Source of the DNA: Nioella sediminis
GTDB lineage: Bacteria; Pseudomonadota; Alphaproteobacteria; Rhodobacterales; Rhodobacteraceae
Direction: 5' to 3'
DNA: 64,000 nt
Assembly (NCBI RefSeq): GCF_001879695.1
Contig: NZ_MNBL01000084.1
Location: 1-64,000, forward strand
Under the pieces are notes generated by a model, which searched no databases, had not been told where the DNA came from, and saw only the letters and a list, made by a program, of their open reading frames with translations. The stretch's first letter is position 1. Each line of letters starts with the position of its first letter. The translations under genes and the position numbers were made by a program. Below, piece by piece: positions 1 through 64,000 of this stretch.

Positions 1-2115
1 CGGGTGCGCGCGGGCCATGTGATCACCGCAACGGGGGCCATCGAACGCGGCCTCGTCTTCGGCAATAACGACCGGCCCGGCGTCATGCTGGCCTCTGCCG
101 TGCAGGCCTACGTCAACCGATACGGCGTCGCCCCCGGCAAGCGGGCTGTGCTCTTTACCAACAACAATTCCGCTTACGCGGTGGCCGCCGATCTGGCGGC
201 GGCGGGGGTCGAGGTGAGGGCCATCGTCGACAGCCGTGATGCGGTGCCCGACGAGGCGCGGGCGATCGTGCCCGGCATCGAGATCATGGCCGGAAAATGC
301 GTGACCGAGGCACAGGGCGCACGGCAGATCCGTAGCGTGGCCGTCGCCGCGAAAACCGGCGGCTCGGCGCGGATCATTTCCTGCGATCTGCTGGCCATGT
401 CGGGCGGCTGGAACCCCACGGTGCACCTCTGGTCCCAGTCCCGCAGCACGCTGCGTTATGACGACCAGCTTGCAACCTTCCTGCCCGACACGCCCGCGCA
501 GGCTGTCAGCGCCGCAGGCGCGGCCACTGGCGCGCTCACCCTGCACGATGCGCTGCGCTCCGGCGCCGAGGCCGCCGCGAAGATAACGGGCACGCAAAAC
601 CCGGACATCCCCGACGCCCCCGACCTGCTCTATTCCATCGAGCCGCTCTGGCGGGTGGAGACCGCGAAGGGCAAGGCCTTCCTCGACCTGCAAAACGACG
701 TGACCGTGGACGACATCCACCTCGCCCTGCGCGAAGGCTATTCCAATGTCGAGCACGTCAAGCGCTACACCACCGGCGGCATGGGCTTCGATCAGGGAAA
801 GACCGGCAATATCAACATCATCGGCACCGTGGCGCTGGCGCAGGGGCTGGCGATGGAGCAGGTCGGAACCACCACCTTCCGCGCGCCCTATACGCCCGTC
901 TCCTTCGGGGCCATCGGCGGCCTGCGCGAGGGAACCGTCGCGCTACCCTACCGGCACACGCCGATCACCGAATGGAACCTCGCCCAGGGCGCCTTCATGT
1001 ACGAGGCCGGCGCCCGCTGGCGCAGGCCGGGCTATTTCCCGCGCGCGGGCGAAGGCTTGCAGGAGGCCACCAATCGCGAATGCCGGGCGGTGCGCTTTGG
1101 CGTGGGCGTCTATGACGGCTCCCCCCTCGGCACGTTCGAGCTGAAGGGCCGCGACGTGGGCCGCTTCCTTGACTACCTCTACAGCAATGTCATGTCCTCG
1201 CTGAAACCAGGCAACGGGCGCTATGGGCTGATGCTGTCCGATGACGGGCTGATCATGGATGACGGCGTGTGCTTCCGCCTGGATGAGCATCGCTGGATCA
1301 TCTCGACCTCCACCGGCCATGCCGACGCGATCAACGGCCATATGGAGGAGATGCTGCAAACCCGTTTCCCCGGCTGGAACGTCTTCATCACCACCGTCAC
1401 CAGCCAGTGGAACAACGCCACGATCTGCGGCCCGAAGGCGCGGGAGGTGATGGCGGCGCTCGGCACCGATATCGACCTCTCGCCGGAGGCCTTCCCCTTC
1501 ATGACCGTCCGAGACGGCACCGTGGCAGGCCTGCCCGCCCGCGTGGTGCGCGTCAGTTTCACCGGGGAACTGTCTTTCGAAGTGAACGTGGCCCCCCGCC
1601 ATATGCGCGCGCTATGGGCGAAGGTGATGGAGGCAGGCGCCCCCTTTGGCATCCTGCCCGTGGGGTCGGAGGCGAGCCATGTTCTGCGCGTCGAAAAGGG
1701 CTTCCTGTCGCTCGGGCACGAGGTTGACGGAACCGTTGACGCCTATGATCTGGGCATGGGGTGGGCGATGTCGAAGAAGAAGCCCGATTACCTAGGCAAA
1801 CGCGCAGTCCATATCCGGCGCGATGGGGGCGGGCCAAGGCGCGAGTTGGTCGGCGTGATCCCCGAGCCCGACCGCCAGATCCCCGAAGGCGCACCGCTGA
1901 CACCGGGCGGACGAAAGGAAAAGACCGAAGGGTTTGTCACCGCCTGCGTCTGGAGCGTGGTGCATGAACGATGGGTCGGGCTTGCGCTGTTGGACAACGG
2001 CCATGCCCGCCACGGCGAAACCGCGCATGTGCGGCTGAAGGGCGGCGAAGTGATCCCGGTTCGGGTCACGGCGCCCTGCCACTACGACCCCGATGGCGAC
2101 AAGCTGAGGTCCTGA
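1..2115 (+). CDS. soxA: Sarcosine oxidase alpha subunit, 5'-truncated by window edge
   Basis: Large subunit of heterotetrameric sarcosine oxidase, which oxidatively demethylates sarcosine to glycine and passes the one-carbon unit to tetrahydrofolate in the cytoplasm. The reading frame is open from the first base, so the start lies outside the window; about 704 residues remain of a family length near 1,000. The first ~190 residues are the end of the NAD/FAD-binding part (ITATGAIERG, then LAMSGGWNP typical of this subunit). A middle segment carries GGMGFDQGKTGNIN, and residues ~350-700 form the GcvT-type aminomethyltransferase domain with its C-terminal barrel. soxG follows after 3 bp, so the canonical soxBDAG operon very probably continues upstream. 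Identification is by recognised family sequence. Confidence 0.95.
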   Translation, partial: RVRAGHVITATGAIERGLVFGNNDRPGVMLASAVQAYVNRYGVAPGKRAVLFTNNNSAYAVAADLAAAGVEVRAIVDSRDAVPDEARAIVPGIEIMAGKCVTEAQGARQIRSVAVAAKTGGSARIISCDLLAMSGGWNPTVHLWSQSRSTLRYDDQLATFLPDTPAQAVSAAGAATGALTLHDALRSGAEAAAKITGTQNPDIPDAPDLLYSIEPLWRVETAKGKAFLDLQNDVTVDDIHLALREGYSNVEHVKRYTTGGMGFDQGKTGNINIIGTVALAQGLAMEQVGTTTFRAPYTPVSFGAIGGLREGTVALPYRHTPITEWNLAQGAFMYEAGARWRRPGYFPRAGEGLQEATNRECRAVRFGVGVYDGSPLGTFELKGRDVGRFLDYLYSNVMSSLKPGNGRYGLMLSDDGLIMDDGVCFRLDEHRWIISTSTGHADAINGHMEEMLQTRFPGWNVFITTVTSQWNNATICGPKAREVMAALGTDIDLSPEAFPFMTVRDGTVAGLPARVVRVSFTGELSFEVNVAPRHMRALWAKVMEAGAPFGILPVGSEASHVLRVEKGFLSLGHEVDGTVDAYDLGMGWAMSKKKPDYLGKRAVHIRRDGGGPRRELVGVIPEPDRQIPEGAPLTPGGRKEKTEGFVTACVWSVVHERWVGLALLDNGHARHGETAHVRLKGGEVIPVRVTAPCHYDPDGDKLRS

Positions 2116-2118
2116 GCG

Positions 2119-2616
2119 ATGCCCTATGACGTGACATTCAAACGGCTGGAGACGCAGGCGCTTCTTGACCTGAAAGGCCCGCAAGAGGCACTTGGGGCTT
2201 GGGCAGGCAACGCGCTGCCGCCCTTCCCCGACCGGCCCAACTCGAAAACCGAGGCCGGGGGCGTGACGCTGATGTTCATCGGCCCCGACCACTGGTTGCT
2301 GCGCGCCGATCTGGACCATGAAGCCCCTTTGGAAACAGCCCTTCGTCCCGCCGAGGCCCCGCCGGAAATCTCCCTCGTCCGGGTCTCTGACACGCTCGCG
2401 TGGTTCCGCATCACCGGGCCGGACGCGTCGGAAGTCATGGCTGTGGCCTGCCCGATGGACCTGCACGACAGCCGCTTCGGCCCCGAGGCCGCGAGCTTTA
2501 CCGAGGCCTTCGCTCTCAGGGCGCTTGTCACCCGTTGTAAAGGCGGGTTCGATGTGGCGGTTGAACAGAGTTTCGGGCCGATGGTGACGGATTGCCTCGC
2601 GCGGATCACCGCCTGA
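2119..2616 (+). CDS. soxG: Sarcosine oxidase gamma subunit
   Basis: 165-residue small subunit of heterotetrameric sarcosine oxidase. It is related to the GcvT fold but has no catalytic site of its own in known enzymes, where it packs against the alpha subunit. Sequence cues are the early ALGAWAGNALPP segment, LMFIGPDHWLL and a weak GcvT-like repeat. The ATG lies 3 bp after the soxA stop, consistent with translational coupling and with last position in the operon. The protein is at the short end for the family (about 165-200 aa), with no sign of truncation. The next genes are on the opposite strand. Confidence 0.9.
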   Translation: MPYDVTFKRLETQALLDLKGPQEALGAWAGNALPPFPDRPNSKTEAGGVTLMFIGPDHWLLRADLDHEAPLETALRPAEAPPEISLVRVSDTLAWFRITGPDASEVMAVACPMDLHDSRFGPEAASFTEAFALRALVTRCKGGFDVAVEQSFGPMVTDCLARITA

Positions 2617-2701
2617 GCCAGCCAATGAAAGCGCGCGCAGAGCGCACCGATCCAGCGCCTCGGGGCAGGGGGCGGATCTGCGGTCCGCGATCCTGCCGGG
2701 C

Positions 2702-2716
2702 GGCCCGTTGCGGGCC
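2702..2716. terminator. Possible stem-loop between convergent soxG and Rieske gene
   Basis: A 6-bp GC arm (GGCCCG), a 3-base loop and the matching CGGGCC lie in the 117-bp gap between two convergent genes. There is no clear U-tract on either strand, so function as a bidirectional terminator is inferred from position only. Confidence 0.3.
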
Positions 2717-2733
2717 ACCTTTCGAGGCAGCTG

Positions 2734-3048
2734 TCAGATTCTCACCTGCACTATTCCATCCAGAACCCGCGCCTCCAGCACCCGCATCGGCCGCGTCGCA
2801 GGCGCCGCCACGGGCCGCCCGTCGCGCACGTCGAACGCGCCCTGATGCAGCGGGCATTCGATGACATGGCCGTCGAAATACCCGTCGCACAGATCCGCCC
2901 CGCCGTGATTGCAGAGCGCCAGCGAAGCATAAACCCCGCTCGGTGTGTCATAGACTGCGATCAAGCGTCGCCCGACCTCCACCCGCGTGACCCAGTTCTT
3001 CTCCAGATCCGCCACCGCGATCACATCGCGCCAGTCCTTGCCACTCAT
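2734..3048 (-). CDS. Rieske [2Fe-2S] ferredoxin-type protein
   Basis: 104-residue single-domain Rieske protein, the electron-transfer type that feeds oxygenases. The cluster ligands are Cys46-x-His48 and Cys65-x-x-His68 (CNHGGADLC and CPLHQGAFD). The frame extends upstream inside the neighbouring gene, but the ATG at 3048 gives a compact Rieske domain and overlaps the desaturase stop by 4 bp (ATGA type), the expected coupling. Its likely partner is the co-transcribed membrane di-iron desaturase. The Rieske oxygenase at 6.4 kb is a second possible partner. Confidence 0.85.
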   Translation of the reverse strand: MSGKDWRDVIAVADLEKNWVTRVEVGRRLIAVYDTPSGVYASLALCNHGGADLCDGYFDGHVIECPLHQGAFDVRDGRPVAAPATRPMRVLEARVLDGIVQVRI

Positions 3049-3983
3049 CCCCGTGCCTCGCGGATCTGGCGCAGGATGTCGAGATGCGCGCCGAGATAGC
3101 CGCGCGGCTCCACATGGATGTGGTCGCGCAGTTTCTCGTGCAGGCGCGGCAGGGCGTGATAGGGCACCGAGGCCACGTAGTGATGTTCGGCGTGGTAGTT
3201 CATGTTCCAGCACAGGAACCGCCAGGGGGCGGAGACGAGGTTGGTGCGGGTGTTGTCGCTCATCTGCGCCACCGTCGGGCGGCCCACATGCTCGGTCATT
3301 CGGATGAAGCGCATCACCGGTTCGCCAAGGAACAGCGGGATGATCCAGTACCAGATCAGCCCCCACCAACCGGTCAGCGCCATACCCGCGAAGATCACCG
3401 CATAGACGCCCAGCATCATCCGCGCGTCCCAATAGACGGCGGCATATTCCTCCTTCGGGATGAAACGCTTTTCGACGTCGGAAAGCCGCCCGCTGGCGTG
3501 GCGGAGCACCTCGGTGAACTTGGACCGCCAGTAGGGAATGGCAGAGAGATACCACAGGTATTCGCCATAGGTTTTCGGCATCGGGATCTGTTCCGGGTCC
3601 TGCCCGGTCAGCTGTGTATAGGTGTGGTGGTCGCAATGCTCGTACCGGAAGAAGCGGTGCGGAAGCAGGATGATCAGCCCGCAGATCTGGCCCACGATAT
3701 CGTTCAGTTTCCGTGTCCGGAACACGGTGTAATGCACGCATTCATGTTGCAGCGAGAAGTGGTGCACCAGAACGATGCCTTGCAGGAACATCGCGGGCCA
3801 GATCAGCCAGCTGTCCCAGGCCAGCGCGATCAGCGTGGTGGTGCCCGCCAGCACCAGCACCCAAAGCGCCAGCCGGCGCAGGGCGGGGCCGTCGGATCGT
3901 TGCATGAAGGATTTGAGCTCGTCCCGGGTCAGCTTGCCCTCTGCAAGCGCCTGGGTCAGGGGCGTGACAATGCCTTGTGTCAT
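3045..3983 (-). CDS. Membrane fatty-acid-desaturase family di-iron enzyme
   Basis: Integral membrane di-iron oxygenase of the fatty acid desaturase superfamily (312 aa from the ATG at 3983). The three histidine boxes are visible: HHFSLQHECVH, HCDHHTYTQ and NYHAEHHYVASVPYH. Hydrophobic stretches between them fit two membrane hairpins (for example LVLAGTTTLIALAW and MMLGVYAVIFAGMALTGWWG). An upstream in-frame ATG at 4052 would add 23 residues of poor character, so 3983 is preferred, although no strong Shine-Dalgarno sequence precedes it. The gene overlaps the Rieske ferredoxin start, suggesting a two-component oxygenase. The substrate cannot be read from the sequence: a lipid, terpenoid or hydroxylated small molecule are all possible. 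Confidence 0.85.
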   Translation of the reverse strand: MTQGIVTPLTQALAEGKLTRDELKSFMQRSDGPALRRLALWVLVLAGTTTLIALAWDSWLIWPAMFLQGIVLVHHFSLQHECVHYTVFRTRKLNDIVGQICGLIILLPHRFFRYEHCDHHTYTQLTGQDPEQIPMPKTYGEYLWYLSAIPYWRSKFTEVLRHASGRLSDVEKRFIPKEEYAAVYWDARMMLGVYAVIFAGMALTGWWGLIWYWIIPLFLGEPVMRFIRMTEHVGRPTVAQMSDNTRTNLVSAPWRFLCWNMNYHAEHHYVASVPYHALPRLHEKLRDHIHVEPRGYLGAHLDILRQIREARG

Positions 3984-4149
3984 TGTTGGTGGTCCATGAG
4001 TTCTGCCGGTGCCGGGGGCCGCAAGGGGCGCCATCTCGGGCATGACCGGCACCGGAGACGGGAGTGCTCCGCACCATGGGGCCGCCTCACACCGGCCCCA
4101 TTACCTATTGATTATGGGGCCGCCCGCGATTCTGGCAAGCCCCCTGCCG

Positions 4150-5235
4150 CTACCCGGTGGCGCGCAGGCCGATATCCCGGTCTGGCGCGGCGAAGAGCGC
4201 CGCGGCGCAGGGATAGCGGGCGAGTATCGCGGGCCCCTCGGGCAGACGCTCGGCGCGGAAGACGCCCTCTTCCCACAGGGTCACGCCATCGACCTCGATC
4301 GTGGGGTCGAAGATGTTCCAGCTGATCTCGCCCGGCGCATAGGTGCCGCAGGTGTGGAAATGCAGGATGCGCGGATTGCCGAAGGCCGCGCCGCCCCACC
4401 GTTCGTAGTTCTGGCGCATGTCCCAGGGATAGCCGCAGCCGGGATGAATGCCCGCATGCCAGGAATGGACGAAATCGCGGTCAATCCCGAACATCGACGA
4501 CACCCGGTCATATTGCGCATTGGCGCGGGCGACATCCGCCGGTTCGCCCTCGAACCCGGTCAGGCGACCGTTCTCCATCAGGGCAAAAACCGGTGCGCCG
4601 AATTCGGGCGAATAGTCGTCGTAATACTTCGAACCGGTGCCGGTCAGAAAGCTCATCGCCGCGCGGCCCGAGAAACTATGGGCGGGCACCGGGGTAAAGA
4701 CCGACATGGGAAAACGCAGGATCGTTGTGTCGCCCTCTGGCGTCAGGTTCATTTCGGGCCGCCCGGTGATCTCGGTCCCCAATGGGCAGGTGATCCGCAC
4801 ATGTTCCGCCCGGTCCAGCGTCTCGTTCACGGCGGCTTTTAATTCTAGAAACGCCGCGTGATGGCCATTTGCGAAGCCCGACCCGAACAGATCGCGCGAG
4901 AGCGCGAAGCTGACGATGATTGTCTTGCCCTGCGGCATGTCGGAAAACCGCAGTTGATCGCCAAGCCGTGCGAGGAAGACGATGATGTCGGCCGCTTCGA
5001 ACCGGGCCAGCAAGTCCGGCGGCAGGTGCGGGTTGTCGGGGTTGAACCCCACGTCGACCGCATCGACCCGAAGCCCGAGGCGTTCGGCGGCTCGGGAAAC
5101 GATGCTGACGGCATCGGCATCGAAATAGCCATATTCAGGCGGCTCATAGGCAACGAGCAGCCTGTCACCCGCCGCCGCATGGGCGCAATTGCGCAGCAGG
5201 TTGAGCGCACCTTTTTCCGGGGACGGGGTCGGCAT
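4150..5235 (-). CDS. M29 aminopeptidase/NicX-like metalloenzyme
   Basis: 361-residue protein resembling the family of M29 leucyl aminopeptidases (aminopeptidase T). That family also contains NicX, the 2,5-dihydroxypyridine ring-cleaving dioxygenase. Cues are an N-terminal alpha/beta domain (GDRLLVAYEPPEYGYFDADAV), IGREV-like segments replaced by ITGRPEMNLTPEGDT, and a C-terminal half with HAGIHPGCGYPWD and the His pair in LHFHTCGT as candidate metal ligands. It is divergent from the LysR gene at 5356 and shares a 120-bp promoter region holding a LysR-type dyad. With Rieske and desaturase neighbours, a role in ring or amide cleavage in a small oxidative pathway is a guess. Family-level placement is moderately sure; the reaction is unknown. 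Confidence 0.6.
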   Translation of the reverse strand: MPTPSPEKGALNLLRNCAHAAAGDRLLVAYEPPEYGYFDADAVSIVSRAAERLGLRVDAVDVGFNPDNPHLPPDLLARFEAADIIVFLARLGDQLRFSDMPQGKTIIVSFALSRDLFGSGFANGHHAAFLELKAAVNETLDRAEHVRITCPLGTEITGRPEMNLTPEGDTTILRFPMSVFTPVPAHSFSGRAAMSFLTGTGSKYYDDYSPEFGAPVFALMENGRLTGFEGEPADVARANAQYDRVSSMFGIDRDFVHSWHAGIHPGCGYPWDMRQNYERWGGAAFGNPRILHFHTCGTYAPGEISWNIFDPTIEVDGVTLWEEGVFRAERLPEGPAILARYPCAAALFAAPDRDIGLRATG

Positions 5236-5301
5236 CTGGTGGGCTCCTTTCCTGATCTACACCAAAAATGTTGACGGATCGTAAAGTCACTCTAACTTCC
5301 G

Positions 5302-5314
5302 TGAGTTGCACTCA
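5302..5314. promoter_or_regulatory. LysR-type operator (T-N11-A dyad)
   Basis: The perfect inverted repeat TGAGT-TGC-ACTCA fits the T-N11-A rule of LysR boxes. It lies 42 bp upstream of the LysR start at 5356 and 67 bp upstream of the divergent metalloenzyme start, the usual place for divergent auto- and target control. Binding is inferred. Confidence 0.6.
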
Positions 5315-5355
5315 GCTATTTGATTCCCGTAATGGGTGCCATTAGACTGACTTAT

Positions 5356-6294
5356 ATGATCATCAACCTTCCCTTCTCTGCCCTGCGTGCTTTCGAGGCG
5401 GTGGTGCGCCTGTCGGGCTTCTCTGCCGCCGCGCAGGAACTGGGCGTCAGCCAGAGCGCCGTCAGCCAGCATGTGAAGACCCTGGAGGAATGGCTGGGGC
5501 ATGAGCTGTTGATCCGTGGCGCCCGCAAATCGGAACCGACACGCGAAGGCGATCAGCTGGCCCGTGCAATCTCGGACGGGCTGGGGCGAATCTCGGACGT
5601 CTGCGCACAGCTACGAGACCGGACGCGATCGGAAAACACCATTGTCATCAGTTGTTTGCCGGGCTTTGCCTTTACATGGCTGTTCCCCCGCCTGCTCAAT
5701 TTCGACACCACGCATCCGCATCTGGCCGTGTCCATTGCGACGGATACCGGCCAGCACCCGTTTTCCGCCGCTGATGCCGATATCGGCATTCGATATGGTC
5801 TTGGTGACTACCCCGGTTTCCACGTGGATCACCTGATGCATGAATGCCTGACACCCGTCTGCGCCCCCGCATTGGTTGATGGCCCGCCCGGCCTGCACCG
5901 ATTGCAGGATCTGGCCCATCACACCCTGCTGCATGACGAAAACGAAAGCTTCGGCAATGCTGCCCCAACGTGGGACTTCTGGGCGCGGAACTGCGGCCTG
6001 ACCCTGCCGAAACCGGCCAAGTCACGACGCTTCGGGCAATCGAACCTCGTGGTTCAGGCGGCGATTCAGGGGATCGGTGTGGCGCTCGGGCGCAAGCCGC
6101 TGGTGATCGACGCGCTGCGCGACGGGCGGCTGGTGCGGCCATTCCCCGAGATTGCGCAGTCGCCGCTCTCCTATTGGCTGGTCCTGCGCCATGACCGGAT
6201 GGACAGCGCCAAGGTGCAAAGCTTCCTGTCATGGATCAGGTCCGAGGTCGCCTCGGAACCGGACCTGCCGGACGCTGTTTTGCCAATGAATTAG
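5356..6294 (+). CDS. LysR-family transcriptional regulator (GcvA-like)
   Basis: 312-residue LysR regulator. The N-terminal winged helix-turn-helix is clear: LPFSALRAFEAVVRLSGFSAAAQELGV followed by SQSAVSQHVKTLEEWLG. An effector domain fills residues ~95-300. The style (LPPLxALRAFEA opening) is that of GcvA-like regulators. Upstream in-frame ATGs at 5320 and 5332 exist, but 5356 gives the canonical N terminus. It probably controls the divergent metalloenzyme-desaturase-Rieske unit and perhaps the Rieske oxygenase just downstream on its own strand. Confidence 0.9.
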   Translation: MIINLPFSALRAFEAVVRLSGFSAAAQELGVSQSAVSQHVKTLEEWLGHELLIRGARKSEPTREGDQLARAISDGLGRISDVCAQLRDRTRSENTIVISCLPGFAFTWLFPRLLNFDTTHPHLAVSIATDTGQHPFSAADADIGIRYGLGDYPGFHVDHLMHECLTPVCAPALVDGPPGLHRLQDLAHHTLLHDENESFGNAAPTWDFWARNCGLTLPKPAKSRRFGQSNLVVQAAIQGIGVALGRKPLVIDALRDGRLVRPFPEIAQSPLSYWLVLRHDRMDSAKVQSFLSWIRSEVASEPDLPDAVLPMN

Positions 6295-6387
6295 CCTGCC
6301 TAATGGGGGCATTACCTCTGCCCCATGGCGCAACCCTGCGCCTTGCGGCAGGATGGGCCATCGCCACCCGAAGAAAGGACGCCACCC

Positions 6388-7407
6388 ATGTATCTGAGAA
6401 ACTGCTGGTATGTTGCCGCCTGGAGCAAGGATGTAGGCCGCGAGCTGAAGGCGGAGACCTTTCTGGGCGAGCGTATCGTGTTCTACCGCAAGGAAGACGG
6501 CAGCCCTGTGGCGCTGGAAAACGCCTGCCCGCATCGTAAACTGCCGCTGTCCAAGGGCAACCTGATCGGCGATACGGTGGAATGCGGCTATCATGGGCTG
6601 ACCTTCGATTGCACCGGCAAATGCACCGACAGCCCGACGCAGCGCGGCATGACCCCACGCCGGGCGGTGGTGAAATCCTACCCGGTGGTGGACCGCTACC
6701 GCTTCCTCTGGATCTGGATGGGCGACCCAGGCCTGGCCGATCCCGATACCATTTTCCCGATCCCCAATTTCGACGATCCCAACTGGGGCAAGACCGATGG
6801 CGGGGTCATGGATATCGACTGCCATTACCTGTGGGTCTGCGACAACCTGCTCGATCCCAGCCACGTCGCCTGGGTGCATGTCAGCTCCTTTGCGGGGGCG
6901 GGTACGGATGACGAGCCGCTCAATATCGACCGCCACGACAACGGCGTCGTCGTATCCCGCTGGATCGAGAACAAGCCGCCGTCGCCCTATTATGCAAAGC
7001 TGGTCCGCTTCGAGGGCGATTGCGACCGGCTCCAGCATTACGAAATGTGCATGCCCGCCATCGGGGTGAATAAATCGATCTACACGCCCGTCGGCACAGG
7101 GGGCTACGGCAAGCCGCAGGTGGAGCAAACCTTCGTCAACATCTCCTACAACTTCATGACCCCGATTGATGAGGACCGGACCCGCTATTTCTGGTTCCAG
7201 CACCGCAATGATCATGCGGAGGATCAGGCGATCTCGGACTACATGAATGACGGTGCGCGGATGGCCTTCCTGGAGGACAAGGAGGTTCTGGAAGAGGTTC
7301 ACAAGGGCATGAAGAATCCGGTGACTCCCCATATCGACCTTGGGCTCGATGCCGGGGCCAAGGCGTTTCGGCTGATGCTGGACCGGGCGATCAAGGCGGA
7401 AACCTGA
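6388..7407 (+). CDS. Rieske non-heme iron oxygenase (VanA-like O-demethylase type)
   Basis: 339-residue oxygenase component of the vanillate O-demethylase/aromatic ring-hydroxylating family, which demethylates or hydroxylates using O2 and electrons from a reductase. The Rieske ligands are Cys47-x-His49 and Cys66-x-x-His69. The mononuclear iron site is in NLLDPSHVAWVH (Asp156, His159, His164). The ATG at 6388 follows a good GAAAGGA ribosome site; the frame opens earlier, but the extra residues are not family-like. No dedicated reductase is adjacent. The ferredoxin at 2.7 kb might serve, although it is on the other strand. Confidence 0.9.
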   Translation: MYLRNCWYVAAWSKDVGRELKAETFLGERIVFYRKEDGSPVALENACPHRKLPLSKGNLIGDTVECGYHGLTFDCTGKCTDSPTQRGMTPRRAVVKSYPVVDRYRFLWIWMGDPGLADPDTIFPIPNFDDPNWGKTDGGVMDIDCHYLWVCDNLLDPSHVAWVHVSSFAGAGTDDEPLNIDRHDNGVVVSRWIENKPPSPYYAKLVRFEGDCDRLQHYEMCMPAIGVNKSIYTPVGTGGYGKPQVEQTFVNISYNFMTPIDEDRTRYFWFQHRNDHAEDQAISDYMNDGARMAFLEDKEVLEEVHKGMKNPVTPHIDLGLDAGAKAFRLMLDRAIKAET

Positions 7408-7414
7408 TGGCCGG

Positions 7415-7780
7415 TCATTCCAGATCGTAGATCACGCTGGTGCCGTTGGCATTTGTCCAGCGCAGGCGTGTGGCGCTGATCACCGTCAGACTGTTGCCAT
7501 TGCCGGTTTGGAACCGGTCCAGCGCAATCCGGTGGTAAGGCACCGGGGGCGAGGAATAACCCTGCCTTTGCAGCGTGATCATGTCCGGGCCGATCACACG
7601 CAGGATCTGACGCAGTTCCTGTCCGTCGGCCCATTGACCCAGATAGGTTCCCCCGGTGATGCTGACCTGTGCCGCGATGGTTCGCGTTGCGGGATGGTTT
7701 GGGAAGAGGTCGGCCTTTGCGGGAAACACCCCCAACAGGAAAGGCGCGAGCAGCAACTGGCGGCGGGTGGGACTGGGCAT
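7415..7780 (-). CDS. Small secreted protein of unknown function
   Basis: 121 residues. The N terminus MPSPTRRQLLLAPFLLGVFPAKA looks like an export signal, with a twin-arginine-like RRQLLL but no full Tat consensus. The rest is a small soluble domain with no motif I recognise. An AAAGG site precedes the ATG. It is convergent with the Rieske oxygenase, leaving 7 bp between stops. The function is unknown. Confidence 0.6.
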   Translation of the reverse strand: MPSPTRRQLLLAPFLLGVFPAKADLFPNHPATRTIAAQVSITGGTYLGQWADGQELRQILRVIGPDMITLQRQGYSSPPVPYHRIALDRFQTGNGNSLTVISATRLRWTNANGTSVIYDLE

Positions 7781-7941
7781 TTGCAGGGCCTTTCTCGGTT
7801 TGGGGTATGTGACAAGCCTAGGGGGCGGATGCCCGGCTGCGGATAGGGTCGATCCCCCAAACGGGGCTGTGGACCGCTAGGAAAACCCCGCCAGCGCAGG
7901 GCTGACGGGGCTGCATGACGCGGCTGCGCGCGGGGGGGTGG

Positions 7942-8274
7942 TCAGTCGTGATCGTCCTCCTCTTCGAGAATGCTGTAAGAGCTGCCGACGCTCGTACCCT
8001 CTTCCACAAGAACGCCACGGTTGTCGCCCACGATGCCTTGTCCGACGCTGATCTCGATCGGGGCGCCGATGGCCACGTTGCTGATGTCGGGCCAGGAGGG
8101 GCATCGAATGCGGAACGGGTGTTCGGTATGCGCCAGTTCCGGGCAATAGCGCGGCCCGGTATCGGCATTCGGGATGCCGGGATTGGCGACGTAGTCGTTC
8201 GGTCCGGTTGCGGATTGGGCAAGGGCAGGGGCGGCAGAAAGCGCCAGCAGGGCGGCAAGAATGTATTTGGTCAT
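7942..8274 (-). CDS. Small secreted acidic protein of unknown function
   Basis: 110 residues starting at the ATG at 8274 (GAAAGG upstream). MTKYILAALLALSAAPALAQ is a clear Sec signal peptide with an ALA-Q cleavage site. The mature part has two cysteines (RYCPEL, RCPSW) that could form a disulfide, and ends in an acidic tail (EEEDDHD). No family is recognised. It stands in line with the EF-hand and histidine kinase genes on the same strand. Confidence 0.65.
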   Translation of the reverse strand: MTKYILAALLALSAAPALAQSATGPNDYVANPGIPNADTGPRYCPELAHTEHPFRIRCPSWPDISNVAIGAPIEISVGQGIVGDNRGVLVEEGTSVGSSYSILEEEDDHD

Positions 8275-8367
8275 GGTGGGCCTTTCGGGTTGGGGCGGTG
8301 TCTGGGCAGAAGATAGCCGGGGCATCGGTCACCCTGGATGAGGGCGATCCCCCAATTGTCCCCTGGC

Positions 8368-8511
8368 CTATCCGGACCGCGCGCCGATGTTCCCGAAGGT
8401 CAGTGCAGAGGCGGGCATGCTGATGGCCAGCGTCACCGCGGCGGCAACGGGCAGCAGCACGGCAATGGCAAGGGTGGCGGTGAGCGTGGTCAGAGAGGAT
8501 GCGCGGTTCAT
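8368..8511 (-). CDS. Possible 47-residue membrane or secreted peptide
   Basis: A short frame coding for a hydrophobic stretch (TLTATLAIAVLLPVAAAVTL) with small flanks. The ATG at 8511 has an AGGGG site 9 bases upstream; an alternative ATG at 8532 lacks one. It sits between two secreted-protein genes on the same strand. Coding status rests on the ribosome site, the strand and the signal-like sequence, so it is tentative. Confidence 0.35.
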   Translation of the reverse strand: MNRASSLTTLTATLAIAVLLPVAAAVTLAISMPASALTFGNIGARSG

Positions 8512-8604
8512 GAGGTTCTGCCCCTGTTTCATGATGAAGCCGGGATCAGGGATACGGTGCCCATACCTGCCGGGGCACGGGTCCAATACCTCAGTCAGAC
8601 GGGG

Positions 8605-8931
8605 CTAGCCGTTTTCGCGGAAATCGTCGTCGGCGCTGCGCAATTCGGCGGGGCTGGCGAACCCGTCCTCGTTTGCGTCCACACGCCGAAAGGCGATGCG
8701 ATAGGCGGCGAAATTGCGGATCAGCCGGGCCGTGGGTTGGCCGGTGCGAGCCATCTGGCGCACGAATTCGCGGAACTCGGGAAAGCTGAGCATCCCGTCG
8801 CGGTTTGCGTCCGCCACGACAAAGGCATCGACCTCGCCTTCGGTCACGGGGCCGACGCCATCCACCTCGGTCTGGGCCATGGCCGCGAGGGGAAAGGAAA
8901 GTACCAAGAACAGAACCGGCAAGCGCATCAT
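8605..8931 (-). CDS. Secreted EF-hand calcium-binding protein
   Basis: 108 residues with a signal peptide (MMRLPVLFLVLSFPLAAMAQ) and two canonical EF-hand loops, DANRDGMLSFPEF near residue 43 and DANEDGFASPAEL near residue 84. It is therefore a periplasmic calcium-binding protein of calmodulin-like simplicity. Its ATG overlaps the histidine kinase stop by 4 bp, so the two are translationally coupled. A role as a calcium-responsive accessory to the sensor kinase is plausible but unproven. Confidence 0.85.
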   Translation of the reverse strand: MMRLPVLFLVLSFPLAAMAQTEVDGVGPVTEGEVDAFVVADANRDGMLSFPEFREFVRQMARTGQPTARLIRNFAAYRIAFRRVDANEDGFASPAELRSADDDFRENG

Positions 8932-10931
8932 GAGGCTCCTTTTACCACGCGGTCTGCAGGAATTCGCAGCGAAAAAACGGTGCCCTTGCCGGGGGTGGAG
9001 GTGACGGCAAGTGTCAGCCCGTGCTGCGCGGCCAGTTCGTGGCAGATCGACAGGCCAAGCCCGTGGCCGCTGCTGTCCTTGCCCGATGACCAGGCCTGCC
9101 GAAAGCTTTCCAGTTCGTCTGCCGTCATGCCAACACCGGTATCGAGAATCTCGATGCTGGCCCCGTCCGGCTTGCGGCGCACCCCGGCCAGAACGGTTCC
9201 CTCGGTGGTGTATTTCACCGCGTTCGACACGAGGTTCGACACGATCCGCATCAGGATGAGCGGCGGGACAGTGACGGGGATCGACGACGGCACGATCCGC
9301 AGGCGCAGACCCTTCGACACGGCCTCCTCGCGGAACATTTGGGCGACCGTGTTCAGGATCAGCGACAGGGCATAGGGATCGGTGCTGTCCTCCGGTTCCT
9401 CTGGCGTTGGCTCGCCGGGCAGATCCTCCTCGGGGCGGGTGTCTTCCAGATGACCAAGCGCCAGATCCTGCATGTAGTCGAACGCCTCGGACAGCCGTTT
9501 CCGGATTTCGGGCGACTGGTCGCGGGTCATGGTTTCCATCGTCATGCGCAGCGAGGCGAGCGGTTGGCGGATATCGTGGGACATGGTGGCCAGCTGCTGC
9601 CGCCGCCGGTCGGCCAGGTCACGGGCGTGGCTGTAGTTGCGCTCGGCCTCCAGCAATTCGCGGGTGGTCTCCGCCTCTTTCTGAAGCGCCACCATCTCTC
9701 GTTCCAGCGCCGCCGCATGTTCCCGCCGCATGTCGATCAAGCCGACCGACAGGCCCGACATGGTGCCGAACGCGATGATTGCGTAAATCGCCTTGATCGC
9801 CCAGTTCATCGGGATCTCGACCGAACCAAGCCGAGCCAGTGCCAGCAGGATCAGCAGGCCAAGCCCGACAAAGGCCACCAGCACAACCATCCGAAAGACC
9901 GGCCTGCGAGCACCGGTCACCATGTCCCACTGGAACCCTGCCAACAGGTGGCTCCCAAGCATCAGCACCAGCAGGATGTAAGAGGCGGGGGCCATGATCT
10001 CGGGCGGGAGGAGGAAGACAAGGCCAATGCCGATGATCGAGACCGCCGCGAGGCCCCGCATGGCCTGTTTCAGCTTCGGCCGCCGGGCGAAGCGCGCCAA
10101 GGATAGGGCGGCGGTGGCAAATCCGGCGGCACATAGCGCATAGAGCAGCGATAGGCCAACCGGCAGGTGCCAGGTGGGATGGGCGGGATAGAGAAAGCGG
10201 AACAGCAGAATGTCGATATAGGCGATGAAGATCAGCCCCAGGGCCAGAAGCCCCGCGTATGCGCCACCCACATCGCTGCGCATGGTGGCGCTGAAGACCG
10301 CGAAGAACAGGATGCAGGAGCCCAGGAAGGCATAGAACCCGGCCAGCGTCAGGCCGTCAGTGAAGGTGCGGGCCTGATGGTCGGCGGGGGTTTCAAGGCT
10401 CAGATCCACCAGATCGGTCGCGCCATAGGTCATGCGCACCATCAAAAGCGCCCGTTCCCCGGCAGTCAGTTCCACCGGAGCGCTGCTCAGCCTTGTGGCG
10501 CTGAAATCGGAAGGGTCGAAGGGCTCGCGGATGTCGTGGGCCAGTAACTGCTCGGTCAGGCCGCCATCGCGCACAAGGAACACATCAAGCGCCACAAGAC
10601 CATGGGTATCCGACGCCAGAATCCAGGCATCGGGCGGGCGGCCCTCATCGGGGGCGACGTTCAGCAGTTCGGTCAGCGCCCAGATCGGCTGATAGGGGGC
10701 GGCAGGTGCGATCACCGCGTCGAAATCACCGCTCAGGGCGCCGTCCATATAGGCGGTGACGATGTCGGCAATCGGTTGGCCCACATCACGGGCAAAGCGC
10801 ATGGCGGGCGCGATATCGGGCGAGGAATAGGCCGGGTCGACCTCCATCACCGGCGGGCTCTGCGCGGCTGCCGGAAGGCTGGCGAAAAGCAGGGTCGCGC
10901 AAACAGAAAGGAATGATAGGATCGCCCGCAA
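8928..10931 (-). CDS. Sensor histidine kinase with 7TM-DISM-type sensory module
   Basis: 667-residue membrane sensor kinase. Order: signal peptide (1-23); periplasmic domain to ~190, like the 7TM-DISM extracellular domain; about seven hydrophobic helices between ~192 and ~400; a coiled-coil linker (REMVALQKEAETTRELLEAE); then the phospho-acceptor H box SHDIRQPL with His452 and the ATPase domain. Boxes seen are N (NLVSNAVKYT), G1 (DTGVGM) and G2 (GHGLGLSICHELAAQHG). It diverges with 38 bp spacing from the response regulator at 10970, its likely partner, and its stop overlaps the EF-hand gene. The stimulus is unknown. Confidence 0.9.
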   Translation of the reverse strand: MRAILSFLSVCATLLFASLPAAAQSPPVMEVDPAYSSPDIAPAMRFARDVGQPIADIVTAYMDGALSGDFDAVIAPAAPYQPIWALTELLNVAPDEGRPPDAWILASDTHGLVALDVFLVRDGGLTEQLLAHDIREPFDPSDFSATRLSSAPVELTAGERALLMVRMTYGATDLVDLSLETPADHQARTFTDGLTLAGFYAFLGSCILFFAVFSATMRSDVGGAYAGLLALGLIFIAYIDILLFRFLYPAHPTWHLPVGLSLLYALCAAGFATAALSLARFARRPKLKQAMRGLAAVSIIGIGLVFLLPPEIMAPASYILLVLMLGSHLLAGFQWDMVTGARRPVFRMVVLVAFVGLGLLILLALARLGSVEIPMNWAIKAIYAIIAFGTMSGLSVGLIDMRREHAAALEREMVALQKEAETTRELLEAERNYSHARDLADRRRQQLATMSHDIRQPLASLRMTMETMTRDQSPEIRKRLSEAFDYMQDLALGHLEDTRPEEDLPGEPTPEEPEDSTDPYALSLILNTVAQMFREEAVSKGLRLRIVPSSIPVTVPPLILMRIVSNLVSNAVKYTTEGTVLAGVRRKPDGASIEILDTGVGMTADELESFRQAWSSGKDSSGHGLGLSICHELAAQHGLTLAVTSTPGKGTVFSLRIPADRVVKGAS

Positions 10932-10969
10932 CAGATTGCCTTTTCAAAAGATAATGGGGGGAGCTTAGT

Positions 10970-11623
10970 TTGCCCGAGCCAAGATTTCACGCGGTTATTG
11001 CCGATGATCATGCCATCGTCCGGGCGGGGTTGCGCACGGCGCTGGAAACCCCCGGCATGGTGGAAACCGACGGCATCGCCGTGGTGGACGAGGCGGGGGA
11101 TGGGCTGCAGGCCATATCCGCCGTGCGTCAGCACCGGCCGCATTTGCTGCTGCTGGACGTGCAGATGCCCCATGCAGGCGGGCTGGAGGTGCTGCTGGAG
11201 GCGCGCCGCTGGTCGCCCGATACCAAGATCGTGATCCTGACCGGCGTCATGTCCGTGGGCAAGATCAGCGAACTGGTTTCAAGTGGCGTCGATGGTCTGT
11301 TTTCCAAGGGCGAGGACAATACCGAGCTCTATCGCCAGTTGCCCAACATCCTGCGCGGGCGGCGTCACATCGCGGCGAGTCTTGTGGCCATGCTGGAGGA
11401 CGCGCCGGACGCGCCCGACCTGACCGCGCGCGAGAGGCAAACGCTGAACCTGATCGTTGCGGGCCAGTCGAACAAGGAGATTGCCGAAACGCTCGGGATC
11501 AGCGCTAAGACCGTGGACCGCCACCGCACCAGCCTGATGCAGAAGCTCGACGTGCATTCCGTCGCGCAGCTGATTGCCTATGCGCTGCGCGAAGGGTTGA
11601 TCGACCCGGCGGGCGGGCTGTAG
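10970..11623 (+). CDS. NarL/FixJ-type response regulator
   Basis: 217 residues: a receiver domain (acidic pair in ADDHAIVRAG, phospho-acceptor Asp63 in LLLLDVQMP) and a C-terminal LuxR-type HTH from ~149 to 210 (LTARERQTLNLIVAGQSNKE, then ISAKTVDRHRTSLMQKL). The start is a TTG preceded by a strong GGGGGGAG site about 7 bases upstream. The divergent histidine kinase is the obvious partner. Candidate targets are the secreted-protein genes next to the kinase and the nearby cytochrome or nqr genes; no site is assigned. Confidence 0.9.
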   Translation: MPEPRFHAVIADDHAIVRAGLRTALETPGMVETDGIAVVDEAGDGLQAISAVRQHRPHLLLLDVQMPHAGGLEVLLEARRWSPDTKIVILTGVMSVGKISELVSSGVDGLFSKGEDNTELYRQLPNILRGRRHIAASLVAMLEDAPDAPDLTARERQTLNLIVAGQSNKEIAETLGISAKTVDRHRTSLMQKLDVHSVAQLIAYALREGLIDPAGGL

Positions 11624-11644
11624 CGCCGCCGGGCCTGTGCGGCC

Positions 11645-12718
11645 TCAGGGCCGGTTGATCGCGGGGGCCGGGCGGCCAGAGGCTTCGGCGAGGTCCATGA
11701 TGCTGTCATGGATTGCCTGTAGCGTGTAGTTCGGGTTGTGGGCATAGCCCCCCGGATCGCGCGTCACGAACTGGAAGTTATAGGCCGCCGCCAACAGGCG
11801 CGGCGTCCAGCTGGAATATTGGTTGGGGAAGATCGCTTCGCCTTCGTCCACCTCTCCATTCCCGTTCGTGTCGTTGAAGAAATACGGGTAGCTGTGCAGC
11901 TCATAGAGGATCGGCGCACCAGCGACCGTTTCCGCATAGGCGGCGATTTCTGCGGCCAGGATCAGGCGCAGCCCCTCGACTTCGGCGGCGATGCCTTCGG
12001 TGATGTCGCCGTCGCCGTCATAGTCGATGCGCGAGATGCGGATCGTCTCGGGATCGGCGTTTTCATGGCAGGTCAGGCAGCCATCGGTGACCACCTCCAG
12101 CGAATGCGGATCGTGGCAGGAGGAACAGGTGGTGATCGGCCCGGTATGGCTGAAAGCCCCGTCATAGGTCCTGCCCATGTATTCATAAAGCCCCGCGACT
12201 TCTGACCCGAAAGTTGTCGCGCCCGCTGCTGCATAATGCGGGTTCACGAAGCGCAGCTCGCCATTCGGCGCGTCGGGGTCCATCCCCTCCAACTGCCCTT
12301 GCAGCGTCGGGCCGGACGACCGGCCCTGGTGGCAGGTCAGGCAAGTGCCCGCATTGGGTAGCGCGGTCATGGTGACGCCGGACGGGAAGGTGATCTCGGA
12401 AATCGCCGATACGCCGTCGGTGTGGCAGGTGTCGCAATCCACGACGCCCCCCGGCGCGATGGTCTGGTCGATCATGCCGACGGCCGTGCCATCCAGCCCA
12501 TGAAAATCGCGGAAGCCCGCCCCGGAATGACAGACCGCGCAGGCGGCGGGCACCTCGTCTTCGCCGTTCCAATGGGCGAAGGCCTCGGCGGCGGCATCGC
12601 CATGGGCCGATTGCACCCAGGCCTGCACGGCGGCAGCGGTGCTGTTTTCCTGCGCGAGAATGGCAGAGGGTGCAATGGCAGTCAGCAGGGCCAACAGGGT
12701 GGCGCGGGCGGTCTTCAT
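11645..12718 (-). CDS. Periplasmic pentaheme c-type cytochrome
   Basis: 357-residue exported cytochrome with a Sec signal (MKTARATLLALLTAIAPSAILAQ). It has five CxxCH heme sites: CAVCH (60-64), CDTCH (95-99), CLTCH (126-130), CSSCH (198-202) and CLTCH (214-218). Two acidic loops, DYDGDGDITEG (~232) and DTNGNGEVDEG (~283), look like EF-type calcium sites. GAAGGAG precedes the ATG at 12718. It resembles the multiheme cytochromes of dissimilatory electron transfer, but I cannot name a family. It diverges from the nqr operon, with an FNR-like box in the shared 148-bp gap. Confidence 0.8.
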   Translation of the reverse strand: MKTARATLLALLTAIAPSAILAQENSTAAAVQAWVQSAHGDAAAEAFAHWNGEDEVPAACAVCHSGAGFRDFHGLDGTAVGMIDQTIAPGGVVDCDTCHTDGVSAISEITFPSGVTMTALPNAGTCLTCHQGRSSGPTLQGQLEGMDPDAPNGELRFVNPHYAAAGATTFGSEVAGLYEYMGRTYDGAFSHTGPITTCSSCHDPHSLEVVTDGCLTCHENADPETIRISRIDYDGDGDITEGIAAEVEGLRLILAAEIAAYAETVAGAPILYELHSYPYFFNDTNGNGEVDEGEAIFPNQYSSWTPRLLAAAYNFQFVTRDPGGYAHNPNYTLQAIHDSIMDLAEASGRPAPAINRP

Positions 12719-12782
12719 GACAGTCTCCTTCAGGGCGGGAACAGCTTGGGTCCAGATATGCCCGATTGCTTCGGTCCTGGCT

Positions 12783-12796
12783 TTGACCTCTATCAA
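12783..12796. promoter_or_regulatory. FNR/FnrL-like box
   Basis: TTGAC-CTCT-ATCAA matches the FNR-family consensus TTGAT-N4-ATCAA at 9 of 10 positions. It lies 65 bp upstream of the pentaheme cytochrome start and 70 bp upstream of the nqrA start, so it could set oxygen-responsive expression of both. Inferred from sequence only. Confidence 0.6.
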
Positions 12797-12866
12797 TCCG
12801 GGGCAGGGCGTTAGGCGCTATGGTGGGCGGACAAGAACCCGCGTCATTTCACCGGAGAATCCCGAA

Positions 12867-14090
12867 TTGCCCCGTATCAAAGGTGTCAGACTGCCCGATC
12901 AGGGTGCGCCCCGGCAGGAGATCGGGTCGGTCACTCTGCCCGATTGTGTGGGGCTGATCGGGGCGGATTATCCGGGGATGAAGCTGCGTGCGGTGGTCGC
13001 GCAAGGGGATCGGGTGTCTGCCGGTCAACCCGTGCTGCACGATCATGCCATGCCCGAGAGGGTGGTGACCAGCCCGGTCAGCGGCACGGTGGAGGACATC
13101 GTGATCGGTGCACGCAGGCAGGTGGCGCGGATGGTGATCCGGCGCGGCACGGGAGAGGCGAGGCGATTCGACCCCGCCACGGCGGACGACCCGGATGGGC
13201 TGCGTCGTCTGATGCTGAGCAGTGGTTTGTGGGCCGCAATACTGCGTCGGCCTTTCGGGCGGGTGCCACCGCCCGATGAAACACCCGCAGCCATTGTCGT
13301 GACCGCGATGGCCACCGATCCCGGTGCTGCCGATCCCGCACCTTTGATCCGGGCCGAGGCGGGGAACTTCAACACCGGCATTCAGGCGCTGAGCCGCCTT
13401 GGCGGGGGGGCGGTCTTCGTCTGTCAGGCTCCGGGCGCGGAACTGGCCCGCATTGGTGAGCGTGTGCGCATCGCGGTCTTTTCCGGTGCGCATCCCGCCG
13501 GAATGCCCGGTGTGCATGTGGAACGGCTTTGCCCGGTGTCTGCGGAGCGCCCTGTCTGGCAGATCGGCTATGCGGATGTCTTGGCGCTTGGCCAACTGCT
13601 GCGCGATGGTGCCTTGCCTGCCGACCGGGTCGTGTCCCTGTGCGGGCCTTCGGCGGCGGACCCCCGGTTGCTGCGCCTTCCCATCGGGACGGATATCGAG
13701 GCGCTGGCAGGCGGCGAGACGCGCGGCACCGCTTATCGCTTTCTGTCCGGTCCGCTGTTGTCGGGGCAGGAGGGGCGGTTCCTGCGTCGCAGACATGTGC
13801 AGATCAGCCTGACCCCGCGCGAAGCCCCTGCTCCGCATGGCCGCAAGGGCTCTACCCTTCAACGTGCGGCGCTGATTCCGAATGCGGCTGTCTCCCGCTC
13901 TCTCGGCCCGGATTTCCCGGCGGTTGCCCTGTTGCGGGCGATCAGCGTCGGAGAGGTCGAACAGGCCGAGCGGATGGGGGTTCTGGGATTGCTGGAAGAT
14001 GACATGGCGCTTGCCAGCTATCTGACCGGAGGGGGCGAGGATTTTGGCATTCGGCTGCGGGCCGTTCTTGACCGGTTGGAGGCAGCATGA
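12867..14090 (+). CDS. nqrA: Na+-translocating NADH:quinone reductase subunit A
   Basis: 407 residues from a TTG start (GGAG about 10 bases upstream), giving the family opening MPRIKGVRLPDQG. NqrA is the peripheral cytoplasmic subunit of the sodium-pumping NADH:quinone oxidoreductase. Family segments are visible: SGLWAAILRRPFGRVPPPDE, IFVTAM-like AIVVTAMATDP, HPAGMPGVH and DRVVSLCGP. It is about 40 residues shorter than the Vibrio protein as I recall it, with a reduced C-terminal third. It opens the nqr operon with a 4-bp overlap into nqrB. Confidence 0.85.
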   Translation: MPRIKGVRLPDQGAPRQEIGSVTLPDCVGLIGADYPGMKLRAVVAQGDRVSAGQPVLHDHAMPERVVTSPVSGTVEDIVIGARRQVARMVIRRGTGEARRFDPATADDPDGLRRLMLSSGLWAAILRRPFGRVPPPDETPAAIVVTAMATDPGAADPAPLIRAEAGNFNTGIQALSRLGGGAVFVCQAPGAELARIGERVRIAVFSGAHPAGMPGVHVERLCPVSAERPVWQIGYADVLALGQLLRDGALPADRVVSLCGPSAADPRLLRLPIGTDIEALAGGETRGTAYRFLSGPLLSGQEGRFLRRRHVQISLTPREAPAPHGRKGSTLQRAALIPNAAVSRSLGPDFPAVALLRAISVGEVEQAERMGVLGLLEDDMALASYLTGGGEDFGIRLRAVLDRLEAA

Positions 14091-14872
14091 CCGCGCGCGG
14101 GCTCTGGTCACGGGACATGATCGGGTGGGCGGTTGTCGCCGCCCTTCTGCCGCCCGCCGCCATCGTGGTGGTCGAGCAAGGGGTGGAGGGCGTGCTGCGC
14201 ATGGGCGCGGTGCTGGCCGTCGCATCGCTGTGGCAGCTTTTGTTCCGAAGGCTGCGCGGGGTGCCCTGGTCGCCTACCGGCGCGGTTCTGGCGGTGTCGA
14301 TGGCGGTGCTGGCCCCGGCGGGCCTCTCGCCCATGCAATTGGCGCTTGGGGCGAGCTTTGGCATCGTGCTGGCAGACCTGATCTTCGGTGGCTGGGGTCG
14401 CAACGTGGTGGGGGCCGCCCCGGTGGCGCTGGCGATGGTGTTCCTGACATGGCCGGGCGGTGCCGCGCCGGGGACAGAGACCACGATGTTGCTGGCTGTC
14501 GCCGCCTCTGGGGCTGTGCTTCTGGCGCTTGGCATCCTGCCATTGCCAGCGCTGCTCGGCGGGGTCGCAGGCGTGCTTGGGGCGATGGCCCTGATCGGCG
14601 CGCCGTTGGAGTCCGCTCTGCTGGCCGGGGGCGCGGGCTTCGGCTTGCTGCTGCTGGCCGATCCGGTCACGGCGCCGACAACGCCAGTCTCGCGGCTGGT
14701 CTACGGCCTGCTTGGCGGCACGTTGATCGCGCTTCTGGCCGGTTCGGACGGGCTGGTGGGGGCGGAACGGGCCACGGTCTTCGCGGTGCTTCTGGCGCAG
14801 GTTTTTGCGCCGACAATCGACTATGCGGCGCTTGCGGCAAAGCGCCATGCAAGGGGGCGGCGACATGCCTGA
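14087..14872 (+). CDS. nqrB: NqrB/RnfD-family membrane subunit, shortened, lacking the FMN-threonine motif
   Basis: 261 residues, strongly hydrophobic, against roughly 410 in classical NqrB. Conserved landmarks remain: ALGASFGIVLADLIFGGWGRN, ADPVTAPTTPVSRLVYGLLGG and AQVFAPTIDY at the end. From GRN the sequence runs directly to LTWPGGAAPGTETTMLLAVA. The approximately 50-residue segment that normally holds the S-G-A-T flavinylation site is missing, as are about 100 N-terminal residues. Position between nqrA and nqrC with 4-bp and 8-bp overlaps supports it being the operon's NqrB. Whether the pump still carries this FMN is doubtful. Confidence 0.8.
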   Translation: MTARGLWSRDMIGWAVVAALLPPAAIVVVEQGVEGVLRMGAVLAVASLWQLLFRRLRGVPWSPTGAVLAVSMAVLAPAGLSPMQLALGASFGIVLADLIFGGWGRNVVGAAPVALAMVFLTWPGGAAPGTETTMLLAVAASGAVLLALGILPLPALLGGVAGVLGAMALIGAPLESALLAGGAGFGLLLLADPVTAPTTPVSRLVYGLLGGTLIALLAGSDGLVGAERATVFAVLLAQVFAPTIDYAALAAKRHARGRRHA

Positions 14873-15635
14873 TCTGAATCCGATTTCCCTGTGGCAACGA
14901 CTGCTGGCGGCCCCAAATGACAGCCGGGGCAAGACGCTGACCATGGCGTTTCTGGTGTCCTTCGCGGCGGCGCTTGCGGTGTCCAGTGCGGCGGTGCTTC
15001 TTGGCCCAAGGCTCGACGCAAACCGGGAAGCCGAACGCCGCGCCCGGCTGGAGGCGCTGATTGCCGAGACGCCGGGATTGGCCGAAGTGCTGCCGGGCAG
15101 CGGCATTGACAGCCTTGAGGTGCTGACCGTTGATCTGCGCGACCTGTCGCTGGCGGACGCGGTCGACCCCACACAGGTGACGGAGCTGACCCCGGACGAC
15201 GACATTGCGGGCATCGGGACACGGCCCGATCTGCAACAGATTTTCATGGCCCGCGACGGGCGTGATCTGGCTCTGGTCATTCTGCCGGTCTACGGGCAGG
15301 GTTATCAATCGACGATCCGGGGATATCTGGCGCTTGGGCCGGACCTGAATACCGTGATTGGCCTGACCATCACCGAACAGGGCGAAACGCCCGGGCTTGG
15401 CGCGACGATCCAGACGCCGGGCTGGCTGGCACAATGGCCGGGCACGCAGTTGATGGATGAGGCCGGTGAAATCCGCGTCGCCGTGGTGCGTGGCGGCGGT
15501 TCTACGGCATATGAGGTCGACGCGATCACCGGCGCAACCCGCAGTTCCAACGGTGTCCAGAACATGATCCGCTTCTGGGTCGGTCCGCTCGGGTTCGGCC
15601 CCGTGCTGGACGCGCTGCGCAGCGGGGACCTGTGA
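14865..15635 (+). CDS. nqrC: Na+-translocating NADH:quinone reductase subunit C
   Basis: 256 residues with one N-terminal membrane helix (TMAFLVSFAAALAVSSAAVLLG) and a periplasmic FMN-binding domain. The flavinylation motif DAITGATRSSNGVQNMIRFW places the FMN-linked threonine at residue 225, in line with the site known for the Vibrio subunit. ETPGLGA is the usual upstream family motif. The start at 14865 overlaps nqrB by 8 bp. The FMN would be attached by the ApbE encoded downstream. Confidence 0.93.
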   Translation: MPDLNPISLWQRLLAAPNDSRGKTLTMAFLVSFAAALAVSSAAVLLGPRLDANREAERRARLEALIAETPGLAEVLPGSGIDSLEVLTVDLRDLSLADAVDPTQVTELTPDDDIAGIGTRPDLQQIFMARDGRDLALVILPVYGQGYQSTIRGYLALGPDLNTVIGLTITEQGETPGLGATIQTPGWLAQWPGTQLMDEAGEIRVAVVRGGGSTAYEVDAITGATRSSNGVQNMIRFWVGPLGFGPVLDALRSGDL

Positions 15636-16288
15636 TGAGAGCCGCGCTGAAACCCCTCTTTGACCCGCTATTGCGCGACAACCCGGTCACGGTGCAGATC
15701 CTTGGCATCTGCTCGGCCCTCGCGGTCACGACCTCGATGACCACCGCCCTGACCATGAGCCTGGCCCTGACCGCAGTTCTGGTCGCCTCCAGCGCGGTGA
15801 TCTCGCTGATCCGCCGCCATATCCCGGCGCAGATCCGGCTGATCCTGCAGATCACCATCATCGCGGCCATGGTCATCGTCGCGGACCTGATCCTGCAGGC
15901 CTATGCCTATGCGATCAGCCAGCGGCTCTCGATTTTCGTGTCGCTCATTGTCACCAATTGCATCGTGCTTGGCCGGGCCGAGGCCTTTGCCATGTCGCAC
16001 CCGGTCGGTCCCAGCATCCTTGACGCGCTTGGCAACGGAGCGGGCTATTCCGCGATCCTGATGGTCATCGCCTTCCTGCGGGAGCTTTTGGGCTTCGGCA
16101 CGCTGTTCGGCGCGACGATCTTCCCGACCGTTGCGGATGGCGGCTGGTATCAGCCCTTCGGTTTCATGTTGCTGGCCCCGTCTGCCTTCATGCTGCTTGG
16201 CCTGCTGGTCTGGGCGCTGCGTAGCTGGCGGAGCGAGCAGGTGGAGCCCGCATCAACCCGCGTGGACCGGGAGGAGGCGCTGTCATGA
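15632..16288 (+). CDS. nqrD: Na+-translocating NADH:quinone reductase subunit D
   Basis: 218-residue integral membrane subunit of normal length. Family hallmarks are [21 protein letters not shown] and [17 protein letters not shown]; the cysteines in these two segments correspond to those that, with NqrE, bind the intramembrane [2Fe-2S] cluster. [11 protein letters not shown] follows. It overlaps nqrC and nqrE by 4 bp each. Confidence 0.95.
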
Positions 16289-16887
16289 CCGACCTTTTCC
16301 TGCGCGCCGTCTTTGCCGACAACCTGATCCTCAGCTTCTTTCTTGGGGTCTGCACCTTTCTGGCTGTGTCGAAACGGGTGGAAACGGCGCTTGGCCTTGG
16401 CGCCGCGATCATCGTGATCCTGACCATCACGGTGCCCGTGAACCAGTTGATCCTGACATGGCTGCTGGCCCCCGGCGCATGGGGCTGGATCGGGGCGGGG
16501 GAGGTCGACCTGACCTTCCTGAGGCTCATCGCCTTTATCGGTGTCATCGCCGCCATGGTGCAGGTGCTGGAAATGGTGCTCGACCGCTTCGCCCCGGCTC
16601 TTTACGCGGCGCTTGGCATCTACCTACCGCTCATTACCGTGAACTGCGCCATTCTGGGCGGCAGCCTGTTCATGGCAGAGCGGTCATACGGGTTTGGGGA
16701 GTCGATCGTCTTCGGGTTCGGCAGCGGGCTGGGATGGGCGCTGGCCATTGTCGCTTTGGCCGCGATCCGGGAAAGGCTGGCCTATGCCGACATGCCCGCC
16801 GGTCTGCGCGGGCTTGGCATGACCTTCATCGTCACCGGCCTCATGTCCATGGCGTTCACCGCCTTTGCCACGATGGCCGCGCCATGA
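16285..16887 (+). CDS. nqrE: Na+-translocating NADH:quinone reductase subunit E
   Basis: 200-residue integral membrane subunit, the inverted-topology partner of NqrD. Landmarks are [20 protein letters not shown] and [20 protein letters not shown], each with the conserved cluster-binding cysteine, and [20 protein letters not shown]. The length is normal and there are ATGA overlaps on both sides, within a tightly coupled operon. Confidence 0.95.
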
Positions 16888-18098
16888 CCCAGATCCTGCT
16901 TGCCACCCTGCTGATGGTTGCGCTGATCATGGCGCTGGCGCTCGGTGTCATGGCCGCGCGGGCGGTTCTGGTGCCGTCGCGACCCGTTCGCCTGACCGTG
17001 AACGGACGGCGAGAGGTTGAGGCGCGAACTGGGGAGAAGCTGCTGGATGCGCTGAAGGCTGGCGGCATCCCGATGCCCTCTGGCTGTGCCGGGGCGGGCA
17101 CCTGCGGGCTCTGCCGGGTGACCGTCACAGATGCTGGACCACCGCTTGCCACGGAAACCGGGACGCTCGGCAAACCCGCGACGGACAGGGGCGAAAGGCT
17201 CGCCTGCCAGACCGTCCTGCGCGGTGCGCTGTCGGTGCAGGTGCCCGAGGATATCCTGTCGGCGGAACGGTACGAGTGCGAGGTCATTTCCAACCAATCG
17301 CTTGCCCCGCTGATCAAGGAACTGGTGGTCGCCCTGCCCGAAGGGGCGGAATTCGACTTCACCGCCGGGGAATACGGGCAATTGACTGCCCCCGCCTATG
17401 CGCTCGATTTCACCGACATCGACGCAGGTGCGTTTGCCGGGGTCTGGGACAGTCGCGGGCTGCGTAGCCTGTCAGCCCACAGCCCCGAACCGGTGTCTCG
17501 CGCCTATTCCATCGCCAACCGGCCCGAGGATACGGGCAAGGTGGTGTTCAACATCCGCCTCGCGCTGCCGCCTGCGGGCAAACCCGGTGTTCTGCCCGGT
17601 ATCGTGTCCTCCTATCTCTTCGGCCTGAAACCCGGCGACCGGCTGGCCGTGGCCGGGCCCTATGGTACGTTCCGCGTTCGTCCGTCCGACCGGGAGATCG
17701 TGCTGATCGGCGGCGGGGTCGGCATGGCCCCCTTGCGCGCCATCGCCCATGAGCAACTGGCAGGCCCCGGCGCATCACGGCGCATCTCCTATTTCTACGG
17801 CGCACGCAGCCGGTCGGACCTGTTCTATGACGACGAGTTCAAGGCCCTTGCCGCCGCGCATCCGAATTTCAGCTGGACTGTTGCGCTCTCTGACCCTCAG
17901 CCAGAGGACCAATGGACCGGCGAAAGCGGCTTCATCCACGACGTCGCCCTGCGCGCCTATCTGGGCAATCATCCCGCGCCCGATGCCTGCGACTACTACC
18001 TCTGCGGGCCGCCCCTGATGATGCGGGCCGTGATCACCATGCTGGACGACCTCGGGGTCGAGCCGGATTCCATCTTCTTCGACGATTTCGCGAGCTGA
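16884..18098 (+). CDS. nqrF: Na+-translocating NADH:quinone reductase subunit F
   Basis: 404 residues: the NADH-oxidising entry subunit. It has one N-terminal helix ([20 protein letters not shown]), then a plant-type [2Fe-2S] domain with Cys68, Cys74, Cys77 and Cys108 ([11 protein letters not shown]). An FAD domain (RAYSIANRP) and an NADH-binding domain ([23 protein letters not shown]) follow, with the terminal FDDFAS. The frame is open further upstream, but the ATG at 16884 overlaps the nqrE stop and gives the family N terminus. apbE follows after 3 bp. Confidence 0.95.
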
Positions 18099-18101
18099 CC
18101 C

Positions 18102-19052
18102 ATGACCCTGACCCGCCGCCATTTCCTCGCCCTTTCCGCCGCCACCCTGACGGCGCGACCCGCGTTTGCCTCTGATCCGCAGGTGATCGGGGGGCAGGCC
18201 TTCGGGTCCTACTGGCGCGGGGTGTTTGGCAGCGATTTGCCCGCAGGCGATGTCTCGGCTCTGATCAACAGGGTCGTGGCCGATGTGGATGCGCAGATGT
18301 CGCCCTATCAGCCTGGATCGGAGCTGTCGGTCTTCAACCGCGCGGGCCATGCGGCGCTGTCCGGGGACGTGGCCGAGACCACCCGCGCCGCTTTGCAGAT
18401 CGTGTTGGACACGGGCGGGGCGTTTGACCCCACCGTCGGACCATTGGTGGCGCGCTATGGGTTCGGCCCGATCGAAGGGGCCGAGCAGGCGGGCTGGCAG
18501 GCGCTGAGCCTGTCCGGCGACCGGCTGACCCGCGCGGCGGAGGGCATAACGCTGGACCTGTGTGGCATCGCAAAGGGGCACGCGCTGGACCGGATGGCGG
18601 ACGCGTTGGTGGCGGCGGGGGCAGGCGGCTTCGTTCTGGAACTGGGCGGCGAGGTCATTGCCCGTGGCCAGCACCCGGAGGGCCGCGCGTGGCAGGTGGG
18701 TATCGAGGACGGTGCGGGCGGTCTTGCCGGTGTCGCGCGGCTGCAGGGGATGGCCGTCGCAACCTCGGGGCTGTGGGATCAGAGCTACGCCGTCGGGCAG
18801 GGGCGCTATGGCCACCTCATCGACCCGATCACCGGTGCACCTGCGGGTGATACGCTGGCCTCTGTCTCGGTCTTCCATGACCGGGCGTTGATGGCGGACG
18901 GGCTGGCCACAGCGCTCTTTGTGATGGGGGCCACGCAGGCAGCGCACCATGCGCAGGCCAACGGTCTGGCCACGGTCCTCGTGGCACGCAGCGGCGATGT
19001 CACTGTGACCGGTGAAGCGCAAGGGTTCGTCGAGATCGGAGGGTTGGGCTGA
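18102..19052 (+). CDS. apbE: FAD:protein FMN transferase
   Basis: 316-residue ApbE that transfers FMN from FAD to threonine in S/T-G-A-T motifs. The N terminus MTLTRRHFLALSAATLTARPAFA reads as a Tat-style or lipoprotein-less export signal, fitting a periplasmic enzyme. Family motifs are MSPYQPGSELSVFN, DLCGIAKGHALDRMAD, LELGGEVIARG and LIDPITGAPA. It lies inside the nqr operon, where NqrC (Thr225) is the evident substrate; the NqrB encoded here shows no acceptor site. Confidence 0.93.
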   Translation: MTLTRRHFLALSAATLTARPAFASDPQVIGGQAFGSYWRGVFGSDLPAGDVSALINRVVADVDAQMSPYQPGSELSVFNRAGHAALSGDVAETTRAALQIVLDTGGAFDPTVGPLVARYGFGPIEGAEQAGWQALSLSGDRLTRAAEGITLDLCGIAKGHALDRMADALVAAGAGGFVLELGGEVIARGQHPEGRAWQVGIEDGAGGLAGVARLQGMAVATSGLWDQSYAVGQGRYGHLIDPITGAPAGDTLASVSVFHDRALMADGLATALFVMGATQAAHHAQANGLATVLVARSGDVTVTGEAQGFVEIGGLG

Positions 19053-19207
19053 TGGGTGTCTTTCTGGCGGTTCTGGCCGTCTTCCTTCTGGCAGCCCTGG
19101 GCCTTGGCCTTGGGCTTCTGTTCGGGGGCAAACCCGTGCAGGGCAGTTGCAGCGGCCTGTCTTGCGGGGCCTGTGAGACCTGTCCGAACCGGAAGGCAAG
19201 CGAATGA
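19052..19207 (+). CDS. nqrM: NqrM, small membrane assembly factor of the Nqr complex
   Basis: 51-residue product overlapping the apbE stop (TGATG) and the next gene by 4 bp. One hydrophobic helix (VFLAVLAVFLLAALGLGLGL) is followed by GGKPVQGSCSGLSCGACETC, a four-cysteine tail. This matches the NqrM (DUF539) family, needed in Vibrio to insert iron into the NqrD/E site. Size, cysteine pattern and position directly after apbE support the call. Confidence 0.88.
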   Translation: MGVFLAVLAVFLLAALGLGLGLLFGGKPVQGSCSGLSCGACETCPNRKASE

Positions 19208-19599
19208 CTCAAGGCGCCACGATAGACCGCTACATGAGCCGCAACCTCGTGACCCTGTCGCCGGATACGGAGGTGACCCGCGCCGTGGCCACCCTGATCG
19301 AATATGACATTTCCGCCGCCCCGGTGGTGGATGATCTGGGTCGGCTTGTGGGCATCCTGACCGCCAGGGACTGTTTCCGCGCGGTGCTGCATGCCCACTA
19401 CCATCAGGAGCTTGGCGACACTGTCGCGGGTTACATGACCGCTGATGTGACAACACTCGACACCGGTATGGGCGTTGTCGCCGCCGCGCAGGCGTTCATG
19501 GACAGCAATCACCGCCGCTATCCGGTGATGCAGGACGGGCGGCTTGTGGGCATCATCACCCGAATGGACCTGCTGCGCGCGTTTCAGGCGGAAGGCTAG
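19204..19599 (+). CDS. CBS-domain pair protein
   Basis: 131 residues consisting of two CBS modules: IDRYMSRNLVTLSPDTEVTR with VGILTARDCFRAVL, and GYMTADVTTLDTGMG with VGIITRMDLLRAF. Such stand-alone pairs bind adenine nucleotides and regulate partners. It overlaps nqrM by 4 bp and is the last gene of the nqr operon. A nucleotide-sensing role toward the sodium pump is an inference from linkage. Its end overlaps the convergent LysR gene by 4 bp. Confidence 0.88.
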   Translation: MTQGATIDRYMSRNLVTLSPDTEVTRAVATLIEYDISAAPVVDDLGRLVGILTARDCFRAVLHAHYHQELGDTVAGYMTADVTTLDTGMGVVAAAQAFMDSNHRRYPVMQDGRLVGIITRMDLLRAFQAEG

Positions 19600-20573
19600 G
19601 GCAGGCTCAGGGCCTCTCGCCCGACCGGTCCCATCTGTCGGGTGATCTGATCCGTCAGGCTTTGTGCGGCCATGTGGGCCACCTGTTCCGGCAGGTTCCC
19701 CAGTTCCCCGGCCCGGGCGACAACGGTGATCGAGCGTGAGAAGCTGGCGGCAGGCAGCGGGCGCAGTGACAGAGGCATCTGTTCCACAAACCCGTCGATC
19801 AGCAGGCTTGGGGTCAGGATGGTAAAGCCCAAGCCCTGCGCCACGCAGGCGGTGACCATACTGGACCGGTCCGCCTGAATGACCCTGGGAACCGCCAGTT
19901 TCAGCCGCCGCAGATGCTGTTCCGTGCGCCGCCCGACACTGGTTGTGGCGGCAAAGCGTACCAGTGGCAGGTGTTCGAGGATGTCGGACAGCGACCCGCT
20001 AGGGCCACGGTAGCGTTCGGGCAGGACCAGCAGAAAGGTCTCGGTCAGCACGTCATGCCGTTCCAGCCCGTCCATGTCGTAAAACGGGTTCGAGGTGACC
20101 ACCAGATCGGCGCGTTTGCTGCGCAACAGCGCTTCGTGATCGCCGCTCTGGCCCGCATGCAGGGTCAGATCCTCGACCCCGAAATCGGCCTTGGTCAGAT
20201 TGACCAGCGGCGGGGTCAGGGTGGTGGCGATGGAGGCCAGCATTCCCACCCGCAGCACGCTGATCGGGCGGGGCCCCTCGTGGCGCATGGAGGTTGCGAG
20301 GTCTTCGATGCTGTTCAGGATGCGCTGTGCGTGACGCAGGCAGAGCTCGCCCGCCTGCGTCAGTCTGAGCGGCCTGACGGAGCGGTCCACCAGCCGCGCG
20401 TCGCAGGCCTCTTCCAGCGAGGCCAGTTGTTGCGAGGCCGCCGATTGGGTGATGCCAAGCAGTTTCGCTGCGCGGGTCACCTGGCGGGTTTCGGCAATGG
20501 CCACGAAGACCTCCAGTGCGGTGACAAGGTTCTTGTCGGACAGCAGCCGCGAGGACAGTTTTTCCTGCATCAT
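19596..20573 (-). CDS. LysR-family transcriptional regulator
   Basis: 325 residues. The N-terminal HTH is in VTALEVFVAIAETRQVTRAA followed by LLGITQSAASQQLASLEEAC. An effector domain from ~95 includes VLRVGMLASIATTLTPPLVN. The ATG at 20573 is followed by another at 20570; either may be used. It is divergent from the MttB-family gene, with 84 bp between starts, so it most likely controls the methyltransferase/dehydrogenase array. No convincing T-N11-A dyad stood out in the gap. Confidence 0.9.
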   Translation of the reverse strand: MMQEKLSSRLLSDKNLVTALEVFVAIAETRQVTRAAKLLGITQSAASQQLASLEEACDARLVDRSVRPLRLTQAGELCLRHAQRILNSIEDLATSMRHEGPRPISVLRVGMLASIATTLTPPLVNLTKADFGVEDLTLHAGQSGDHEALLRSKRADLVVTSNPFYDMDGLERHDVLTETFLLVLPERYRGPSGSLSDILEHLPLVRFAATTSVGRRTEQHLRRLKLAVPRVIQADRSSMVTACVAQGLGFTILTPSLLIDGFVEQMPLSLRPLPAASFSRSITVVARAGELGNLPEQVAHMAAQSLTDQITRQMGPVGREALSLP

Positions 20574-20657
20574 AAGAATACCTAATGCTGTGTGGTTTCA
20601 TTTGCCGTGGTGCGGGCCGTTGGGTCAAGCTCTGGTGAGGCGAAACAGGGGTTTGGC

Positions 20658-22169
20658 ATGGCGAGGCGCGGCAAGAGACGGGAGGTGGATCAAAGCACCA
20701 TTCGCGCGCCTTATGTTGATCGCAAGATCGGTCCGCTGCCGGTTCTGTCGCAGGAAGGGCTGGAGCTGATCGAGGCCAATGCCGACCGCATCCTTGCTGA
20801 AACGGGCATGGAGTTTCACGATGATCCAGAGATTCTACAGATCTTCGCCGAGGCCGGGTGTGATGTGGAGGGCACGCGGGTGCGGTTCGTGCCCGGTTTC
20901 TGCCGCCGGACCATCACCGCGACAGCCCCCGCAAGCTACACGCAACACGCCCGCAATCCCGCGAAATCGGTTCGTGTGGGCGGCAGCACCAGCGTGCTCT
21001 GCCCCTCCTGGGGGCCGCCCTTCGTGCACGACCTCGACCGAGGCCGGCGCTATGCGTCCTACGAGGATTTCACCGATCTGGTGAAACTGCACCACATGAT
21101 CCCCTGGCTGCATCATTCCGGCGGTGTGGTCTGCGAACCGGTGGACCTGCCCGCCAACAAGCGCCATCTCGACATGCTCTACGCCCATATCCGCTGGTCC
21201 GACCGGCCCTTCATGGGGGCCTTTATCGGGGCGGAACGGGCGGGGCACGCGATTGATATGGCGCGGATTCTGTTCGGCGCGGATTACGTGGCGCAGAACC
21301 CGGTTCTTTACTGCGTGTCGAACACCAACGCGCCATTGGTCATGGATGCGCATATGTCCGGGGCGCTGAAAACCTATGCCCGTGCGGGCCAGCCGGTGGC
21401 CTGCACGCCCTGGACCCTGACCGGCGCGATGAGCCCCACGACCGTCGCTGGAACGCTGGCGCAGGTGCTGGCAGAGGCGATGGCCTGCCTTGCGCTGGTG
21501 CAACTGATCAATCCGGGCGCGCCCTGCCTGATGGGCTCCTTCGCGTCGACCATGTCGATGCAGACCGGCGCGCCTACCTTCGGCACGCCAGAAGCGGGGC
21601 AAATGGTGCTGGCGGCGGGCCAACTGGCGCGGCGGCTCGGGGTGCCGTTTCATACCGTTGGCACGCTGTCCGCGTCCAAACTGCCGGACGGGCAAAGCCA
21701 GCAGGAGGGCACCTGGGGCCTGCTCATGTCGATGTTCGCGGGCGCCAACATGATCAACCACGCCACCGGCTGGCTGGAGGGCGGGCTGGTCACGGGATAT
21801 GAGAAAACCATGATGGACGCGGATCTGTGCGGCAAGGTTGCGAGGTTCTTTGACGGTATCGACCTGTCCGAGAACGCGCAGGCGATGGAGGCGATTGCCG
21901 AAACCGGGCCGGGCAAGCATTTCCTGGGGGCCGAGCATACGCAGGCAAATTTCCTCGGGGCGCTGTTCCGGCCCGACCTACCCGACAACAATTCCTATGA
22001 ACACTGGTCCGGGGCGGGCGGGCTCGACATGGCACAACGGGCGAATGCACTGTGGAAACAGCGCTTGGCAGAGTATGAAGATCCGGGGTTGGACCCCGCG
22101 ATTGACGAGGCGTTGCAAGACTATATCTCGCGTCGCAAATCCGAGACCGAAGACAGGGCCTATTTCTGA
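20658..22169 (+). CDS. Non-pyrrolysine MttB-family (trimethylamine/betaine) methyltransferase
   Basis: 503 residues from the ATG at 20658 (AGGGG about 7 bases upstream). The MttB superfamily is recognisable by GLELIEANADRILAETGMEF, the central MGAFIGAERAGHAIDMARIL, and LGVPFHTVGTLSASKLPDGQ. There is no internal amber codon, so this is the non-Pyl branch, whose characterised members demethylate glycine betaine, proline betaine, carnitine or gamma-butyrobetaine via a corrinoid protein. No corrinoid protein or activator gene is in the window. The downstream demethylating dehydrogenases suggest a methylated amine substrate. Confidence 0.9.
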   Translation: MARRGKRREVDQSTIRAPYVDRKIGPLPVLSQEGLELIEANADRILAETGMEFHDDPEILQIFAEAGCDVEGTRVRFVPGFCRRTITATAPASYTQHARNPAKSVRVGGSTSVLCPSWGPPFVHDLDRGRRYASYEDFTDLVKLHHMIPWLHHSGGVVCEPVDLPANKRHLDMLYAHIRWSDRPFMGAFIGAERAGHAIDMARILFGADYVAQNPVLYCVSNTNAPLVMDAHMSGALKTYARAGQPVACTPWTLTGAMSPTTVAGTLAQVLAEAMACLALVQLINPGAPCLMGSFASTMSMQTGAPTFGTPEAGQMVLAAGQLARRLGVPFHTVGTLSASKLPDGQSQQEGTWGLLMSMFAGANMINHATGWLEGGLVTGYEKTMMDADLCGKVARFFDGIDLSENAQAMEAIAETGPGKHFLGAEHTQANFLGALFRPDLPDNNSYEHWSGAGGLDMAQRANALWKQRLAEYEDPGLDPAIDEALQDYISRRKSETEDRAYF

Positions 22170-22906
22170 TGCGCGTCCTCGTCCGCCGCCTGGCAGAGCA
22201 GATCGTAGAACGGCCGGTGATGCGCGTCGAAATCAGTATAAGGCGCGCCGAGCGCCTCCAGTTCGGTCCTGTAATCCCGGTCCTCCGCCGGTTTGATCCC
22301 CGTGGAGGACAGAACCTCGGCATGCCACGCCTCAACCGATTTCCAACCCTCGGGCACGTCGCTGTCCCAGCTCAGCGCCTCGGGGCAATCGGGCAACCCC
22401 ACGGCCTGCCAATAGCGCGCCATCTGCCCCGCAGGGTCTGCCCTCAGCGCCGCCGAGCGGATGACGACCGGCTTCAACCCCGCCGCGCGCAACTGCTGAT
22501 AAAGCCGCCACAGCCCCTCGATCCCCACCTCTTCGCAGGCGAAGCCGGGGTCTTTGCGGTGATAGGACAGGATGCTTTCCGCCGGATCGCGGACAAGGAA
22601 GGCATGGCTCATGGCGCGCATGAAATCGGGGTCGGCGGGCAGGCTGTCCTGCACGTAATAGGCCATGTCCTTGAAGAACACGGGGGCATCCGTGCCAAGC
22701 CTCAGGATCATGTCACGGATGCCCGCGTAGTCGGTCGGATGGTCCGGTTCCGGCTCGAAATTCTCGAAGGGTTTGTTCCCCGCGCCGATGTAATAGTCAT
22801 ACATGAAGGGTTCATGCAGAACGGTCAGATCGCCCCTTTGCCGCATGATGCGTTCAAAGGCGGTCGAGACGGAGCGGGGGTGGCACCAGAGCGCGTGAAT
22901 GGTCAT
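22160..22906 (-). CDS. Sulfotransferase-family protein
   Basis: 248 residues from the ATG at 22906. The N-terminal HPRSVSTAFERIM is the PAPS 5'-phosphosulfate loop of sulfotransferases, and AMSHAFLVRDPAESILSYHR is the 3'-phosphate-binding helix. Such proteins are often annotated as branched-chain aminotransferase-like or sulfotransferase family. It is convergent with, and overlaps by 10 bp, the MttB-family gene, and its start faces the next plus-strand gene. The substrate is unknown; it may be unrelated to the surrounding array. Confidence 0.75.
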   Translation of the reverse strand: MTIHALWCHPRSVSTAFERIMRQRGDLTVLHEPFMYDYYIGAGNKPFENFEPEPDHPTDYAGIRDMILRLGTDAPVFFKDMAYYVQDSLPADPDFMRAMSHAFLVRDPAESILSYHRKDPGFACEEVGIEGLWRLYQQLRAAGLKPVVIRSAALRADPAGQMARYWQAVGLPDCPEALSWDSDVPEGWKSVEAWHAEVLSSTGIKPAEDRDYRTELEALGAPYTDFDAHHRPFYDLLCQAADEDAHQK

Positions 22907-22965
22907 GCCTGCGAAGCTGCGCCGGTTCGAATGCCCTGTCAATTCCCCGCGATAGGAGGCCCCGC

Positions 22966-25347
22966 ATGAGCCGCACCATCATCATCGGCGGCGGGGCGAT
23001 TGGCCTGTCACTGGCCTATCACCTGGCGCAGCGTGGGGCGCGCGATGTGGTGCTCTTGGAAAGAAACCAGTTGACCTCCGGCACCAGCTGGCACGCGGCA
23101 GGGATCGTTGGCCCGCTGCGCGCAACGCCCAACATGACGCGCCTGGCGATGTATGCCGGTGAGTTGTTTCCACGGCTGGAGGCCGAAACGGGGCTGTCGA
23201 CCGGCTATCGCAAGACCGGCGGCTATTGGCTGGCGCGGGTGCCGGAACGGATGGACGAGTTGCACCGGATTGCAGCCCTCGGGCGGCATCTCGGGTTGTC
23301 ACCCCGGATGGTCGGTCCCGATGATCTGGCCCGCGATCTGCCTTGCGTCGATCCAGCTGGTCTGGTCGGAGTGATGGACGTGGCCGAGGATGCCAGCGTC
23401 AATCCGGTCGACCTGTGCATGGCCTATGCGCGGGCGGCGAAGGCCTCCGGGGTCACCATCCGTGAAAACACGGGCGTGGAGCGTCTGCTGACCGACGGGG
23501 GCCGGGTAACTGGCGTGAAGCTGGCGGATGGCACCGAGATGCAGGGCGACAACGTGGCCCTGTGTGCAGGCGCATGGTCCAAGCACTTGGCCGCCACGGC
23601 GGGACTGGCGCTGCCCCTGCAACCGGTTGAGCATATGTATGTGGTCACCGAACCCCGCCCCGACTTCGCGGGCTTCCCGGTGTTGCGCGATCTCGACCGG
23701 GGAATCTATATCAAGGGCGATACCGGCAAGCTAGTGATCGGTGGGTTTGAACCGAATGCCAAATGCTGGGACCCGCATGGGCCGGAAGGAAACCGACCTT
23801 TCCTTGAGATGGCCGAGGATTGGGACCAGTTCACCCCCTTCATGGAGGCGGCGCTGGATCTGATCCCGGCCCTTGAGACCACCGGTATTCAGCATTTCAT
23901 GAACGGGCCGGAGAGTTTCACCGCAGATACCAAACCACTCATTGGGCAGGCCCCCGGCATGGACGGGCTCTTCGTGGCGGCGGGGATGAATTCTGTCGGG
24001 GTGATGTCGTCGGCAGGTGTCGGCCGGGTGCTGGCCGATTGGATCGTGGACGGAACCCCGCCCATGGATCTGTGGGAAGTCGATATCGCCCGCTGCGATC
24101 CGCTTGCCGCCAGCGACACCCACATGGCCGCGCGGATGGAGGAGGCGGTGGCCGACCTCTTCGCCCTGCACTGGCCATTCAAACAGCCCAAGGCCGGGCG
24201 GGGACTGCGGGTGTCACCCTTGCACGATCGTTGGCAGGCGCAAGGCGCCGTCTTTGGCCTGACCGCCGGGTGGGAGCGCGGGTTGTGGTATGCCGAGCGT
24301 GAGGCCGAGCGCAGCTTGCCCTATTCCATCGGCGCGCAACCATGGGAGCCCATCGTCGTACGTGAAGCCGCGCGGATGCAGACCGGGACCGTCCTGCTCG
24401 ATCTCTCGCCGTTCAGCAAATTCCACATCCACGGGCCACAGGCCCTGGCCTTCATGGAGCGGATCGCCTGTTCGCGAATGGACGTGACCGAGGGAAAGGT
24501 CGTCTACACCCAGCTTCTGAACGCCAAAGGCGGGATCGAGGCGGATGTGACCGTGACGCGGCTGGCCGCCGACCGCTTCCGCCTGACCTCCGGCGCCGTG
24601 ACCCGCTGGCGCGACGGGGCGTACTTGCGCCGGGCGTCCCAAAGCTTCGACGTGACCATCACCGACGTGACCGAGGAAACTTGCGTAATCGGCGCCATGG
24701 GCGCGGGCGCGCGGGATCTGCTGACGGCGGTGGCGGGCGATCACTGGCAGGATTTCCCCTTCGCCTCCGCCCGCACGATCCCTTTCGCACGCAGGGACGT
24801 CCGCGCCACGCGGATCAGCTTCGTGGGCGAGCTCGGATGGGAACTGACCGCAACACCTGAAGTTGCCGGGCCACTCTTTGATCAGCTCATCGCGGCAGGT
24901 GCGCGACCCATGGGGCATTACGCGGTGGATGCCTGCCGGTTGGAAAAGGGCTTCGTCCACTGGGGCCATGACGTCGGGCCGGAGATCACACCGCTGGAGG
25001 CTGGCTTGGGTTTCTGCGTCGATTGGTCGAAGGACTTCACCGGCAAACCTGCGCTGGAGGCACAGCGCGGGAACCTCGCCCGCAAGCTGGTGCTCTTGCA
25101 GGTCGAGGGTAACCCGCTGGTATTGCATGACGAACCGGTTTGGGAGGGGGGGCGTGTCGTGGGGCTGACGACGTCCGGCGGCAAAGGCGCGCGGACCGGG
25201 CTGACACTGGCCTTCGCGCTGATCGACCTCACCGATACGCCGCTTGCAGACCGGCAGTTCGAGATCGACATCGCAGGGGAACGCTACCCGGCCAAAGTGC
25301 TGCGAAAGCCCCCCTATGATCCCAAAGGTGAAAGGATGCGCGCATGA
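22966..25347 (+). CDS. Covalent-FAD N-methyl dehydrogenase with GcvT domain (DMGDH/SarDH family), copy 1
   Basis: 793 residues, the usual length for dimethylglycine/sarcosine dehydrogenases. The Rossmann motif GGGAIG (8-13) is followed by SGTSWHAAG, whose His43 matches the histidine that carries FAD covalently in the family. A DAO domain runs to ~370, the FAO_M linker to ~430, and a C-terminal GcvT-type folate domain from ~430 (PLHDRWQAQGAVFG; VDACRLEKGFVHWGHD). AGGAGG precedes the ATG. It would oxidise an N-methyl group and hand formaldehyde to tetrahydrofolate. It overlaps the next paralog by 4 bp. Confidence 0.9.
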   Translation: MSRTIIIGGGAIGLSLAYHLAQRGARDVVLLERNQLTSGTSWHAAGIVGPLRATPNMTRLAMYAGELFPRLEAETGLSTGYRKTGGYWLARVPERMDELHRIAALGRHLGLSPRMVGPDDLARDLPCVDPAGLVGVMDVAEDASVNPVDLCMAYARAAKASGVTIRENTGVERLLTDGGRVTGVKLADGTEMQGDNVALCAGAWSKHLAATAGLALPLQPVEHMYVVTEPRPDFAGFPVLRDLDRGIYIKGDTGKLVIGGFEPNAKCWDPHGPEGNRPFLEMAEDWDQFTPFMEAALDLIPALETTGIQHFMNGPESFTADTKPLIGQAPGMDGLFVAAGMNSVGVMSSAGVGRVLADWIVDGTPPMDLWEVDIARCDPLAASDTHMAARMEEAVADLFALHWPFKQPKAGRGLRVSPLHDRWQAQGAVFGLTAGWERGLWYAEREAERSLPYSIGAQPWEPIVVREAARMQTGTVLLDLSPFSKFHIHGPQALAFMERIACSRMDVTEGKVVYTQLLNAKGGIEADVTVTRLAADRFRLTSGAVTRWRDGAYLRRASQSFDVTITDVTEETCVIGAMGAGARDLLTAVAGDHWQDFPFASARTIPFARRDVRATRISFVGELGWELTATPEVAGPLFDQLIAAGARPMGHYAVDACRLEKGFVHWGHDVGPEITPLEAGLGFCVDWSKDFTGKPALEAQRGNLARKLVLLQVEGNPLVLHDEPVWEGGRVVGLTTSGGKGARTGLTLAFALIDLTDTPLADRQFEIDIAGERYPAKVLRKPPYDPKGERMRA

Positions 25348-27746
25348 CCGAGGCGCAGGTTTTGATTATCGGGGGCGGCGCAATGGGCGTGTCGCTGGCC
25401 TATCACCTTTCCAAGGCGGGCTGGTCAGACGTGGTTCTGACGGAAAAGAACGACCTCACCCACGGCTCGACCTGGCACGCGGCGGGGCTGTGCACCCATT
25501 TCGCCCATAGCGCCACGATCCAGGCTCTGCGTGCGCATTCGGTGAAGCTTTATCGTGACGTGCTGCCGGAAGAGACCGGGCAAAGCTGTGGGTTCCATCG
25601 GTCCGGCGCGATGCGGGTAACGAAGAACCCCGACCGGATGGACGAATTCCGCCATGTGGCGGGGCTCTCGGCTTTCACCGGCTATCCGCTGGAGGTGCTG
25701 ACGCCGGACCGGATCGCGGAACTGCACCCGCTGGCGCGGCTCGACGGCCTGTTGGGCGGGATATATGAGCCCGATGACGGCCATGTGGACCCGTCGCTGG
25801 CCACCAACGCCATGGCGCAGGTCGCGCAACGGAACGGGGTCACGATCATACGCCAGAACCCGGTTTTGTCGATCGCGCGCGAGGGCGAGGGGTGGATCGT
25901 GGTAACGCCCAAAGGAACAATCCGCGCCCGCCAGATCGTGAATGCCGCCGGAACATGGGGCTTCGAGGTTGGGCAGATGATGGGGGTGAACGTGCCTTCG
26001 GTTCCGGTGCTGCACCAGTACCTTGTCACCGACACCGTGCCCGAAGTGGCCGAGCGTATCGCCGCCGGTCTGCCGGAACTGCCCATGATCCGCGACCCGG
26101 AGGAAAGCTGGTATTTGCGGCAGGAACGCGACGGGCTGATCCTTGGCCCGTATGAGAAAGAGGCACAGGTCTGGTCCGTCGATGGCGTACCGCCCGAGTT
26201 CGGAGCCGAGTTGATGCCGCCCGATCTGGATAGGGTCGAACACATCATCGAGGCCGCGATGGCGCGGGTTCCAGCGCTTGGCAATGGCGGGGTCAAGACG
26301 GTAGTGAATGGCCCGATTACCTTCACTCCAGATGCCAATCCGCTGATCGGTCCAGCCCATGGTGTGCCGGGGGCGTGGTTGCTGACCGGGTCTTCCATGG
26401 GCGTTATGGAAGGGGGTGGCGCGGGCTGGTTCCTGGCCCATTGGATGACGCATGGGGCACCGCCGATGGACGCGCTGGCGGTCGATAGCCGCCGGTTCGG
26501 GGCTTGGGCGGATCGCGGTTTTCGCGTGGCCAAGGCGGTGGAATGCTTCGGCCTGCAATTCGGCGTGCACTACCCGTATGAGGAACGCCCCGCAGGGCGC
26601 GGGTTGCGCCTGTCGCCCCTGCATGACCGGATGGTTGCGCGCGGTGCCGTGATGGGCGCGGCGCATGGGTGGGAACGGCCCAACTGGTTCTCCGACAGGC
26701 CCGGCGATCATGCTGTGGAGAGCTTCCAGCGTCCCAACTGGTTCGAGCCCGTCGCGCGGGAAGTTGCTTGCGTGACGAACAGAGTGGCGCTGGCCGATCT
26801 GTCGGTTTTCTCGAAATTCGAGGTCACCGGGCCAGGTACGTCCGACTTCCTCGAAACGCTCGGGGCCAATACCCCACCACGCATCGGTCGGATCGGTCTG
26901 ATCCATGCGCTGACCCCGGCGGGGGGCGTTTTGTCGGAATTTACCGTGGCCCGGCTGGCCAAGGATCAAGCTTACCTAACCAGCGCCGCAGCGGCGGAGG
27001 AGATCGACCTCGACCTGCTACGCGCCCACGCGGCGGCGCATGAGGCAACTGTCACCAACGTGACAGAGCGGCTCGGGGTCATCGGCCTGATGGGGCCAAA
27101 ATCGCGCGACGTTCTGGGGGTGCTGACCGATGCAGACCTTGGCGACGGCTTCCCATGGCTTACCGTGCACCAGATCACCGTCGCGGGTCTGCCGGTGCGG
27201 GCGCTTCGCGTCTCCTATCTTGGCGAATTGGGGTGGGAACTGCATGCCGAGGCAGAGCACCTGCCCGCGCTTTTCGATGCGCTGGAAGAGGCGGGCCAGC
27301 CCTATGGGATTGGCTTCTACGGCGCTTATGCTGCCAATTCCATGCGGCTCGAAAAAGGCTATCGCGGGTGGGGCGCGGACCTGACCACCGAACGCTCGCC
27401 GCTGGAAAGCGGGCTTGCCGCCTTTACCAAACCCGAGGCCCGCGACTTCGCAGGACGGCAGGCCCTGCTGACGCGCCCCAACGGCTGGCAGTCTGTCCTG
27501 CTGCACGTCGAGGACGGCCCGACCGATCCGTTCTATGCCCATCCCGTCTACCAGGGTGAACGGATCATCGGCATCGTCACCTCGGGCGGGTTTGGCCATA
27601 GGGTTGGTCACGCTCTGGCCCTTGCCTTGCTGCGCGAACCGCTGTCGGGTGAGGCCCTGAGTATCGAAATCCTGGGCCAGCGCCGCACCGCCACTGTGCA
27701 GGCCCGCCCGCCCTTCGACCCCGACAACACCCGCCTGCGTGCGTGA
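25344..27746 (+). CDS. Covalent-FAD N-methyl dehydrogenase with GcvT domain (DMGDH/SarDH family), copy 2
   Basis: 800 residues with the same architecture as its upstream neighbour: GGGAMG nucleotide motif (10-15), HGSTWHAAG with the covalent-FAD His45, DAO domain, FAO_M linker and GcvT-type domain (PLHDRMVARGAVMG; NSMRLEKGYRGWGAD). It resembles copy 1 in layout but differs widely in residues, so this is not a recent duplication. The 4-bp overlap implies co-translation. Two successive demethylases are what removal of two methyl groups in series would need. Confidence 0.9.
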   Translation: MTEAQVLIIGGGAMGVSLAYHLSKAGWSDVVLTEKNDLTHGSTWHAAGLCTHFAHSATIQALRAHSVKLYRDVLPEETGQSCGFHRSGAMRVTKNPDRMDEFRHVAGLSAFTGYPLEVLTPDRIAELHPLARLDGLLGGIYEPDDGHVDPSLATNAMAQVAQRNGVTIIRQNPVLSIAREGEGWIVVTPKGTIRARQIVNAAGTWGFEVGQMMGVNVPSVPVLHQYLVTDTVPEVAERIAAGLPELPMIRDPEESWYLRQERDGLILGPYEKEAQVWSVDGVPPEFGAELMPPDLDRVEHIIEAAMARVPALGNGGVKTVVNGPITFTPDANPLIGPAHGVPGAWLLTGSSMGVMEGGGAGWFLAHWMTHGAPPMDALAVDSRRFGAWADRGFRVAKAVECFGLQFGVHYPYEERPAGRGLRLSPLHDRMVARGAVMGAAHGWERPNWFSDRPGDHAVESFQRPNWFEPVAREVACVTNRVALADLSVFSKFEVTGPGTSDFLETLGANTPPRIGRIGLIHALTPAGGVLSEFTVARLAKDQAYLTSAAAAEEIDLDLLRAHAAAHEATVTNVTERLGVIGLMGPKSRDVLGVLTDADLGDGFPWLTVHQITVAGLPVRALRVSYLGELGWELHAEAEHLPALFDALEEAGQPYGIGFYGAYAANSMRLEKGYRGWGADLTTERSPLESGLAAFTKPEARDFAGRQALLTRPNGWQSVLLHVEDGPTDPFYAHPVYQGERIIGIVTSGGFGHRVGHALALALLREPLSGEALSIEILGQRRTATVQARPPFDPDNTRLRA

Positions 27747-27758
27747 AAGGAGCCCAAG

Positions 27759-29069
27759 ATGACCGACCTTCCCATTGACTGGACGACCGAAGGCACCGCT
27801 CGCCGCCGCGACACCTATTACGCCGCGACGCAGACGAAATTCGTGCCCTTCAAGGACCCGATCGTGTTCCGTAAAGGGCAGATGCAATACCTGTGGGATG
27901 CAGAGGGCAACAAATACACCGACCTTCTGGGCATGAACGTCTGTATCTCGGTTGGTCATTCCCACCCCAAGGTTGTCGCCGCAGCCCAAGCGCAGGCCGC
28001 CGACCTGACCCATTGCACGACGATGTTCTATCACCCGGTCCCCGCGCATCTGGCGGAGGAACTGGCCGCCACCATGCCGAAAGGCCATGACTGGATGGTG
28101 CATTTCACCAATTCCGGGGCCGAGGCCATCGACCTCGCCATGACCATCGCGCGGACCTACACGGGCAATCTCGACCTGCTGGCGCTGCGCACCGCCTATC
28201 ACGGCCCGACCGCTGCCGCGCAATCCGTCACCGGCATCTCCACCTGGCGGCACCCCGGAATGCCCGGCAACGTCGCTTTCGTGGCCGACCCCAACCAGTA
28301 TCGCGGTATCTTCGGCGAGAATGCAGGGGCTGCGCCGTATCTGGATGAGATCGAGCGCACCATTGCCACCGCCACCTCCGGCAGGATCGCCGGGATGCTG
28401 GTGGAAAGCGTGCAGGGCTATGGCGGCATCATCGAGATGCCCAAGGGCTACATGTCCGGCGCGGCGGAGCGGGTGCGCGCGGCGGGCGGGCTTTACATCG
28501 CGGATGAGGTGCAATCGGGCTTCGGGCGCACGGGCGATCACATGTGGGGGTTCGAGGCCGATGGCGTGGTGCCCGATATCGTCGTCATGGCCAAGGGGAT
28601 CGGCAATGGCTTCCCGCTTGGGGCCGTAGTGACGCGCAAGCACATTGCCGCGCCGATGGCGGAAAAATTCATGTTCCACACCTATGGGGCCAACCCCACC
28701 AGTTGCGCGGCGGGACGCGCGGTGTTGCAGGTGATCCGAGAGGACAAGGTGCAGGAAAACGCCCGAACGGTCGGCGCGGCACTGCTCAAGCGCCTGCATG
28801 AGTTGAAGGACAAGCACGAGGCCATTGGCGACGTGCGGGGCAGGGGGCTGATGCTGGCCATCGAGATGGTGAAGGACCGGCGTACCAAGGAACCCGACCG
28901 CGACACCACCTCGGCGGTGTTCGAGAACTGCCGCGCCTTGCGCCTGATCATGTCCAAGTCCGGCCCCACGCAATCGGTGCTGCGCATGGTGCCGCCGATG
29001 TGCCTGTCTTTGGCAGACGTGGAGAATGTGGCGGAAGGGCTCGACCGGGCCTTCACCGCGCTCGGCTGA
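27759..29069 (+). CDS. Class III (omega-amino acid) aminotransferase, AGXT2-like
   Basis: 436-residue PLP enzyme. Landmarks: VGHSHPKVVAAAQAQ, HFTNSGAEAIDLAM for the cofactor phosphate, GLYIADEVQSGFGRTG with the PLP-ring Asp, and DIVVMAKGIGNGFPLGAVV with the Schiff-base lysine. The overall pattern is closest to alanine-glyoxylate aminotransferase 2 and other omega-amino acid transaminases. GAAAGGAG precedes the ATG 12 bp after copy 2 of the demethylases. In this setting it could deaminate the primary amine left after demethylation. Confidence 0.88.
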   Translation: MTDLPIDWTTEGTARRRDTYYAATQTKFVPFKDPIVFRKGQMQYLWDAEGNKYTDLLGMNVCISVGHSHPKVVAAAQAQAADLTHCTTMFYHPVPAHLAEELAATMPKGHDWMVHFTNSGAEAIDLAMTIARTYTGNLDLLALRTAYHGPTAAAQSVTGISTWRHPGMPGNVAFVADPNQYRGIFGENAGAAPYLDEIERTIATATSGRIAGMLVESVQGYGGIIEMPKGYMSGAAERVRAAGGLYIADEVQSGFGRTGDHMWGFEADGVVPDIVVMAKGIGNGFPLGAVVTRKHIAAPMAEKFMFHTYGANPTSCAAGRAVLQVIREDKVQENARTVGAALLKRLHELKDKHEAIGDVRGRGLMLAIEMVKDRRTKEPDRDTTSAVFENCRALRLIMSKSGPTQSVLRMVPPMCLSLADVENVAEGLDRAFTALG

Positions 29070-29138
29070 CGGGGCATTGCCTGTTGCGCCCATCTGCGCT
29101 TTGTCTTGGGGACAGTCGTCTAACTGAAAGCAAGTCCC

Positions 29139-30932
29139 ATGACATTCACCACCCGGCCCGAAATTTCCGGCACCTTCGGCATGGTCACCAGCACCCACTG
29201 GCTGGCCACGGCGGCAGGCATGAAGATGCTGGAGGCGGGCGGTAGTGCAGCCGATGCGGCGGTGGCCACTGGGTTTGTGCTGAACGTGGTGGAGCCACAT
29301 CTGAACGGGCCGCTTGGCGACATGCCGCTGCTTTTTCGGGCGGCAGGGGCCGAGGAACCCGTTGTGATCTGCGGGCAGGGGACGGCACCTGCGGGGGCGA
29401 CGATTGACCACTACCGGGCCGAGGGGCTGACCCGCATCCCCGGTTCCGGCCTGCTGGCCACTGTCGTGCCGGGGGCTTTTGACGCGTGGATGTTGCTGCT
29501 CCGCGACCATGGCCGATTGCCACTGGCCGAGGTGCTGGCCCCCGCGATCCATTATGCGCGTCATGGACACCCGATCCTGCCGCGCGTGGCGAATGAGATT
29601 GCGGGCATGGCGGATGTGTTCCGAACCGAATGGCCCAGTTCCGCCCCGGTCTGGCTGCCAGGTGGATCAGCACCCCAAGCGGGGGCGCTCTTCGCCAACC
29701 CCGCGCTGGCCGATTTCTGGGAGAGGCTGGTCGATGAGGCCAAGGGCGCGGGCGTAGACCGGGTGGCGCAGATCGAAGCGGCGCGGGTTGCTTTCTACGA
29801 AGGGTTCGTAGCGGAGGCGATTGACGATTTCCTGCGCGATGCCGAGGTGCTGGACGCCTCGGGCCAACGCCACAAGGGCGTGCTGACCGGGCAGGACATG
29901 GCCGATTGGCGGGCGAGCATTGAGGCCCCGATCTCGGTCGATCACGCGGGCTGGACCGTCTGGAAGGGCGGCGGCTGGACCCAGGGGCCCGTGCTGTTGC
30001 AGGCGTTGCAGATACTGCGCGGGGACGATCTGGCCGGGATGGACCCAATGGGGGCGGATTTCGTTCACCTCGTCACCGAGGCGCTGAAGCTCGCCTTCGC
30101 GGATCGCGATGCCTATCTTGGGGAGCCGAACGGCAAGGATCTGCCGCTGAAAACGCTTCTCTCAGCCGAGTACGGCGCGGCGCGGCGGGCCGAAATTGGG
30201 GATAGCGCCAGTCTCGATTTCCGGCCGGGCCTCATCGCGGGATATGAGGGTTGGGCCGATGCCTTTCGCGCCCATGTGGCGGAGCCCGCGCCGGACAATT
30301 CCGGTATCGGCATCGGTGAGCCCACCATGGCGCATCTGACGGCGAAGAAAGGCGACACCTGCCATGTCGATGTGGTGGACCAATGGGGCAACATGGTGTC
30401 TGCCACGCCCTCTGGCGGATGGCTGAAATCCTCGCCCGTGGTGCCGGGGCTTGGGGTGCCGCTCAACACCCGTGCGCAGATGTTCTGGCTGGAGGAGGGC
30501 CTGCCCACCTCGCTCGCCCCCGGTCGCAGACCGCGCACGACGCTGTCACCCTCGATGGCACAAGCCCCGGATGGGACGAGGCTGGCCTTCGGCACACCGG
30601 GCGGGGATCAGCAGGATCAATGGCAACTGACCTTCGTGCTGCGGCTGATCCATCACGGCATGAACCTGCAAGAAGCCATCGACGGGCCACTCTTTCACAC
30701 CGGTCACCTGTTGGAAAGCTTCTACCCGCGCGGCACCAGGCCCGGCTACCTGATGATCGAGCCGAATTTCCCCCAGGCGACGCTGGCCGAACTGGACCGG
30801 CGCGGCCACCGGCTGGAGGTCTCGGACCCATGGTCCATCGGGCGGCTGACCGCCGCGCGCATCCGGCCTGACGGGATCATGTCCGCCGCTGCAACGCCGC
30901 GCCTGATGCAGGCCTATGCCGCCGGGCGTTGA
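29139..30932 (+). CDS. Gamma-glutamyltransferase family protein
   Basis: 597 residues of the Ntn-hydrolase gamma-glutamyltransferase family. The N-terminal MLEAGGSAADAAVATGFVLN and VVPGAFDAWMLLL are family segments. The self-cleavage region is KKGDTCHVDVVDQWGNMVSA, where the Thr before Cys-His is the expected catalytic nucleophile in place of the common T-T-H. No N-terminal signal is evident (MTFTTRPEISGTFGMVTSTH), unlike the periplasmic enzymes, so a cytoplasmic amide hydrolase or acylase is likely. It lies 69 bp after the aminotransferase and is probably in the same operon. Confidence 0.87.
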   Translation: MTFTTRPEISGTFGMVTSTHWLATAAGMKMLEAGGSAADAAVATGFVLNVVEPHLNGPLGDMPLLFRAAGAEEPVVICGQGTAPAGATIDHYRAEGLTRIPGSGLLATVVPGAFDAWMLLLRDHGRLPLAEVLAPAIHYARHGHPILPRVANEIAGMADVFRTEWPSSAPVWLPGGSAPQAGALFANPALADFWERLVDEAKGAGVDRVAQIEAARVAFYEGFVAEAIDDFLRDAEVLDASGQRHKGVLTGQDMADWRASIEAPISVDHAGWTVWKGGGWTQGPVLLQALQILRGDDLAGMDPMGADFVHLVTEALKLAFADRDAYLGEPNGKDLPLKTLLSAEYGAARRAEIGDSASLDFRPGLIAGYEGWADAFRAHVAEPAPDNSGIGIGEPTMAHLTAKKGDTCHVDVVDQWGNMVSATPSGGWLKSSPVVPGLGVPLNTRAQMFWLEEGLPTSLAPGRRPRTTLSPSMAQAPDGTRLAFGTPGGDQQDQWQLTFVLRLIHHGMNLQEAIDGPLFHTGHLLESFYPRGTRPGYLMIEPNFPQATLAELDRRGHRLEVSDPWSIGRLTAARIRPDGIMSAAATPRLMQAYAAGR

Positions 30933-31001
30933 GGGGCGCAGCCACATAATACGGGCGGCGGTCCGGGGTTTGTCCTGCCATGAGGGCGGAGCTTTGGTAC
31001 A

Positions 31002-31029
31002 TTCGATATGTTCTCTGAAACATAATGAA
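31002..31029. promoter_or_regulatory. ModE-like operator (Mo-box)
   Basis: An 11-bp imperfect inverted repeat, TTCGATATGTT and AACATAATGAA (9 of 11 positions pair), is separated by 6 bp. It resembles the ATCGnTATATA-N6 dyads bound by ModE-type regulators and lies 39 bp upstream of the ModE-like gene heading the molybdate operon, so autoregulation with repression by molybdate is likely. Confidence 0.6.
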
Positions 31030-31068
31030 CCCTTGCCATCGGGCGGTTCATGCGGCTAACTCCTTTTC

Positions 31069-31470
31069 ATGTCCCACCCCGACCAGCTGCCATCACCACC
31101 CTCCCGCTTGCGCCTCAGACTTCTCTTCGGGGATGACCTGATGCTTGGCCCCGGCAAGGCGGATCTGCTGGAAGGAATACGCGACACCGGTTCGATTGCC
31201 GCTGCCGGACGGGCCATGTCCATGAGCTACAAACGGGCCTGGACCCTTGTAGATCAGATGAATGGCGCGTTTCGAAAGCCGCTTGTCGATAGTGTTCGGG
31301 GCGGTGCGAAAGGCGGCGGTGCAAGATTGACCGATGCCGGGGAACAAGTGCTGAAGCATTATCGGAAACTGGAAGACATCGCTGCCGAGGCCGGTGCTGC
31401 GCGGATCAATGCCATATCGGATCTGTTGAAGACCGGGGATGCCGACCCGGACAATCAGGGGCCCGGCTGA
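31069..31470 (+). CDS. modE: ModE-type molybdate-responsive regulator, DNA-binding domain only
   Basis: 133 residues: a winged helix-turn-helix of the ModE N-terminal type (LRLLFGDDLMLGPGKADLLE, GSIAAAGRAMSMSYKRAWTL, VDQMNGAF). The C-terminal di-MOP molybdate-binding half of full ModE (~260 aa) is absent, as in the short regulators of many alphaproteobacteria; how it senses molybdate is not evident. Its stop overlaps the modA start (TGATG). An inverted repeat upstream is the probable operator. Confidence 0.85.
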   Translation: MSHPDQLPSPPSRLRLRLLFGDDLMLGPGKADLLEGIRDTGSIAAAGRAMSMSYKRAWTLVDQMNGAFRKPLVDSVRGGAKGGGARLTDAGEQVLKHYRKLEDIAAEAGAARINAISDLLKTGDADPDNQGPG

Positions 31471-32291
31471 TGTCGGCGATGTGTTTCAGCAGCCATAACG
31501 TGGGCGGTATCGCTCATCAACCCGGACCCGCACGCCTTGTCAGTTTTACGGCAGCTTTGATGGCCATGATCGTGGCCTCTGCCCCGGCAGCAGCCGAAAC
31601 GGTGACGGTCTTCGCCGCCGCCAGCCTGACCACGGCGCTGACGCAGGTTGCGGAGCAGTATGAAGACACAGAAGGCGGGGAGATCGCGCTTTCCTTCGCG
31701 GGGTCGTCGGCCCTTGCGCGCCAGATTCAGCTGGGCGCCCCTGCCGATATCTTCATTTCCGCCAACCCCGATTGGATGGACCTGCTGCAGGCGGGGGATC
31801 TGCTAGACCCCGACAGCCGAACTGACCTGTTGGGCAACAGCCTTGTGCTGATCGCACATGAGCCAATCGACCATGTCGACCTAAACGCTGACCTGGATCT
31901 CTCCGCGCTGCTCCGCCCCGGTCGCCTCGCCATGGCGCTGACGCAAGCCGTGCCCGCAGGGATCTACGGACGCGCGGCGCTGGACACGCTTGGGTTGTGG
32001 GATCAGGTGGCCACGCAGGTGGTCGAGACGGATAATGTCCGGGCGGCGCTGGCGTTGGTTGCGCTTGGCGAGGCCCCGCTTGGCGTGGTCTATGCGACCG
32101 ATGCACGGGCCAATCCAGATGTTCACGTGATCGCGACATTCCCCCCGGACAGCCACCCGCAGATCACCTATCCGGCTGCCCTGTTATACGGTCCGGCCGG
32201 AGAGGAGGCCGGAGGGTTCCTGACCTTCCTTCTAGGCCCCGATGCCCGCGCGGTGTTCGAGGCCGAGGGCTTCACAGTGTTGGGGGACTAG
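31470..32291 (+). CDS. modA: Molybdate ABC transporter substrate-binding protein
   Basis: 273 residues with an N-terminal export signal ending near ASAPAAAE. The mature ModA fold shows VTVFAAASLTTALTQVAEQY, FAGSSALARQIQLGAPADIF with the serine-rich oxyanion site, and VVETDNVRAALALVALGEAPLGVVYATDA. It captures molybdate or tungstate in the periplasm. Start as annotated overlaps the modE stop; a later start giving a shorter signal is possible. modB follows after 4 bp. Confidence 0.93.
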   Translation: MSAMCFSSHNVGGIAHQPGPARLVSFTAALMAMIVASAPAAAETVTVFAAASLTTALTQVAEQYEDTEGGEIALSFAGSSALARQIQLGAPADIFISANPDWMDLLQAGDLLDPDSRTDLLGNSLVLIAHEPIDHVDLNADLDLSALLRPGRLAMALTQAVPAGIYGRAALDTLGLWDQVATQVVETDNVRAALALVALGEAPLGVVYATDARANPDVHVIATFPPDSHPQITYPAALLYGPAGEEAGGFLTFLLGPDARAVFEAEGFTVLGD

Positions 32292-32295
32292 GCCG

Positions 32296-32988
32296 GTGGA
32301 TTGGCTGGGACCGGAAGAATGGCAAGCGGTGGCCCTGTCGCTGCGCGTGTCGCTTTGGGCGACGCTGGCCAGCCTGCCGCTTGGCATCTTTACCGCCTAT
32401 GCGCTGGCGCGCTGGAGGTTTCCGGGGCATGGTTTGATCAACGGACTGGTACACCTGCCGCTGATCCTGCCGCCCGTGGTCACCGGTTACCTGTTGCTCC
32501 TGACCTTCGGGACGCGCGGGCCTGTCGGGTCGGCTCTGCAAGACATAGGCATTGTCCTTGCCTTCCGCTGGACCGGCGCGGCGCTGGCTGCCGCCGTCAT
32601 GGCCTTTCCTCTGATGGTGCGCGCCATCCGCCTGTCGATCGAAGCCGTCGATCCCAGGCTGGAACAGGCTGCCGCCACGCTCGGGGCCTCTCGCCTTTGG
32701 GTCTTTGCCACCGTGACCTTGCCGATGATCCTACCCGGCATCATCGCGGGCGCGATCCTGGCCTTTGCCAAGGCCATGGGGGAATTCGGCGCGACGATTA
32801 CTTTCGTGTCCAACATCCCCGGCCAGACCCGCACCGTGCCCTCCGCGATCTATGCCTTCCTGCAAGTGCCGGGCGGTGAAGACGCGGCAATGCGGCTTGT
32901 GCTGGTATCGGTCGCCGTGGCCATGACCGCGCTGCTTCTTTCGGAAGTCATCGCGCGGAAGATTGCCGCATGGGTGTCCGGGACATGA
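32296..32988 (+). CDS. modB: Molybdate ABC transporter permease
   Basis: 230 residues from a GTG start 4 bp after modA, giving MDWLGPEEWQAVALSLRVSL. Several membrane helices, the cytoplasmic EAA-type loop (DPRLEQAAATLGASRLWVFA) and AFAKAMGEFGATITFVSNIPGQT are typical of ModB. An earlier frame opening lies inside modA and is not needed. The gene overlaps modC by 4 bp. Confidence 0.93.
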   Translation: MDWLGPEEWQAVALSLRVSLWATLASLPLGIFTAYALARWRFPGHGLINGLVHLPLILPPVVTGYLLLLTFGTRGPVGSALQDIGIVLAFRWTGAALAAAVMAFPLMVRAIRLSIEAVDPRLEQAAATLGASRLWVFATVTLPMILPGIIAGAILAFAKAMGEFGATITFVSNIPGQTRTVPSAIYAFLQVPGGEDAAMRLVLVSVAVAMTALLLSEVIARKIAAWVSGT

Positions 32989-34070
32989 CCCTGTCGGTCT
33001 CCCTTCGCCACGCTTTGCCGGGGTTTCTGCTGGATGCGGCGTTCGACGCCCCGCCCGGCATAACGGTGCTGTTCGGGCGGTCAGGGTCCGGCAAGACCAC
33101 GATCGCCAATGCGGTGGCAGGGCTGCTTCGGCCAGACCGGGGGCGGATTGTGGCCGCGGATAAGGTGCTGATGGATAGCGACCGGGGCCTGTGGGTGGCG
33201 CCGAACAGGCGCCGGATCGGCTATGTCTTTCAGGAGGGCCGGCTGTTTCCGCATCTCACCGTGCGCCAGAACCTCGCCTATGGCCGTTGGTTCGCCCCCA
33301 AGGGCGCACGGATCGAAGACATGGCGCATGTGGTGGATCTTCTTGGGATCGGGCACCTGCTGACCCGTCGCCCCGGAGCGCTGTCAGGCGGGGAAAAACA
33401 ACGGGTGGCAATCGGTCGGGCCTTGTTGTCCGCGCCACGGCTGATCGTGGCGGATGAACCGCTGGCCGCGCTTGACGAGGCGCGCAAGGCCGAGATCCTG
33501 CCGTATCTGGAACGGCTGCGCGATGAGGTCGAAATTCCGATTCTCTATGTCAGTCATTCGGCTGCCGAGGTGGCGCGGCTTGCGACAACGGTGGTGGCGC
33601 TTGAAAACGGGCGGGTGATCCGGCAGGGGGCCGCGGCCGAGGTGCTGTCCGATCCTGCCGTTACCCCGCTTGGGGCGCGATCCGCCGGGGCGCTGCTGAT
33701 GGCTAGGGTGGTTGCCCATCATGACGACGGGTTGACAGAACTTGATGCCGGGGGATGCCCGCTGTTTCTGCCGCGCATTCCGCAACCGCCGGGCCATTCG
33801 GTCCGCATTCGCATCGCGGCGCATGACGTGATTTTGTCGCGCGTAAGGCTAGAGGGGCTGTCGGCATTGAACATCCTGCCGGGGACCGTGCGGGATATCC
33901 GGGCAGGCGACGGACCCGGCGCCATCCTGTCGCTTGACACTGCCGCAGGCGTGGTGCTGGCAAGGGTCACCCGCAGGTCTGTTGCATCGCTTTCGCTGGC
34001 GCCGGGAACGTCCTGCCATGCGGTGATCAAGACGGTGGCCATAGCGCCTGAAGATGTCGGGGCGCTTTAG
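32985..34070 (+). CDS. modC: Molybdate ABC transporter ATP-binding protein
   Basis: 361 residues: Walker A GRSGSGKTT, signature LSGGEKQR, Walker B LIVADEPLAALD and the switch His in SHSAAEVARL. A C-terminal TOBE/MOP molybdate-binding domain runs from ~290 (SALNILPGTVRDI). The ATG at 32985 overlaps the modB stop (ATGA); an in-frame ATG at 32970 is also possible. The gene is followed by a block of tandem palindromes. Confidence 0.95.
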   Translation: MTLSVSLRHALPGFLLDAAFDAPPGITVLFGRSGSGKTTIANAVAGLLRPDRGRIVAADKVLMDSDRGLWVAPNRRRIGYVFQEGRLFPHLTVRQNLAYGRWFAPKGARIEDMAHVVDLLGIGHLLTRRPGALSGGEKQRVAIGRALLSAPRLIVADEPLAALDEARKAEILPYLERLRDEVEIPILYVSHSAAEVARLATTVVALENGRVIRQGAAAEVLSDPAVTPLGARSAGALLMARVVAHHDDGLTELDAGGCPLFLPRIPQPPGHSVRIRIAAHDVILSRVRLEGLSALNILPGTVRDIRAGDGPGAILSLDTAAGVVLARVTRRSVASLSLAPGTSCHAVIKTVAIAPEDVGAL

Positions 34071-34074
34071 CCAG

Positions 34075-34169
34075 CAAGATTTTTCCGGAAAAATCTTGCG
34101 GCGAAGGTAGGAAGACTTTTCTGGAAAAGTCTTCCTGGTCTGCGAGAAAAATCTTCCGGAAGATTTTTC
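34075..34169. repeat. Tandem palindrome block 1 (three palindromes)
   Basis: Three abutting hairpin-forming palindromes fill the gap between convergent modC and the alpha/beta hydrolase gene: 34075-34098 (24 bp, perfect, core TTCCGGAA), 34109-34136 (12-bp arms, loop CTGG) and 34146-34169 (24 bp, perfect, core TTCCGGAA). Position suggests bidirectional termination. The same architecture recurs at 51.3, 55.3 and 58.9 kb. Confidence 0.85.
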
Positions 34170-34178
34170 CGAGACCGC

Positions 34179-35006
34179 TCAGCCAAGCAGCGATTGTGTC
34201 AGGGGATGGTCTGCCTGTTTCAACCCGTCGATGACATCGAAATGGTGACGACCGGGATCGTAGACCGCAGGAGAGAAGTTCGTCTTTTCGGCCCAGGCTT
34301 CTGCCAGGATCTGCGACTGGCGCAGGAACTCCGGACGCTCCAATGCGCCGGTCCAGCAGGTCACGGATTTGCCGGGCAGAGGGTCGAGCAGCACAGGGCT
34401 TTCGGTCTCGGCCTCATGCCCATCAATCTGCAGTGTTTCGTTCATCGAATGCAGGCGCACGGGGCGCAGATCGTGAACGCCGCTGATCGAGACAACGCGT
34501 TCGATACGGTCGCTGATCGACGTGGGCAATGGTCCGCCTTCGCAGATCATCCGTGTCACCAGATGCCCGCCAGCGGAATGCCCGGTCAGCCGGATCGGTC
34601 CGTCGACCATCGTGGCAGCCTTGCAGATGGCCGCGCCGATCTGGCGTGTGATGCCCGCGATCCTGGCTTCGGGAGCCAGCGTATAACTCGGCATCGCCAC
34701 GGCCCATCCATGGGCCAGCGGACCGGCGGCCAGGTCGGAATACAGTCCCTTGTGCATCCGCATCCAGTAGCCGCCATGGACAAAGACGACGAGGCCTCTG
34801 ATCAGCCCATCCGGCCGGAACAGATCGAACCGTTCACGCGGGGCGTCCCCATAGGCGATATCGGTTTCCGCATGGGGCCAGCTGTCGCGGAAGGCATGGG
34901 CGCGCTGTTCCCAGATCGCCGGAAAGCCGTCGCCGCCGGGAATGTGATCGGCATTGGTGAAGGCATCTTCCCAGTCGATTCCGCTCTCTGGTGCTGCGCT
35001 GTTCAT
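34179..35006 (-). CDS. Alpha/beta hydrolase, formamidase/esterase type
   Basis: 275 residues from the ATG at 35006 (AGGAC about 8 bases upstream). An oxyanion-hole motif VVFVHGGYW and the nucleophile elbow LTGHSAGGHLV place it in the HSL/kynurenine-formamidase-like branch; GRHHFDVIDGL supplies the likely catalytic His. It is the last gene of the minus-strand operon that starts at 43228, 83 bp after the iron alcohol dehydrogenase. A role in cleaving an amide or ester in that pathway is inferred. Confidence 0.82.
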   Translation of the reverse strand: MNSAAPESGIDWEDAFTNADHIPGGDGFPAIWEQRAHAFRDSWPHAETDIAYGDAPRERFDLFRPDGLIRGLVVFVHGGYWMRMHKGLYSDLAAGPLAHGWAVAMPSYTLAPEARIAGITRQIGAAICKAATMVDGPIRLTGHSAGGHLVTRMICEGGPLPTSISDRIERVVSISGVHDLRPVRLHSMNETLQIDGHEAETESPVLLDPLPGKSVTCWTGALERPEFLRQSQILAEAWAEKTNFSPAVYDPGRHHFDVIDGLKQADHPLTQSLLG

Positions 35007-35088
35007 ATCTGCTGTCCTATGGTCGCAAAAAACCCGAGGCGCAGAGTAGACCCGCCCCGGGGGAATGATCAAACGGGAAAACTGCCGC

Positions 35089-36234
35089 TCAGATGATCTC
35101 TTCGAACAGCGCCTTCACGTTGTCCGCCGTCAGCGTGACCGGATTGCCACCGCAGGACGGATCTTCCAGCGCCATGGCGGTCAGTTCGTCGATGCGGTCG
35201 CGGCCGACGCCCATCTCGGACAGACTGCGCGGTATGCCGAGGCTGTCGTTGAACGCCTGCACGAAGGACTGGAACCCGGCAAAGCCGCCTTCGATGCCCA
35301 GATAGGCGGCGGCGCGGTCGAAGCGCTGCTCGATTGCAGGCGCATTGAGGCGCAGCACGGCGGGCATGCAGACGGCGTTGGTGGTGCCGTGATGGGTGCC
35401 GTAGACCGCGCCAATGGGGTGGCTCAGCGCATGGATCGCGCCAAGACCCTTTTGGAAGGCGGTCGCGCCCATTGCGGCGGCGCTCATCATCTGTGCACGG
35501 GCCTCGATATCGGTGCCGATGGCGTAGGCACGCGGCAGGTACTCTTTCACCAATCTCATGCCTTCCAGCGCAATCCCCTGGCTCATCGGGTGGTAATGCG
35601 GGCTGCTGAACGCCTCCACGCAATGGGCGAAGGCATCAAGCCCCGTGCCCGCCGTGATCGCCTGCGGCATGCCCACGGTCAGCTCTGGGTCGGCGATCAC
35701 GACCGAGGGCAGCACCTTGGGATGGAAGATGATCTTCTTCACATGGGTTTCGGAATTGGTGATGACGCTGGCGCGCCCCACCTCGGACCCTGTGCCGGCG
35801 GTGGTGGGCACGGCGATGATCGGGGCGATGCCATCGGGGTCGGCGCGCGTCCACCAGTCGCCGATATCCTCGTAGTCCCAAACGGGCCGGGTCTGGCCGG
35901 ACATGAAGGCGACCATCTTGCCCAGATCGAGGCCAGAGCCGCCGCCAAAGGCGATGACCCCGTCATGACCGCCCGCCTTGTAGACCTCCAGCCCGGCGGC
36001 GAGGTTCATCTCATTCGGGTTCGGGTCCACATCGGCGAAGATCGCGCGGCCAAGTCCGGCGGCTTCCATGACATCCAGTGCCGCCGTGGTGATCGGCAGG
36101 TCGCGCAGCCCCCGGTCGGTGACCAGCAGCGGGCGTTTCATGCCGGTTTGGGCGCAGGCCTCGGGCAGCTCGGCAATGCGGCCAGCGCCGAATTTGATCG
36201 CGGTCGGGTAGGACCAGTTACCGGTAAGGCTCAT
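35089..36234 (-). CDS. Iron-containing alcohol dehydrogenase
   Basis: 381-residue group III (Fe-ADH) enzyme. NAD-binding GGGSGLDLGKMVAFM and PTTAGTGSEVGRASVI are typical. Metal ligands are expected in GTGLDAFAHCVEAF (Asp, His) and in the His-rich AIHALSHPIGAVYGTHHG. It would oxidise a primary alcohol to an aldehyde. Its ATG overlaps the stop of the aldehyde dehydrogenase upstream in the operon by 4 bp, so the two probably act in sequence. Confidence 0.93.
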   Translation of the reverse strand: MSLTGNWSYPTAIKFGAGRIAELPEACAQTGMKRPLLVTDRGLRDLPITTAALDVMEAAGLGRAIFADVDPNPNEMNLAAGLEVYKAGGHDGVIAFGGGSGLDLGKMVAFMSGQTRPVWDYEDIGDWWTRADPDGIAPIIAVPTTAGTGSEVGRASVITNSETHVKKIIFHPKVLPSVVIADPELTVGMPQAITAGTGLDAFAHCVEAFSSPHYHPMSQGIALEGMRLVKEYLPRAYAIGTDIEARAQMMSAAAMGATAFQKGLGAIHALSHPIGAVYGTHHGTTNAVCMPAVLRLNAPAIEQRFDRAAAYLGIEGGFAGFQSFVQAFNDSLGIPRSLSEMGVGRDRIDELTAMALEDPSCGGNPVTLTADNVKALFEEII

Positions 36235-37610
36235 TTCGTCACCTTCTTGAGATGGTAGGATTTGGGACGGGTCAGGTTGTGATAGCCGATGACCGACAGG
36301 CCGCCGCCGCGCCCGGTGTTCTTGCAGCCGGTCCAGCAGAGGCCCGGGTCGAGATAGTCGGCGCGGTTGAGGAAAACGGTGCCGGTTTCCACCCGGTCGC
36401 CCACGGCCATGGCCCGGTCGATATCGGCGGTCCAGAGACTGGCGGTCAGGCCGAACTCGCTGTCATTCATCAGCGCGATGGCCTCGTCATCGTCCTTCAC
36501 CGGCATGATGCCGACGACGGGGCCGAAGCTCTCATCGCGCATCACGCGCATGTCGTGGGTGACATTGGTCAGGATCTGTGGGGTCAGGTAGGCACCGCCG
36601 TCATCTTCCGCGAAGGTGGGGATGTGGGCGGTTGCGCCTGCCGCGACGGCCTCCGATGTCTGCGCGCGGACCTCATCGGCAAAGCGGGTGTTTGCCATAG
36701 GACCAAGCGTGGTGTCCGGGTCCAGCGGATTGCCGAGCTTGTAGGTTTTGACCAGCTCCACCGACTTCTCGACAAACGCATCAAACAGGCTTTCCTGGAC
36801 ATAAATCCGCTCGATCCCGCAGCAGCACTGGCCGGAATTGAACATTGCCCCGTCAATCAGCGTGGCAACCGCCGCATCCAGATCGGCATCCTCCATCACA
36901 TAGCCGGGGTCCTTGCCGCCAAGTTCCAGCCCAAGGCCGGTGAACGTCCCCGCCGCCGCGCGTTCCATGGCCTTGCCGCCCCCGACCGAGCCGGTGAAGT
37001 TGACGAAATCGAACGCCCCCTCCGCGATCAGGGCCGATGTCGTGCCGTGGTCGAGGAAGACATTGAGGAACACATCCTCCGGCACGCCCGCCGAATGGAA
37101 GGCGCGGGCCATGCGTTCGCCCACCAGCAGCGTCTGCGTGGCGTGTTTCAGCACCACCGTATTGCCCGCGATCAGCGCGGGCGCCACGGTGTTGATCGCG
37201 GTCATGTAGGGGTAGTTCCACGGCGCCACGACGAAGACGACGCCATGCGGCACCCGCCTGATATAGCGCTTGAACGTGGCGTCCTCGCCCACGGCGATAT
37301 CGGCCAGAGCCTCCCCGGCAATCGCAGCCATATGGCTGGCGCGTTCGTTGAAGCCGCCGAATTCGCCCCCGTAGCGCACCGGACGGCCCATCATATGCGC
37401 CAGCTCCGGCACGATCTCGTCATTCATCGCGCCCACGGCGGCGACACCGGCCATGACCAGTTCAGCACGCTCGGACAGAGGCCGGGCAGCCCAATCGGCC
37501 TGCGCCGCACGGGCGCGATCCACGAGGGCGCGGGCGGCTGACGCTTCCAGCGTTGTGCGCTCGGCGAAAACCGATCCGTCGATCGGTGAGATGCATTTGA
37601 GAAGGCTCAT
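36231..37610 (-). CDS. Aldehyde dehydrogenase
   Basis: 459 residues of the NAD(P)-dependent aldehyde dehydrogenase superfamily. VVAPWNYPYMTAIN, NFTGSVGGGKAMERAA, LELGGKDPGYV with the general-base Glu, and FNSGQCCCGIERIYV with the nucleophilic Cys are present. ATGA overlaps on both sides tie it to the SnoaL-like gene and the alcohol dehydrogenase. The likely substrate is the aldehyde made by that dehydrogenase. Confidence 0.94.
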   Translation of the reverse strand: MSLLKCISPIDGSVFAERTTLEASAARALVDRARAAQADWAARPLSERAELVMAGVAAVGAMNDEIVPELAHMMGRPVRYGGEFGGFNERASHMAAIAGEALADIAVGEDATFKRYIRRVPHGVVFVVAPWNYPYMTAINTVAPALIAGNTVVLKHATQTLLVGERMARAFHSAGVPEDVFLNVFLDHGTTSALIAEGAFDFVNFTGSVGGGKAMERAAAGTFTGLGLELGGKDPGYVMEDADLDAAVATLIDGAMFNSGQCCCGIERIYVQESLFDAFVEKSVELVKTYKLGNPLDPDTTLGPMANTRFADEVRAQTSEAVAAGATAHIPTFAEDDGGAYLTPQILTNVTHDMRVMRDESFGPVVGIMPVKDDDEAIALMNDSEFGLTASLWTADIDRAMAVGDRVETGTVFLNRADYLDPGLCWTGCKNTGRGGGLSVIGYHNLTRPKSYHLKKVTK

Positions 37611-38011
37611 GCGAGGGCACTTTCTGTCTGTTCCTCAAGTTCGTTGAGGCTTGTGTGGCGGATTTTCCAGCTGCCGTCGGCCTGCCGCAGGAAGGTGTTG
37701 AGACCGGTGCCGACGATCCGAAGGACCTGGCCGTCCGGGGCGGAGACATTCGCCGCGTAGAGCAGGCTGCAGAAGCCGATCCCGCCCTCTGCACGGGCGT
37801 CGAGGATGGTCATGGACTTGTTGAACTCGCCTTCTTTAAACCAGCTTTCGTGTGCCGCCATCAGCGCCGCCGTGCCTGTGGCGGGCGGACCGTAGGGCGA
37901 GAAGATCTGCCCGTCCGGGGTGAATTCTGCTGCACAGCCCGCGCTGTCATGGGCGGTGTATGCCTGCAGATACCTGTCGAGCACCGGCTGGAACAGGTCG
38001 CGCGCGGACAT
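37607..38011 (-). CDS. SnoaL/NTF2-like small protein
   Basis: 134 residues with the cone-shaped NTF2/DUF4440 pattern: an N-terminal helix FQPVLDRYLQAYTAHDSAGC, then FTPDGQIFSPYGPPATGTAA and a C-terminal sheet ending in WKIRHTSLN. These folds serve as isomerases, hydrolases or ligand-binding proteins. It is embedded between the ligase and the aldehyde dehydrogenase with a 4-bp overlap and a 3-bp gap, so it is part of the same pathway; its reaction is not predictable. Confidence 0.82.
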   Translation of the reverse strand: MSARDLFQPVLDRYLQAYTAHDSAGCAAEFTPDGQIFSPYGPPATGTAALMAAHESWFKEGEFNKSMTILDARAEGGIGFCSLLYAANVSAPDGQVLRIVGTGLNTFLRQADGSWKIRHTSLNELEEQTESALA

Positions 38012-38014
38012 GGC

Positions 38015-39376
38015 TCAGGCCCTTTCGAACCCGCGGGCGACCTCGTAATCGGTCACCACCCGGTCAAAGTCCTCGATCTCCACTTCGGCGGCGCGGGTGT
38101 AGTGGTCGACCACCCAATCGCCCATAGCCTCGCGCAGCATGGCCGAATTGCGCAGGGTCTCTGCCGCGTCGCGCAGGGTGCCGGGGATGTGGCCGACGTC
38201 GCCCTCATAGGCGTCACCCTTGAAGGGCGGCTCCAGCTCCAGCCCTTCCTCGATGCCCTTGATCCCGGCGGCCAGCATCGCGGCCATGGCCAGATAGGGG
38301 TTCATGTCGGACCCGCCGATGCGGCATTCCACGCGCACGGCCTTGCTGCCCTCGCCACACAGGCGGAAGCCCGCAGTGCGGTTGTCCACCGACCAGACGG
38401 TGCGGGTCGGTGCGAAGCTGCCCTTCTGGAAGCGCTTGTAGCTGTTGATATAGGGGGCCAGGAAACAGGTGTAGTCGCTGGCATATTTGATCAGCCCGGC
38501 CATGTAGCTTTTCATCAGATCCGACATGCCAAGCGGGTCGTTTTCGTCATAGAAGACCGGTGCGCCGTCTTTCCACAGCGACTGGTGCACATGGCTGGAA
38601 CTGCCGACCTTATCGTGATGCCACTTGGGCAGGAAGGTCACGGCATGGCCGTTCTGCCAGGCGATTTCCTTCACCGCGTTCTTTGCGATGGTGTGATTGT
38701 CGGCGGTGTCGAGCGCGGCGGAATAGCGGATGTTCAACTCTTCCTGACCGGTTTCGGCCTCGCCCTTCGAATTCTCCACCGGGATGCCCGCCGCATAGAG
38801 ATGATTGCGGATCGGCCGCATCACATGCTCTTCCTTGGTGGTCTGGAAGATGTGGTAATCCTCGTTGTAGCCGCTGATCGGCTGCATGTCGCGGAAGCCC
38901 GATTTGCGGATCTCGTCAAAGCTCTTCTCGAACAGGAAGAACTCGATTTCCGTGGCCATCATGGCGTCATAGCCCATGGCCTCCAGCCGCTTGACCTGTT
39001 TCTTCAGGATCGCGCGGGGGGAATGGGGCACGTCTTCATGGGTGTGGTGATCCAGCAGATCGCACAGGACCATGACGGTTCCCTCAAGCCACGGCACCGG
39101 GCGCAGCGTGGTCAGGTCGGGCTTCATCACATAGTCGCCATAGCCCGCGCGCCAACTGGTCGAGGCGTAGCCGTCGGGCGTCGCCATCTCCAGATCGGTG
39201 GCCAGCAGGTAGTTGCAGCAATGGGTTTCCTTCCACGCGCTTTCGACGAAGTTCACGGCATGGAAGCGCTTGCCCATCAGGCGGCCCTGCATATCGACCG
39301 CGCAGACCAGCACGGTATCTACCATGCCGTTTGCAACTTGGTCTTTCAGGGTGTCGAAACTCAGGATGGCGGACAT
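38015..39376 (-). CDS. Glutamine-synthetase-like gamma-glutamyl-amine ligase (PuuA/GlnA4-type)
   Basis: 453 residues of the glutamine synthetase superfamily, branch of gamma-glutamylpolyamine, -ethanolamide and -isopropylamide synthetases. Metal and ATP segments are visible: MATEIEFFLF, ENSKGEAETGQEELNI, GSSSHVHQSLW, and SVDNRTAGFR with ECRIGGSDMNPYLAMAAM. A housekeeping role is unlikely given its place in a catabolic operon with TRAP transport and alcohol and aldehyde dehydrogenases. I infer ATP-dependent gamma-glutamylation of an imported amine, most simply an amino alcohol. Confidence 0.9.
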   Translation of the reverse strand: MSAILSFDTLKDQVANGMVDTVLVCAVDMQGRLMGKRFHAVNFVESAWKETHCCNYLLATDLEMATPDGYASTSWRAGYGDYVMKPDLTTLRPVPWLEGTVMVLCDLLDHHTHEDVPHSPRAILKKQVKRLEAMGYDAMMATEIEFFLFEKSFDEIRKSGFRDMQPISGYNEDYHIFQTTKEEHVMRPIRNHLYAAGIPVENSKGEAETGQEELNIRYSAALDTADNHTIAKNAVKEIAWQNGHAVTFLPKWHHDKVGSSSHVHQSLWKDGAPVFYDENDPLGMSDLMKSYMAGLIKYASDYTCFLAPYINSYKRFQKGSFAPTRTVWSVDNRTAGFRLCGEGSKAVRVECRIGGSDMNPYLAMAAMLAAGIKGIEEGLELEPPFKGDAYEGDVGHIPGTLRDAAETLRNSAMLREAMGDWVVDHYTRAAEVEIEDFDRVVTDYEVARGFERA

Positions 39377-39391
39377 GGTGTGTTCCTGTAA

Positions 39392-39428
39392 GGCATTGGG
39401 AATGCCCCGGCCCGGACGTGGCGGGCCG
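39392..39428 (-). terminator. Twin hairpins between dctP and the ligase gene
   Basis: Two stem-loops in the 66-bp gap: GGCATT/AATGCC with loop GGG (39392-39406) and CGGCCCG/CGGGCCG with a 7-base loop (39408-39428). There is no U-tract, so an mRNA-processing or attenuating role that keeps the binding-protein message abundant is more likely than full termination. Confidence 0.5.
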
Positions 39429-39442
39429 AGGCGGGATCGTGA

Positions 39443-40477
39443 TCAGGTATAGCGATAGGGCCGGCCAGCGGCCTGCATATCCGCGTTATACTGCCGGAAG
39501 ATTTCCACCACACGCCGTTTCGTTTCCGACTCGGCTGCGATTTCTTCCCAGAAGTCCTGTGCAGCAGCTTCGACCTGGGCCCATTCCTCATCGGGGATAG
39601 AGGTCAGTTCCATCTCGGTCCCGTGGACGCGCAGCGCGGCCTCACCGCCCCAATACCACCACTGGCGGTAATAGTGCGACTGGTCGCAGCAGACGCGGAA
39701 CAGGGTTTGCAGGTCTTCGGGCAGTTCGTTCCAGCGATCCATGTTGGCAAAGAACGACCCGGCCCATGCGCCAGAGATGTTGTTGGTCAGGAAGTAGTTG
39801 GTCACGTTGGCCCACCCGACGGTGTAATCCTCGGTGATGCCCGACCAGGCGATGCCATCCAGTTCGCCCGTCTGTACGGCCACTTCGATATCTTCCCAGG
39901 GCAGGGTCACCGGCACTACGCCGAACTGGCTGAGGAAGCGGCCCGCGGTCGGGAAGGTGAAGACCCGCTTGCCCTGAAGATCGGCCAGGCTGCGGATCGG
40001 GTCGACCGTGGCGAAGTGGCAGGGGTCCCAGGCACCGGCGGAGATGTGTTTCACACCGACCGCCGAATAGGCTTCGTCCCAGATCTCGTTTAGCCCGTAC
40101 TGGTTGAACAGCACCGGCACGTCGAGCGAGTAGCGCGAGGCGAAGGGGAAATAGCCGCCAAAGACTGTCACTTCAGTGGGCGAGGCCATGGAGTCGTCAT
40201 CAGACTGCACCGCGTCGATCGTGCCGCGCTGCATGGCGCGGAACAGCTCGCCCGTGGGGACCAGCTGATCGGCATAGAACAGCTCGATCTGCATCCGGTC
40301 GCCCGCGATCTGGTTGAACATGTTGATCGCCGGGGTGATCACATGCTCGGCCAGGGCCGCACCGGCATAGGTCTGCATCCGCCAGGTGATGGTGTTCTGA
40401 GCGATGGCAGGCGTTGCCAGCCCGGCCGCCGCCGCGCCGACCCCTGCGGTTTGCAGGAACTTACGTCTTGTCGTCAT
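39443..40477 (-). CDS. dctP: TRAP transporter solute-binding protein (DctP family)
   Basis: 344-residue periplasmic binding protein with a Tat signal (MTTRRKFLQTAGVGAAAAGLATPAIA). The DctP fold is clear: ITWRMQTYAGAALAEHVI, GELFRAMQRGTIDAVQ, LADLQGKRVFTFPTAGRFL, and an aromatic-rich binding-site region near WWYWGG. AAGGAG lies before the ATG. The ligand is not readable, but the absence of an obvious organic-acid context and the adjacent amine ligase favour a nitrogenous or amino-alcohol compound. Confidence 0.92.
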   Translation of the reverse strand: MTTRRKFLQTAGVGAAAAGLATPAIAQNTITWRMQTYAGAALAEHVITPAINMFNQIAGDRMQIELFYADQLVPTGELFRAMQRGTIDAVQSDDDSMASPTEVTVFGGYFPFASRYSLDVPVLFNQYGLNEIWDEAYSAVGVKHISAGAWDPCHFATVDPIRSLADLQGKRVFTFPTAGRFLSQFGVVPVTLPWEDIEVAVQTGELDGIAWSGITEDYTVGWANVTNYFLTNNISGAWAGSFFANMDRWNELPEDLQTLFRVCCDQSHYYRQWWYWGGEAALRVHGTEMELTSIPDEEWAQVEAAAQDFWEEIAAESETKRRVVEIFRQYNADMQAAGRPYRYT

Positions 40478-40525
40478 GTCACTTCTCCTTGTTGATGGGG
40501 TGCCCCGGTTCGCGGGGTCTGTTTG

Positions 40526-41851
40526 CTATCGGTTGTAGACATAATCGGGCAGCCACAGCGCGATCTGCGGGAAGACCATGACCAGCGTCAGGGCCAGCAC
40601 CATCACGAGCGCGAAGGGAATGATGGATCGGTAGATGTCACGCAGGCCGATCTCGGGCGGGGCCATGGCGCGCATCAGGAACAGGTTATAGCCGAAGGGC
40701 GGCGTCATATAGGCGATCTGCGTGGTGATCGTGTAAAGCACGCCATACCAGATCAGGTTGAAACCGAGCTCATCGACCAGCGGCACGTAAAGCGGCGCAA
40801 CGATCACGAGCATCGCGGTGTCATCCAGAAACGTGCCCATCACGATGAAGGAAAGCTGCATCAGGATGAGGATCATCCAAGGCGACAGTCCCCATTGTTC
40901 GGTAAACAGGCTCTCAATCGCGTTCACCGCACCAAGCCCGTCGAAGATCGCGCCAAAGCCAAGTGCGGCCAGGATGATCCACATGAACATGCAGGAAATG
41001 CCGAGCGTATTGCGCACCGAGGTTTCGAACACCTCTTTCGTCATACGGCCCTTCAGCACGGCGGCAACGAAGGCTGTCAGCGCCCCGATGGCAGAGCTTT
41101 CCACCAGCGAGGTCCAGCCATTGACGAAGGGCACCATCATCGTAGCGAAGATCACCAGCGGCAGCAGCCCGGCGCGCAGCAGGCGCAGTTTCTCGGCCAT
41201 GGGAACGTTGCGTTCTTCCTCGGGCAGGGCAGGGCCGAGCTCTGGCTGAATGCGGCAGCGGATATAGATGTAAATGATGAACATCGCGGCCATCATCAGG
41301 CCGGGCAGCACGCCCGCCAGCCAAAGCTGCCCCACCGGCTGGCGCGCGATCATCGCATAAAGGACCAGCACGACCGAGGGTGGCACCAGGATGCCGAGCG
41401 ACGACCCCGCCTGAATGACGCCTGTCACCATGATCTTGTCATAGCCCCGGCGCAGCAGTTCCGGCAGCGCGATGGTGGCGCCGATGGCCATGCCTGCAAC
41501 AGACAGCCCGTTCATGGCCGAGATCAGCACCATCAGCCCGATCGTGCCGATGGCCAAGCCGCCCCGCACCGGCCCCATCCAGACATGGAACATCTTGTAG
41601 AGGTCATCGGCGATCTTCGATTCCGACAGGATGTAGCCCATGAAGATGAACATCGGCAGGGTCAGCAACGGATACCAGCGCATCAGCTTCATCGCGTTGG
41701 CGAAGGGAATCTCGATGCCGCCCACACCCCACAGCAGCACGCCCGACAAAGCCGCGACAAAGCCGATGGCCCCGAAGACGCGCTGCCCGGTGAACAGCAT
41801 CAGCATCATCGAGCTGAACATCATGATGGCGATGAGTTCATAGGACATCAC
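40526..41851 (-). CDS. dctM: TRAP transporter large permease (DctM family)
   Basis: 441-residue, roughly 12-helix membrane protein that drives sodium-coupled uptake in TRAP systems. Landmarks: FTGQRVFGAIGFVAALSGVL, VAGMAIGATIALPELLRRGY, SLGILVPPSVVLVLYAMIA, and MTPPFGYNLFLMRAMAPPEI near the end. It overlaps dctQ by 4 bp and is followed by dctP. Confidence 0.94.
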   Translation of the reverse strand: MMSYELIAIMMFSSMMLMLFTGQRVFGAIGFVAALSGVLLWGVGGIEIPFANAMKLMRWYPLLTLPMFIFMGYILSESKIADDLYKMFHVWMGPVRGGLAIGTIGLMVLISAMNGLSVAGMAIGATIALPELLRRGYDKIMVTGVIQAGSSLGILVPPSVVLVLYAMIARQPVGQLWLAGVLPGLMMAAMFIIYIYIRCRIQPELGPALPEEERNVPMAEKLRLLRAGLLPLVIFATMMVPFVNGWTSLVESSAIGALTAFVAAVLKGRMTKEVFETSVRNTLGISCMFMWIILAALGFGAIFDGLGAVNAIESLFTEQWGLSPWMILILMQLSFIVMGTFLDDTAMLVIVAPLYVPLVDELGFNLIWYGVLYTITTQIAYMTPPFGYNLFLMRAMAPPEIGLRDIYRSIIPFALVMVLALTLVMVFPQIALWLPDYVYNR

Positions 41852-42444
41852 AGATCCTCCCCGCGAATGCGGCCGATATCGCGGAAGAATTCAGCCGAGG
41901 CCTGAAGGATCATGAGGAAGACACCGATGCAAAGCGTGACCTTGATGGGCCACAGGATGGGACGCCACGCCGTGGGGCTGCGTTCGAGAAAGCCGATTTC
42001 CTCTGCCGCGCCGCTGAACCCGCCGGTCAGGAACGCCCAGGCCAGATCGCGGAAGAAGGTGAAGGGCTCCATACCGAAATAGCCAAGCGCATAGGCGGTG
42101 GAACTGACCGCGCCGATGAACAGCACGACGAGGTAGTACATCAGGAACAACACGGTGAAGGCATCGACCCAGGCTTTGGTGCGCGGGCTCCAGTTGCCGT
42201 AGAACAGGTCCATCCGCACATTCGACCCCAGTTGGATCGAATAGGGACCCCCAAGGATGTAATAGGCCACCATCACGAATTGCGCGGTTTCCAGCGTCCA
42301 TTGCGCCGGGTTGAAGAAGGTCTTGGAAATCGAGCTCCACAGCAGAATGCCGATCAGCACGAAGATCAGGTACATCGCGATGCGCCCGATGAAACGGTTC
42401 ATTCGGTCGATGGCGCGGATATAGGCGAGGATGACCCTAGGCAT
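41848..42444 (-). CDS. dctQ: TRAP transporter small permease (DctQ family)
   Basis: 198 residues with four hydrophobic segments (IAMYLIFVLIGILLWSSISK; FVMVAYYILGGPYSIQLGS; AFTVLFLMYYLVVLFIGAVS; IKVTLCIGVFLMILQ). NVRMDLFYGNWSPRTKAWVD is the typical DctQ loop. Its start overlaps the end of the N-formylglutamate amidohydrolase-like gene by 8 bp, so the operon is continuous. Confidence 0.9.
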   Translation of the reverse strand: MPRVILAYIRAIDRMNRFIGRIAMYLIFVLIGILLWSSISKTFFNPAQWTLETAQFVMVAYYILGGPYSIQLGSNVRMDLFYGNWSPRTKAWVDAFTVLFLMYYLVVLFIGAVSSTAYALGYFGMEPFTFFRDLAWAFLTGGFSGAAEEIGFLERSPTAWRPILWPIKVTLCIGVFLMILQASAEFFRDIGRIRGEDL

Positions 42445-43228
42445 GCCCGGCCTCCCGGTCGGTCAGGCCCAAAGCCGCCAGCGCGGGGACCAGAAGCAGA
42501 TGGATTTCACCGGCAAGCGCGGCCTGATCGGCCTCGGTCGTCAGCAGGTCGTTGCGAATCTCGATCATCACATTCGGCAGGTTCCGGTCGATCCCGTGCA
42601 GGCGCAGGGAATGGGTGACGCCATCTGCGGGGCCATATGGCTCGTTTCTGTCCACATGGCGGTGCGGCAAAGCGGTGGCACGGTCCAGCATCGCATCGGC
42701 AATGCGGCTGTCGGTGTCGTGCAGGATGCCGATCTCAACCGCGCGGGTGCGTCCGTGAAACACCGGGGTGAAACTGTGGACGGTCACCAGCGCAGTGGGA
42801 GACTGGCTGACCCGGCGACCGTCCAGAACCGCCCCGACCGCATCGCAGAAAGGGCGGTAGACCGTGGCTTCCCGCTCGGCCCGTTGATCGGCTGAAAGGC
42901 CATGATTTCCGGGCACGTCTATGGCTTCGGACCGGGCAGGCATGGCGCTGATAGCCTCGGGCGGGCGGTTGCAATCGTAGACAAGCCGCGACACGCGGCT
43001 GGCAACAAGCGGCGCATCCAGCAAGTTGGACAATTCCCGCGCGACGCCAAGCGCACCGGGGTCCCACGCGGCATGGCTTTGCCGGTCCTGCGGGGCCAGC
43101 CCAAGGCCGTCATAGCGGGCGGGAATGTGATGCGAGGCATGTTCGCACAGCAAGACGACGGGGCCTTTGCCCCCGCGATTGATCACCTCAACCGCATCGC
43201 TTGCTGTCATGTCGAGTGCCGCAGACAT
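42437..43228 (-). CDS. N-formylglutamate amidohydrolase family protein
   Basis: 263 residues. The family motifs VVLLCEHASHHIPARYDGLG, DPGALGVARELSNLLDAPLV, SRLVYDCNRPP, LVTVHSFTPVFHGRTR and VMIEIRNDLL are present, with the histidines and glutamate expected for a zinc amidohydrolase. The known reaction is release of glutamate from an N-acyl glutamate. As first gene of the TRAP/ligase/dehydrogenase operon, with no histidine-utilisation gene around, it is a candidate for removing a glutamyl or acyl group at the end of that pathway. Confidence 0.85.
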   Translation of the reverse strand: MSAALDMTASDAVEVINRGGKGPVVLLCEHASHHIPARYDGLGLAPQDRQSHAAWDPGALGVARELSNLLDAPLVASRVSRLVYDCNRPPEAISAMPARSEAIDVPGNHGLSADQRAEREATVYRPFCDAVGAVLDGRRVSQSPTALVTVHSFTPVFHGRTRAVEIGILHDTDSRIADAMLDRATALPHRHVDRNEPYGPADGVTHSLRLHGIDRNLPNVMIEIRNDLLTTEADQAALAGEIHLLLVPALAALGLTDREAGHA

Positions 43229-43244
43229 GCCGATTCCATCCCTG

Positions 43245-43288
43245 TTCTGTAAATATTGTTTCCTTATGCAGCATTTCTGTCAATATAT
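43245..43288. promoter_or_regulatory. Direct-repeat operator between amidohydrolase operon and RpiR gene
   Basis: TTCTGTAAATATTG at 43245 and TTCTGTCAATATAT at 43275 form a direct repeat with exactly 30 bp periodicity, about three helical turns. The AT-rich halves AAATATTG and CAATATATTT are also inverted to each other. It lies in the 153-bp divergent gap and is the best candidate for RpiR binding. Confidence 0.5.
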
Positions 43289-43381
43289 TTCCAGAGTGCT
43301 TGGACCGGGCTGCGCCAACTGCTAAGAACTGCAGCCAACCTGCCCGGGATTTCGGCAGAACCTGTCTGGTGGAGGGACTTC

Positions 43382-44248
43382 ATGGCCGCAACGACCGTCC
43401 GGGAGCTGATCCGCGAACACTATTCCCTGCTGACCCAGTCAGAACGCAAATTCGCCAATGCGCTGTTGGAAAACTATCCTTCCGCCGGTTTGGCCTCGAT
43501 CACTGCCGTTGCCGCCAACGCGGGCGTATCCACGCCGACAGTGGCGCGGATGGTGCAAAAGCTTGGGTTCAAAGGATATCCGCAGTTTCATCAGGCCCTG
43601 CTGAAAGAGTTGGAGGCGCGGGCCTCGGGCCCTACGCAGCGCCGGGCCACATGGGCGGCGGCGGCGCCGGATACCCACATGCTGAACCGGTTCGCCGAGG
43701 CGGTGCAGCAGAATATCGGCCAGACCTTCGAGAATATCGACACCTCGAAGTTCGATCAGGCGGTGGAGCGGCTGTCGGATACATCCGGGCGGCTTTACGT
43801 GGTCGGCGGGCGCATCACGCGGGCTTTGGCCGACTATTCCTTCACCCATTTCCAGGCGATTCGACCGCGGGTCACCCATATGACATCGTCCTCCGCCACC
43901 TGGCCGCATTACGTGCTGGACATGGTCGAAGGCGACACGCTGCTGATGTTCGACGTGCGCCGCTATGAAACCAATCTGGAACGGTTGGCCGATCTGGTGG
44001 CCCCGCGCGGCGTCAATATCATCCTGATCACCGATCAATGGGCCTCGCCCGTGGCGAAGGTCGCGGGGCAGGTGTTCAATTGCTGGGTGGAAATCCCGTC
44101 GGCCTGGGATTCCAACATCTCCACCATGATGCTGGTCGAGGCGCTGATCGCTGCCACGCAGGAAAAAAGCTGGCCCGATACAAAGGACCGCTATGACCGT
44201 CTGGACGAGCTTTTCGACATGACGCGGCTGTTTCGCAAGTTCACCTGA
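43382..44248 (+). CDS. RpiR/MurR-family transcriptional regulator
   Basis: 288 residues from the ATG at 43382 (GGAGGG site upstream). The N-terminal HTH_6 domain reads LTQSERKFANALLENYPSAG and STPTVARMVQKLGFKGYPQF. The C-terminal SIS domain from ~120 contains LYVVGGRITRALADYSFTHF and DTLLMFDVRRYETNL, and normally senses a phosphorylated or acidic metabolite. It is divergent from the TRAP/ligase operon and is most likely its regulator. Confidence 0.92.
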   Translation: MAATTVRELIREHYSLLTQSERKFANALLENYPSAGLASITAVAANAGVSTPTVARMVQKLGFKGYPQFHQALLKELEARASGPTQRRATWAAAAPDTHMLNRFAEAVQQNIGQTFENIDTSKFDQAVERLSDTSGRLYVVGGRITRALADYSFTHFQAIRPRVTHMTSSSATWPHYVLDMVEGDTLLMFDVRRYETNLERLADLVAPRGVNIILITDQWASPVAKVAGQVFNCWVEIPSAWDSNISTMMLVEALIAATQEKSWPDTKDRYDRLDELFDMTRLFRKFT

Positions 44249-44315
44249 TCCGTCTGCCTGCTGCCCTCTTTTTGGGCATTCTTGGCAGGATCGCCCGACC
44301 ATTCAGCATCCATGT

Positions 44316-45233
44316 ATGGGGGAACGCCCGGATTTTATGCTCGGCCTTCCGACTCTGGCGACATCGGGGGCACCTCTGGTGTCGGACAACCCGACGGAGG
44401 CTCCCATCAACAAGCCGCTCTCAGCGCAAGACCTGTCCGGGGTCGCAAGCCAGCCAAGGGCAATCGGCGCGGCGCGGTTGACCGCTGGACCGTCAGGATT
44501 GCGCGGATTGCGGCAATCCGGGTCGATGCGCGTGCTGTTCCCGCGACAGACGCCGGGCTGGCCGCAGGCGGTGCTGCTGAACACCTCGGGCGGGGTGACG
44601 GGCGGCGACCGCTTTATCGTTGAGGCCGACGCAGAGCCCGCCGCGCGCCTGACCCTGACCACGCAGGCCGCCGAACGCATCTACCGGGCGCAGCCGGGGG
44701 AAACCGGATACGTGGACACGCGCCTGACCATCGGCGCGGGCGGGCGCATCGACTGGCTACCGCAGGAAACCATCCTGTTTGATCGAAGCAGCCTGCGCCG
44801 ACGTCTGTCGGTGACCATGGCCAAAGACGCCAGCCTTCTGGTCGTGGAACCGCTGGTCTTCGGTCGCCGCGCTATGGGTGAGGTGCTGCGCGACATTCGC
44901 CTGTCTGACCGGATCGAGATATTCCGCGATGGCGCGCGCCTGTTCACCGATGCCACCCGGTTGACCGGCGATGTGTCCCGGCAGATGCAGGGCCATGCCA
45001 CCGGTCACGGTGCGACGGCACTGGCAACGGTGATCTTCGCCGCGCCGGGGGCCGAGGCGTTTCTGGGCGATGTCCGCGATCTGCTGCCTGAAACCGGTGG
45101 GGCAAGCCTGATCCGTCCCGATCTGCTGTTCATCCGCATTCTGGCCGAAGACAGCTTCGCCCTGCGCGCCAGCCTGATCCCTGTCATCACCGTTTTGCAC
45201 CGGGCGGATCTGCCCCGAACATGGATGTTGTGA
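44316..45233 (+). CDS. ureD: Urease accessory protein UreD
   Basis: 305 residues; UreD (UreH) scaffolds the UreFG complex on apo-urease during nickel delivery. Family segments: [60 protein letters not shown] and [14 protein letters not shown]. The first ~45 residues are not conserved, and ATGs at 44316 and 44337 are both possible starts. It opens the urease operon; ureA begins 1 bp after its stop. Confidence 0.93.
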
Positions 45234-45234
45234 C

Positions 45235-45537
45235 ATGAACCTGACCCCCCGCGAAAAGGACAAGCTGCTGATCGCCATGGCCGCCGAGGTCGCCCGCAAG
45301 CGGCTGGCGCGCGGCGTCAAGCTGAACCACCCCGAGGCCATCGCCCTGATCACCGACGCCGTCGTGGAAGGCGCCCGCGACGGGCGCAGCGTCGCCGACA
45401 TGATGGAGGTGGGCGCCCAGGTGATTACCCGCGACCAGTGCATGGAGGGCATCCCCGAGATGATCCACGAAGTGCAGGTCGAGGCCACCTTTCCAGACGG
45501 CACCAAGCTCGTCACCGTTCACAACCCCATTCGCTGA
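45235..45537 (+). CDS. ureA: Urease gamma subunit
   Basis: 100 residues, the standard UreA length. It starts [20 protein letters not shown] and ends [19 protein letters not shown], both family signatures. It is a structural subunit of the urease trimer and carries no active-site residue. It is followed after 12 bp by an unusual small membrane-protein gene rather than ureB. Confidence 0.97.
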
Positions 45538-45549
45538 AAGGGCATTACC

Positions 45550-45714
45550 ATGAAGTATCTTCTGCCGGGTCTTGCACTGATCCTCGCCACCGCCGCGCAG
45601 GCCCACGAGGGCGGCCACCTGCACCCGCACGAGGCCAACAGCTGGTTCGTGGGCGCGCTTTTGCTGGCGGCGGGGCTGGCGGGTGGCTACCTGATCGGCT
45701 GGGTCCGCCGATGA
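45550..45714 (+). CDS. His-rich single-pass membrane mini-protein between ureA and ureB
   Basis: 54 residues read directly from the sequence: [18 protein letters not shown] is a signal-like segment. The short histidine-rich stretch [14 protein letters not shown] (four His, three Glu) follows, then one helix ([20 protein letters not shown]) ending WVRR. The stop overlaps the ureB ATG (ATGA), so it is translationally coupled within the urease operon. No named family comes to mind. The His/Glu cluster suggests periplasmic nickel binding, as an inference from composition and context. Confidence 0.75.
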
Positions 45715-46016
45715 TCCCCGGAGAGCTGTTTCCAGCCGAGGGCGATCTGGTTCTGAACGAGGGGCGCGAGGCGATCACGCTGATGGTGGCCAATACAGGT
45801 GACCGGCCCGTGCAGGTGGGCAGCCACTACCATTTCGCCGAGGCCAACAGCGCGCTCGATTTCGACCGCACCGCCGCGCGCGGGCGCAGGCTCGACATCG
45901 CCGCGGGCACCGCCGTACGCTTCGAGCCGGGACAGCGGCGCGAGGTCAATCTCATCCCCATCGGGGGCGCACGCCGCGTCTTCGGCTTCAACCAACAGGT
46001 GATGGGAGATCTCTGA
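45711..46016 (+). CDS. ureB: Urease beta subunit
   Basis: 101 residues from the ATG at 45711. [54 protein letters not shown] and [11 protein letters not shown] are diagnostic of UreB. The open frame extends further upstream through ureA, but this start gives the exact family N terminus. It overlaps the His-rich gene by 4 bp and the next gene by 1 bp. Confidence 0.97.
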
Positions 46017-46411
46017 TGGCCACACTACCCCTTCTGACCGACGATCAGCTGACGCCCGAGGCGGCGGCGGTCTTTGCCGATATCCGCGCCACGCGCGGCA
46101 CGGATTACGTCAACAACTTCTGGCGCGCGCTGGCCCATAACCCGGCGCAGCTGAAGGCGACGTGGGAAGGGTTAAAGCCCGTCATGGGCCCCGGCGCGCT
46201 GGACCCGCTGGTGAAAGAGATGATCTATATCGCCGTCTCGGCCGCCAATGCCTGCGAATACTGCTGTCATTCCCACGCGGCCTCGGCCCGCGCCAAGGGA
46301 ATGACCCCCGAGATGTACAACGAATTGATGTCGGTCGTGGCCATGGCCAGCAGCACCAACGCGCTGGCCAATATGCTGCAGGTGCCCGTGGACGAGGCGT
46401 TCCGGGCATGA
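46016..46411 (+). CDS. AhpD/carboxymuconolactone decarboxylase-family protein inside the urease operon
   Basis: 131 residues of the CMD/AhpD fold with the redox pair in NACEYCCHSHAASARAKGM (CxxC followed by His), the signature of alkylhydroperoxidase-like proteins. It starts on the last base of the ureB stop and lies 35 bp before ureC. It is not a known urease component. A peroxide- or thiol-linked protective role for the nickel enzyme, or simple hitch-hiking, are both possible. Confidence 0.88.
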   Translation: MATLPLLTDDQLTPEAAAVFADIRATRGTDYVNNFWRALAHNPAQLKATWEGLKPVMGPGALDPLVKEMIYIAVSAANACEYCCHSHAASARAKGMTPEMYNELMSVVAMASSTNALANMLQVPVDEAFRA

Positions 46412-46446
46412 CGACCGAGCGCCAGCAGCCCTGACAGGAGGCCCCG

Positions 46447-48159
46447 ATGCCCGCCACCCTATCCCGACGCGATCATGCCGCCATGTTCGGCCCTACCGTG
46501 GGCGACCGGCTGCGGCTGGCCGACACCGACCTGATCATCGAGGTCGAACGCGACCTGACCGGCCCCTATGGCGAAGAGGTGAAGTTCGGCGGCGGCAAGG
46601 TCATCCGCGACGGGATGGGGCAGGGGCAGGCGACGCGGGCCGAGGGGGCGGTCGATACCGTGATCACCAACGCGCTGATCGTGGACTGGACGGGGATCTA
46701 CAAGGCCGATGTGGGCCTGAAGGACGGGCGCATCCACGGGATCGGCAACGCGGGCAACCCTGACACGCAGCCGGGGGTGACGATCGTCGTCGGCCCGGGG
46801 ACCGAGGTCATCGCGGGCGAGGGGCGTATCCTGACGGCGGGCGGCATCGACAGCCACATCCACTTCATCTGCCCGCAGCAGATCGAGGATGCGCTGCATT
46901 CGGGCCTGACCACCATGATCGGCGGCGGCACAGGGCCTGCGCATGGCACGCTCGCCACCACCTGCACGCCGGGGCCGTGGCATATCGGGCGGATGCTGCA
47001 GGCCGCCGATGCCTTCCCGATGAACCTCGCCTTCGCGGGGAAGGGCAACGCCTCGCTACCCACCGCGCTGGAGGAACAGGTGCTTGCGGGCGCCTCTTGC
47101 CTGAAGCTGCACGAGGATTGGGGCACAACGCCCGGTGCCATCGACTGCTGCCTGTCTGTGGCCGATGCCATGGATGTGCAGGTGATGATCCACACCGACA
47201 CGCTGAACGAGTCGGGTTTCGTGGAAAACACCGTGAAGGCCATGAAGGGCCGCACGATCCACGCCTTCCACACCGAGGGCGCGGGCGGGGGCCATGCGCC
47301 CGACATCATCAAGATCTGCGGCGAGGAGCATGTGCTGCCCTCCTCGACCAACCCCACGCGCCCCTTCACGGTGAACACGCTGGAAGAGCATCTCGATATG
47401 CTCATGGTCTGTCACCACCTCGACAAGTCGATCCCCGAGGATGTGGCCTTCGCCGAAAGCCGCATCCGGCGCGAAACCATCGCGGCAGAGGATATCCTGC
47501 ACGACATGGGGGCGTTTTCGATCATCGCCTCGGACAGTCAGGCCATGGGCCGCGTGGGCGAGGTCTTGATCCGCACCTGGCAGACCGCCGACAAGATGAG
47601 GAAGCAGCGCGGGCGGCTGGCCGATGAGACCGGCCAGAACGACAATTTCCGCGTCCGCCGCTACGTGGCGAAATACACGATTAACCCGGCGGTCGCCCAC
47701 GGGATCAGCGCCCATGTGGGCAGCATTGAGGAAGGCAAGCGCGCGGACCTCGTGCTGTGGTCGCCCGCGTTCTTCGGCGTGAAGCCCGAGATGGTTCTTC
47801 TGGGGGGCACCATCGCCGTGGCGCAGATGGGCGACCCGAACGCCTCGATCCCCACGCCGCAGCCGGTCTATACGCGCCCCATGTTCGGGGCCTATGGCCG
47901 GTCGGTGGAACGGTCCGCCGTGACCTTCGTCTCCGCCGCCGCGCAGGAGGACGGGATCGGCAAATCGCTCGGGCTGGCTAAGGATACGCTGCCGGTGGTG
48001 AACACCCGCGGCATCGGCAAGAAGGACCTTAGGCTCAACGATGCGCTGCCGGTGGTCGAGGTGAACCCCGAGACCTACGAAGTGCGCGCGGACGGCGAGT
48101 TGCTGACCTGCCAGCCCGCCGAGGTGCTGCCCTTGGCGCAGCGCTATTTCCTGTTCTGA
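46447..48159 (+). CDS. ureC: Urease alpha (catalytic) subunit
   Basis: 570 residues, full length; hydrolyses urea to ammonia and carbamate at a di-nickel site. Ligands are all present: [14 protein letters not shown] (two His), CLKLHEDWG (the carbamylated Lys and a His), [25 protein letters not shown], the mobile-flap [20 protein letters not shown] (Cys and His), and [14 protein letters not shown] with the nickel Asp. AGGAGG precedes the ATG. The enzyme would use the urea released by the purine genes downstream. Confidence 0.98.
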
Positions 48160-48171
48160 GGGGTGCTGATG

Positions 48172-48501
48172 TCACCAGGGTTCGATCAGTTCGATGTCCT
48201 CCTCCTGCGGGACCGGCCCCGGTCGGGGAATGGGCTTGGTGACGACCGTCCGCGTCGTGCTGATTTTCCAATATCTGTCGTCGCGGTGAATGGCGTCGGG
48301 CAGGGCGTTCATGTCGATGCTGCGCCGGCTGCTTTCACGGACCGTCACGACGAAATGGCTGCCCGCAACCGGGCCGTTGCAGCGCGCATCGAGCAGGGCG
48401 GCGCGCAGCTCCGCCTCGCGCTGCTTCAGTGCCTTGATGTCTTCGCGGACCGCGCCAAGCGCATCGGCGAGGTCGCGCGGTGTCGGGTGGCTTCTGTTCA
48501 T
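48172..48501 (-). CDS. Hypothetical protein antisense within the urease operon
   Basis: 109 residues on the strand opposite ureC and ureE. A helical, probably coiled-coil N terminus (DALGAVREDIKALKQREAEL) is followed by a strand-rich part (GSHFVVTVRESSRRSIDMNA) and KISTTRTVVTKPIPRP. The codons of this frame are GC-rich at third positions like real local genes, whereas the overlapping plus-strand frame reads as noise. No family is recognised; the shape recalls small phage-type accessory proteins. It interrupts the ureC-ureE run. Confidence 0.6.
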   Translation of the reverse strand: MNRSHPTPRDLADALGAVREDIKALKQREAELRAALLDARCNGPVAGSHFVVTVRESSRRSIDMNALPDAIHRDDRYWKISTTRTVVTKPIPRPGPVPQEEDIELIEPW

Positions 48502-48581
48502 GCGGGCATCCTGTCACGCGAAGATGAACGCCTGGTTAACCGCCTGCGGGCCTGGCGCCCTGCTTTTTCGGAGTTTCCACC

Positions 48582-49043
48582 ATGACCGACCTCACCGCCA
48601 CCGCCTATCACGGCCATGCCCATGCAACGCCCGTCGGCACCGTCCGGCTGGATTACGAAGGGCGGTTCCTGCGCCGCAAGGTGCTGAGCCTGACCGATGG
48701 CCGGGCCTTGCTGGTGGATCTGCCCAAGACAACCTCGCTCGACCATGGCGGGGTGCTGGTCACGCCCGAGGGCGAGATCGCCATCGAGGCCGCGCCCGAG
48801 CCGCTGCTGGAAATCACCGCACCCGACCTCACGCGCGTCGCCTGGCACGTGGGCAACCGCCACACCCCCTGCCAGATCGAGGCTGGGCGGCTGCTGATCC
48901 AGCCCGATCACGTGATCGCCGACATGCTGGCCCGGCTCGGGGCCACGACGCGCGAGATTCTCGAACCCTTCACCCCCGAGGGGGGCGCCTACGGCCACGG
49001 GCGCACTCACGGCCATGATCACGGCCATGGCCACGCGCACTGA
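48582..49043 (+). CDS. ureE: Urease accessory nickel chaperone UreE
   Basis: 153 residues. N-terminal peptide-binding half (GTVRLDYEGRFLRRKVLSLT; LLVDLPKTTSLDHGG) and metal-binding half (VAWHVGNRHTPCQIE; YLEDHVL-like IQPDHVIADMLARLG). The tail GHGRTHGHDHGHGHAH is histidine-rich and would store or deliver nickel. It directly precedes ureF. Confidence 0.95.
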   Translation: MTDLTATAYHGHAHATPVGTVRLDYEGRFLRRKVLSLTDGRALLVDLPKTTSLDHGGVLVTPEGEIAIEAAPEPLLEITAPDLTRVAWHVGNRHTPCQIEAGRLLIQPDHVIADMLARLGATTREILEPFTPEGGAYGHGRTHGHDHGHGHAH

Positions 49044-49047
49044 TCCG

Positions 49048-49692
49048 ATGACCGACCCCGCCGCGTTTCTGATCCTCACGCAATGGTTTTCGCCTGCCTA
49101 CCCGGTCGGAGCGTTTGCCTATTCCCACGGGCTGGAACAGGCGGTGGCCGAGGGGCGCGTCAGCGATGCCGCCAGTGCAGAGGGGTGGATCGGGGACGTG
49201 CTGACCCTTGGCAGCCCACGCACCGATGTTACCCTGCTGCGGGCAGCCCATGACGCCGACGCACCGGCGCTTCCGGGGATCGACGCGCTTGCCCGCACGC
49301 TGGCCCCGTCGAAGGAACGGCTTCTGGAAACCGTCCAGCAGGGCCAGTCCTTCACGCAGACCACCCGCGCAATCTGGGGCGGGGACCTGCCGGATCTGAC
49401 CTATCCCGTCGCCGTGGGGCGGGCGGCGCGGTTGATGGGCCTCCCGCTGGACGCCGTCGCCACGCTCTACCTGCACGCCTTTGCCGCGAACCTGACCTCC
49501 GCCGCGATTCGCTTCGTGCCCCTTGGCCAGACCGAGGGGCAGGCGGCACTGGCGCGCCTGTCGCGGCTTTGCCCCGCGATCGCCGCCGAGGCCCTGCAAG
49601 ACACGCTCGACGATATCGGCAGCTGTGCTTTCCTGGCCGATATCGCGTCGATGCGCCATGAAACCCTGTATTCGAGGATATTCAGATCATGA
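49048..49692 (+). CDS. ureF: Urease accessory protein UreF
   Basis: 214 residues from the ATG at 49048, giving the family opening [21 protein letters not shown]. All-helical UreF regulates the UreG GTPase within the UreDFG complex. Later landmarks are [20 protein letters not shown] and the conserved end [13 protein letters not shown]. In-frame ATGs at 49015 and 49027 overlap ureE and are less likely. The stop overlaps ureG by 4 bp. Confidence 0.93.
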
Positions 49693-50321
49693 GCATGAAT
49701 GGCCCCCTTCGCGTCGGCATCGGCGGCCCCGTCGGCGCTGGCAAGACCACGCTCACCGCCGCGCTGTGCGAGGCGATGCGCGACCGCTGGTCCATCGCCG
49801 CCATCACCAACGACATCTACACGCAGGAGGATGCCGAGGCGCTGATGCGCCTGCAGGTCCTGCCACAGGAACGGATCATGGGCGTCGAAACCGGCGGCTG
49901 TCCGCATACCGCGATCCGCGAGGATGCCTCGATCAACCTTGCCGCCATCGCCGAACTGACCGCGCGCATTCCCGATCTCGACGTGGTGCTGATCGAAAGC
50001 GGGGGCGACAACCTGTCGGCCACGTTCAGCCCGGAACTGGCGGATATCACGCTCTACGTCATCGACGTGGCGGCAGGAGAGGAGATTCCACGAAAGGGCG
50101 GGCCTGCGATCACGAAGTCGGACCTTCTGATCATCAACAAGACCGATCTGGCGCCATATGTGGGGGCGAGCCTTGAGGTGATGGACCGAGACGCCACCCG
50201 GATGCGGGCCGGGCGACCCTTCCTCTTCGCGCAGCTCAAACATCGCAAGGGGGTGGATGGGGTCGTCGATCAGATTGCGCGGATCGGCGGGCTGCCCATG
50301 CGGAACGCCGCCGGGGCCTGA
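49689..50321 (+). CDS. ureG: Urease accessory GTPase UreG
   Basis: 210 residues, SIMIBI GTPase that powers nickel insertion. P-loop [31 protein letters not shown], the nickel-binding CPH in [34 protein letters not shown] and the base-specificity motif [12 protein letters not shown]. It closes the urease operon; a perfect 12-bp palindrome (TGACCGCGGTCA, 50319-50330) overlaps its stop. Confidence 0.97.
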
Positions 50322-50454
50322 CCGCGGTCAAGGGGCGGATTATCAGCTTCTGCCACGGATACCTTCAGCCAAGACAGGGCGCATTTGACTGTGGTGCGGG
50401 GGCCGGGCTTCGGGTTTGATGGGATCTGACTGTCCTGATCGGAGCCTGCCCAGA

Positions 50455-51276
50455 ATGCCCCCCCGCACCTACCATGCCCCCACGGGCGGCTTGCCGCCGC
50501 AAACGCAATTGCTGACGGATCGGGCCGTGTTCACCGAGGCCTACGCGGTCATCCCGCGCGGTTGCTTCTCTGACATCGTCACATCGCAATTGCCGTTCTG
50601 GGAACAGTCGCGCTTCTGGGTGATCGCGCGCCCCATGTCCGGATTTTCCGAGACCTTCTCGCAATATATTGCCGAGGTCCTGCCGGGCGGTGGCAGCGAC
50701 CGGCCCGAGACGGACCCCCGCGCAGAGGCCGCCATTTTCGTCATGGAAGGTCATCTGGCGATCACCATTGCCGGAACGGATTACGAGATCGGCGCTGGCG
50801 GATTTGCCTTTGTTCCAGCCGGTGCCGAGTGGCGCCTGCGGGCCATGGCGGGGGTGCCGGCCCGGTTCCACTGGATTCGCAAGGCCTACCAGCCGGTGGA
50901 TGGGCTGGGGCTGCCGGAGCCGTTCGTGGTGGCAAACGAGGCGGCGATAGCGCCCAATGTCATGCCGGACACGGACGGGGCTTGGGCCACGACGCGCTTC
51001 ATGGATCATGACGATCTGCGCCATGACATGCACGTCACCATCGTGACGCTGCAACCCGGGGCGGTCATTCCCTTCCTGGAAACCCACGTGATGGAGCACG
51101 GGCTTTACGTGCTGGAAGGAAAGGGCGCCTACCGGCTGAACCGGGACTGGGTCGAGGTCGAGGCGGGCGATTTCATGTGGCTGCGCGCCTTCTGCCCGCA
51201 GGCTTGTTACGCTGGCGGTCCGGGGCCGTTCCGTTACCTTCTCTACAAGGATGTGAACCGTCACGCCAGGCTCTGA
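50455..51276 (+). CDS. allE: (S)-ureidoglycine aminohydrolase
   Basis: 273-residue bicupin from the ATG at 50455 (GGAG 10 bases upstream). It converts (S)-ureidoglycine to (S)-ureidoglycolate and ammonia. The second cupin carries the Mn-site pattern ETHVMEHGLYVLEGKG and, further on, CPQACYAGG with the Gln ligand. The first cupin (AAIFVMEGHLAITIAGTDYE) lacks the metal set, as in the family. It stands alone on the plus strand between urease and the minus-strand purine genes. Confidence 0.93.
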   Translation: MPPRTYHAPTGGLPPQTQLLTDRAVFTEAYAVIPRGCFSDIVTSQLPFWEQSRFWVIARPMSGFSETFSQYIAEVLPGGGSDRPETDPRAEAAIFVMEGHLAITIAGTDYEIGAGGFAFVPAGAEWRLRAMAGVPARFHWIRKAYQPVDGLGLPEPFVVANEAAIAPNVMPDTDGAWATTRFMDHDDLRHDMHVTIVTLQPGAVIPFLETHVMEHGLYVLEGKGAYRLNRDWVEVEAGDFMWLRAFCPQACYAGGPGPFRYLLYKDVNRHARL

Positions 51277-51292
51277 CGTCCGAGCGTTGCGG

Positions 51293-51339
51293 TGGAAGGA
51301 TCTTGCAAGATCCTTCCAATTTTCTTGCAAGAAAATTGG
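51293..51339. repeat. Tandem palindrome block 2 (two palindromes)
   Basis: Two perfect palindromes that share three bases: 51293-51318 (26 bp, core CTTGCAAG) and 51316-51339 (24 bp, same core). They lie between the convergent allE and purine permease genes, a natural place for a bidirectional terminator. Confidence 0.85.
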
Positions 51340-51390
51340 GCCGCGCCTGTTGCCAGGTGCGGCCCTTTCCGTGTGTCGTGGTCTGGTGGT

Positions 51391-52788
51391 TCAGCGACCG
51401 TGGCCGGACATGCCGCCCGAGACCTCTTCCGTTGCCTCCGCGGCCAGTTCCTGCGGAAGAACCAGGTTCAGCACGATGGCGATCAGGGCGGCGGGCAGGA
51501 TGCCCGAGGTGGCCAGAACCTTCAGCGTGGGCGGCAGGTACTGCAGCGCACCGGGTTCCAGTTGCAGGCCAAGCCCGAGCGACAGGGCGATTGCGAAGAT
51601 CACCATGTTGCGGCGGTTCCAGTTCACGTCCGACAACATCGAGACCCCGGCCGCGACCACCATGCCGAACATGACGATCACGCCGCCGCCAAGCACTTCG
51701 ATCGGCACCGTCGATATGGCGGCACCGATCTTGGGCACCAGGCCGCAGGCAATCAGGAAGATCGCCCCGATGGTCACCACGTGGCGGCTCATCACGCCGG
51801 TCATGGCGATGAGACCCACATTCTGGCTGAACGAGGTGTTCGGCAGCGCTCCGAACAGACCGGACACCGCCGTGCCGATCCCGTCCGCGAAGGTTGCGCC
51901 CTGGATCTCGGTATCGGTCGCCTCGCGTCCCGCACCCCCCTTGGTGATGCCGCTGACGTCACCCACGGTTTCGACCGCCGAGACAAAGCTCATCAGGCAG
52001 AAGCCGACGATTGCGGCGACACTGAACTCCAGCCCGAAATGCAGCGGGTTGGGCAGCGCGAAGCTGGCTGCGCGGCCGATGCCACTGAAGTTGACCATTC
52101 CCATGGCCATGGCCACGACATAGCCAGCGATCAACCCGAGCAGCACCGCAGACACGGACAGCATTCCGCGGGTGAAGAACTTGAGCCCGAGGGTGACAAG
52201 GATCACCACGCCCGCAACCGTCCAGTTCTGAAGCGACCCGTATTCTTCGGTCCCGATGGCGGGCACGCCGCCCGCCGCATACTGGATACCGACCTTGACC
52301 AGCGCCAGACCGATCATGGTGACGACAAGACCGGTCACCAGCGGCGGCAGGGCAAAGCGGATCTTGCCGATGAAGAGGCCAAGGCAGGCATGGAAGAGGC
52401 CACCCACAAGAATGCCGCCCATCAGCACGGCAATCGCATCGACGCCTTGGCCCGCGACCAGCGGGATCATGATCGGGATGAAGGCAAAGGACGTGCCCTG
52501 CACGATCGGCAGGCGCGCACCCATGGGGCCGATCCCGATGGTCTGGATCAGTGTCGCGACGCCCGCAAAGAACATCGACATCTGGATCATGTAGATCATC
52601 TGCGGGAAGTCGGGCGAGTTCGACCCGAAGCCGAAGCCCGCCGCGCCGCAGACGATGATTGCCGGTGTGACGTTCGAGACGAACATTGCCAGCACATGCT
52701 GGATGCCGAGTGGCACAGCCTTGGCCAGCGGCGGTGTATAGTTGGGATCGCGCAGTTGTTCTGCGGTCCCGATTGACGTGTCAGCCAT
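51391..52788 (-). CDS. NCS2-family purine (urate/xanthine) permease
   Basis: 465 residues, about 14 membrane segments. The NCS2 signature is seen in FGALPNTSFSQNVGLIAMTG and in FGLEFSVAAIVGFCLMSFVS. ADTSIGTAEQLRD is a short cytoplasmic start, and AGNCS-like KAVPLGIQHVLAMFVSNVTP opens helix 1. Surrounding urate and allantoin genes favour urate or xanthine as substrate. It is downstream of allA on the same strand with 54 bp between. Confidence 0.93.
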   Translation of the reverse strand: MADTSIGTAEQLRDPNYTPPLAKAVPLGIQHVLAMFVSNVTPAIIVCGAAGFGFGSNSPDFPQMIYMIQMSMFFAGVATLIQTIGIGPMGARLPIVQGTSFAFIPIMIPLVAGQGVDAIAVLMGGILVGGLFHACLGLFIGKIRFALPPLVTGLVVTMIGLALVKVGIQYAAGGVPAIGTEEYGSLQNWTVAGVVILVTLGLKFFTRGMLSVSAVLLGLIAGYVVAMAMGMVNFSGIGRAASFALPNPLHFGLEFSVAAIVGFCLMSFVSAVETVGDVSGITKGGAGREATDTEIQGATFADGIGTAVSGLFGALPNTSFSQNVGLIAMTGVMSRHVVTIGAIFLIACGLVPKIGAAISTVPIEVLGGGVIVMFGMVVAAGVSMLSDVNWNRRNMVIFAIALSLGLGLQLEPGALQYLPPTLKVLATSGILPAALIAIVLNLVLPQELAAEATEEVSGGMSGHGR

Positions 52789-52842
52789 CTCTCGTTTCCC
52801 TATTGTTGGATGGTGCCGAAAATCCCGCTCTTGCTGGCGGGT

Positions 52843-53331
52843 TCAGATCATTGGCCCGACCTTCAGCGGTTGATCGAACCAATGCTCCTCCAGGTTGTCG
52901 CCGGGGCCGATACGGTCGACCACGGCATAGAGCCCGCGTTCCCCAAGCGGGCAGAGAACTCCGTGCCAGACCCCGCGATGGAGGTTCACGGACTGGCGTT
53001 GACTGGTCACGAAAGCCTGGATGTTGACGGGCGTGCCGCCGTCATCCTCGGCCACGATTACGAGGAAAGGGGTTCCCGAGATGGGAATGAATGCCTGGCT
53101 TCCCAGAGGGTGACGCTCGACCAGCGCCACCTCGCAAGGCAGGTACCGCGCTTCGGCATCGAACAGGCTGATCCCTGCGCGGCCATCCGCGAAATCGAGT
53201 TGCGCCAGGTCATGGTGCCGCCCGCACATGCCTTGATTTATGATCTTGTCGGGCGCGTCCTTCAGCTCGATCACCTCCCCGAAGGGCGCGAAGGCGGCCT
53301 GTGTCAGGGGGCGAGGGGTCAGTAGGGTCAC
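52843..53331 (-). CDS. allA: Ureidoglycolate lyase
   Basis: 162 residues from a GTG at 53331 that overlaps the puuE-uraD stop (GTGA). It cleaves ureidoglycolate to glyoxylate and urea. Family motifs: LTQAAFAPFGEVIEL, NLHRGVWHGVLCPLG and the C-terminal NLEEHWF. The frame is open 17 residues further upstream, but those residues are not family-like. The urea produced would feed the adjacent urease. Confidence 0.93.
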   Translation of the reverse strand: MTLLTPRPLTQAAFAPFGEVIELKDAPDKIINQGMCGRHHDLAQLDFADGRAGISLFDAEARYLPCEVALVERHPLGSQAFIPISGTPFLVIVAEDDGGTPVNIQAFVTSQRQSVNLHRGVWHGVLCPLGERGLYAVVDRIGPGDNLEEHWFDQPLKVGPMI

Positions 53332-54740
53332 GGCAGAAGGTCCATCAGCCGGAATTCCGCGATGCGTTCGACCTGGCGGCACGCCTCGGCGAATTCGGTC
53401 TCGGTGTCATTGCCGATGCGGCGTTCGAAATTCGCGCGAATGCTGGCCTTGTCGTGGTCGCGCACCGCGATGATGAAGGGAAAGCCGTGCTTGTCCACGT
53501 AAGACGTGTTGAGCCGTGTGAAGACCTCGCGTTCCTCGTCGGTCAGCATGTTGAGCCCGGCGCCCGCCTGTTCCGAGGTCGATTCCGCCGTCAGCCTTCC
53601 TGCCGCCGCCAGTTTCCCGGCCAGATCGGGGTGGGCGCGCAGCACGCCGAGCCGTTCTTCACGGCTGGCGCTGCGGAAGGCACGGGCCAGCGCGTTGTGC
53701 ACACCGGCGGCGCAGTCATGGGCGGGGCCAAGTTCCAGCCCCCAAGCCCGTTCCGCGATCCAGGGGGAATGTTCGAAGATGCCGCCATAGGCCGCGACGA
53801 AGTCTTCGCGGCTCATTTGCGAGGGCAGGGGACGGTCCACCGGCGGGTGCTCCCGCGCCCAATGGTCGGCAATGTCGATGCGGCGGGCGAACCAGACGCC
53901 CTCATGCCCGGCGGCATAGTCGAGGAAGCGTTTCAGCGCCATCACCCGGCCCGGTCGGCCAATGAGGCGGCAGTGCAGCCCGATGGACAGCATCTTGGCC
54001 TGCCCCGCCTCGCCCTCGGCATAAAGCGCGTCGAAGCTGTCTTTCAGGTAGGCGAAGAACTGGTCGCCCGAGTTGAACCCCTGCGGCGTGGCAAAGCGCA
54101 TGTCGTTGCAGTCGAGCGTGTAGGGGATGATCAGCTGATCGCGGTCCGCAATCTTGACCCAATAGGGCAGGTCGTCGGCATAGGTGTCGGAGATGTAGTC
54201 CATCCCCGCCTCGGCGGCCAAGGCGATGGTGTTGACCGAACAGCGCCCCGTATACCAGCCGCGCGGACGCTCGCCCGTTACTTCCGTATGCAGGCGGATG
54301 GCCTCGGCGATCTGGGCGCGCTCCTCCTCCTCGGGCATGTCCTTGTGTTCGACCCATTTGAGCCCGTGACTGGCGATCTCCCACCCGGCCAGTTGCATGG
54401 CACGCACCTGTTCGGGGCTGCGGGCAAGGGCCGAGGCGACGCCATAGACGGTCAGCGGGATATTCATCGAGGTGAACAAACGGTGCAGCCGCCAGAACCC
54501 GGCGCGCGCGCCGTATTCATAGATCGATTCCATGTTCCAGTGCCGCTGGCCCGGCCATTGGGCGGCACCCACGATTTCCGATAGAAAGGCCTCGGACGCC
54601 GCATCGCCATGCAGGATGCAGTTCTCGCCGCCCTCTTCGTAGTTCAGCACGATCTGCACGGCGATCTTCGCGCCGCCCGGCCATTTCGGGTCCGGCGCGT
54701 CGGGGCCATGGCCGCGCATGTCTCTGATATAGCGTGTCAC
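53328..54740 (-). CDS. puuE: Fused allantoinase (PuuE-type) and OHCU decarboxylase (UraD)
   Basis: 470 residues joining two urate-pathway enzymes. Residues ~1-300 are the metal-independent, polysaccharide-deacetylase-like allantoinase PuuE (RDMRGHGPDAPDPKWPGGAK, VLNYEEGGENCILHGD, IASHGLKWVEH). Residues ~305-470 are 2-oxo-4-hydroxy-4-carboxy-5-ureidoimidazoline decarboxylase (LRAHPDLAGKLA, STSEQAGAGL). The GTG at 54740 gives the family start MTRYIRDM and has AAGGA upstream; an ATG at 54773 without a site is the alternative. The fusion links UraD output to allantoin hydrolysis. Confidence 0.93.
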   Translation of the reverse strand: MTRYIRDMRGHGPDAPDPKWPGGAKIAVQIVLNYEEGGENCILHGDAASEAFLSEIVGAAQWPGQRHWNMESIYEYGARAGFWRLHRLFTSMNIPLTVYGVASALARSPEQVRAMQLAGWEIASHGLKWVEHKDMPEEEERAQIAEAIRLHTEVTGERPRGWYTGRCSVNTIALAAEAGMDYISDTYADDLPYWVKIADRDQLIIPYTLDCNDMRFATPQGFNSGDQFFAYLKDSFDALYAEGEAGQAKMLSIGLHCRLIGRPGRVMALKRFLDYAAGHEGVWFARRIDIADHWAREHPPVDRPLPSQMSREDFVAAYGGIFEHSPWIAERAWGLELGPAHDCAAGVHNALARAFRSASREERLGVLRAHPDLAGKLAAAGRLTAESTSEQAGAGLNMLTDEEREVFTRLNTSYVDKHGFPFIIAVRDHDKASIRANFERRIGNDTETEFAEACRQVERIAEFRLMDLLP

Positions 54741-54889
54741 GGGGGGCTGTCCTTGTCGCGTTTTTGTTACCATATAATAGGGAATGCCTTTTGACTTTCT
54801 GGAGATTTTTGAAACTGCTGTTGTCGGAGCGGCAGTGCGCAGAGCGTCGCAACGCTGCATAAACAGGCGCAAGGACCAAGGAGAGGGCG

Positions 54890-55246
54890 ATGGCCGGATA
54901 TCTGACGACACATGTACTGGACACGGCGCGGGGCTGCCCCGCCGCGGGGCTGAAGATTGCGCTTTACTCGATCGACGGGGACGCCCCGACGTTGATGGTC
55001 GAGATGGTCACCAATGACGATGGCCGCACCGATAGCCCGATCCTGCCCCAAGAGAGCTTTGCGACCGGCATCTATGAGCTGGTGTTCTTTGCGGGCGACT
55101 ATCTGCGCGCATCGGGGCAGGGCGGAGATGAGCCGCTGTTCCTCGATCAGGTGCCGATCCGCTTCGGCATGTCGGACCCAGAGGCGCATTACCACGTGCC
55201 GCTCCTGCTCTCTCCCTTTGGGTTTTCCACCTATCGGGGAAGCTAG
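54890..55246 (+). CDS. hiuH: 5-hydroxyisourate hydrolase
   Basis: 118-residue transthyretin-like enzyme with an AAGGAGAGG site. [17 protein letters not shown] carries the N-terminal His; [18 protein letters not shown] holds the second His and the terminal YRGS that separates hydrolases from transthyretin. It hydrolyses hydroxyisourate made by PuuD, ahead of UraD. It is divergent from puuE-uraD with about 150 bp between, where I see no clear operator. Confidence 0.96.
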
Positions 55247-55253
55247 GCGGGGG

Positions 55254-55295
55254 AATGCCCTTGCAAGGGCATTGAAAGGATCTTCGAAGATCCTT
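55254..55295. repeat. Tandem palindrome block 3 (two palindromes)
   Basis: Two perfect 20-bp palindromes, 55254-55273 (core CTTGCAAG) and 55276-55295 (core CTTCGAAG), lie 8 bp after the hiuH stop and before the convergent LysR stop. Confidence 0.85.
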
Positions 55296-55306
55296 CCCCG
55301 CGCCCC

Positions 55307-56209
55307 TTACGGCAGTTCGCGCCTGATGTGATCTGACATGAAGTCGATCAGCAGGCGCGCCTTGGGGTCCTGCCGCTTGCGGTGCATGTAGAGACAGGCC
55401 ATCTGGATCGGCACCGGCGGCTCATTCTCCAGCACCGGCACTAGCGTTCCGGCAGCCAGGTGCTCGGCCACTTCGAAGACCGGCTTCAGCACGATCCCTT
55501 GTCCGGCCAGGGCCCATCCTGTCAGGACATCCCCGTCATCCGATTCGAACGGCCCCTTCACGGCAATCCGCCTGATCCCGTCGGGCGTTTGCAGCGGCCA
55601 CTGGAACTCCGGCGCACCGGGGTAGCGCAGGTTGAGGCAGTCATGTTTCCCCCCGATCAGATCGGCGCCGCTTCGGGGCATGCCCTTTCGCGCGACATAA
55701 TCCGGCGAGGCGCACAGCACCCTGGGGCAATCGGCAATCTTGCGGATGCGCAGCGTGCTGTCCTCGGGCACGCCCAGAAAGAAGGCCACGTCGAGCCCTT
55801 CCTTGGCCACGTCAAGCCGCCGGTCCGACAGGCGCAGGCGTATGTCGATAAGCGGGTACTTTTCCTTGAAGGCCGGCATCGCAGGCGCGACCAGCCGGCG
55901 CCCGACCCCAAGCGGCGCCGCGATATACAGCGTGCCGCGCGGGGTCTGCGTGACCTTGTTGATCTCGGCCTCGGCTTCCTCCACCGCTTCGAGGATCTTG
56001 CAAGCCCCGCGATAGAAGATCACCCCTTGTTCCGTCGGGTTCAGTTGCCGCGTCGTTCGCTGGAAAAGACGCACATTCAGGTGCTCTTCAAGCTGCGAGA
56101 TGCGAGACGAGGCCACCGCCGCCGAGATCCGCTGATCGCGCGCCGCTGCCGACATCGACCCGAGTTCGAACACCCGCACAAAGGTGCGCACATTGTCCAG
56201 ATAGGCCAT
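55307..56209 (-). CDS. LysR-family transcriptional regulator
   Basis: 300 residues. HTH: YLDNVRTFVRVFELGSMSAA, then QRISAAVASSRISQLEEHLN; CbnR-type effector domain with TLYIAAPLGVGRRLVAPAMP. It is divergent from puuD (starts 111 bp apart) with an inverted repeat between, so it most likely regulates urate oxidation. The HTH region is well conserved. Confidence 0.92.
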   Translation of the reverse strand: MAYLDNVRTFVRVFELGSMSAAARDQRISAAVASSRISQLEEHLNVRLFQRTTRQLNPTEQGVIFYRGACKILEAVEEAEAEINKVTQTPRGTLYIAAPLGVGRRLVAPAMPAFKEKYPLIDIRLRLSDRRLDVAKEGLDVAFFLGVPEDSTLRIRKIADCPRVLCASPDYVARKGMPRSGADLIGGKHDCLNLRYPGAPEFQWPLQTPDGIRRIAVKGPFESDDGDVLTGWALAGQGIVLKPVFEVAEHLAAGTLVPVLENEPPVPIQMACLYMHRKRQDPKARLLIDFMSDHIRRELP

Positions 56210-56239
56210 GTGAATTCGTAGCCTTTATTTGAAACAGAT

Positions 56240-56260
56240 CGGTAATTTCTTGCAATACCG
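56240..56260. promoter_or_regulatory. Inverted repeat in the LysR-puuD divergent gap
   Basis: CGGTA at 56240 and TACCG at 56256 are separated by 11 bp that contain the inner palindrome TTGCAA. It lies 31 bp upstream of the LysR start and 60 bp upstream of puuD, a plausible binding site for the regulator. Confidence 0.4.
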
Positions 56261-56319
56261 GCTAAACATGCGCTGCGATAGGTCTAAACTGGAATGAAAG
56301 AACCAAAAAGGGTACGGGG

Positions 56320-57576
56320 ATGCAGGATTTCCTGATCATGTGGGACTGGCTGGAGACCGCCGTTCGGTGGCTGCATGTCATCACGGCAATCGCCTGGATC
56401 GGATCGAGCTTCTACTTCATCGCGCTCGACCTTGGCCTGCGGCGCGAGGGTGACCTGCGCGGGGCCGATGGCGAGGAATGGCAGGTCCATGGCGGCGGGT
56501 TCTACCATATCCGCAAATACCTGGTGGCCCCCGAGGCGATGCCAGACCACCTGACCTGGTTCAAATGGGAAAGCTACTCCACATGGCTCTCCGGCGCGGC
56601 GCTTTTGATGCTGGTCTATTGGGCGGGGGCGGAGCTTTACCTGATTGACCCGGCCAAAGCGGATCTGAGCACCTGGCAGGGCATCCTGATCTCTGCCGCG
56701 TCGCTGACCATCGGGTGGCTGGTCTATGACTTCCTGTGCAAATCGCCGCTCGGCGAACAGCCCACGGTGCTGATGCTGCTGCTGTTCGTGCTGCTCGTCA
56801 TCATGGGCTATGGCTACAACCAGATCTTCACTGGCCGCGCTATGATGCTGCATCTGGGGGCCTTCACGGCCACGATCATGACGGCCAACGTCTTCTTCAT
56901 CATCATGCCCAATCAGCGCATCGTGGTGGCGGATCTGAAGGCGGGTCGTGCGCCCGACCCGAAATACGGCAAGATCGCCAAGCTGCGCTCGACCCACAAC
57001 AACTATCTGACCCTGCCCGTGGTCTTCCTGATGCTGTCCAACCACTACCCGCTGGCCTTTGCCACCGAGTATAACTGGATCATCGCGGCGCTTGTCTTCC
57101 TGATGGGGGTCACGATCCGGCACTTCTTCAACTCCATGCATGCGCGCAAGGGCATGCCCTGGTGGACCTGGGCGGTGACCGTGATCCTGTTCATCTGCAT
57201 CGCGTGGCTGTCGACGGCGGGCAGTGAGTACGACAGCTACGAGGAGAGCGAGGCGCGCGACCTGACGCATCGCGAGGAAATGCTGATGGCCGCCGATGGC
57301 TTCGAGGATGTGAGTTGGACGATCCCGGGCCGCTGCGCCATGTGCCATGCGCGCGAACCCTCCTGGCCCGGTATCCGGCAGGCCCCGCGTGGCATCGTGC
57401 TGGAAACGCCTGCCGACATCGCCCGTGCGGCGCGCGAAATCTACCTGCAGGCCGGTGTGACCGATGCGATGCCACCTGCGAATGTGTCCTATATGGAGGA
57501 AGAGGAACGCGCCCTCATTCGCCGCTGGTATCGTGCGGCGGGCGAGGATGTGCCCTTTGGGCTGGCGATGAACTGA
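56320..57576 (+). CDS. puuD: Membrane urate oxidase with cytochrome c domain
   Basis: 418 residues. The N-terminal ~310 are an eight-to-nine-helix DUF989-type membrane part (WDWLETAVRWLHVITAIAWI; STHNNYLTLPVVFLMLSNHY; GVTIRHFFNSMHARKG). The C-terminal periplasmic domain has a single heme motif CAMCHAREP and a distal Met in DAMPPANVSYM. This is the PuuD type of urate hydroxylase, which passes electrons to the respiratory chain rather than making peroxide. It supplies hydroxyisourate to HiuH. Confidence 0.95.
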   Translation: MQDFLIMWDWLETAVRWLHVITAIAWIGSSFYFIALDLGLRREGDLRGADGEEWQVHGGGFYHIRKYLVAPEAMPDHLTWFKWESYSTWLSGAALLMLVYWAGAELYLIDPAKADLSTWQGILISAASLTIGWLVYDFLCKSPLGEQPTVLMLLLFVLLVIMGYGYNQIFTGRAMMLHLGAFTATIMTANVFFIIMPNQRIVVADLKAGRAPDPKYGKIAKLRSTHNNYLTLPVVFLMLSNHYPLAFATEYNWIIAALVFLMGVTIRHFFNSMHARKGMPWWTWAVTVILFICIAWLSTAGSEYDSYEESEARDLTHREEMLMAADGFEDVSWTIPGRCAMCHAREPSWPGIRQAPRGIVLETPADIARAAREIYLQAGVTDAMPPANVSYMEEEERALIRRWYRAAGEDVPFGLAMN

Positions 57577-57624
57577 TCACCCGTTAAGGGGTTGGAAAGG
57601 CGGCTCTGCCAGTCTGGCAGGGCC

Positions 57625-58077
57625 ATGACCGATATTCCATCTCCTCCCGCCCCGTGGCCGCCCGATCAGGCGGCCCTGATCAGCGAAAGTTTTGCCCTGG
57701 CGCTTCCTGTGAAGGCGCGGCTCGCGGTGCGGGTCTACGAGCGCTTCTTCGAACTGGAACCGCAGACGCGTCATTTGTTCAGTGCCGACCTGGCCGGGCA
57801 GCGGGCCAAGATCATGCAGGCCCTGTCCTACACGGTGCGGGCCATGGGCTCTGATGCGGACCTGATCCGCCTGGCGGAGGGGCTCGCGCGCTCTCATGCC
57901 CGGTTCCATATCTCCGACACGCAGCTGCGCCACATGGCCAAGGCCATCCTGGGCGCGTTCAGCGACTGTCTGGGGGACGCGTTTACATCGGAGATGCAGG
58001 GCAGCTGGCAGGCTGCCTTCGACCAGTTCCTGCCGATGATTGCCGCTGCGCAGGCCCGGCTGGAGGCTGCGGGATAA
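57625..58077 (+). CDS. Single-domain globin
   Basis: 150 residues from the ATG at 57625. The globin fold is readable: SFALALPVKARLAVRVYERFF, LEPQTRHLFSADLAGQRAK, then ARSHARFHISDTQLRHMAKA with the proximal His, and FTSEMQGSWQAAFDQFL. It resembles single-domain bacterial haemoglobins. A hairpin (CTGCCA/TGGCAG, 57606-57620) covers the ribosome site GGCAGGG. It starts 48 bp after puuD and may be co-transcribed. Proposed roles (oxygen or nitric oxide handling) are inference. Confidence 0.85.
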   Translation: MTDIPSPPAPWPPDQAALISESFALALPVKARLAVRVYERFFELEPQTRHLFSADLAGQRAKIMQALSYTVRAMGSDADLIRLAEGLARSHARFHISDTQLRHMAKAILGAFSDCLGDAFTSEMQGSWQAAFDQFLPMIAAAQARLEAAG

Positions 58078-58080
58078 CTG

Positions 58081-58770
58081 TCAGAGAGCTGCTTCCGCAG
58101 CAGCCCGGATCGCGCGGATATTCTCGCCATAGACCTGCGGTTGCGCAACCGAGCCGCCCTTGAACACAGCCGATCCAGCAACCAGAACATCGGCCCCCGC
58201 CGCCGCCACAAGGGGGGCGGTTTCGGTCGTCACGCCACCGTCGATCTGGATATGGATCGGCCGGTCGCCGATCATCTGCCGCAGTCGGCGGGTCTTCTCG
58301 ACACCGGAGTGGATGAATTTCTGTCCGCCGAAGCCGGGGTTCACCGTCATGATCAGCACCATGTCGACGAGGTCGAGCACATGTTCGATGCTTTCGAGCG
58401 GGGTGCCGGGGTTGAGGCTGACACCGGCCATCTTACCCGTGGCCCTGATCGCCTGAAGGGTGCGATGGATATGCGGGCCCGCCTCCACATGGGCGGTGAT
58501 CATGTCGGCGCCCGCCTCGGCATAGGCCTCGATATAGGGATCGACCGGCGCGATCATCAGATGCACGTCCATGAAGGTTGTCACATGCGGGCGGAAGGCC
58601 TTCACGGCGGGCGGCCCGAAGGTGAGGTTCGGTACGAAATGCCCGTCCATCACATCCACATGGACCCAGTCGGCGCCCTGGTCCTCGATGGCACGGATCT
58701 CCTGGCCAAAATTCGCGAAATCGGCGGAAAGGATCGACGGGGCAATCTTGATGGAGCGGTCGAAAGGCAT
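58081..58770 (-). CDS. rpe: Ribulose-phosphate 3-epimerase
   Basis: 229 residues from the ATG at 58770 (GAGGA 7 bases upstream). TIM-barrel epimerase of the pentose phosphate and Calvin pathways: [51 protein letters not shown] and [20 protein letters not shown] with the metal His and Asp residues. It is convergent with the globin gene, leaving 3 bp between stops. Confidence 0.97.
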
Positions 58771-58837
58771 GGCGCAGTCCTCTTGCATGGGTTGGCGCGG
58801 GGTTAACGTCCGCTCGCGGTTTGATCAAGGGCGGGGG

Positions 58838-58903
58838 ACGGCTTTTCCAAAAGCCGTTGGAAGCGGTTTCGAAACCGCTTGTCACGGGCTTTGCAAAGCC
58901 CGT
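58838..58903. repeat. Tandem palindrome block 4 (three palindromes)
   Basis: Palindromes at 58838-58857 (9-bp arms, centre CC), 58861-58880 (20 bp perfect, core TTTCGAAA) and 58884-58903 (20 bp perfect, core TTTGCAAA). Unlike the other blocks, this one lies between two tandem minus-strand genes, after the aldehyde dehydrogenase stop and ahead of rpe. Confidence 0.85.
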
Positions 58904-58911
58904 CCCCGCGC

Positions 58912-60357
58912 CTAGCCGTGATGGGCCGCGACCGTTTTGAGCACGGAGAAGCCGTAAAGGGCCTCGAACCCCTTTTCGCGCCCATGGCCGGAATGACCCA
59001 CCCCGCCGAAGGGCAGTTCCACCCCGCCAGCGGCCCCGTAATTGTTGATAAAAACCTGCCCCGCGCGCAGCTTCTTCGCCATCCGCATGCAGCGCCCGCC
59101 ATCCTTGGACCAGACAGAGGCGACCAGCCCGTAGTCCGTGCCATTGGCAATCTCGACTGCATGATCCTCGTCGCGGAACGGGATGATCACCTGAACAGGC
59201 CCGAAGATCTCGTCCTGTGACAGGCTGTGATCCGGTCCCACGCCAGAGATCAGGGTGGGGGCAACGTAGTGACCGCCCGCCGGCGCGTCCTCGACGATGC
59301 GGCCCCGGCTGAGGATGTGGTTTTCATCCGTCATGGCGAGGAAGCTTTCCACGATCTCCTTCTGGCGTGCGGAAATCAGGGGCCCCACGTTCAGATCGGC
59401 CATCGCGGGCCCCACTTTCAGCCCGTCATAGGCTGCCGCCATATGGGTGCAGAGCTCATCATAGAGGCTCTCGTGCACCAGGATCCGCGAGGAGGCCGAG
59501 CAGGTCTGGCCCGCGTTCTGGATGCCTGCATTGACGAGGAAGGGCAGCGCTTTTTCCAGGTCCGCATCCTCGAACACCACCTGCGGGGACTTGCCGCCAA
59601 GCTCCAGCGTCACCGGCACGATGTTCTGCGCCGCCGCCGTCTGCACCAGCTTGCCCACACCGACGGAGCCGGTGAAGGACAGGTGCTTGACGCCCTTATG
59701 CGCGGTCAGGGCTGCGCCCGCTTCCTCGCCAAGGCCGGGCACCACATTGAGCGCCCCGTCAGGCAGCCCCGCCTGCCGCGCCAGATCCGCGAAGGCCAGC
59801 GCCGACAGGCAGGCCTCTTCCGCTGGTTTCAGCACGCAGGCATTGCCCATGGCCAGCGCCGCGCCAACAGACCGGCCGATGATCTGCATCGGGTAATTCC
59901 AGGGCACGATATGCCCCGTCACCCCGTGCGGTTCGCGCAGGGTGTAGACGGTAAAGCCGTTTTGGAAGGGGATCGTCTCGCCCATCAGCTTGTCGGCGGC
60001 GCCCCCGTAGAATTCCATGTAGCGCGCCAGCGCGATCGCGTCGTTCCGGGCCTGCGCCAAAGGCTTGCCCACGTCGGTGGCCTCGATCTCGGCCAGCTCC
60101 TCGACCTTCTGGGTGATGAGCCACGACAGCCGCATCAGGATGCGGCCCCGCTCGGCGGCGGTCAGCGCGCCCCATTCGCCCACCAGTGCGTCCTCCGCGG
60201 CGCTGACCGCGTTGTCGATATCTACCGCATTGCCCCGCGCGATACGGCCGATCTCCTCGCCGGTCGACGGGTTTTCCAAGGGCAGGGTCTCGCCGCTGGC
60301 GGGCAGGAACCAGCGGCCACCGATGAACACTTCTGCGGGGTCGAACCAGAGCTGCAT
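58912..60357 (-). CDS. Aldehyde dehydrogenase
   Basis: 481 residues from the ATG at 60357 (AAAGGA upstream). IVPWNYPMQIIGRSVGAALA, LSFTGSVGVGKLVQTAA, VTLELGGKSPQVV with the general-base Glu, and NAGQTCSASSRILV with the nucleophilic Cys. It lies 4 bp after the ABC ATPase gene, so it probably oxidises an aldehyde derived from the imported compound. It closely resembles betaine- and gamma-aminobutyraldehyde-type dehydrogenases, but the substrate is open. Confidence 0.95.
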   Translation of the reverse strand: MQLWFDPAEVFIGGRWFLPASGETLPLENPSTGEEIGRIARGNAVDIDNAVSAAEDALVGEWGALTAAERGRILMRLSWLITQKVEELAEIEATDVGKPLAQARNDAIALARYMEFYGGAADKLMGETIPFQNGFTVYTLREPHGVTGHIVPWNYPMQIIGRSVGAALAMGNACVLKPAEEACLSALAFADLARQAGLPDGALNVVPGLGEEAGAALTAHKGVKHLSFTGSVGVGKLVQTAAAQNIVPVTLELGGKSPQVVFEDADLEKALPFLVNAGIQNAGQTCSASSRILVHESLYDELCTHMAAAYDGLKVGPAMADLNVGPLISARQKEIVESFLAMTDENHILSRGRIVEDAPAGGHYVAPTLISGVGPDHSLSQDEIFGPVQVIIPFRDEDHAVEIANGTDYGLVASVWSKDGGRCMRMAKKLRAGQVFINNYGAAGGVELPFGGVGHSGHGREKGFEALYGFSVLKTVAAHHG

Positions 60358-60361
60358 GGGA

Positions 60362-61939
60362 TCAGTCCTTTCTTGCATAGTCGGGCAGGCGCGGCGCGGC
60401 GGCCAGAAGGGCCTGCGTGTAGGGATGCTCCGGGGCGTCGAAGACGGTATCTGTCGGGCCTTGCTCCACAATCTGCCCGGCCTGCATCACCATCACCCGG
60501 TCGGTGATCGCGCGCACCACGGTGAGATCGTGGGAGATGAACAGATAGCTCAGCCCCATCCGGTCCTGAAGATCGGCCAGCAGGTCCAGAATCTGGGCAC
60601 GCACGCGGACATCGAGGGCCGATACCGCCTCATCCAGCACCAGAATTTTCGGGTGCGTAATCAGCGCGCGGGCAATGGCGATGCGTTGGCGCTGGCCGCC
60701 TGAAAACTCGTGCGGATACTTGTCCATGTCGGAGGCTTGCAGTCCGACGGCCTCCAGAGCCTCGGCCACCTGGTCGCGGCGTTCCGTCCGAGAGGGTTTC
60801 TCGGACAGCAGGTGGTAGGGTTCGGCCACCAGATGCTCCACCGACCAGCGCGGGTTGAAGCTGCCATAGGGGTCCTGAAACACGACCTGAATGCCCGCGC
60901 GCATGGCGTGGGGCATCTGCGGAGAAACCGGGTTGCCTAGCGCCCGGATCTCGCCGCCCTGAATGGGGTCGAGGCCGAGGATGGCGCGGGTCAATGTCGA
61001 TTTCCCGCAGCCGGATTCGCCCACAAGCCCAAGGCTTTCGCCCTCTTGCAAAGCAAGGCTGACGCCGTTCACCGCGCGTAGCGGGGCGCCCCGGCGAAAC
61101 AGCCCGATGCGCGGGCCAGGGTAGTGGCGGTCGATCTCGGTGCCGGTGAGCAGGGGCGACCCTTCGGGTCGCGATCCTCTTGCGGGAACGTGGCCCGACG
61201 CTTCGAAGAGGGCGCGGGTATAGGCGTGGCGTTGCTGGCTCAGCACGTCGCGGGTCGCGCCTTGTTCGACGATCTCGCCTGTTTTCATCACCGCCACCTG
61301 GTCGGCCATGTCGGCCACGACGGCAAGGTCGTGGGTGATGAGAAGGAGCGCCATGTCTTCTTCGTCGACCAACCCGCGCAAGAGGTCGAGAATTTGGGCC
61401 TGCGTGGTGACATCAAGCGCCGTGGTGGGTTCGTCCGCGATCAGCAGGCGGGGGCGGAGCGCGATGGCGGTGGCGATGCAGACCCGCTGCCGCTGCCCGC
61501 CCGACAGCTCATGCGGGTAGCGGTCGAGCGCGATTTGCGGCAGGCCCACGCGGTCGAGCTTTTGCCGGGCGACATCGAGGGCATCGGCGCGGGTGGCGGC
61601 CCCGTGGATGCGCAGGGTCTCGGCCACCTGATCGCCGATGGTGCGCACGGGGTTCAGCGCCGTCATCGGTTCCTGGAAGATCATGCCCAGTTCATTACCG
61701 CGCAGGGCGCACATTTCGGCCTCGGGCCGGTCCAGCAGGTCGATCCCGTCAAGGCTGGCCCGCCCACTGGTCCGCGATCCGTCCGGCAGCAGCTGCATCA
61801 GCGCAAGCGCGGTCATCGACTTGCCCGATCCGCTTTCGCCGACCAGCCCGAAGGTGCGGCCCGGCTGCATGGCAAAGGACACGTCGCGCAGGATGGGCGT
61901 GCCGTGAATGTCGAGCGAGAGGCGGTCCACCTCGATCAT
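60362..61939 (-). CDS. Dipeptide/oligopeptide-type ABC transporter, fused double ATPase
   Basis: 525 residues carrying two ATPase modules. First: [29 protein letters not shown]. Second: [29 protein letters not shown]. Each ends with the oligopeptide-family tail ([22 protein letters not shown]). This is a DppDF or GsiA-like fusion. The ATG at 61939 overlaps the permease stop by 4 bp. The binding protein gene is not in the window. Confidence 0.94.
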
Positions 61940-62760
61940 TGCCGGACCCTCCGCAACCGTGGGTCCAGCATGTCGCGCAGCCCGTCGCCCATCAGGTTGA
62001 GGCCAAGCACCATCAGCACGATGGCGAGCCCCGGCAACACCGCCAGCATCGGGTGGGTGTAGATCATCGTTTGCGCATCCGACAGCATCCGCCCCCAACT
62101 GGGCGTGGGGGGCTGCACCGACAGGCCCACATAGGACAGCGCCGCTTCCGCGAGGATGCCGAGCGAGAACTGGATCGTCGCCTGCACGATCAGCAGGTTG
62201 GCGATATTGGGCAGGATATGTTCCGCACTGATGCGGGCCTTGCCCTTGCCCGCCACGCGGGCGGCGAGGATGTAATCGAGCGTCCAGAGGCTGAGCGCGC
62301 CGCCGCGCGCAACACGCGCGAAAACAGGGATGTTGAAGATGCCGATGGCAATGATCGCGTTGAAGGCCGAGGGGCCGAAAACGGCGGTGATCAGGATTGC
62401 AATGACAAGGCTGGGGAAGGCGAAGATCAGGTCGTTGCCGCGCATGATCAGCTCGTCCAGCAGGCTTCCCCGCGTCGCGGCAGCGGCAAGGCCGAGCGGC
62501 ACGCCGATCACGACGCCGATGCCGACGGCGACCAGTGCCACCGCCAGCGATACCCGCGCGCCCACCATCAGCATCGACAGCAGGTCGCGCCCGAACTGGT
62601 CGGTGCCCAGAAGGAACTCTCCGCTCGCCGGTTGCAGACGGTTTGCGATCACCAGCTGCTCCACGTCATGGGGTGTCCAGACGAAGGACAGCAGCGCCAT
62701 GGCAAGGAACACCGACGACAGCACCGCGCCGAGGATCAGGGGGACGGGCAGGCGGCTCAT
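61936..62760 (-). CDS. ABC transporter permease (DppC family)
   Basis: 274 residues with an N-terminal helix, the periplasmic loop LLGTDQFGRDLLSMLMVGAR and the EAA-type loop ARVAGKGKARISAEHILPNI. It is the second membrane subunit of the oligopeptide-type importer. It overlaps both neighbours by 4 bp. Confidence 0.95.
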   Translation of the reverse strand: MSRLPVPLILGAVLSSVFLAMALLSFVWTPHDVEQLVIANRLQPASGEFLLGTDQFGRDLLSMLMVGARVSLAVALVAVGIGVVIGVPLGLAAAATRGSLLDELIMRGNDLIFAFPSLVIAILITAVFGPSAFNAIIAIGIFNIPVFARVARGGALSLWTLDYILAARVAGKGKARISAEHILPNIANLLIVQATIQFSLGILAEAALSYVGLSVQPPTPSWGRMLSDAQTMIYTHPMLAVLPGLAIVLMVLGLNLMGDGLRDMLDPRLRRVRQ

Positions 62761-63701
62761 GCGCGGCGCCTCAGGCGCGGGTCGGCAATCGCATAGGCGA
62801 TGTCGACAAGGAAGGTGACGACGATGACCGCGAAGACCAGCAGCATGGTGACGGATTCCACCACCACCAGATCGCGCTGTGTGATGCCCTGGAAGATCAG
62901 CCGCCCGAGGCCAGGCAGGAAAAAGACATTCTCGATGATGATCGCACCCGCCAGCAGGAAGGAGAATTGCAAGCCGATGATGGTCAGGACCGGGATCAGG
63001 GCGTTGCGAAGCGCGTGTCGCAGCAGCGCCTGGCGACGGCTCAGCCCCTTGGCCCGCGCGGTGCGCATGTAATCCTGCGCCAGTGTCTCAATGAGGGCAG
63101 ACCGCATGACACGGGCAAGGATCGCCGCTTGCGGAAGGGCCAGCGCGACCGAGGGCAGCAGCAGCGACTTGAGGGCCTGCAAAGGCTCCTCCCATCCCGG
63201 AAAACCACCCGCGCTGAACCAGCGCAGGTTCACGGCGAAGACAAGCACCAGCAGCATGCCGAACCAGAAATTCGGGATAGCGATGCCAAGCTGCGTGCCG
63301 CCCATGATGCCGTAATCCGCCGCCCGCCCCCGGTTTGCCGCCGCCAGCAACCCGACCGGGAAAGCAATGGCCGTGGACAGGATCAGCGACAGAATGGCCA
63401 GCGGCAAGGACACCCACAGCCGGTCCGCCACAAGCTCCGCCACCGGGACGCGGTAGGTATAGGAGGTGCCGAAATCGCCCTGCACCATGCCCGCGATCCA
63501 CGTGAGATACCGCTCGGCCTTGGAGCCATCGAGCCCCAGATCGGCCCTCAATGCCTGTACCGTCGCCTCATCCGCGTTGAGCCCAAGCATGAACGCCGCC
63601 GGGTCGCCGGGAATGACCTCGATCACCGTGAAGATGACGAGGCTCGCGACGATCAGGCTGAGGCTCAGCGAGAGAAGACGGCCAAGGATAAAGCGCAGCA
63701 T
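62757..63701 (-). CDS. ABC transporter permease (DppB family)
   Basis: 314 residues from the ATG at 63701 with AAGGTGG upstream; a TTG at 63719 would add six residues. LIVASLVIFTVIEVIPGDPA, AANRGRAADYGIMGGTQLGI and the EAA loop AKGLSRRQALLRHALRNAL are typical of DppB. It is the first gene of the transporter operon seen here. Confidence 0.94.
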   Translation of the reverse strand: MLRFILGRLLSLSLSLIVASLVIFTVIEVIPGDPAAFMLGLNADEATVQALRADLGLDGSKAERYLTWIAGMVQGDFGTSYTYRVPVAELVADRLWVSLPLAILSLILSTAIAFPVGLLAAANRGRAADYGIMGGTQLGIAIPNFWFGMLLVLVFAVNLRWFSAGGFPGWEEPLQALKSLLLPSVALALPQAAILARVMRSALIETLAQDYMRTARAKGLSRRQALLRHALRNALIPVLTIIGLQFSFLLAGAIIIENVFFLPGLGRLIFQGITQRDLVVVESVTMLLVFAVIVVTFLVDIAYAIADPRLRRRA

Positions 63702-63740
63702 GGCCGCCACCTTAGACAAACGGCAGCGGTTGGAAAGGGG

Positions 63741-64000
63741 TTAAGCGCGCCGCCCACGGCGCGATTTCAGCCTCTCATGCGCGGCCTTGGTGCCATCGTG
63801 GAAGGTGCCGAACCACTTGTCCCAGGGCATTTCCAGGTTGCCGTAGTTCACCTCGAAATAGCGGTGGTGCATCTGGTGGTGGAAGGTGCCAAGCGCGAGG
63901 CGTTTCCTGTCCTCCACCAGCAGGTTTTCGAAGCCGGTGTGGGAGGTCGCCGCCGTCAGTGCCTGATGCTGCATGTGGAACAGAATGTGCAGCGGGTGGG
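63741..64000 (-). CDS. Sterol desaturase/fatty acid hydroxylase family protein, truncated by window edge
   Basis: The last 86 or so codons of a gene that runs off the end of the window. The frame is open to base 64000 (HPLHILFHMQHQALTAATSH is read across the first internal ATG at 63974). The histidine box THHQMHHRYFEVNYGNLEMP, then WDKWFGTFHDG, is the C-terminal signature of the sterol desaturase superfamily, a di-iron membrane oxygenase. The tail is basic (RLKSRRGRR). Confidence 0.85.
   Translation of the reverse strand, partial: HPLHILFHMQHQALTAATSHTGFENLLVEDRKRLALGTFHHQMHHRYFEVNYGNLEMPWDKWFGTFHDGTKAAHERLKSRRGRRA

Follow-up and report, generated by a model that had tools for sequence, protein, structure and literature searches.

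Gamma-glutamylation of an amine before its oxidation characterises the Puu route for putrescine and the Ipu route for isopropylamine and would likewise operate at the locus described here, though with other substrates, oxidases and hydrolases. Much closer is an operon for ethanolamine use in Phaeobacter sp. MED193, MED193_10021-10056 (PMC10132767), described as encoding, in this order, an RpiR regulator, a gamma-glutamylglycine amidohydrolase (GGAH), EtoV, EtoW, EtoX, an ethanolamine gamma-glutamylase (ETAGA) and two dehydrogenases, the first acting on gamma-glutamylacetaldehydeamide and the second on gamma-glutamylethanolamide. EtoX binds ethanolamine with a Kd of 7.9 uM, and five proteins of the operon are up on phosphorylethanolamine (PMC10132767).

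A TRAP solute-binding protein of Chromohalobacter salexigens, Csal_0678 (PDB 4UAB), was crystallised with ethanolamine on the platform residue Glu220 (PMC12410723) and binds this ligand without the usual TRAP arginine (PMC4646407). Table 2 of PMC9397018 lists families PF00120, PF00465, PF00171 and PF05013 for this species, and an enzyme of the formylglutamate amidohydrolase family (PF05013) is named as the deglutamylating step in PMC6529630 and PMC9397018. The sources accord the C. salexigens pathway different status: demonstrated, and also in Agrobacterium (PMC10132767), predicted in silico (PMC6529630) or proposed (PMC9397018); in print it is traced to Gerlt 2016 and a 2015 FASEB abstract. 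The GlnA4 route of Streptomyces coelicolor (SCO1611-SCO1615; PMC6529630) shares all four enzyme families, the PF05013 amidohydrolase among them, with the locus studied here; it differs in belonging to an actinobacterium and in that TRAP uptake is absent from the passages of PMC6529630 consulted.

Results

Organization of the locus

The window analysed is a stretch of 64,000 nucleotides from Nioella sediminis, part of contig C181 of a 3.96 Mb assembly in 197 contigs. Its positions 34179-44248 hold one divergent RpiR regulator gene and nine tightly spaced minus-strand genes, as the first-pass annotation had proposed; coordinates, strands and Pfam families were checked and all hold. The features are as follows.

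43382..44248, plus strand: MurR/RpiR-family regulator (HTH_6 + SIS), divergent, in the place of MED193_10021 (PMC10132767)
43229..43381, no strand: divergent intergenic region, 153 bp
43283-43255, minus strand: promoter-like site directly 5' of the first minus-strand gene (pattern match)
42437..43228, minus strand: PF05013 N-formylglutamate amidohydrolase family (FGase), putative gamma-glutamylglycine amidohydrolase, in the position of GGAH MED193_10026
41848..42444, minus strand: DctQ, TRAP small permease, EtoV position
40526..41851, minus strand: DctM, TRAP large permease, EtoW position
39443..40477, minus strand: DctP, TRAP solute-binding protein with a Tat signal, orthologue of Csal_0678 / EtoX
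38015..39376, minus strand: glutamine-synthetase-like (GS-like) ligase, putative ethanolamine gamma-glutamylase
37607..38011, minus strand: SnoaL-like small protein, accessory, absent from the published operon
36231..37610, minus strand: aldehyde dehydrogenase (ALDH), predicted substrate gamma-glutamyl aldehyde (GAADDH)
35089..36234, minus strand: iron-containing alcohol dehydrogenase (FeADH), putative gamma-glutamylethanolamide dehydrogenase (GETADH)
34179..35006, minus strand: alpha/beta hydrolase (NCBIfam hormone-sensitive lipase family), accessory
34156..34172, minus strand: terminator-like stem directly 3' of the last gene (pattern match)

Matches above the Pfam gathering score were obtained for Abhydrolase_3, Fe-ADH, Aldedh, SnoaL_2, Gln-synt_C, DctP, DctM, DctQ, FGase and HTH_6+SIS. 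Four-base overlaps join the FeADH/ALDH, ALDH/SnoaL and DctM/DctQ gene pairs, and the DctQ/FGase overlap is 8 bases. Two start codons are placed differently from the first-pass annotation. Since relatives of the RpiR protein mostly span 83-92% of its longer version, the ATG at 43382 (288 aa) appears a likelier start than the TTG at 43256, which yields the 153-bp divergent intergenic region. Similarly, alignments of most relatives of the alpha/beta hydrolase begin at about residue 21-35, so that this protein likely starts at the ATG at 35006 (275 aa) and not at 35072. Neither promoter-like sites (2 against a shuffle mean of 2.2) nor terminator-like stems (6 against 6.5) exceeded chance expectation in the region.

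Comparison with the published ethanolamine operons

Eight genes and their order (RpiR, GGAH, EtoV, W, X, ligase, ALDH, FeADH) are common to the window and the MED193 operon, with RpiR at the same end. The window differs by a SnoaL-like gene inserted between the ligase and ALDH genes and by a terminal alpha/beta hydrolase gene, neither of which is listed for MED193 (PMC10132767). PF00120, PF00465, PF00171 and PF05013 occur together here, alongside a binding protein of the Csal_0678/EtoX type. The first-pass annotation had considered the combination of TRAP uptake, an iron alcohol dehydrogenase and deglutamylation by an FGase-family enzyme undescribed; this part of it falls, the combination being in print (PMC10132767, PMC6529630, PMC9397018). 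The operon type is already known, and the same cluster is described in related marine bacteria.

The window DctP aligned with PDB chain 4UAB over 319 residues ungapped (E 3e-192, 641.7 bits), and the segment GELDGIAWSGITEDYTVGWANVTNYFLTNNISGAW is identical in the two proteins. As judged from these alignments, it is a close orthologue of 4UAB. The glutamate at residue 216 of the window DctP is at least 98% invariant among 68 aligned DctP sequences (67 of the 69 loci with a match, which passed a coverage and stop filter, plus the window); using a numbering offset of 3, we infer that it corresponds to Glu220 of Csal_0678.

The best PDB match of the ligase is 5DM3 (816.8 bits), which we take to be Csal_0679, encoded by the gene adjoining Csal_0678; both DctP and the ligase are closest to PDB proteins of the C. 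salexigens operon. Another close structure from the ligase family is 11zs. Scored by NCBIfam models, the ligase reached 250.4 bits for GlnA (cut-off 429.15) and 201.8 bits for the gamma-glutamylputrescine synthetase PuuA (NF045547; cut-off 650). A separate GlnA is encoded in the same genome (L001, 444.7 bits); in an alignment it has the FDGSS and FE-AP motifs, both absent from the operon ligase. The FDGSS ammonium-site motif and the flap Glu before AP presumably represent Asp50, Ser53 and Glu327 of GlnA. With these motifs missing and a separate GlnA present, a reading of the ligase as a true glutamine synthetase was rejected.

For the FGase protein, the only PDB match is 2ODF, deposited as hypothetical protein Atu2144. 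The score of the FGase protein, 15.9 bits against the cut-off of 278.75 for HutG N-formylglutamate deformylase (NCBIfam TIGR02017), led us to reject an assignment as HutG. No clear HutG was found in the genome, where three other FGase proteins, scored as Pfam-matched pieces of 205-233 aa, gave no score, 83.0 and 31.2 bits against the same cut-off. Residues at least 98% invariant among 54 FGase sequences (the window and 53 from the 62 loci with a match, after filtering for coverage and stops) include Cys28, Glu29, His30, His52, Asp56, His151, His170, Glu223 and Arg225, a set that fits an intact hydrolase site. A search for EutB, by which the eut ethanolamine ammonia-lyase pathway would be recognised, gave no match in the genome; the control search was positive in E. 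coli (1 of 14 control genomes).

Conservation of gene order

An even draw of 149 genomes of the family was searched with the ligase. At E<=1e-150, matches were obtained in 92, the window genome included, and none in the other 57. The 92 ligase places outside the window genome (91 genomes, one with two) were mapped with the ten window proteins at E<=1e-4; these counts are anchored on the ligase, and matches below the E cut-offs would be missed. At 71 loci the flanks were adequate (7.0 kb or more upstream and 4.5 kb or more downstream), and at 49 of these the eight core genes are all present, with order and orientation conserved. The grouping thus withstood the conserved-synteny search that the first-pass annotation had put forward as a check.

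At the remaining 22 loci one or more core genes had no match. Six have the TRAP genes, GS, ALDH and FeADH, RpiR and FGase being absent; in this group, the TRAP genes of L194 lie downstream, and the ALDH match of L222 extends over 20% only. A further five combine GS with ALDH and FeADH (the ALDH match of L146 is 33% and upstream), five have GS and FeADH, and four have RpiR, FGase, GS, ALDH and FeADH without TRAP genes. FGase alone is missing from one locus, and one has GS alone. The whole TRAP set is absent from 15 of the 71 loci. At four of these (L172, L208, L175 and L191), no alternative ethanolamine transporter was found by a crude picking of ORFs that may include antisense frames: L172 has two AcrB-type pump pieces and one ORF without assignment, L208 a DAO-type oxidoreductase, and L175 and L191 ORFs without assignment.

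The named loci, that is, the best 80 of at least 594 and biased to close relatives, show the full core order at 42 of the 56 that are adequately flanked, including those of Chromohalobacter israelensis (L095) and Terasakiella (L100). In Thalassospira (L091), the eight core genes are present within shorter flanks, and one Halomonas locus (L101) has no match for RpiR and FGase. The closest named relative among these best 80 is Nioella sp. MMSF_3534 (L037), whose ligase is 98% identical. Different genera of the family share the core order, and it is also seen at loci of Chromohalobacter, Vreelandella, Halomonas faecis, Thalassospira and Terasakiella, so that the arrangement is not a product of chance. 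In contrast to the window, the C. israelensis locus has no SnoaL or hydrolase match.

The two additional genes

SnoaL homologues (E<=1e-10) were found in 8 of the 149 family genomes. In three (the window genome, G082 and G007) the gene lies directly after the ligase gene, and in the other five elsewhere. Three of six genomes of the window's genus carry it, always directly after the ligase gene, and across three genera it follows the ligase gene immediately (at L158, at L182 and in the window's genus). Among the best 80 named loci, some of them incomplete, only L037 has a SnoaL or hydrolase match. The ligase-ALDH gap exceeds 250 bases at 11 of the 78 loci where it could be measured; out of five such gaps examined, four contain SnoaL and one (L164) a DUF7662 and PIN pair. 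In two named loci, L062 and L078, a glyoxalase-fold protein occupies this slot.

Among three congeners, SnoaL protein identity is 53-66%, and dS of the gene, a simple pairwise estimate that is near saturation here, is 1.3-1.9 against 0.03-0.41 for the other operon genes, with a dN/dS of about 0.2. Along the stretch 39500-36401, the drop in identity covers the SnoaL gene and, more weakly, about the first 100 bases of the ALDH gene. This pattern points to in situ replacement of a gene under purifying selection more than to rapid adaptive evolution. One might speculate that the SnoaL-like protein, like the glyoxalase-fold protein of L062 and L078, is an auxiliary pathway enzyme whose gene is repeatedly exchanged in place and which targets, for example, a cyclised or side-reacted gamma-glutamyl aldehyde, but we consider this improbable. 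A search of the literature, supplements aside, found no report joining at least three of SnoaL, ethanolamine, glutamine synthetase and TRAP transporter.

Relatives of the alpha/beta hydrolase are common (122 of the 149 family genomes at E<=1e-50). At the loci examined, the hydrolase gene is part of the operon in the window's genus only, where it follows the iron alcohol dehydrogenase gene at four of five GS-like loci, the window included. One of these, L237 (G150), is a short GS-FeADH-hydrolase version with no ALDH, TRAP or FGase match; from L238, the second GS-like locus of G151, the hydrolase is absent. The nine-gene set of the first-pass annotation stands for the window itself, where the SnoaL-like and hydrolase genes are indeed present, but these two are additions seen at few loci. 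Apart from them the operon is ordinary, and both are accessory.

Discussion

The locus very probably belongs to the published EtoVWX/gamma-glutamylation type of operon for ethanolamine catabolism. The TRAP transporter would import ethanolamine, a fragment of membrane lipids; the GS-like ligase would join it to glutamate at the expense of ATP, giving gamma-glutamylethanolamide. The iron alcohol dehydrogenase would convert this compound to the aldehyde, which the aldehyde dehydrogenase would convert to gamma-glutamylglycine; cleavage of the latter by the FGase-family enzyme would release glycine and glutamate, so that glutamate would be recycled. RpiR is likely a substrate-responsive regulator. 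The succession of import, glutamylation, oxidation of alcohol to aldehyde to acid and release of the amino acid, put forward in the first-pass annotation, agrees with the published pathway and with orthology. Every step in this organism is predicted from orthology, by which the mechanism is well supported; among orthologues, experimental support comes from ethanolamine binding by Csal_0678 (PMC12410723) and EtoX and from induction in MED193 (PMC10132767).

The operon could serve wider or different amino alcohols, converting, for instance, L-alaninol to L-alanine, with ethanolamine as just one substrate. Csal_0678 is represented in the PDB by a further entry, 4XF5, with (S)-2-amino-1-propanol as the ligand, and identities of same-slot DctP proteins fall into two bands, 62-66% (10 of 66 loci) and 70-91% (56 of 66), which could mean different ranges. 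However, the window DctP and 4UAB are very closely related, the binding measured for EtoX of MED193 was with ethanolamine, and the MED193 operon responds to phosphorylethanolamine (PMC10132767); we therefore regard a broader or different range as unlikely. That the SnoaL-like protein and the hydrolase add catalytic steps, making the end product or the substrate unlike that of the published operon, is rather doubtful too. The recurrence of SnoaL directly after the ligase gene in three genera, and of the hydrolase after the iron alcohol dehydrogenase in the window's genus, would suit such steps, but neither gene was found at the other 79 of the 80 named loci (some incomplete), nor is either in the MED193 list as published. 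Since both are missing from nearly all of these, the pathway probably runs without them.

Family names only would suggest that a true glutamine synthetase and a HutG lie beside a TRAP operon by chance. Against this stand the separate GlnA, the lack of ammonium-site motifs in the ligase, the FGase score far below the HutG cut-off and a gene order conserved across genera, and we consider such a coincidence extremely improbable. The preferred reading thus remains an ethanolamine operon of the EtoVWX type. The only fresh question that it raises concerns the small SnoaL-like gene: why the operon contains it, and why it is so divergent between congeners. The finding places the organism among bacteria that are probably able to recycle ethanolamine, a process tied to phospholipid breakdown and reported to be widespread in the ocean (PMC10132767).

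Variation of the operon among relatives

In loci fetched around ligase matches in relatives, one spot recurs as an insertion point: the gap that separates the gene of the glutamine-synthetase-like (GS-like) ligase from the dehydrogenase gene that follows. The genes found in this slot were as follows:

L062, 11362-11745: glyoxalase-fold gene
L078, 11365-11742: glyoxalase-fold gene
L164, 6588-7452: DUF7662 and PIN-domain gene pair, identified by family search

By eye, the slot content of L104, L106 and L114 resembles the pair in L164, the only one of these four loci covered by the family search.

A short form of the locus, in which an iron alcohol dehydrogenase gene accompanies that of the GS-like ligase, was observed in L237 (congener G150), L166, L172, L175, L191 and L228, with no match for TRAP, aldehyde dehydrogenase or the PF05013 protein (FGase) within the fetched stretches. 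In G150, the two genes are followed by an alpha/beta hydrolase gene. Contig C2 of another congener, G151, carries a second GS-like locus (L238) with matches for FGase, the ligase and both dehydrogenases, and without matches for TRAP, SnoaL or the hydrolase. In L194 (G048), TRAP genes are located downstream, not upstream, of the ligase and dehydrogenases.

The operon is flanked in the window by plus-strand genes that, by eye, resemble a molybdate ABC transporter (ModA/B/C-like) and a urease gene cluster:

31470-34070, plus strand: neighbouring genes
44316-48159, plus strand: neighbouring genes

Divergence of the SnoaL-like gene

Window and congener loci L231 and L232 were compared at the following gene:

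37607-38011: SnoaL-like gene

Since its dS between congeners is 1.3-1.9, versus 0.03-0.41 for its operon neighbours, the comparison suggests that the SnoaL-like gene was swapped in place, with the surrounding operon conserved.
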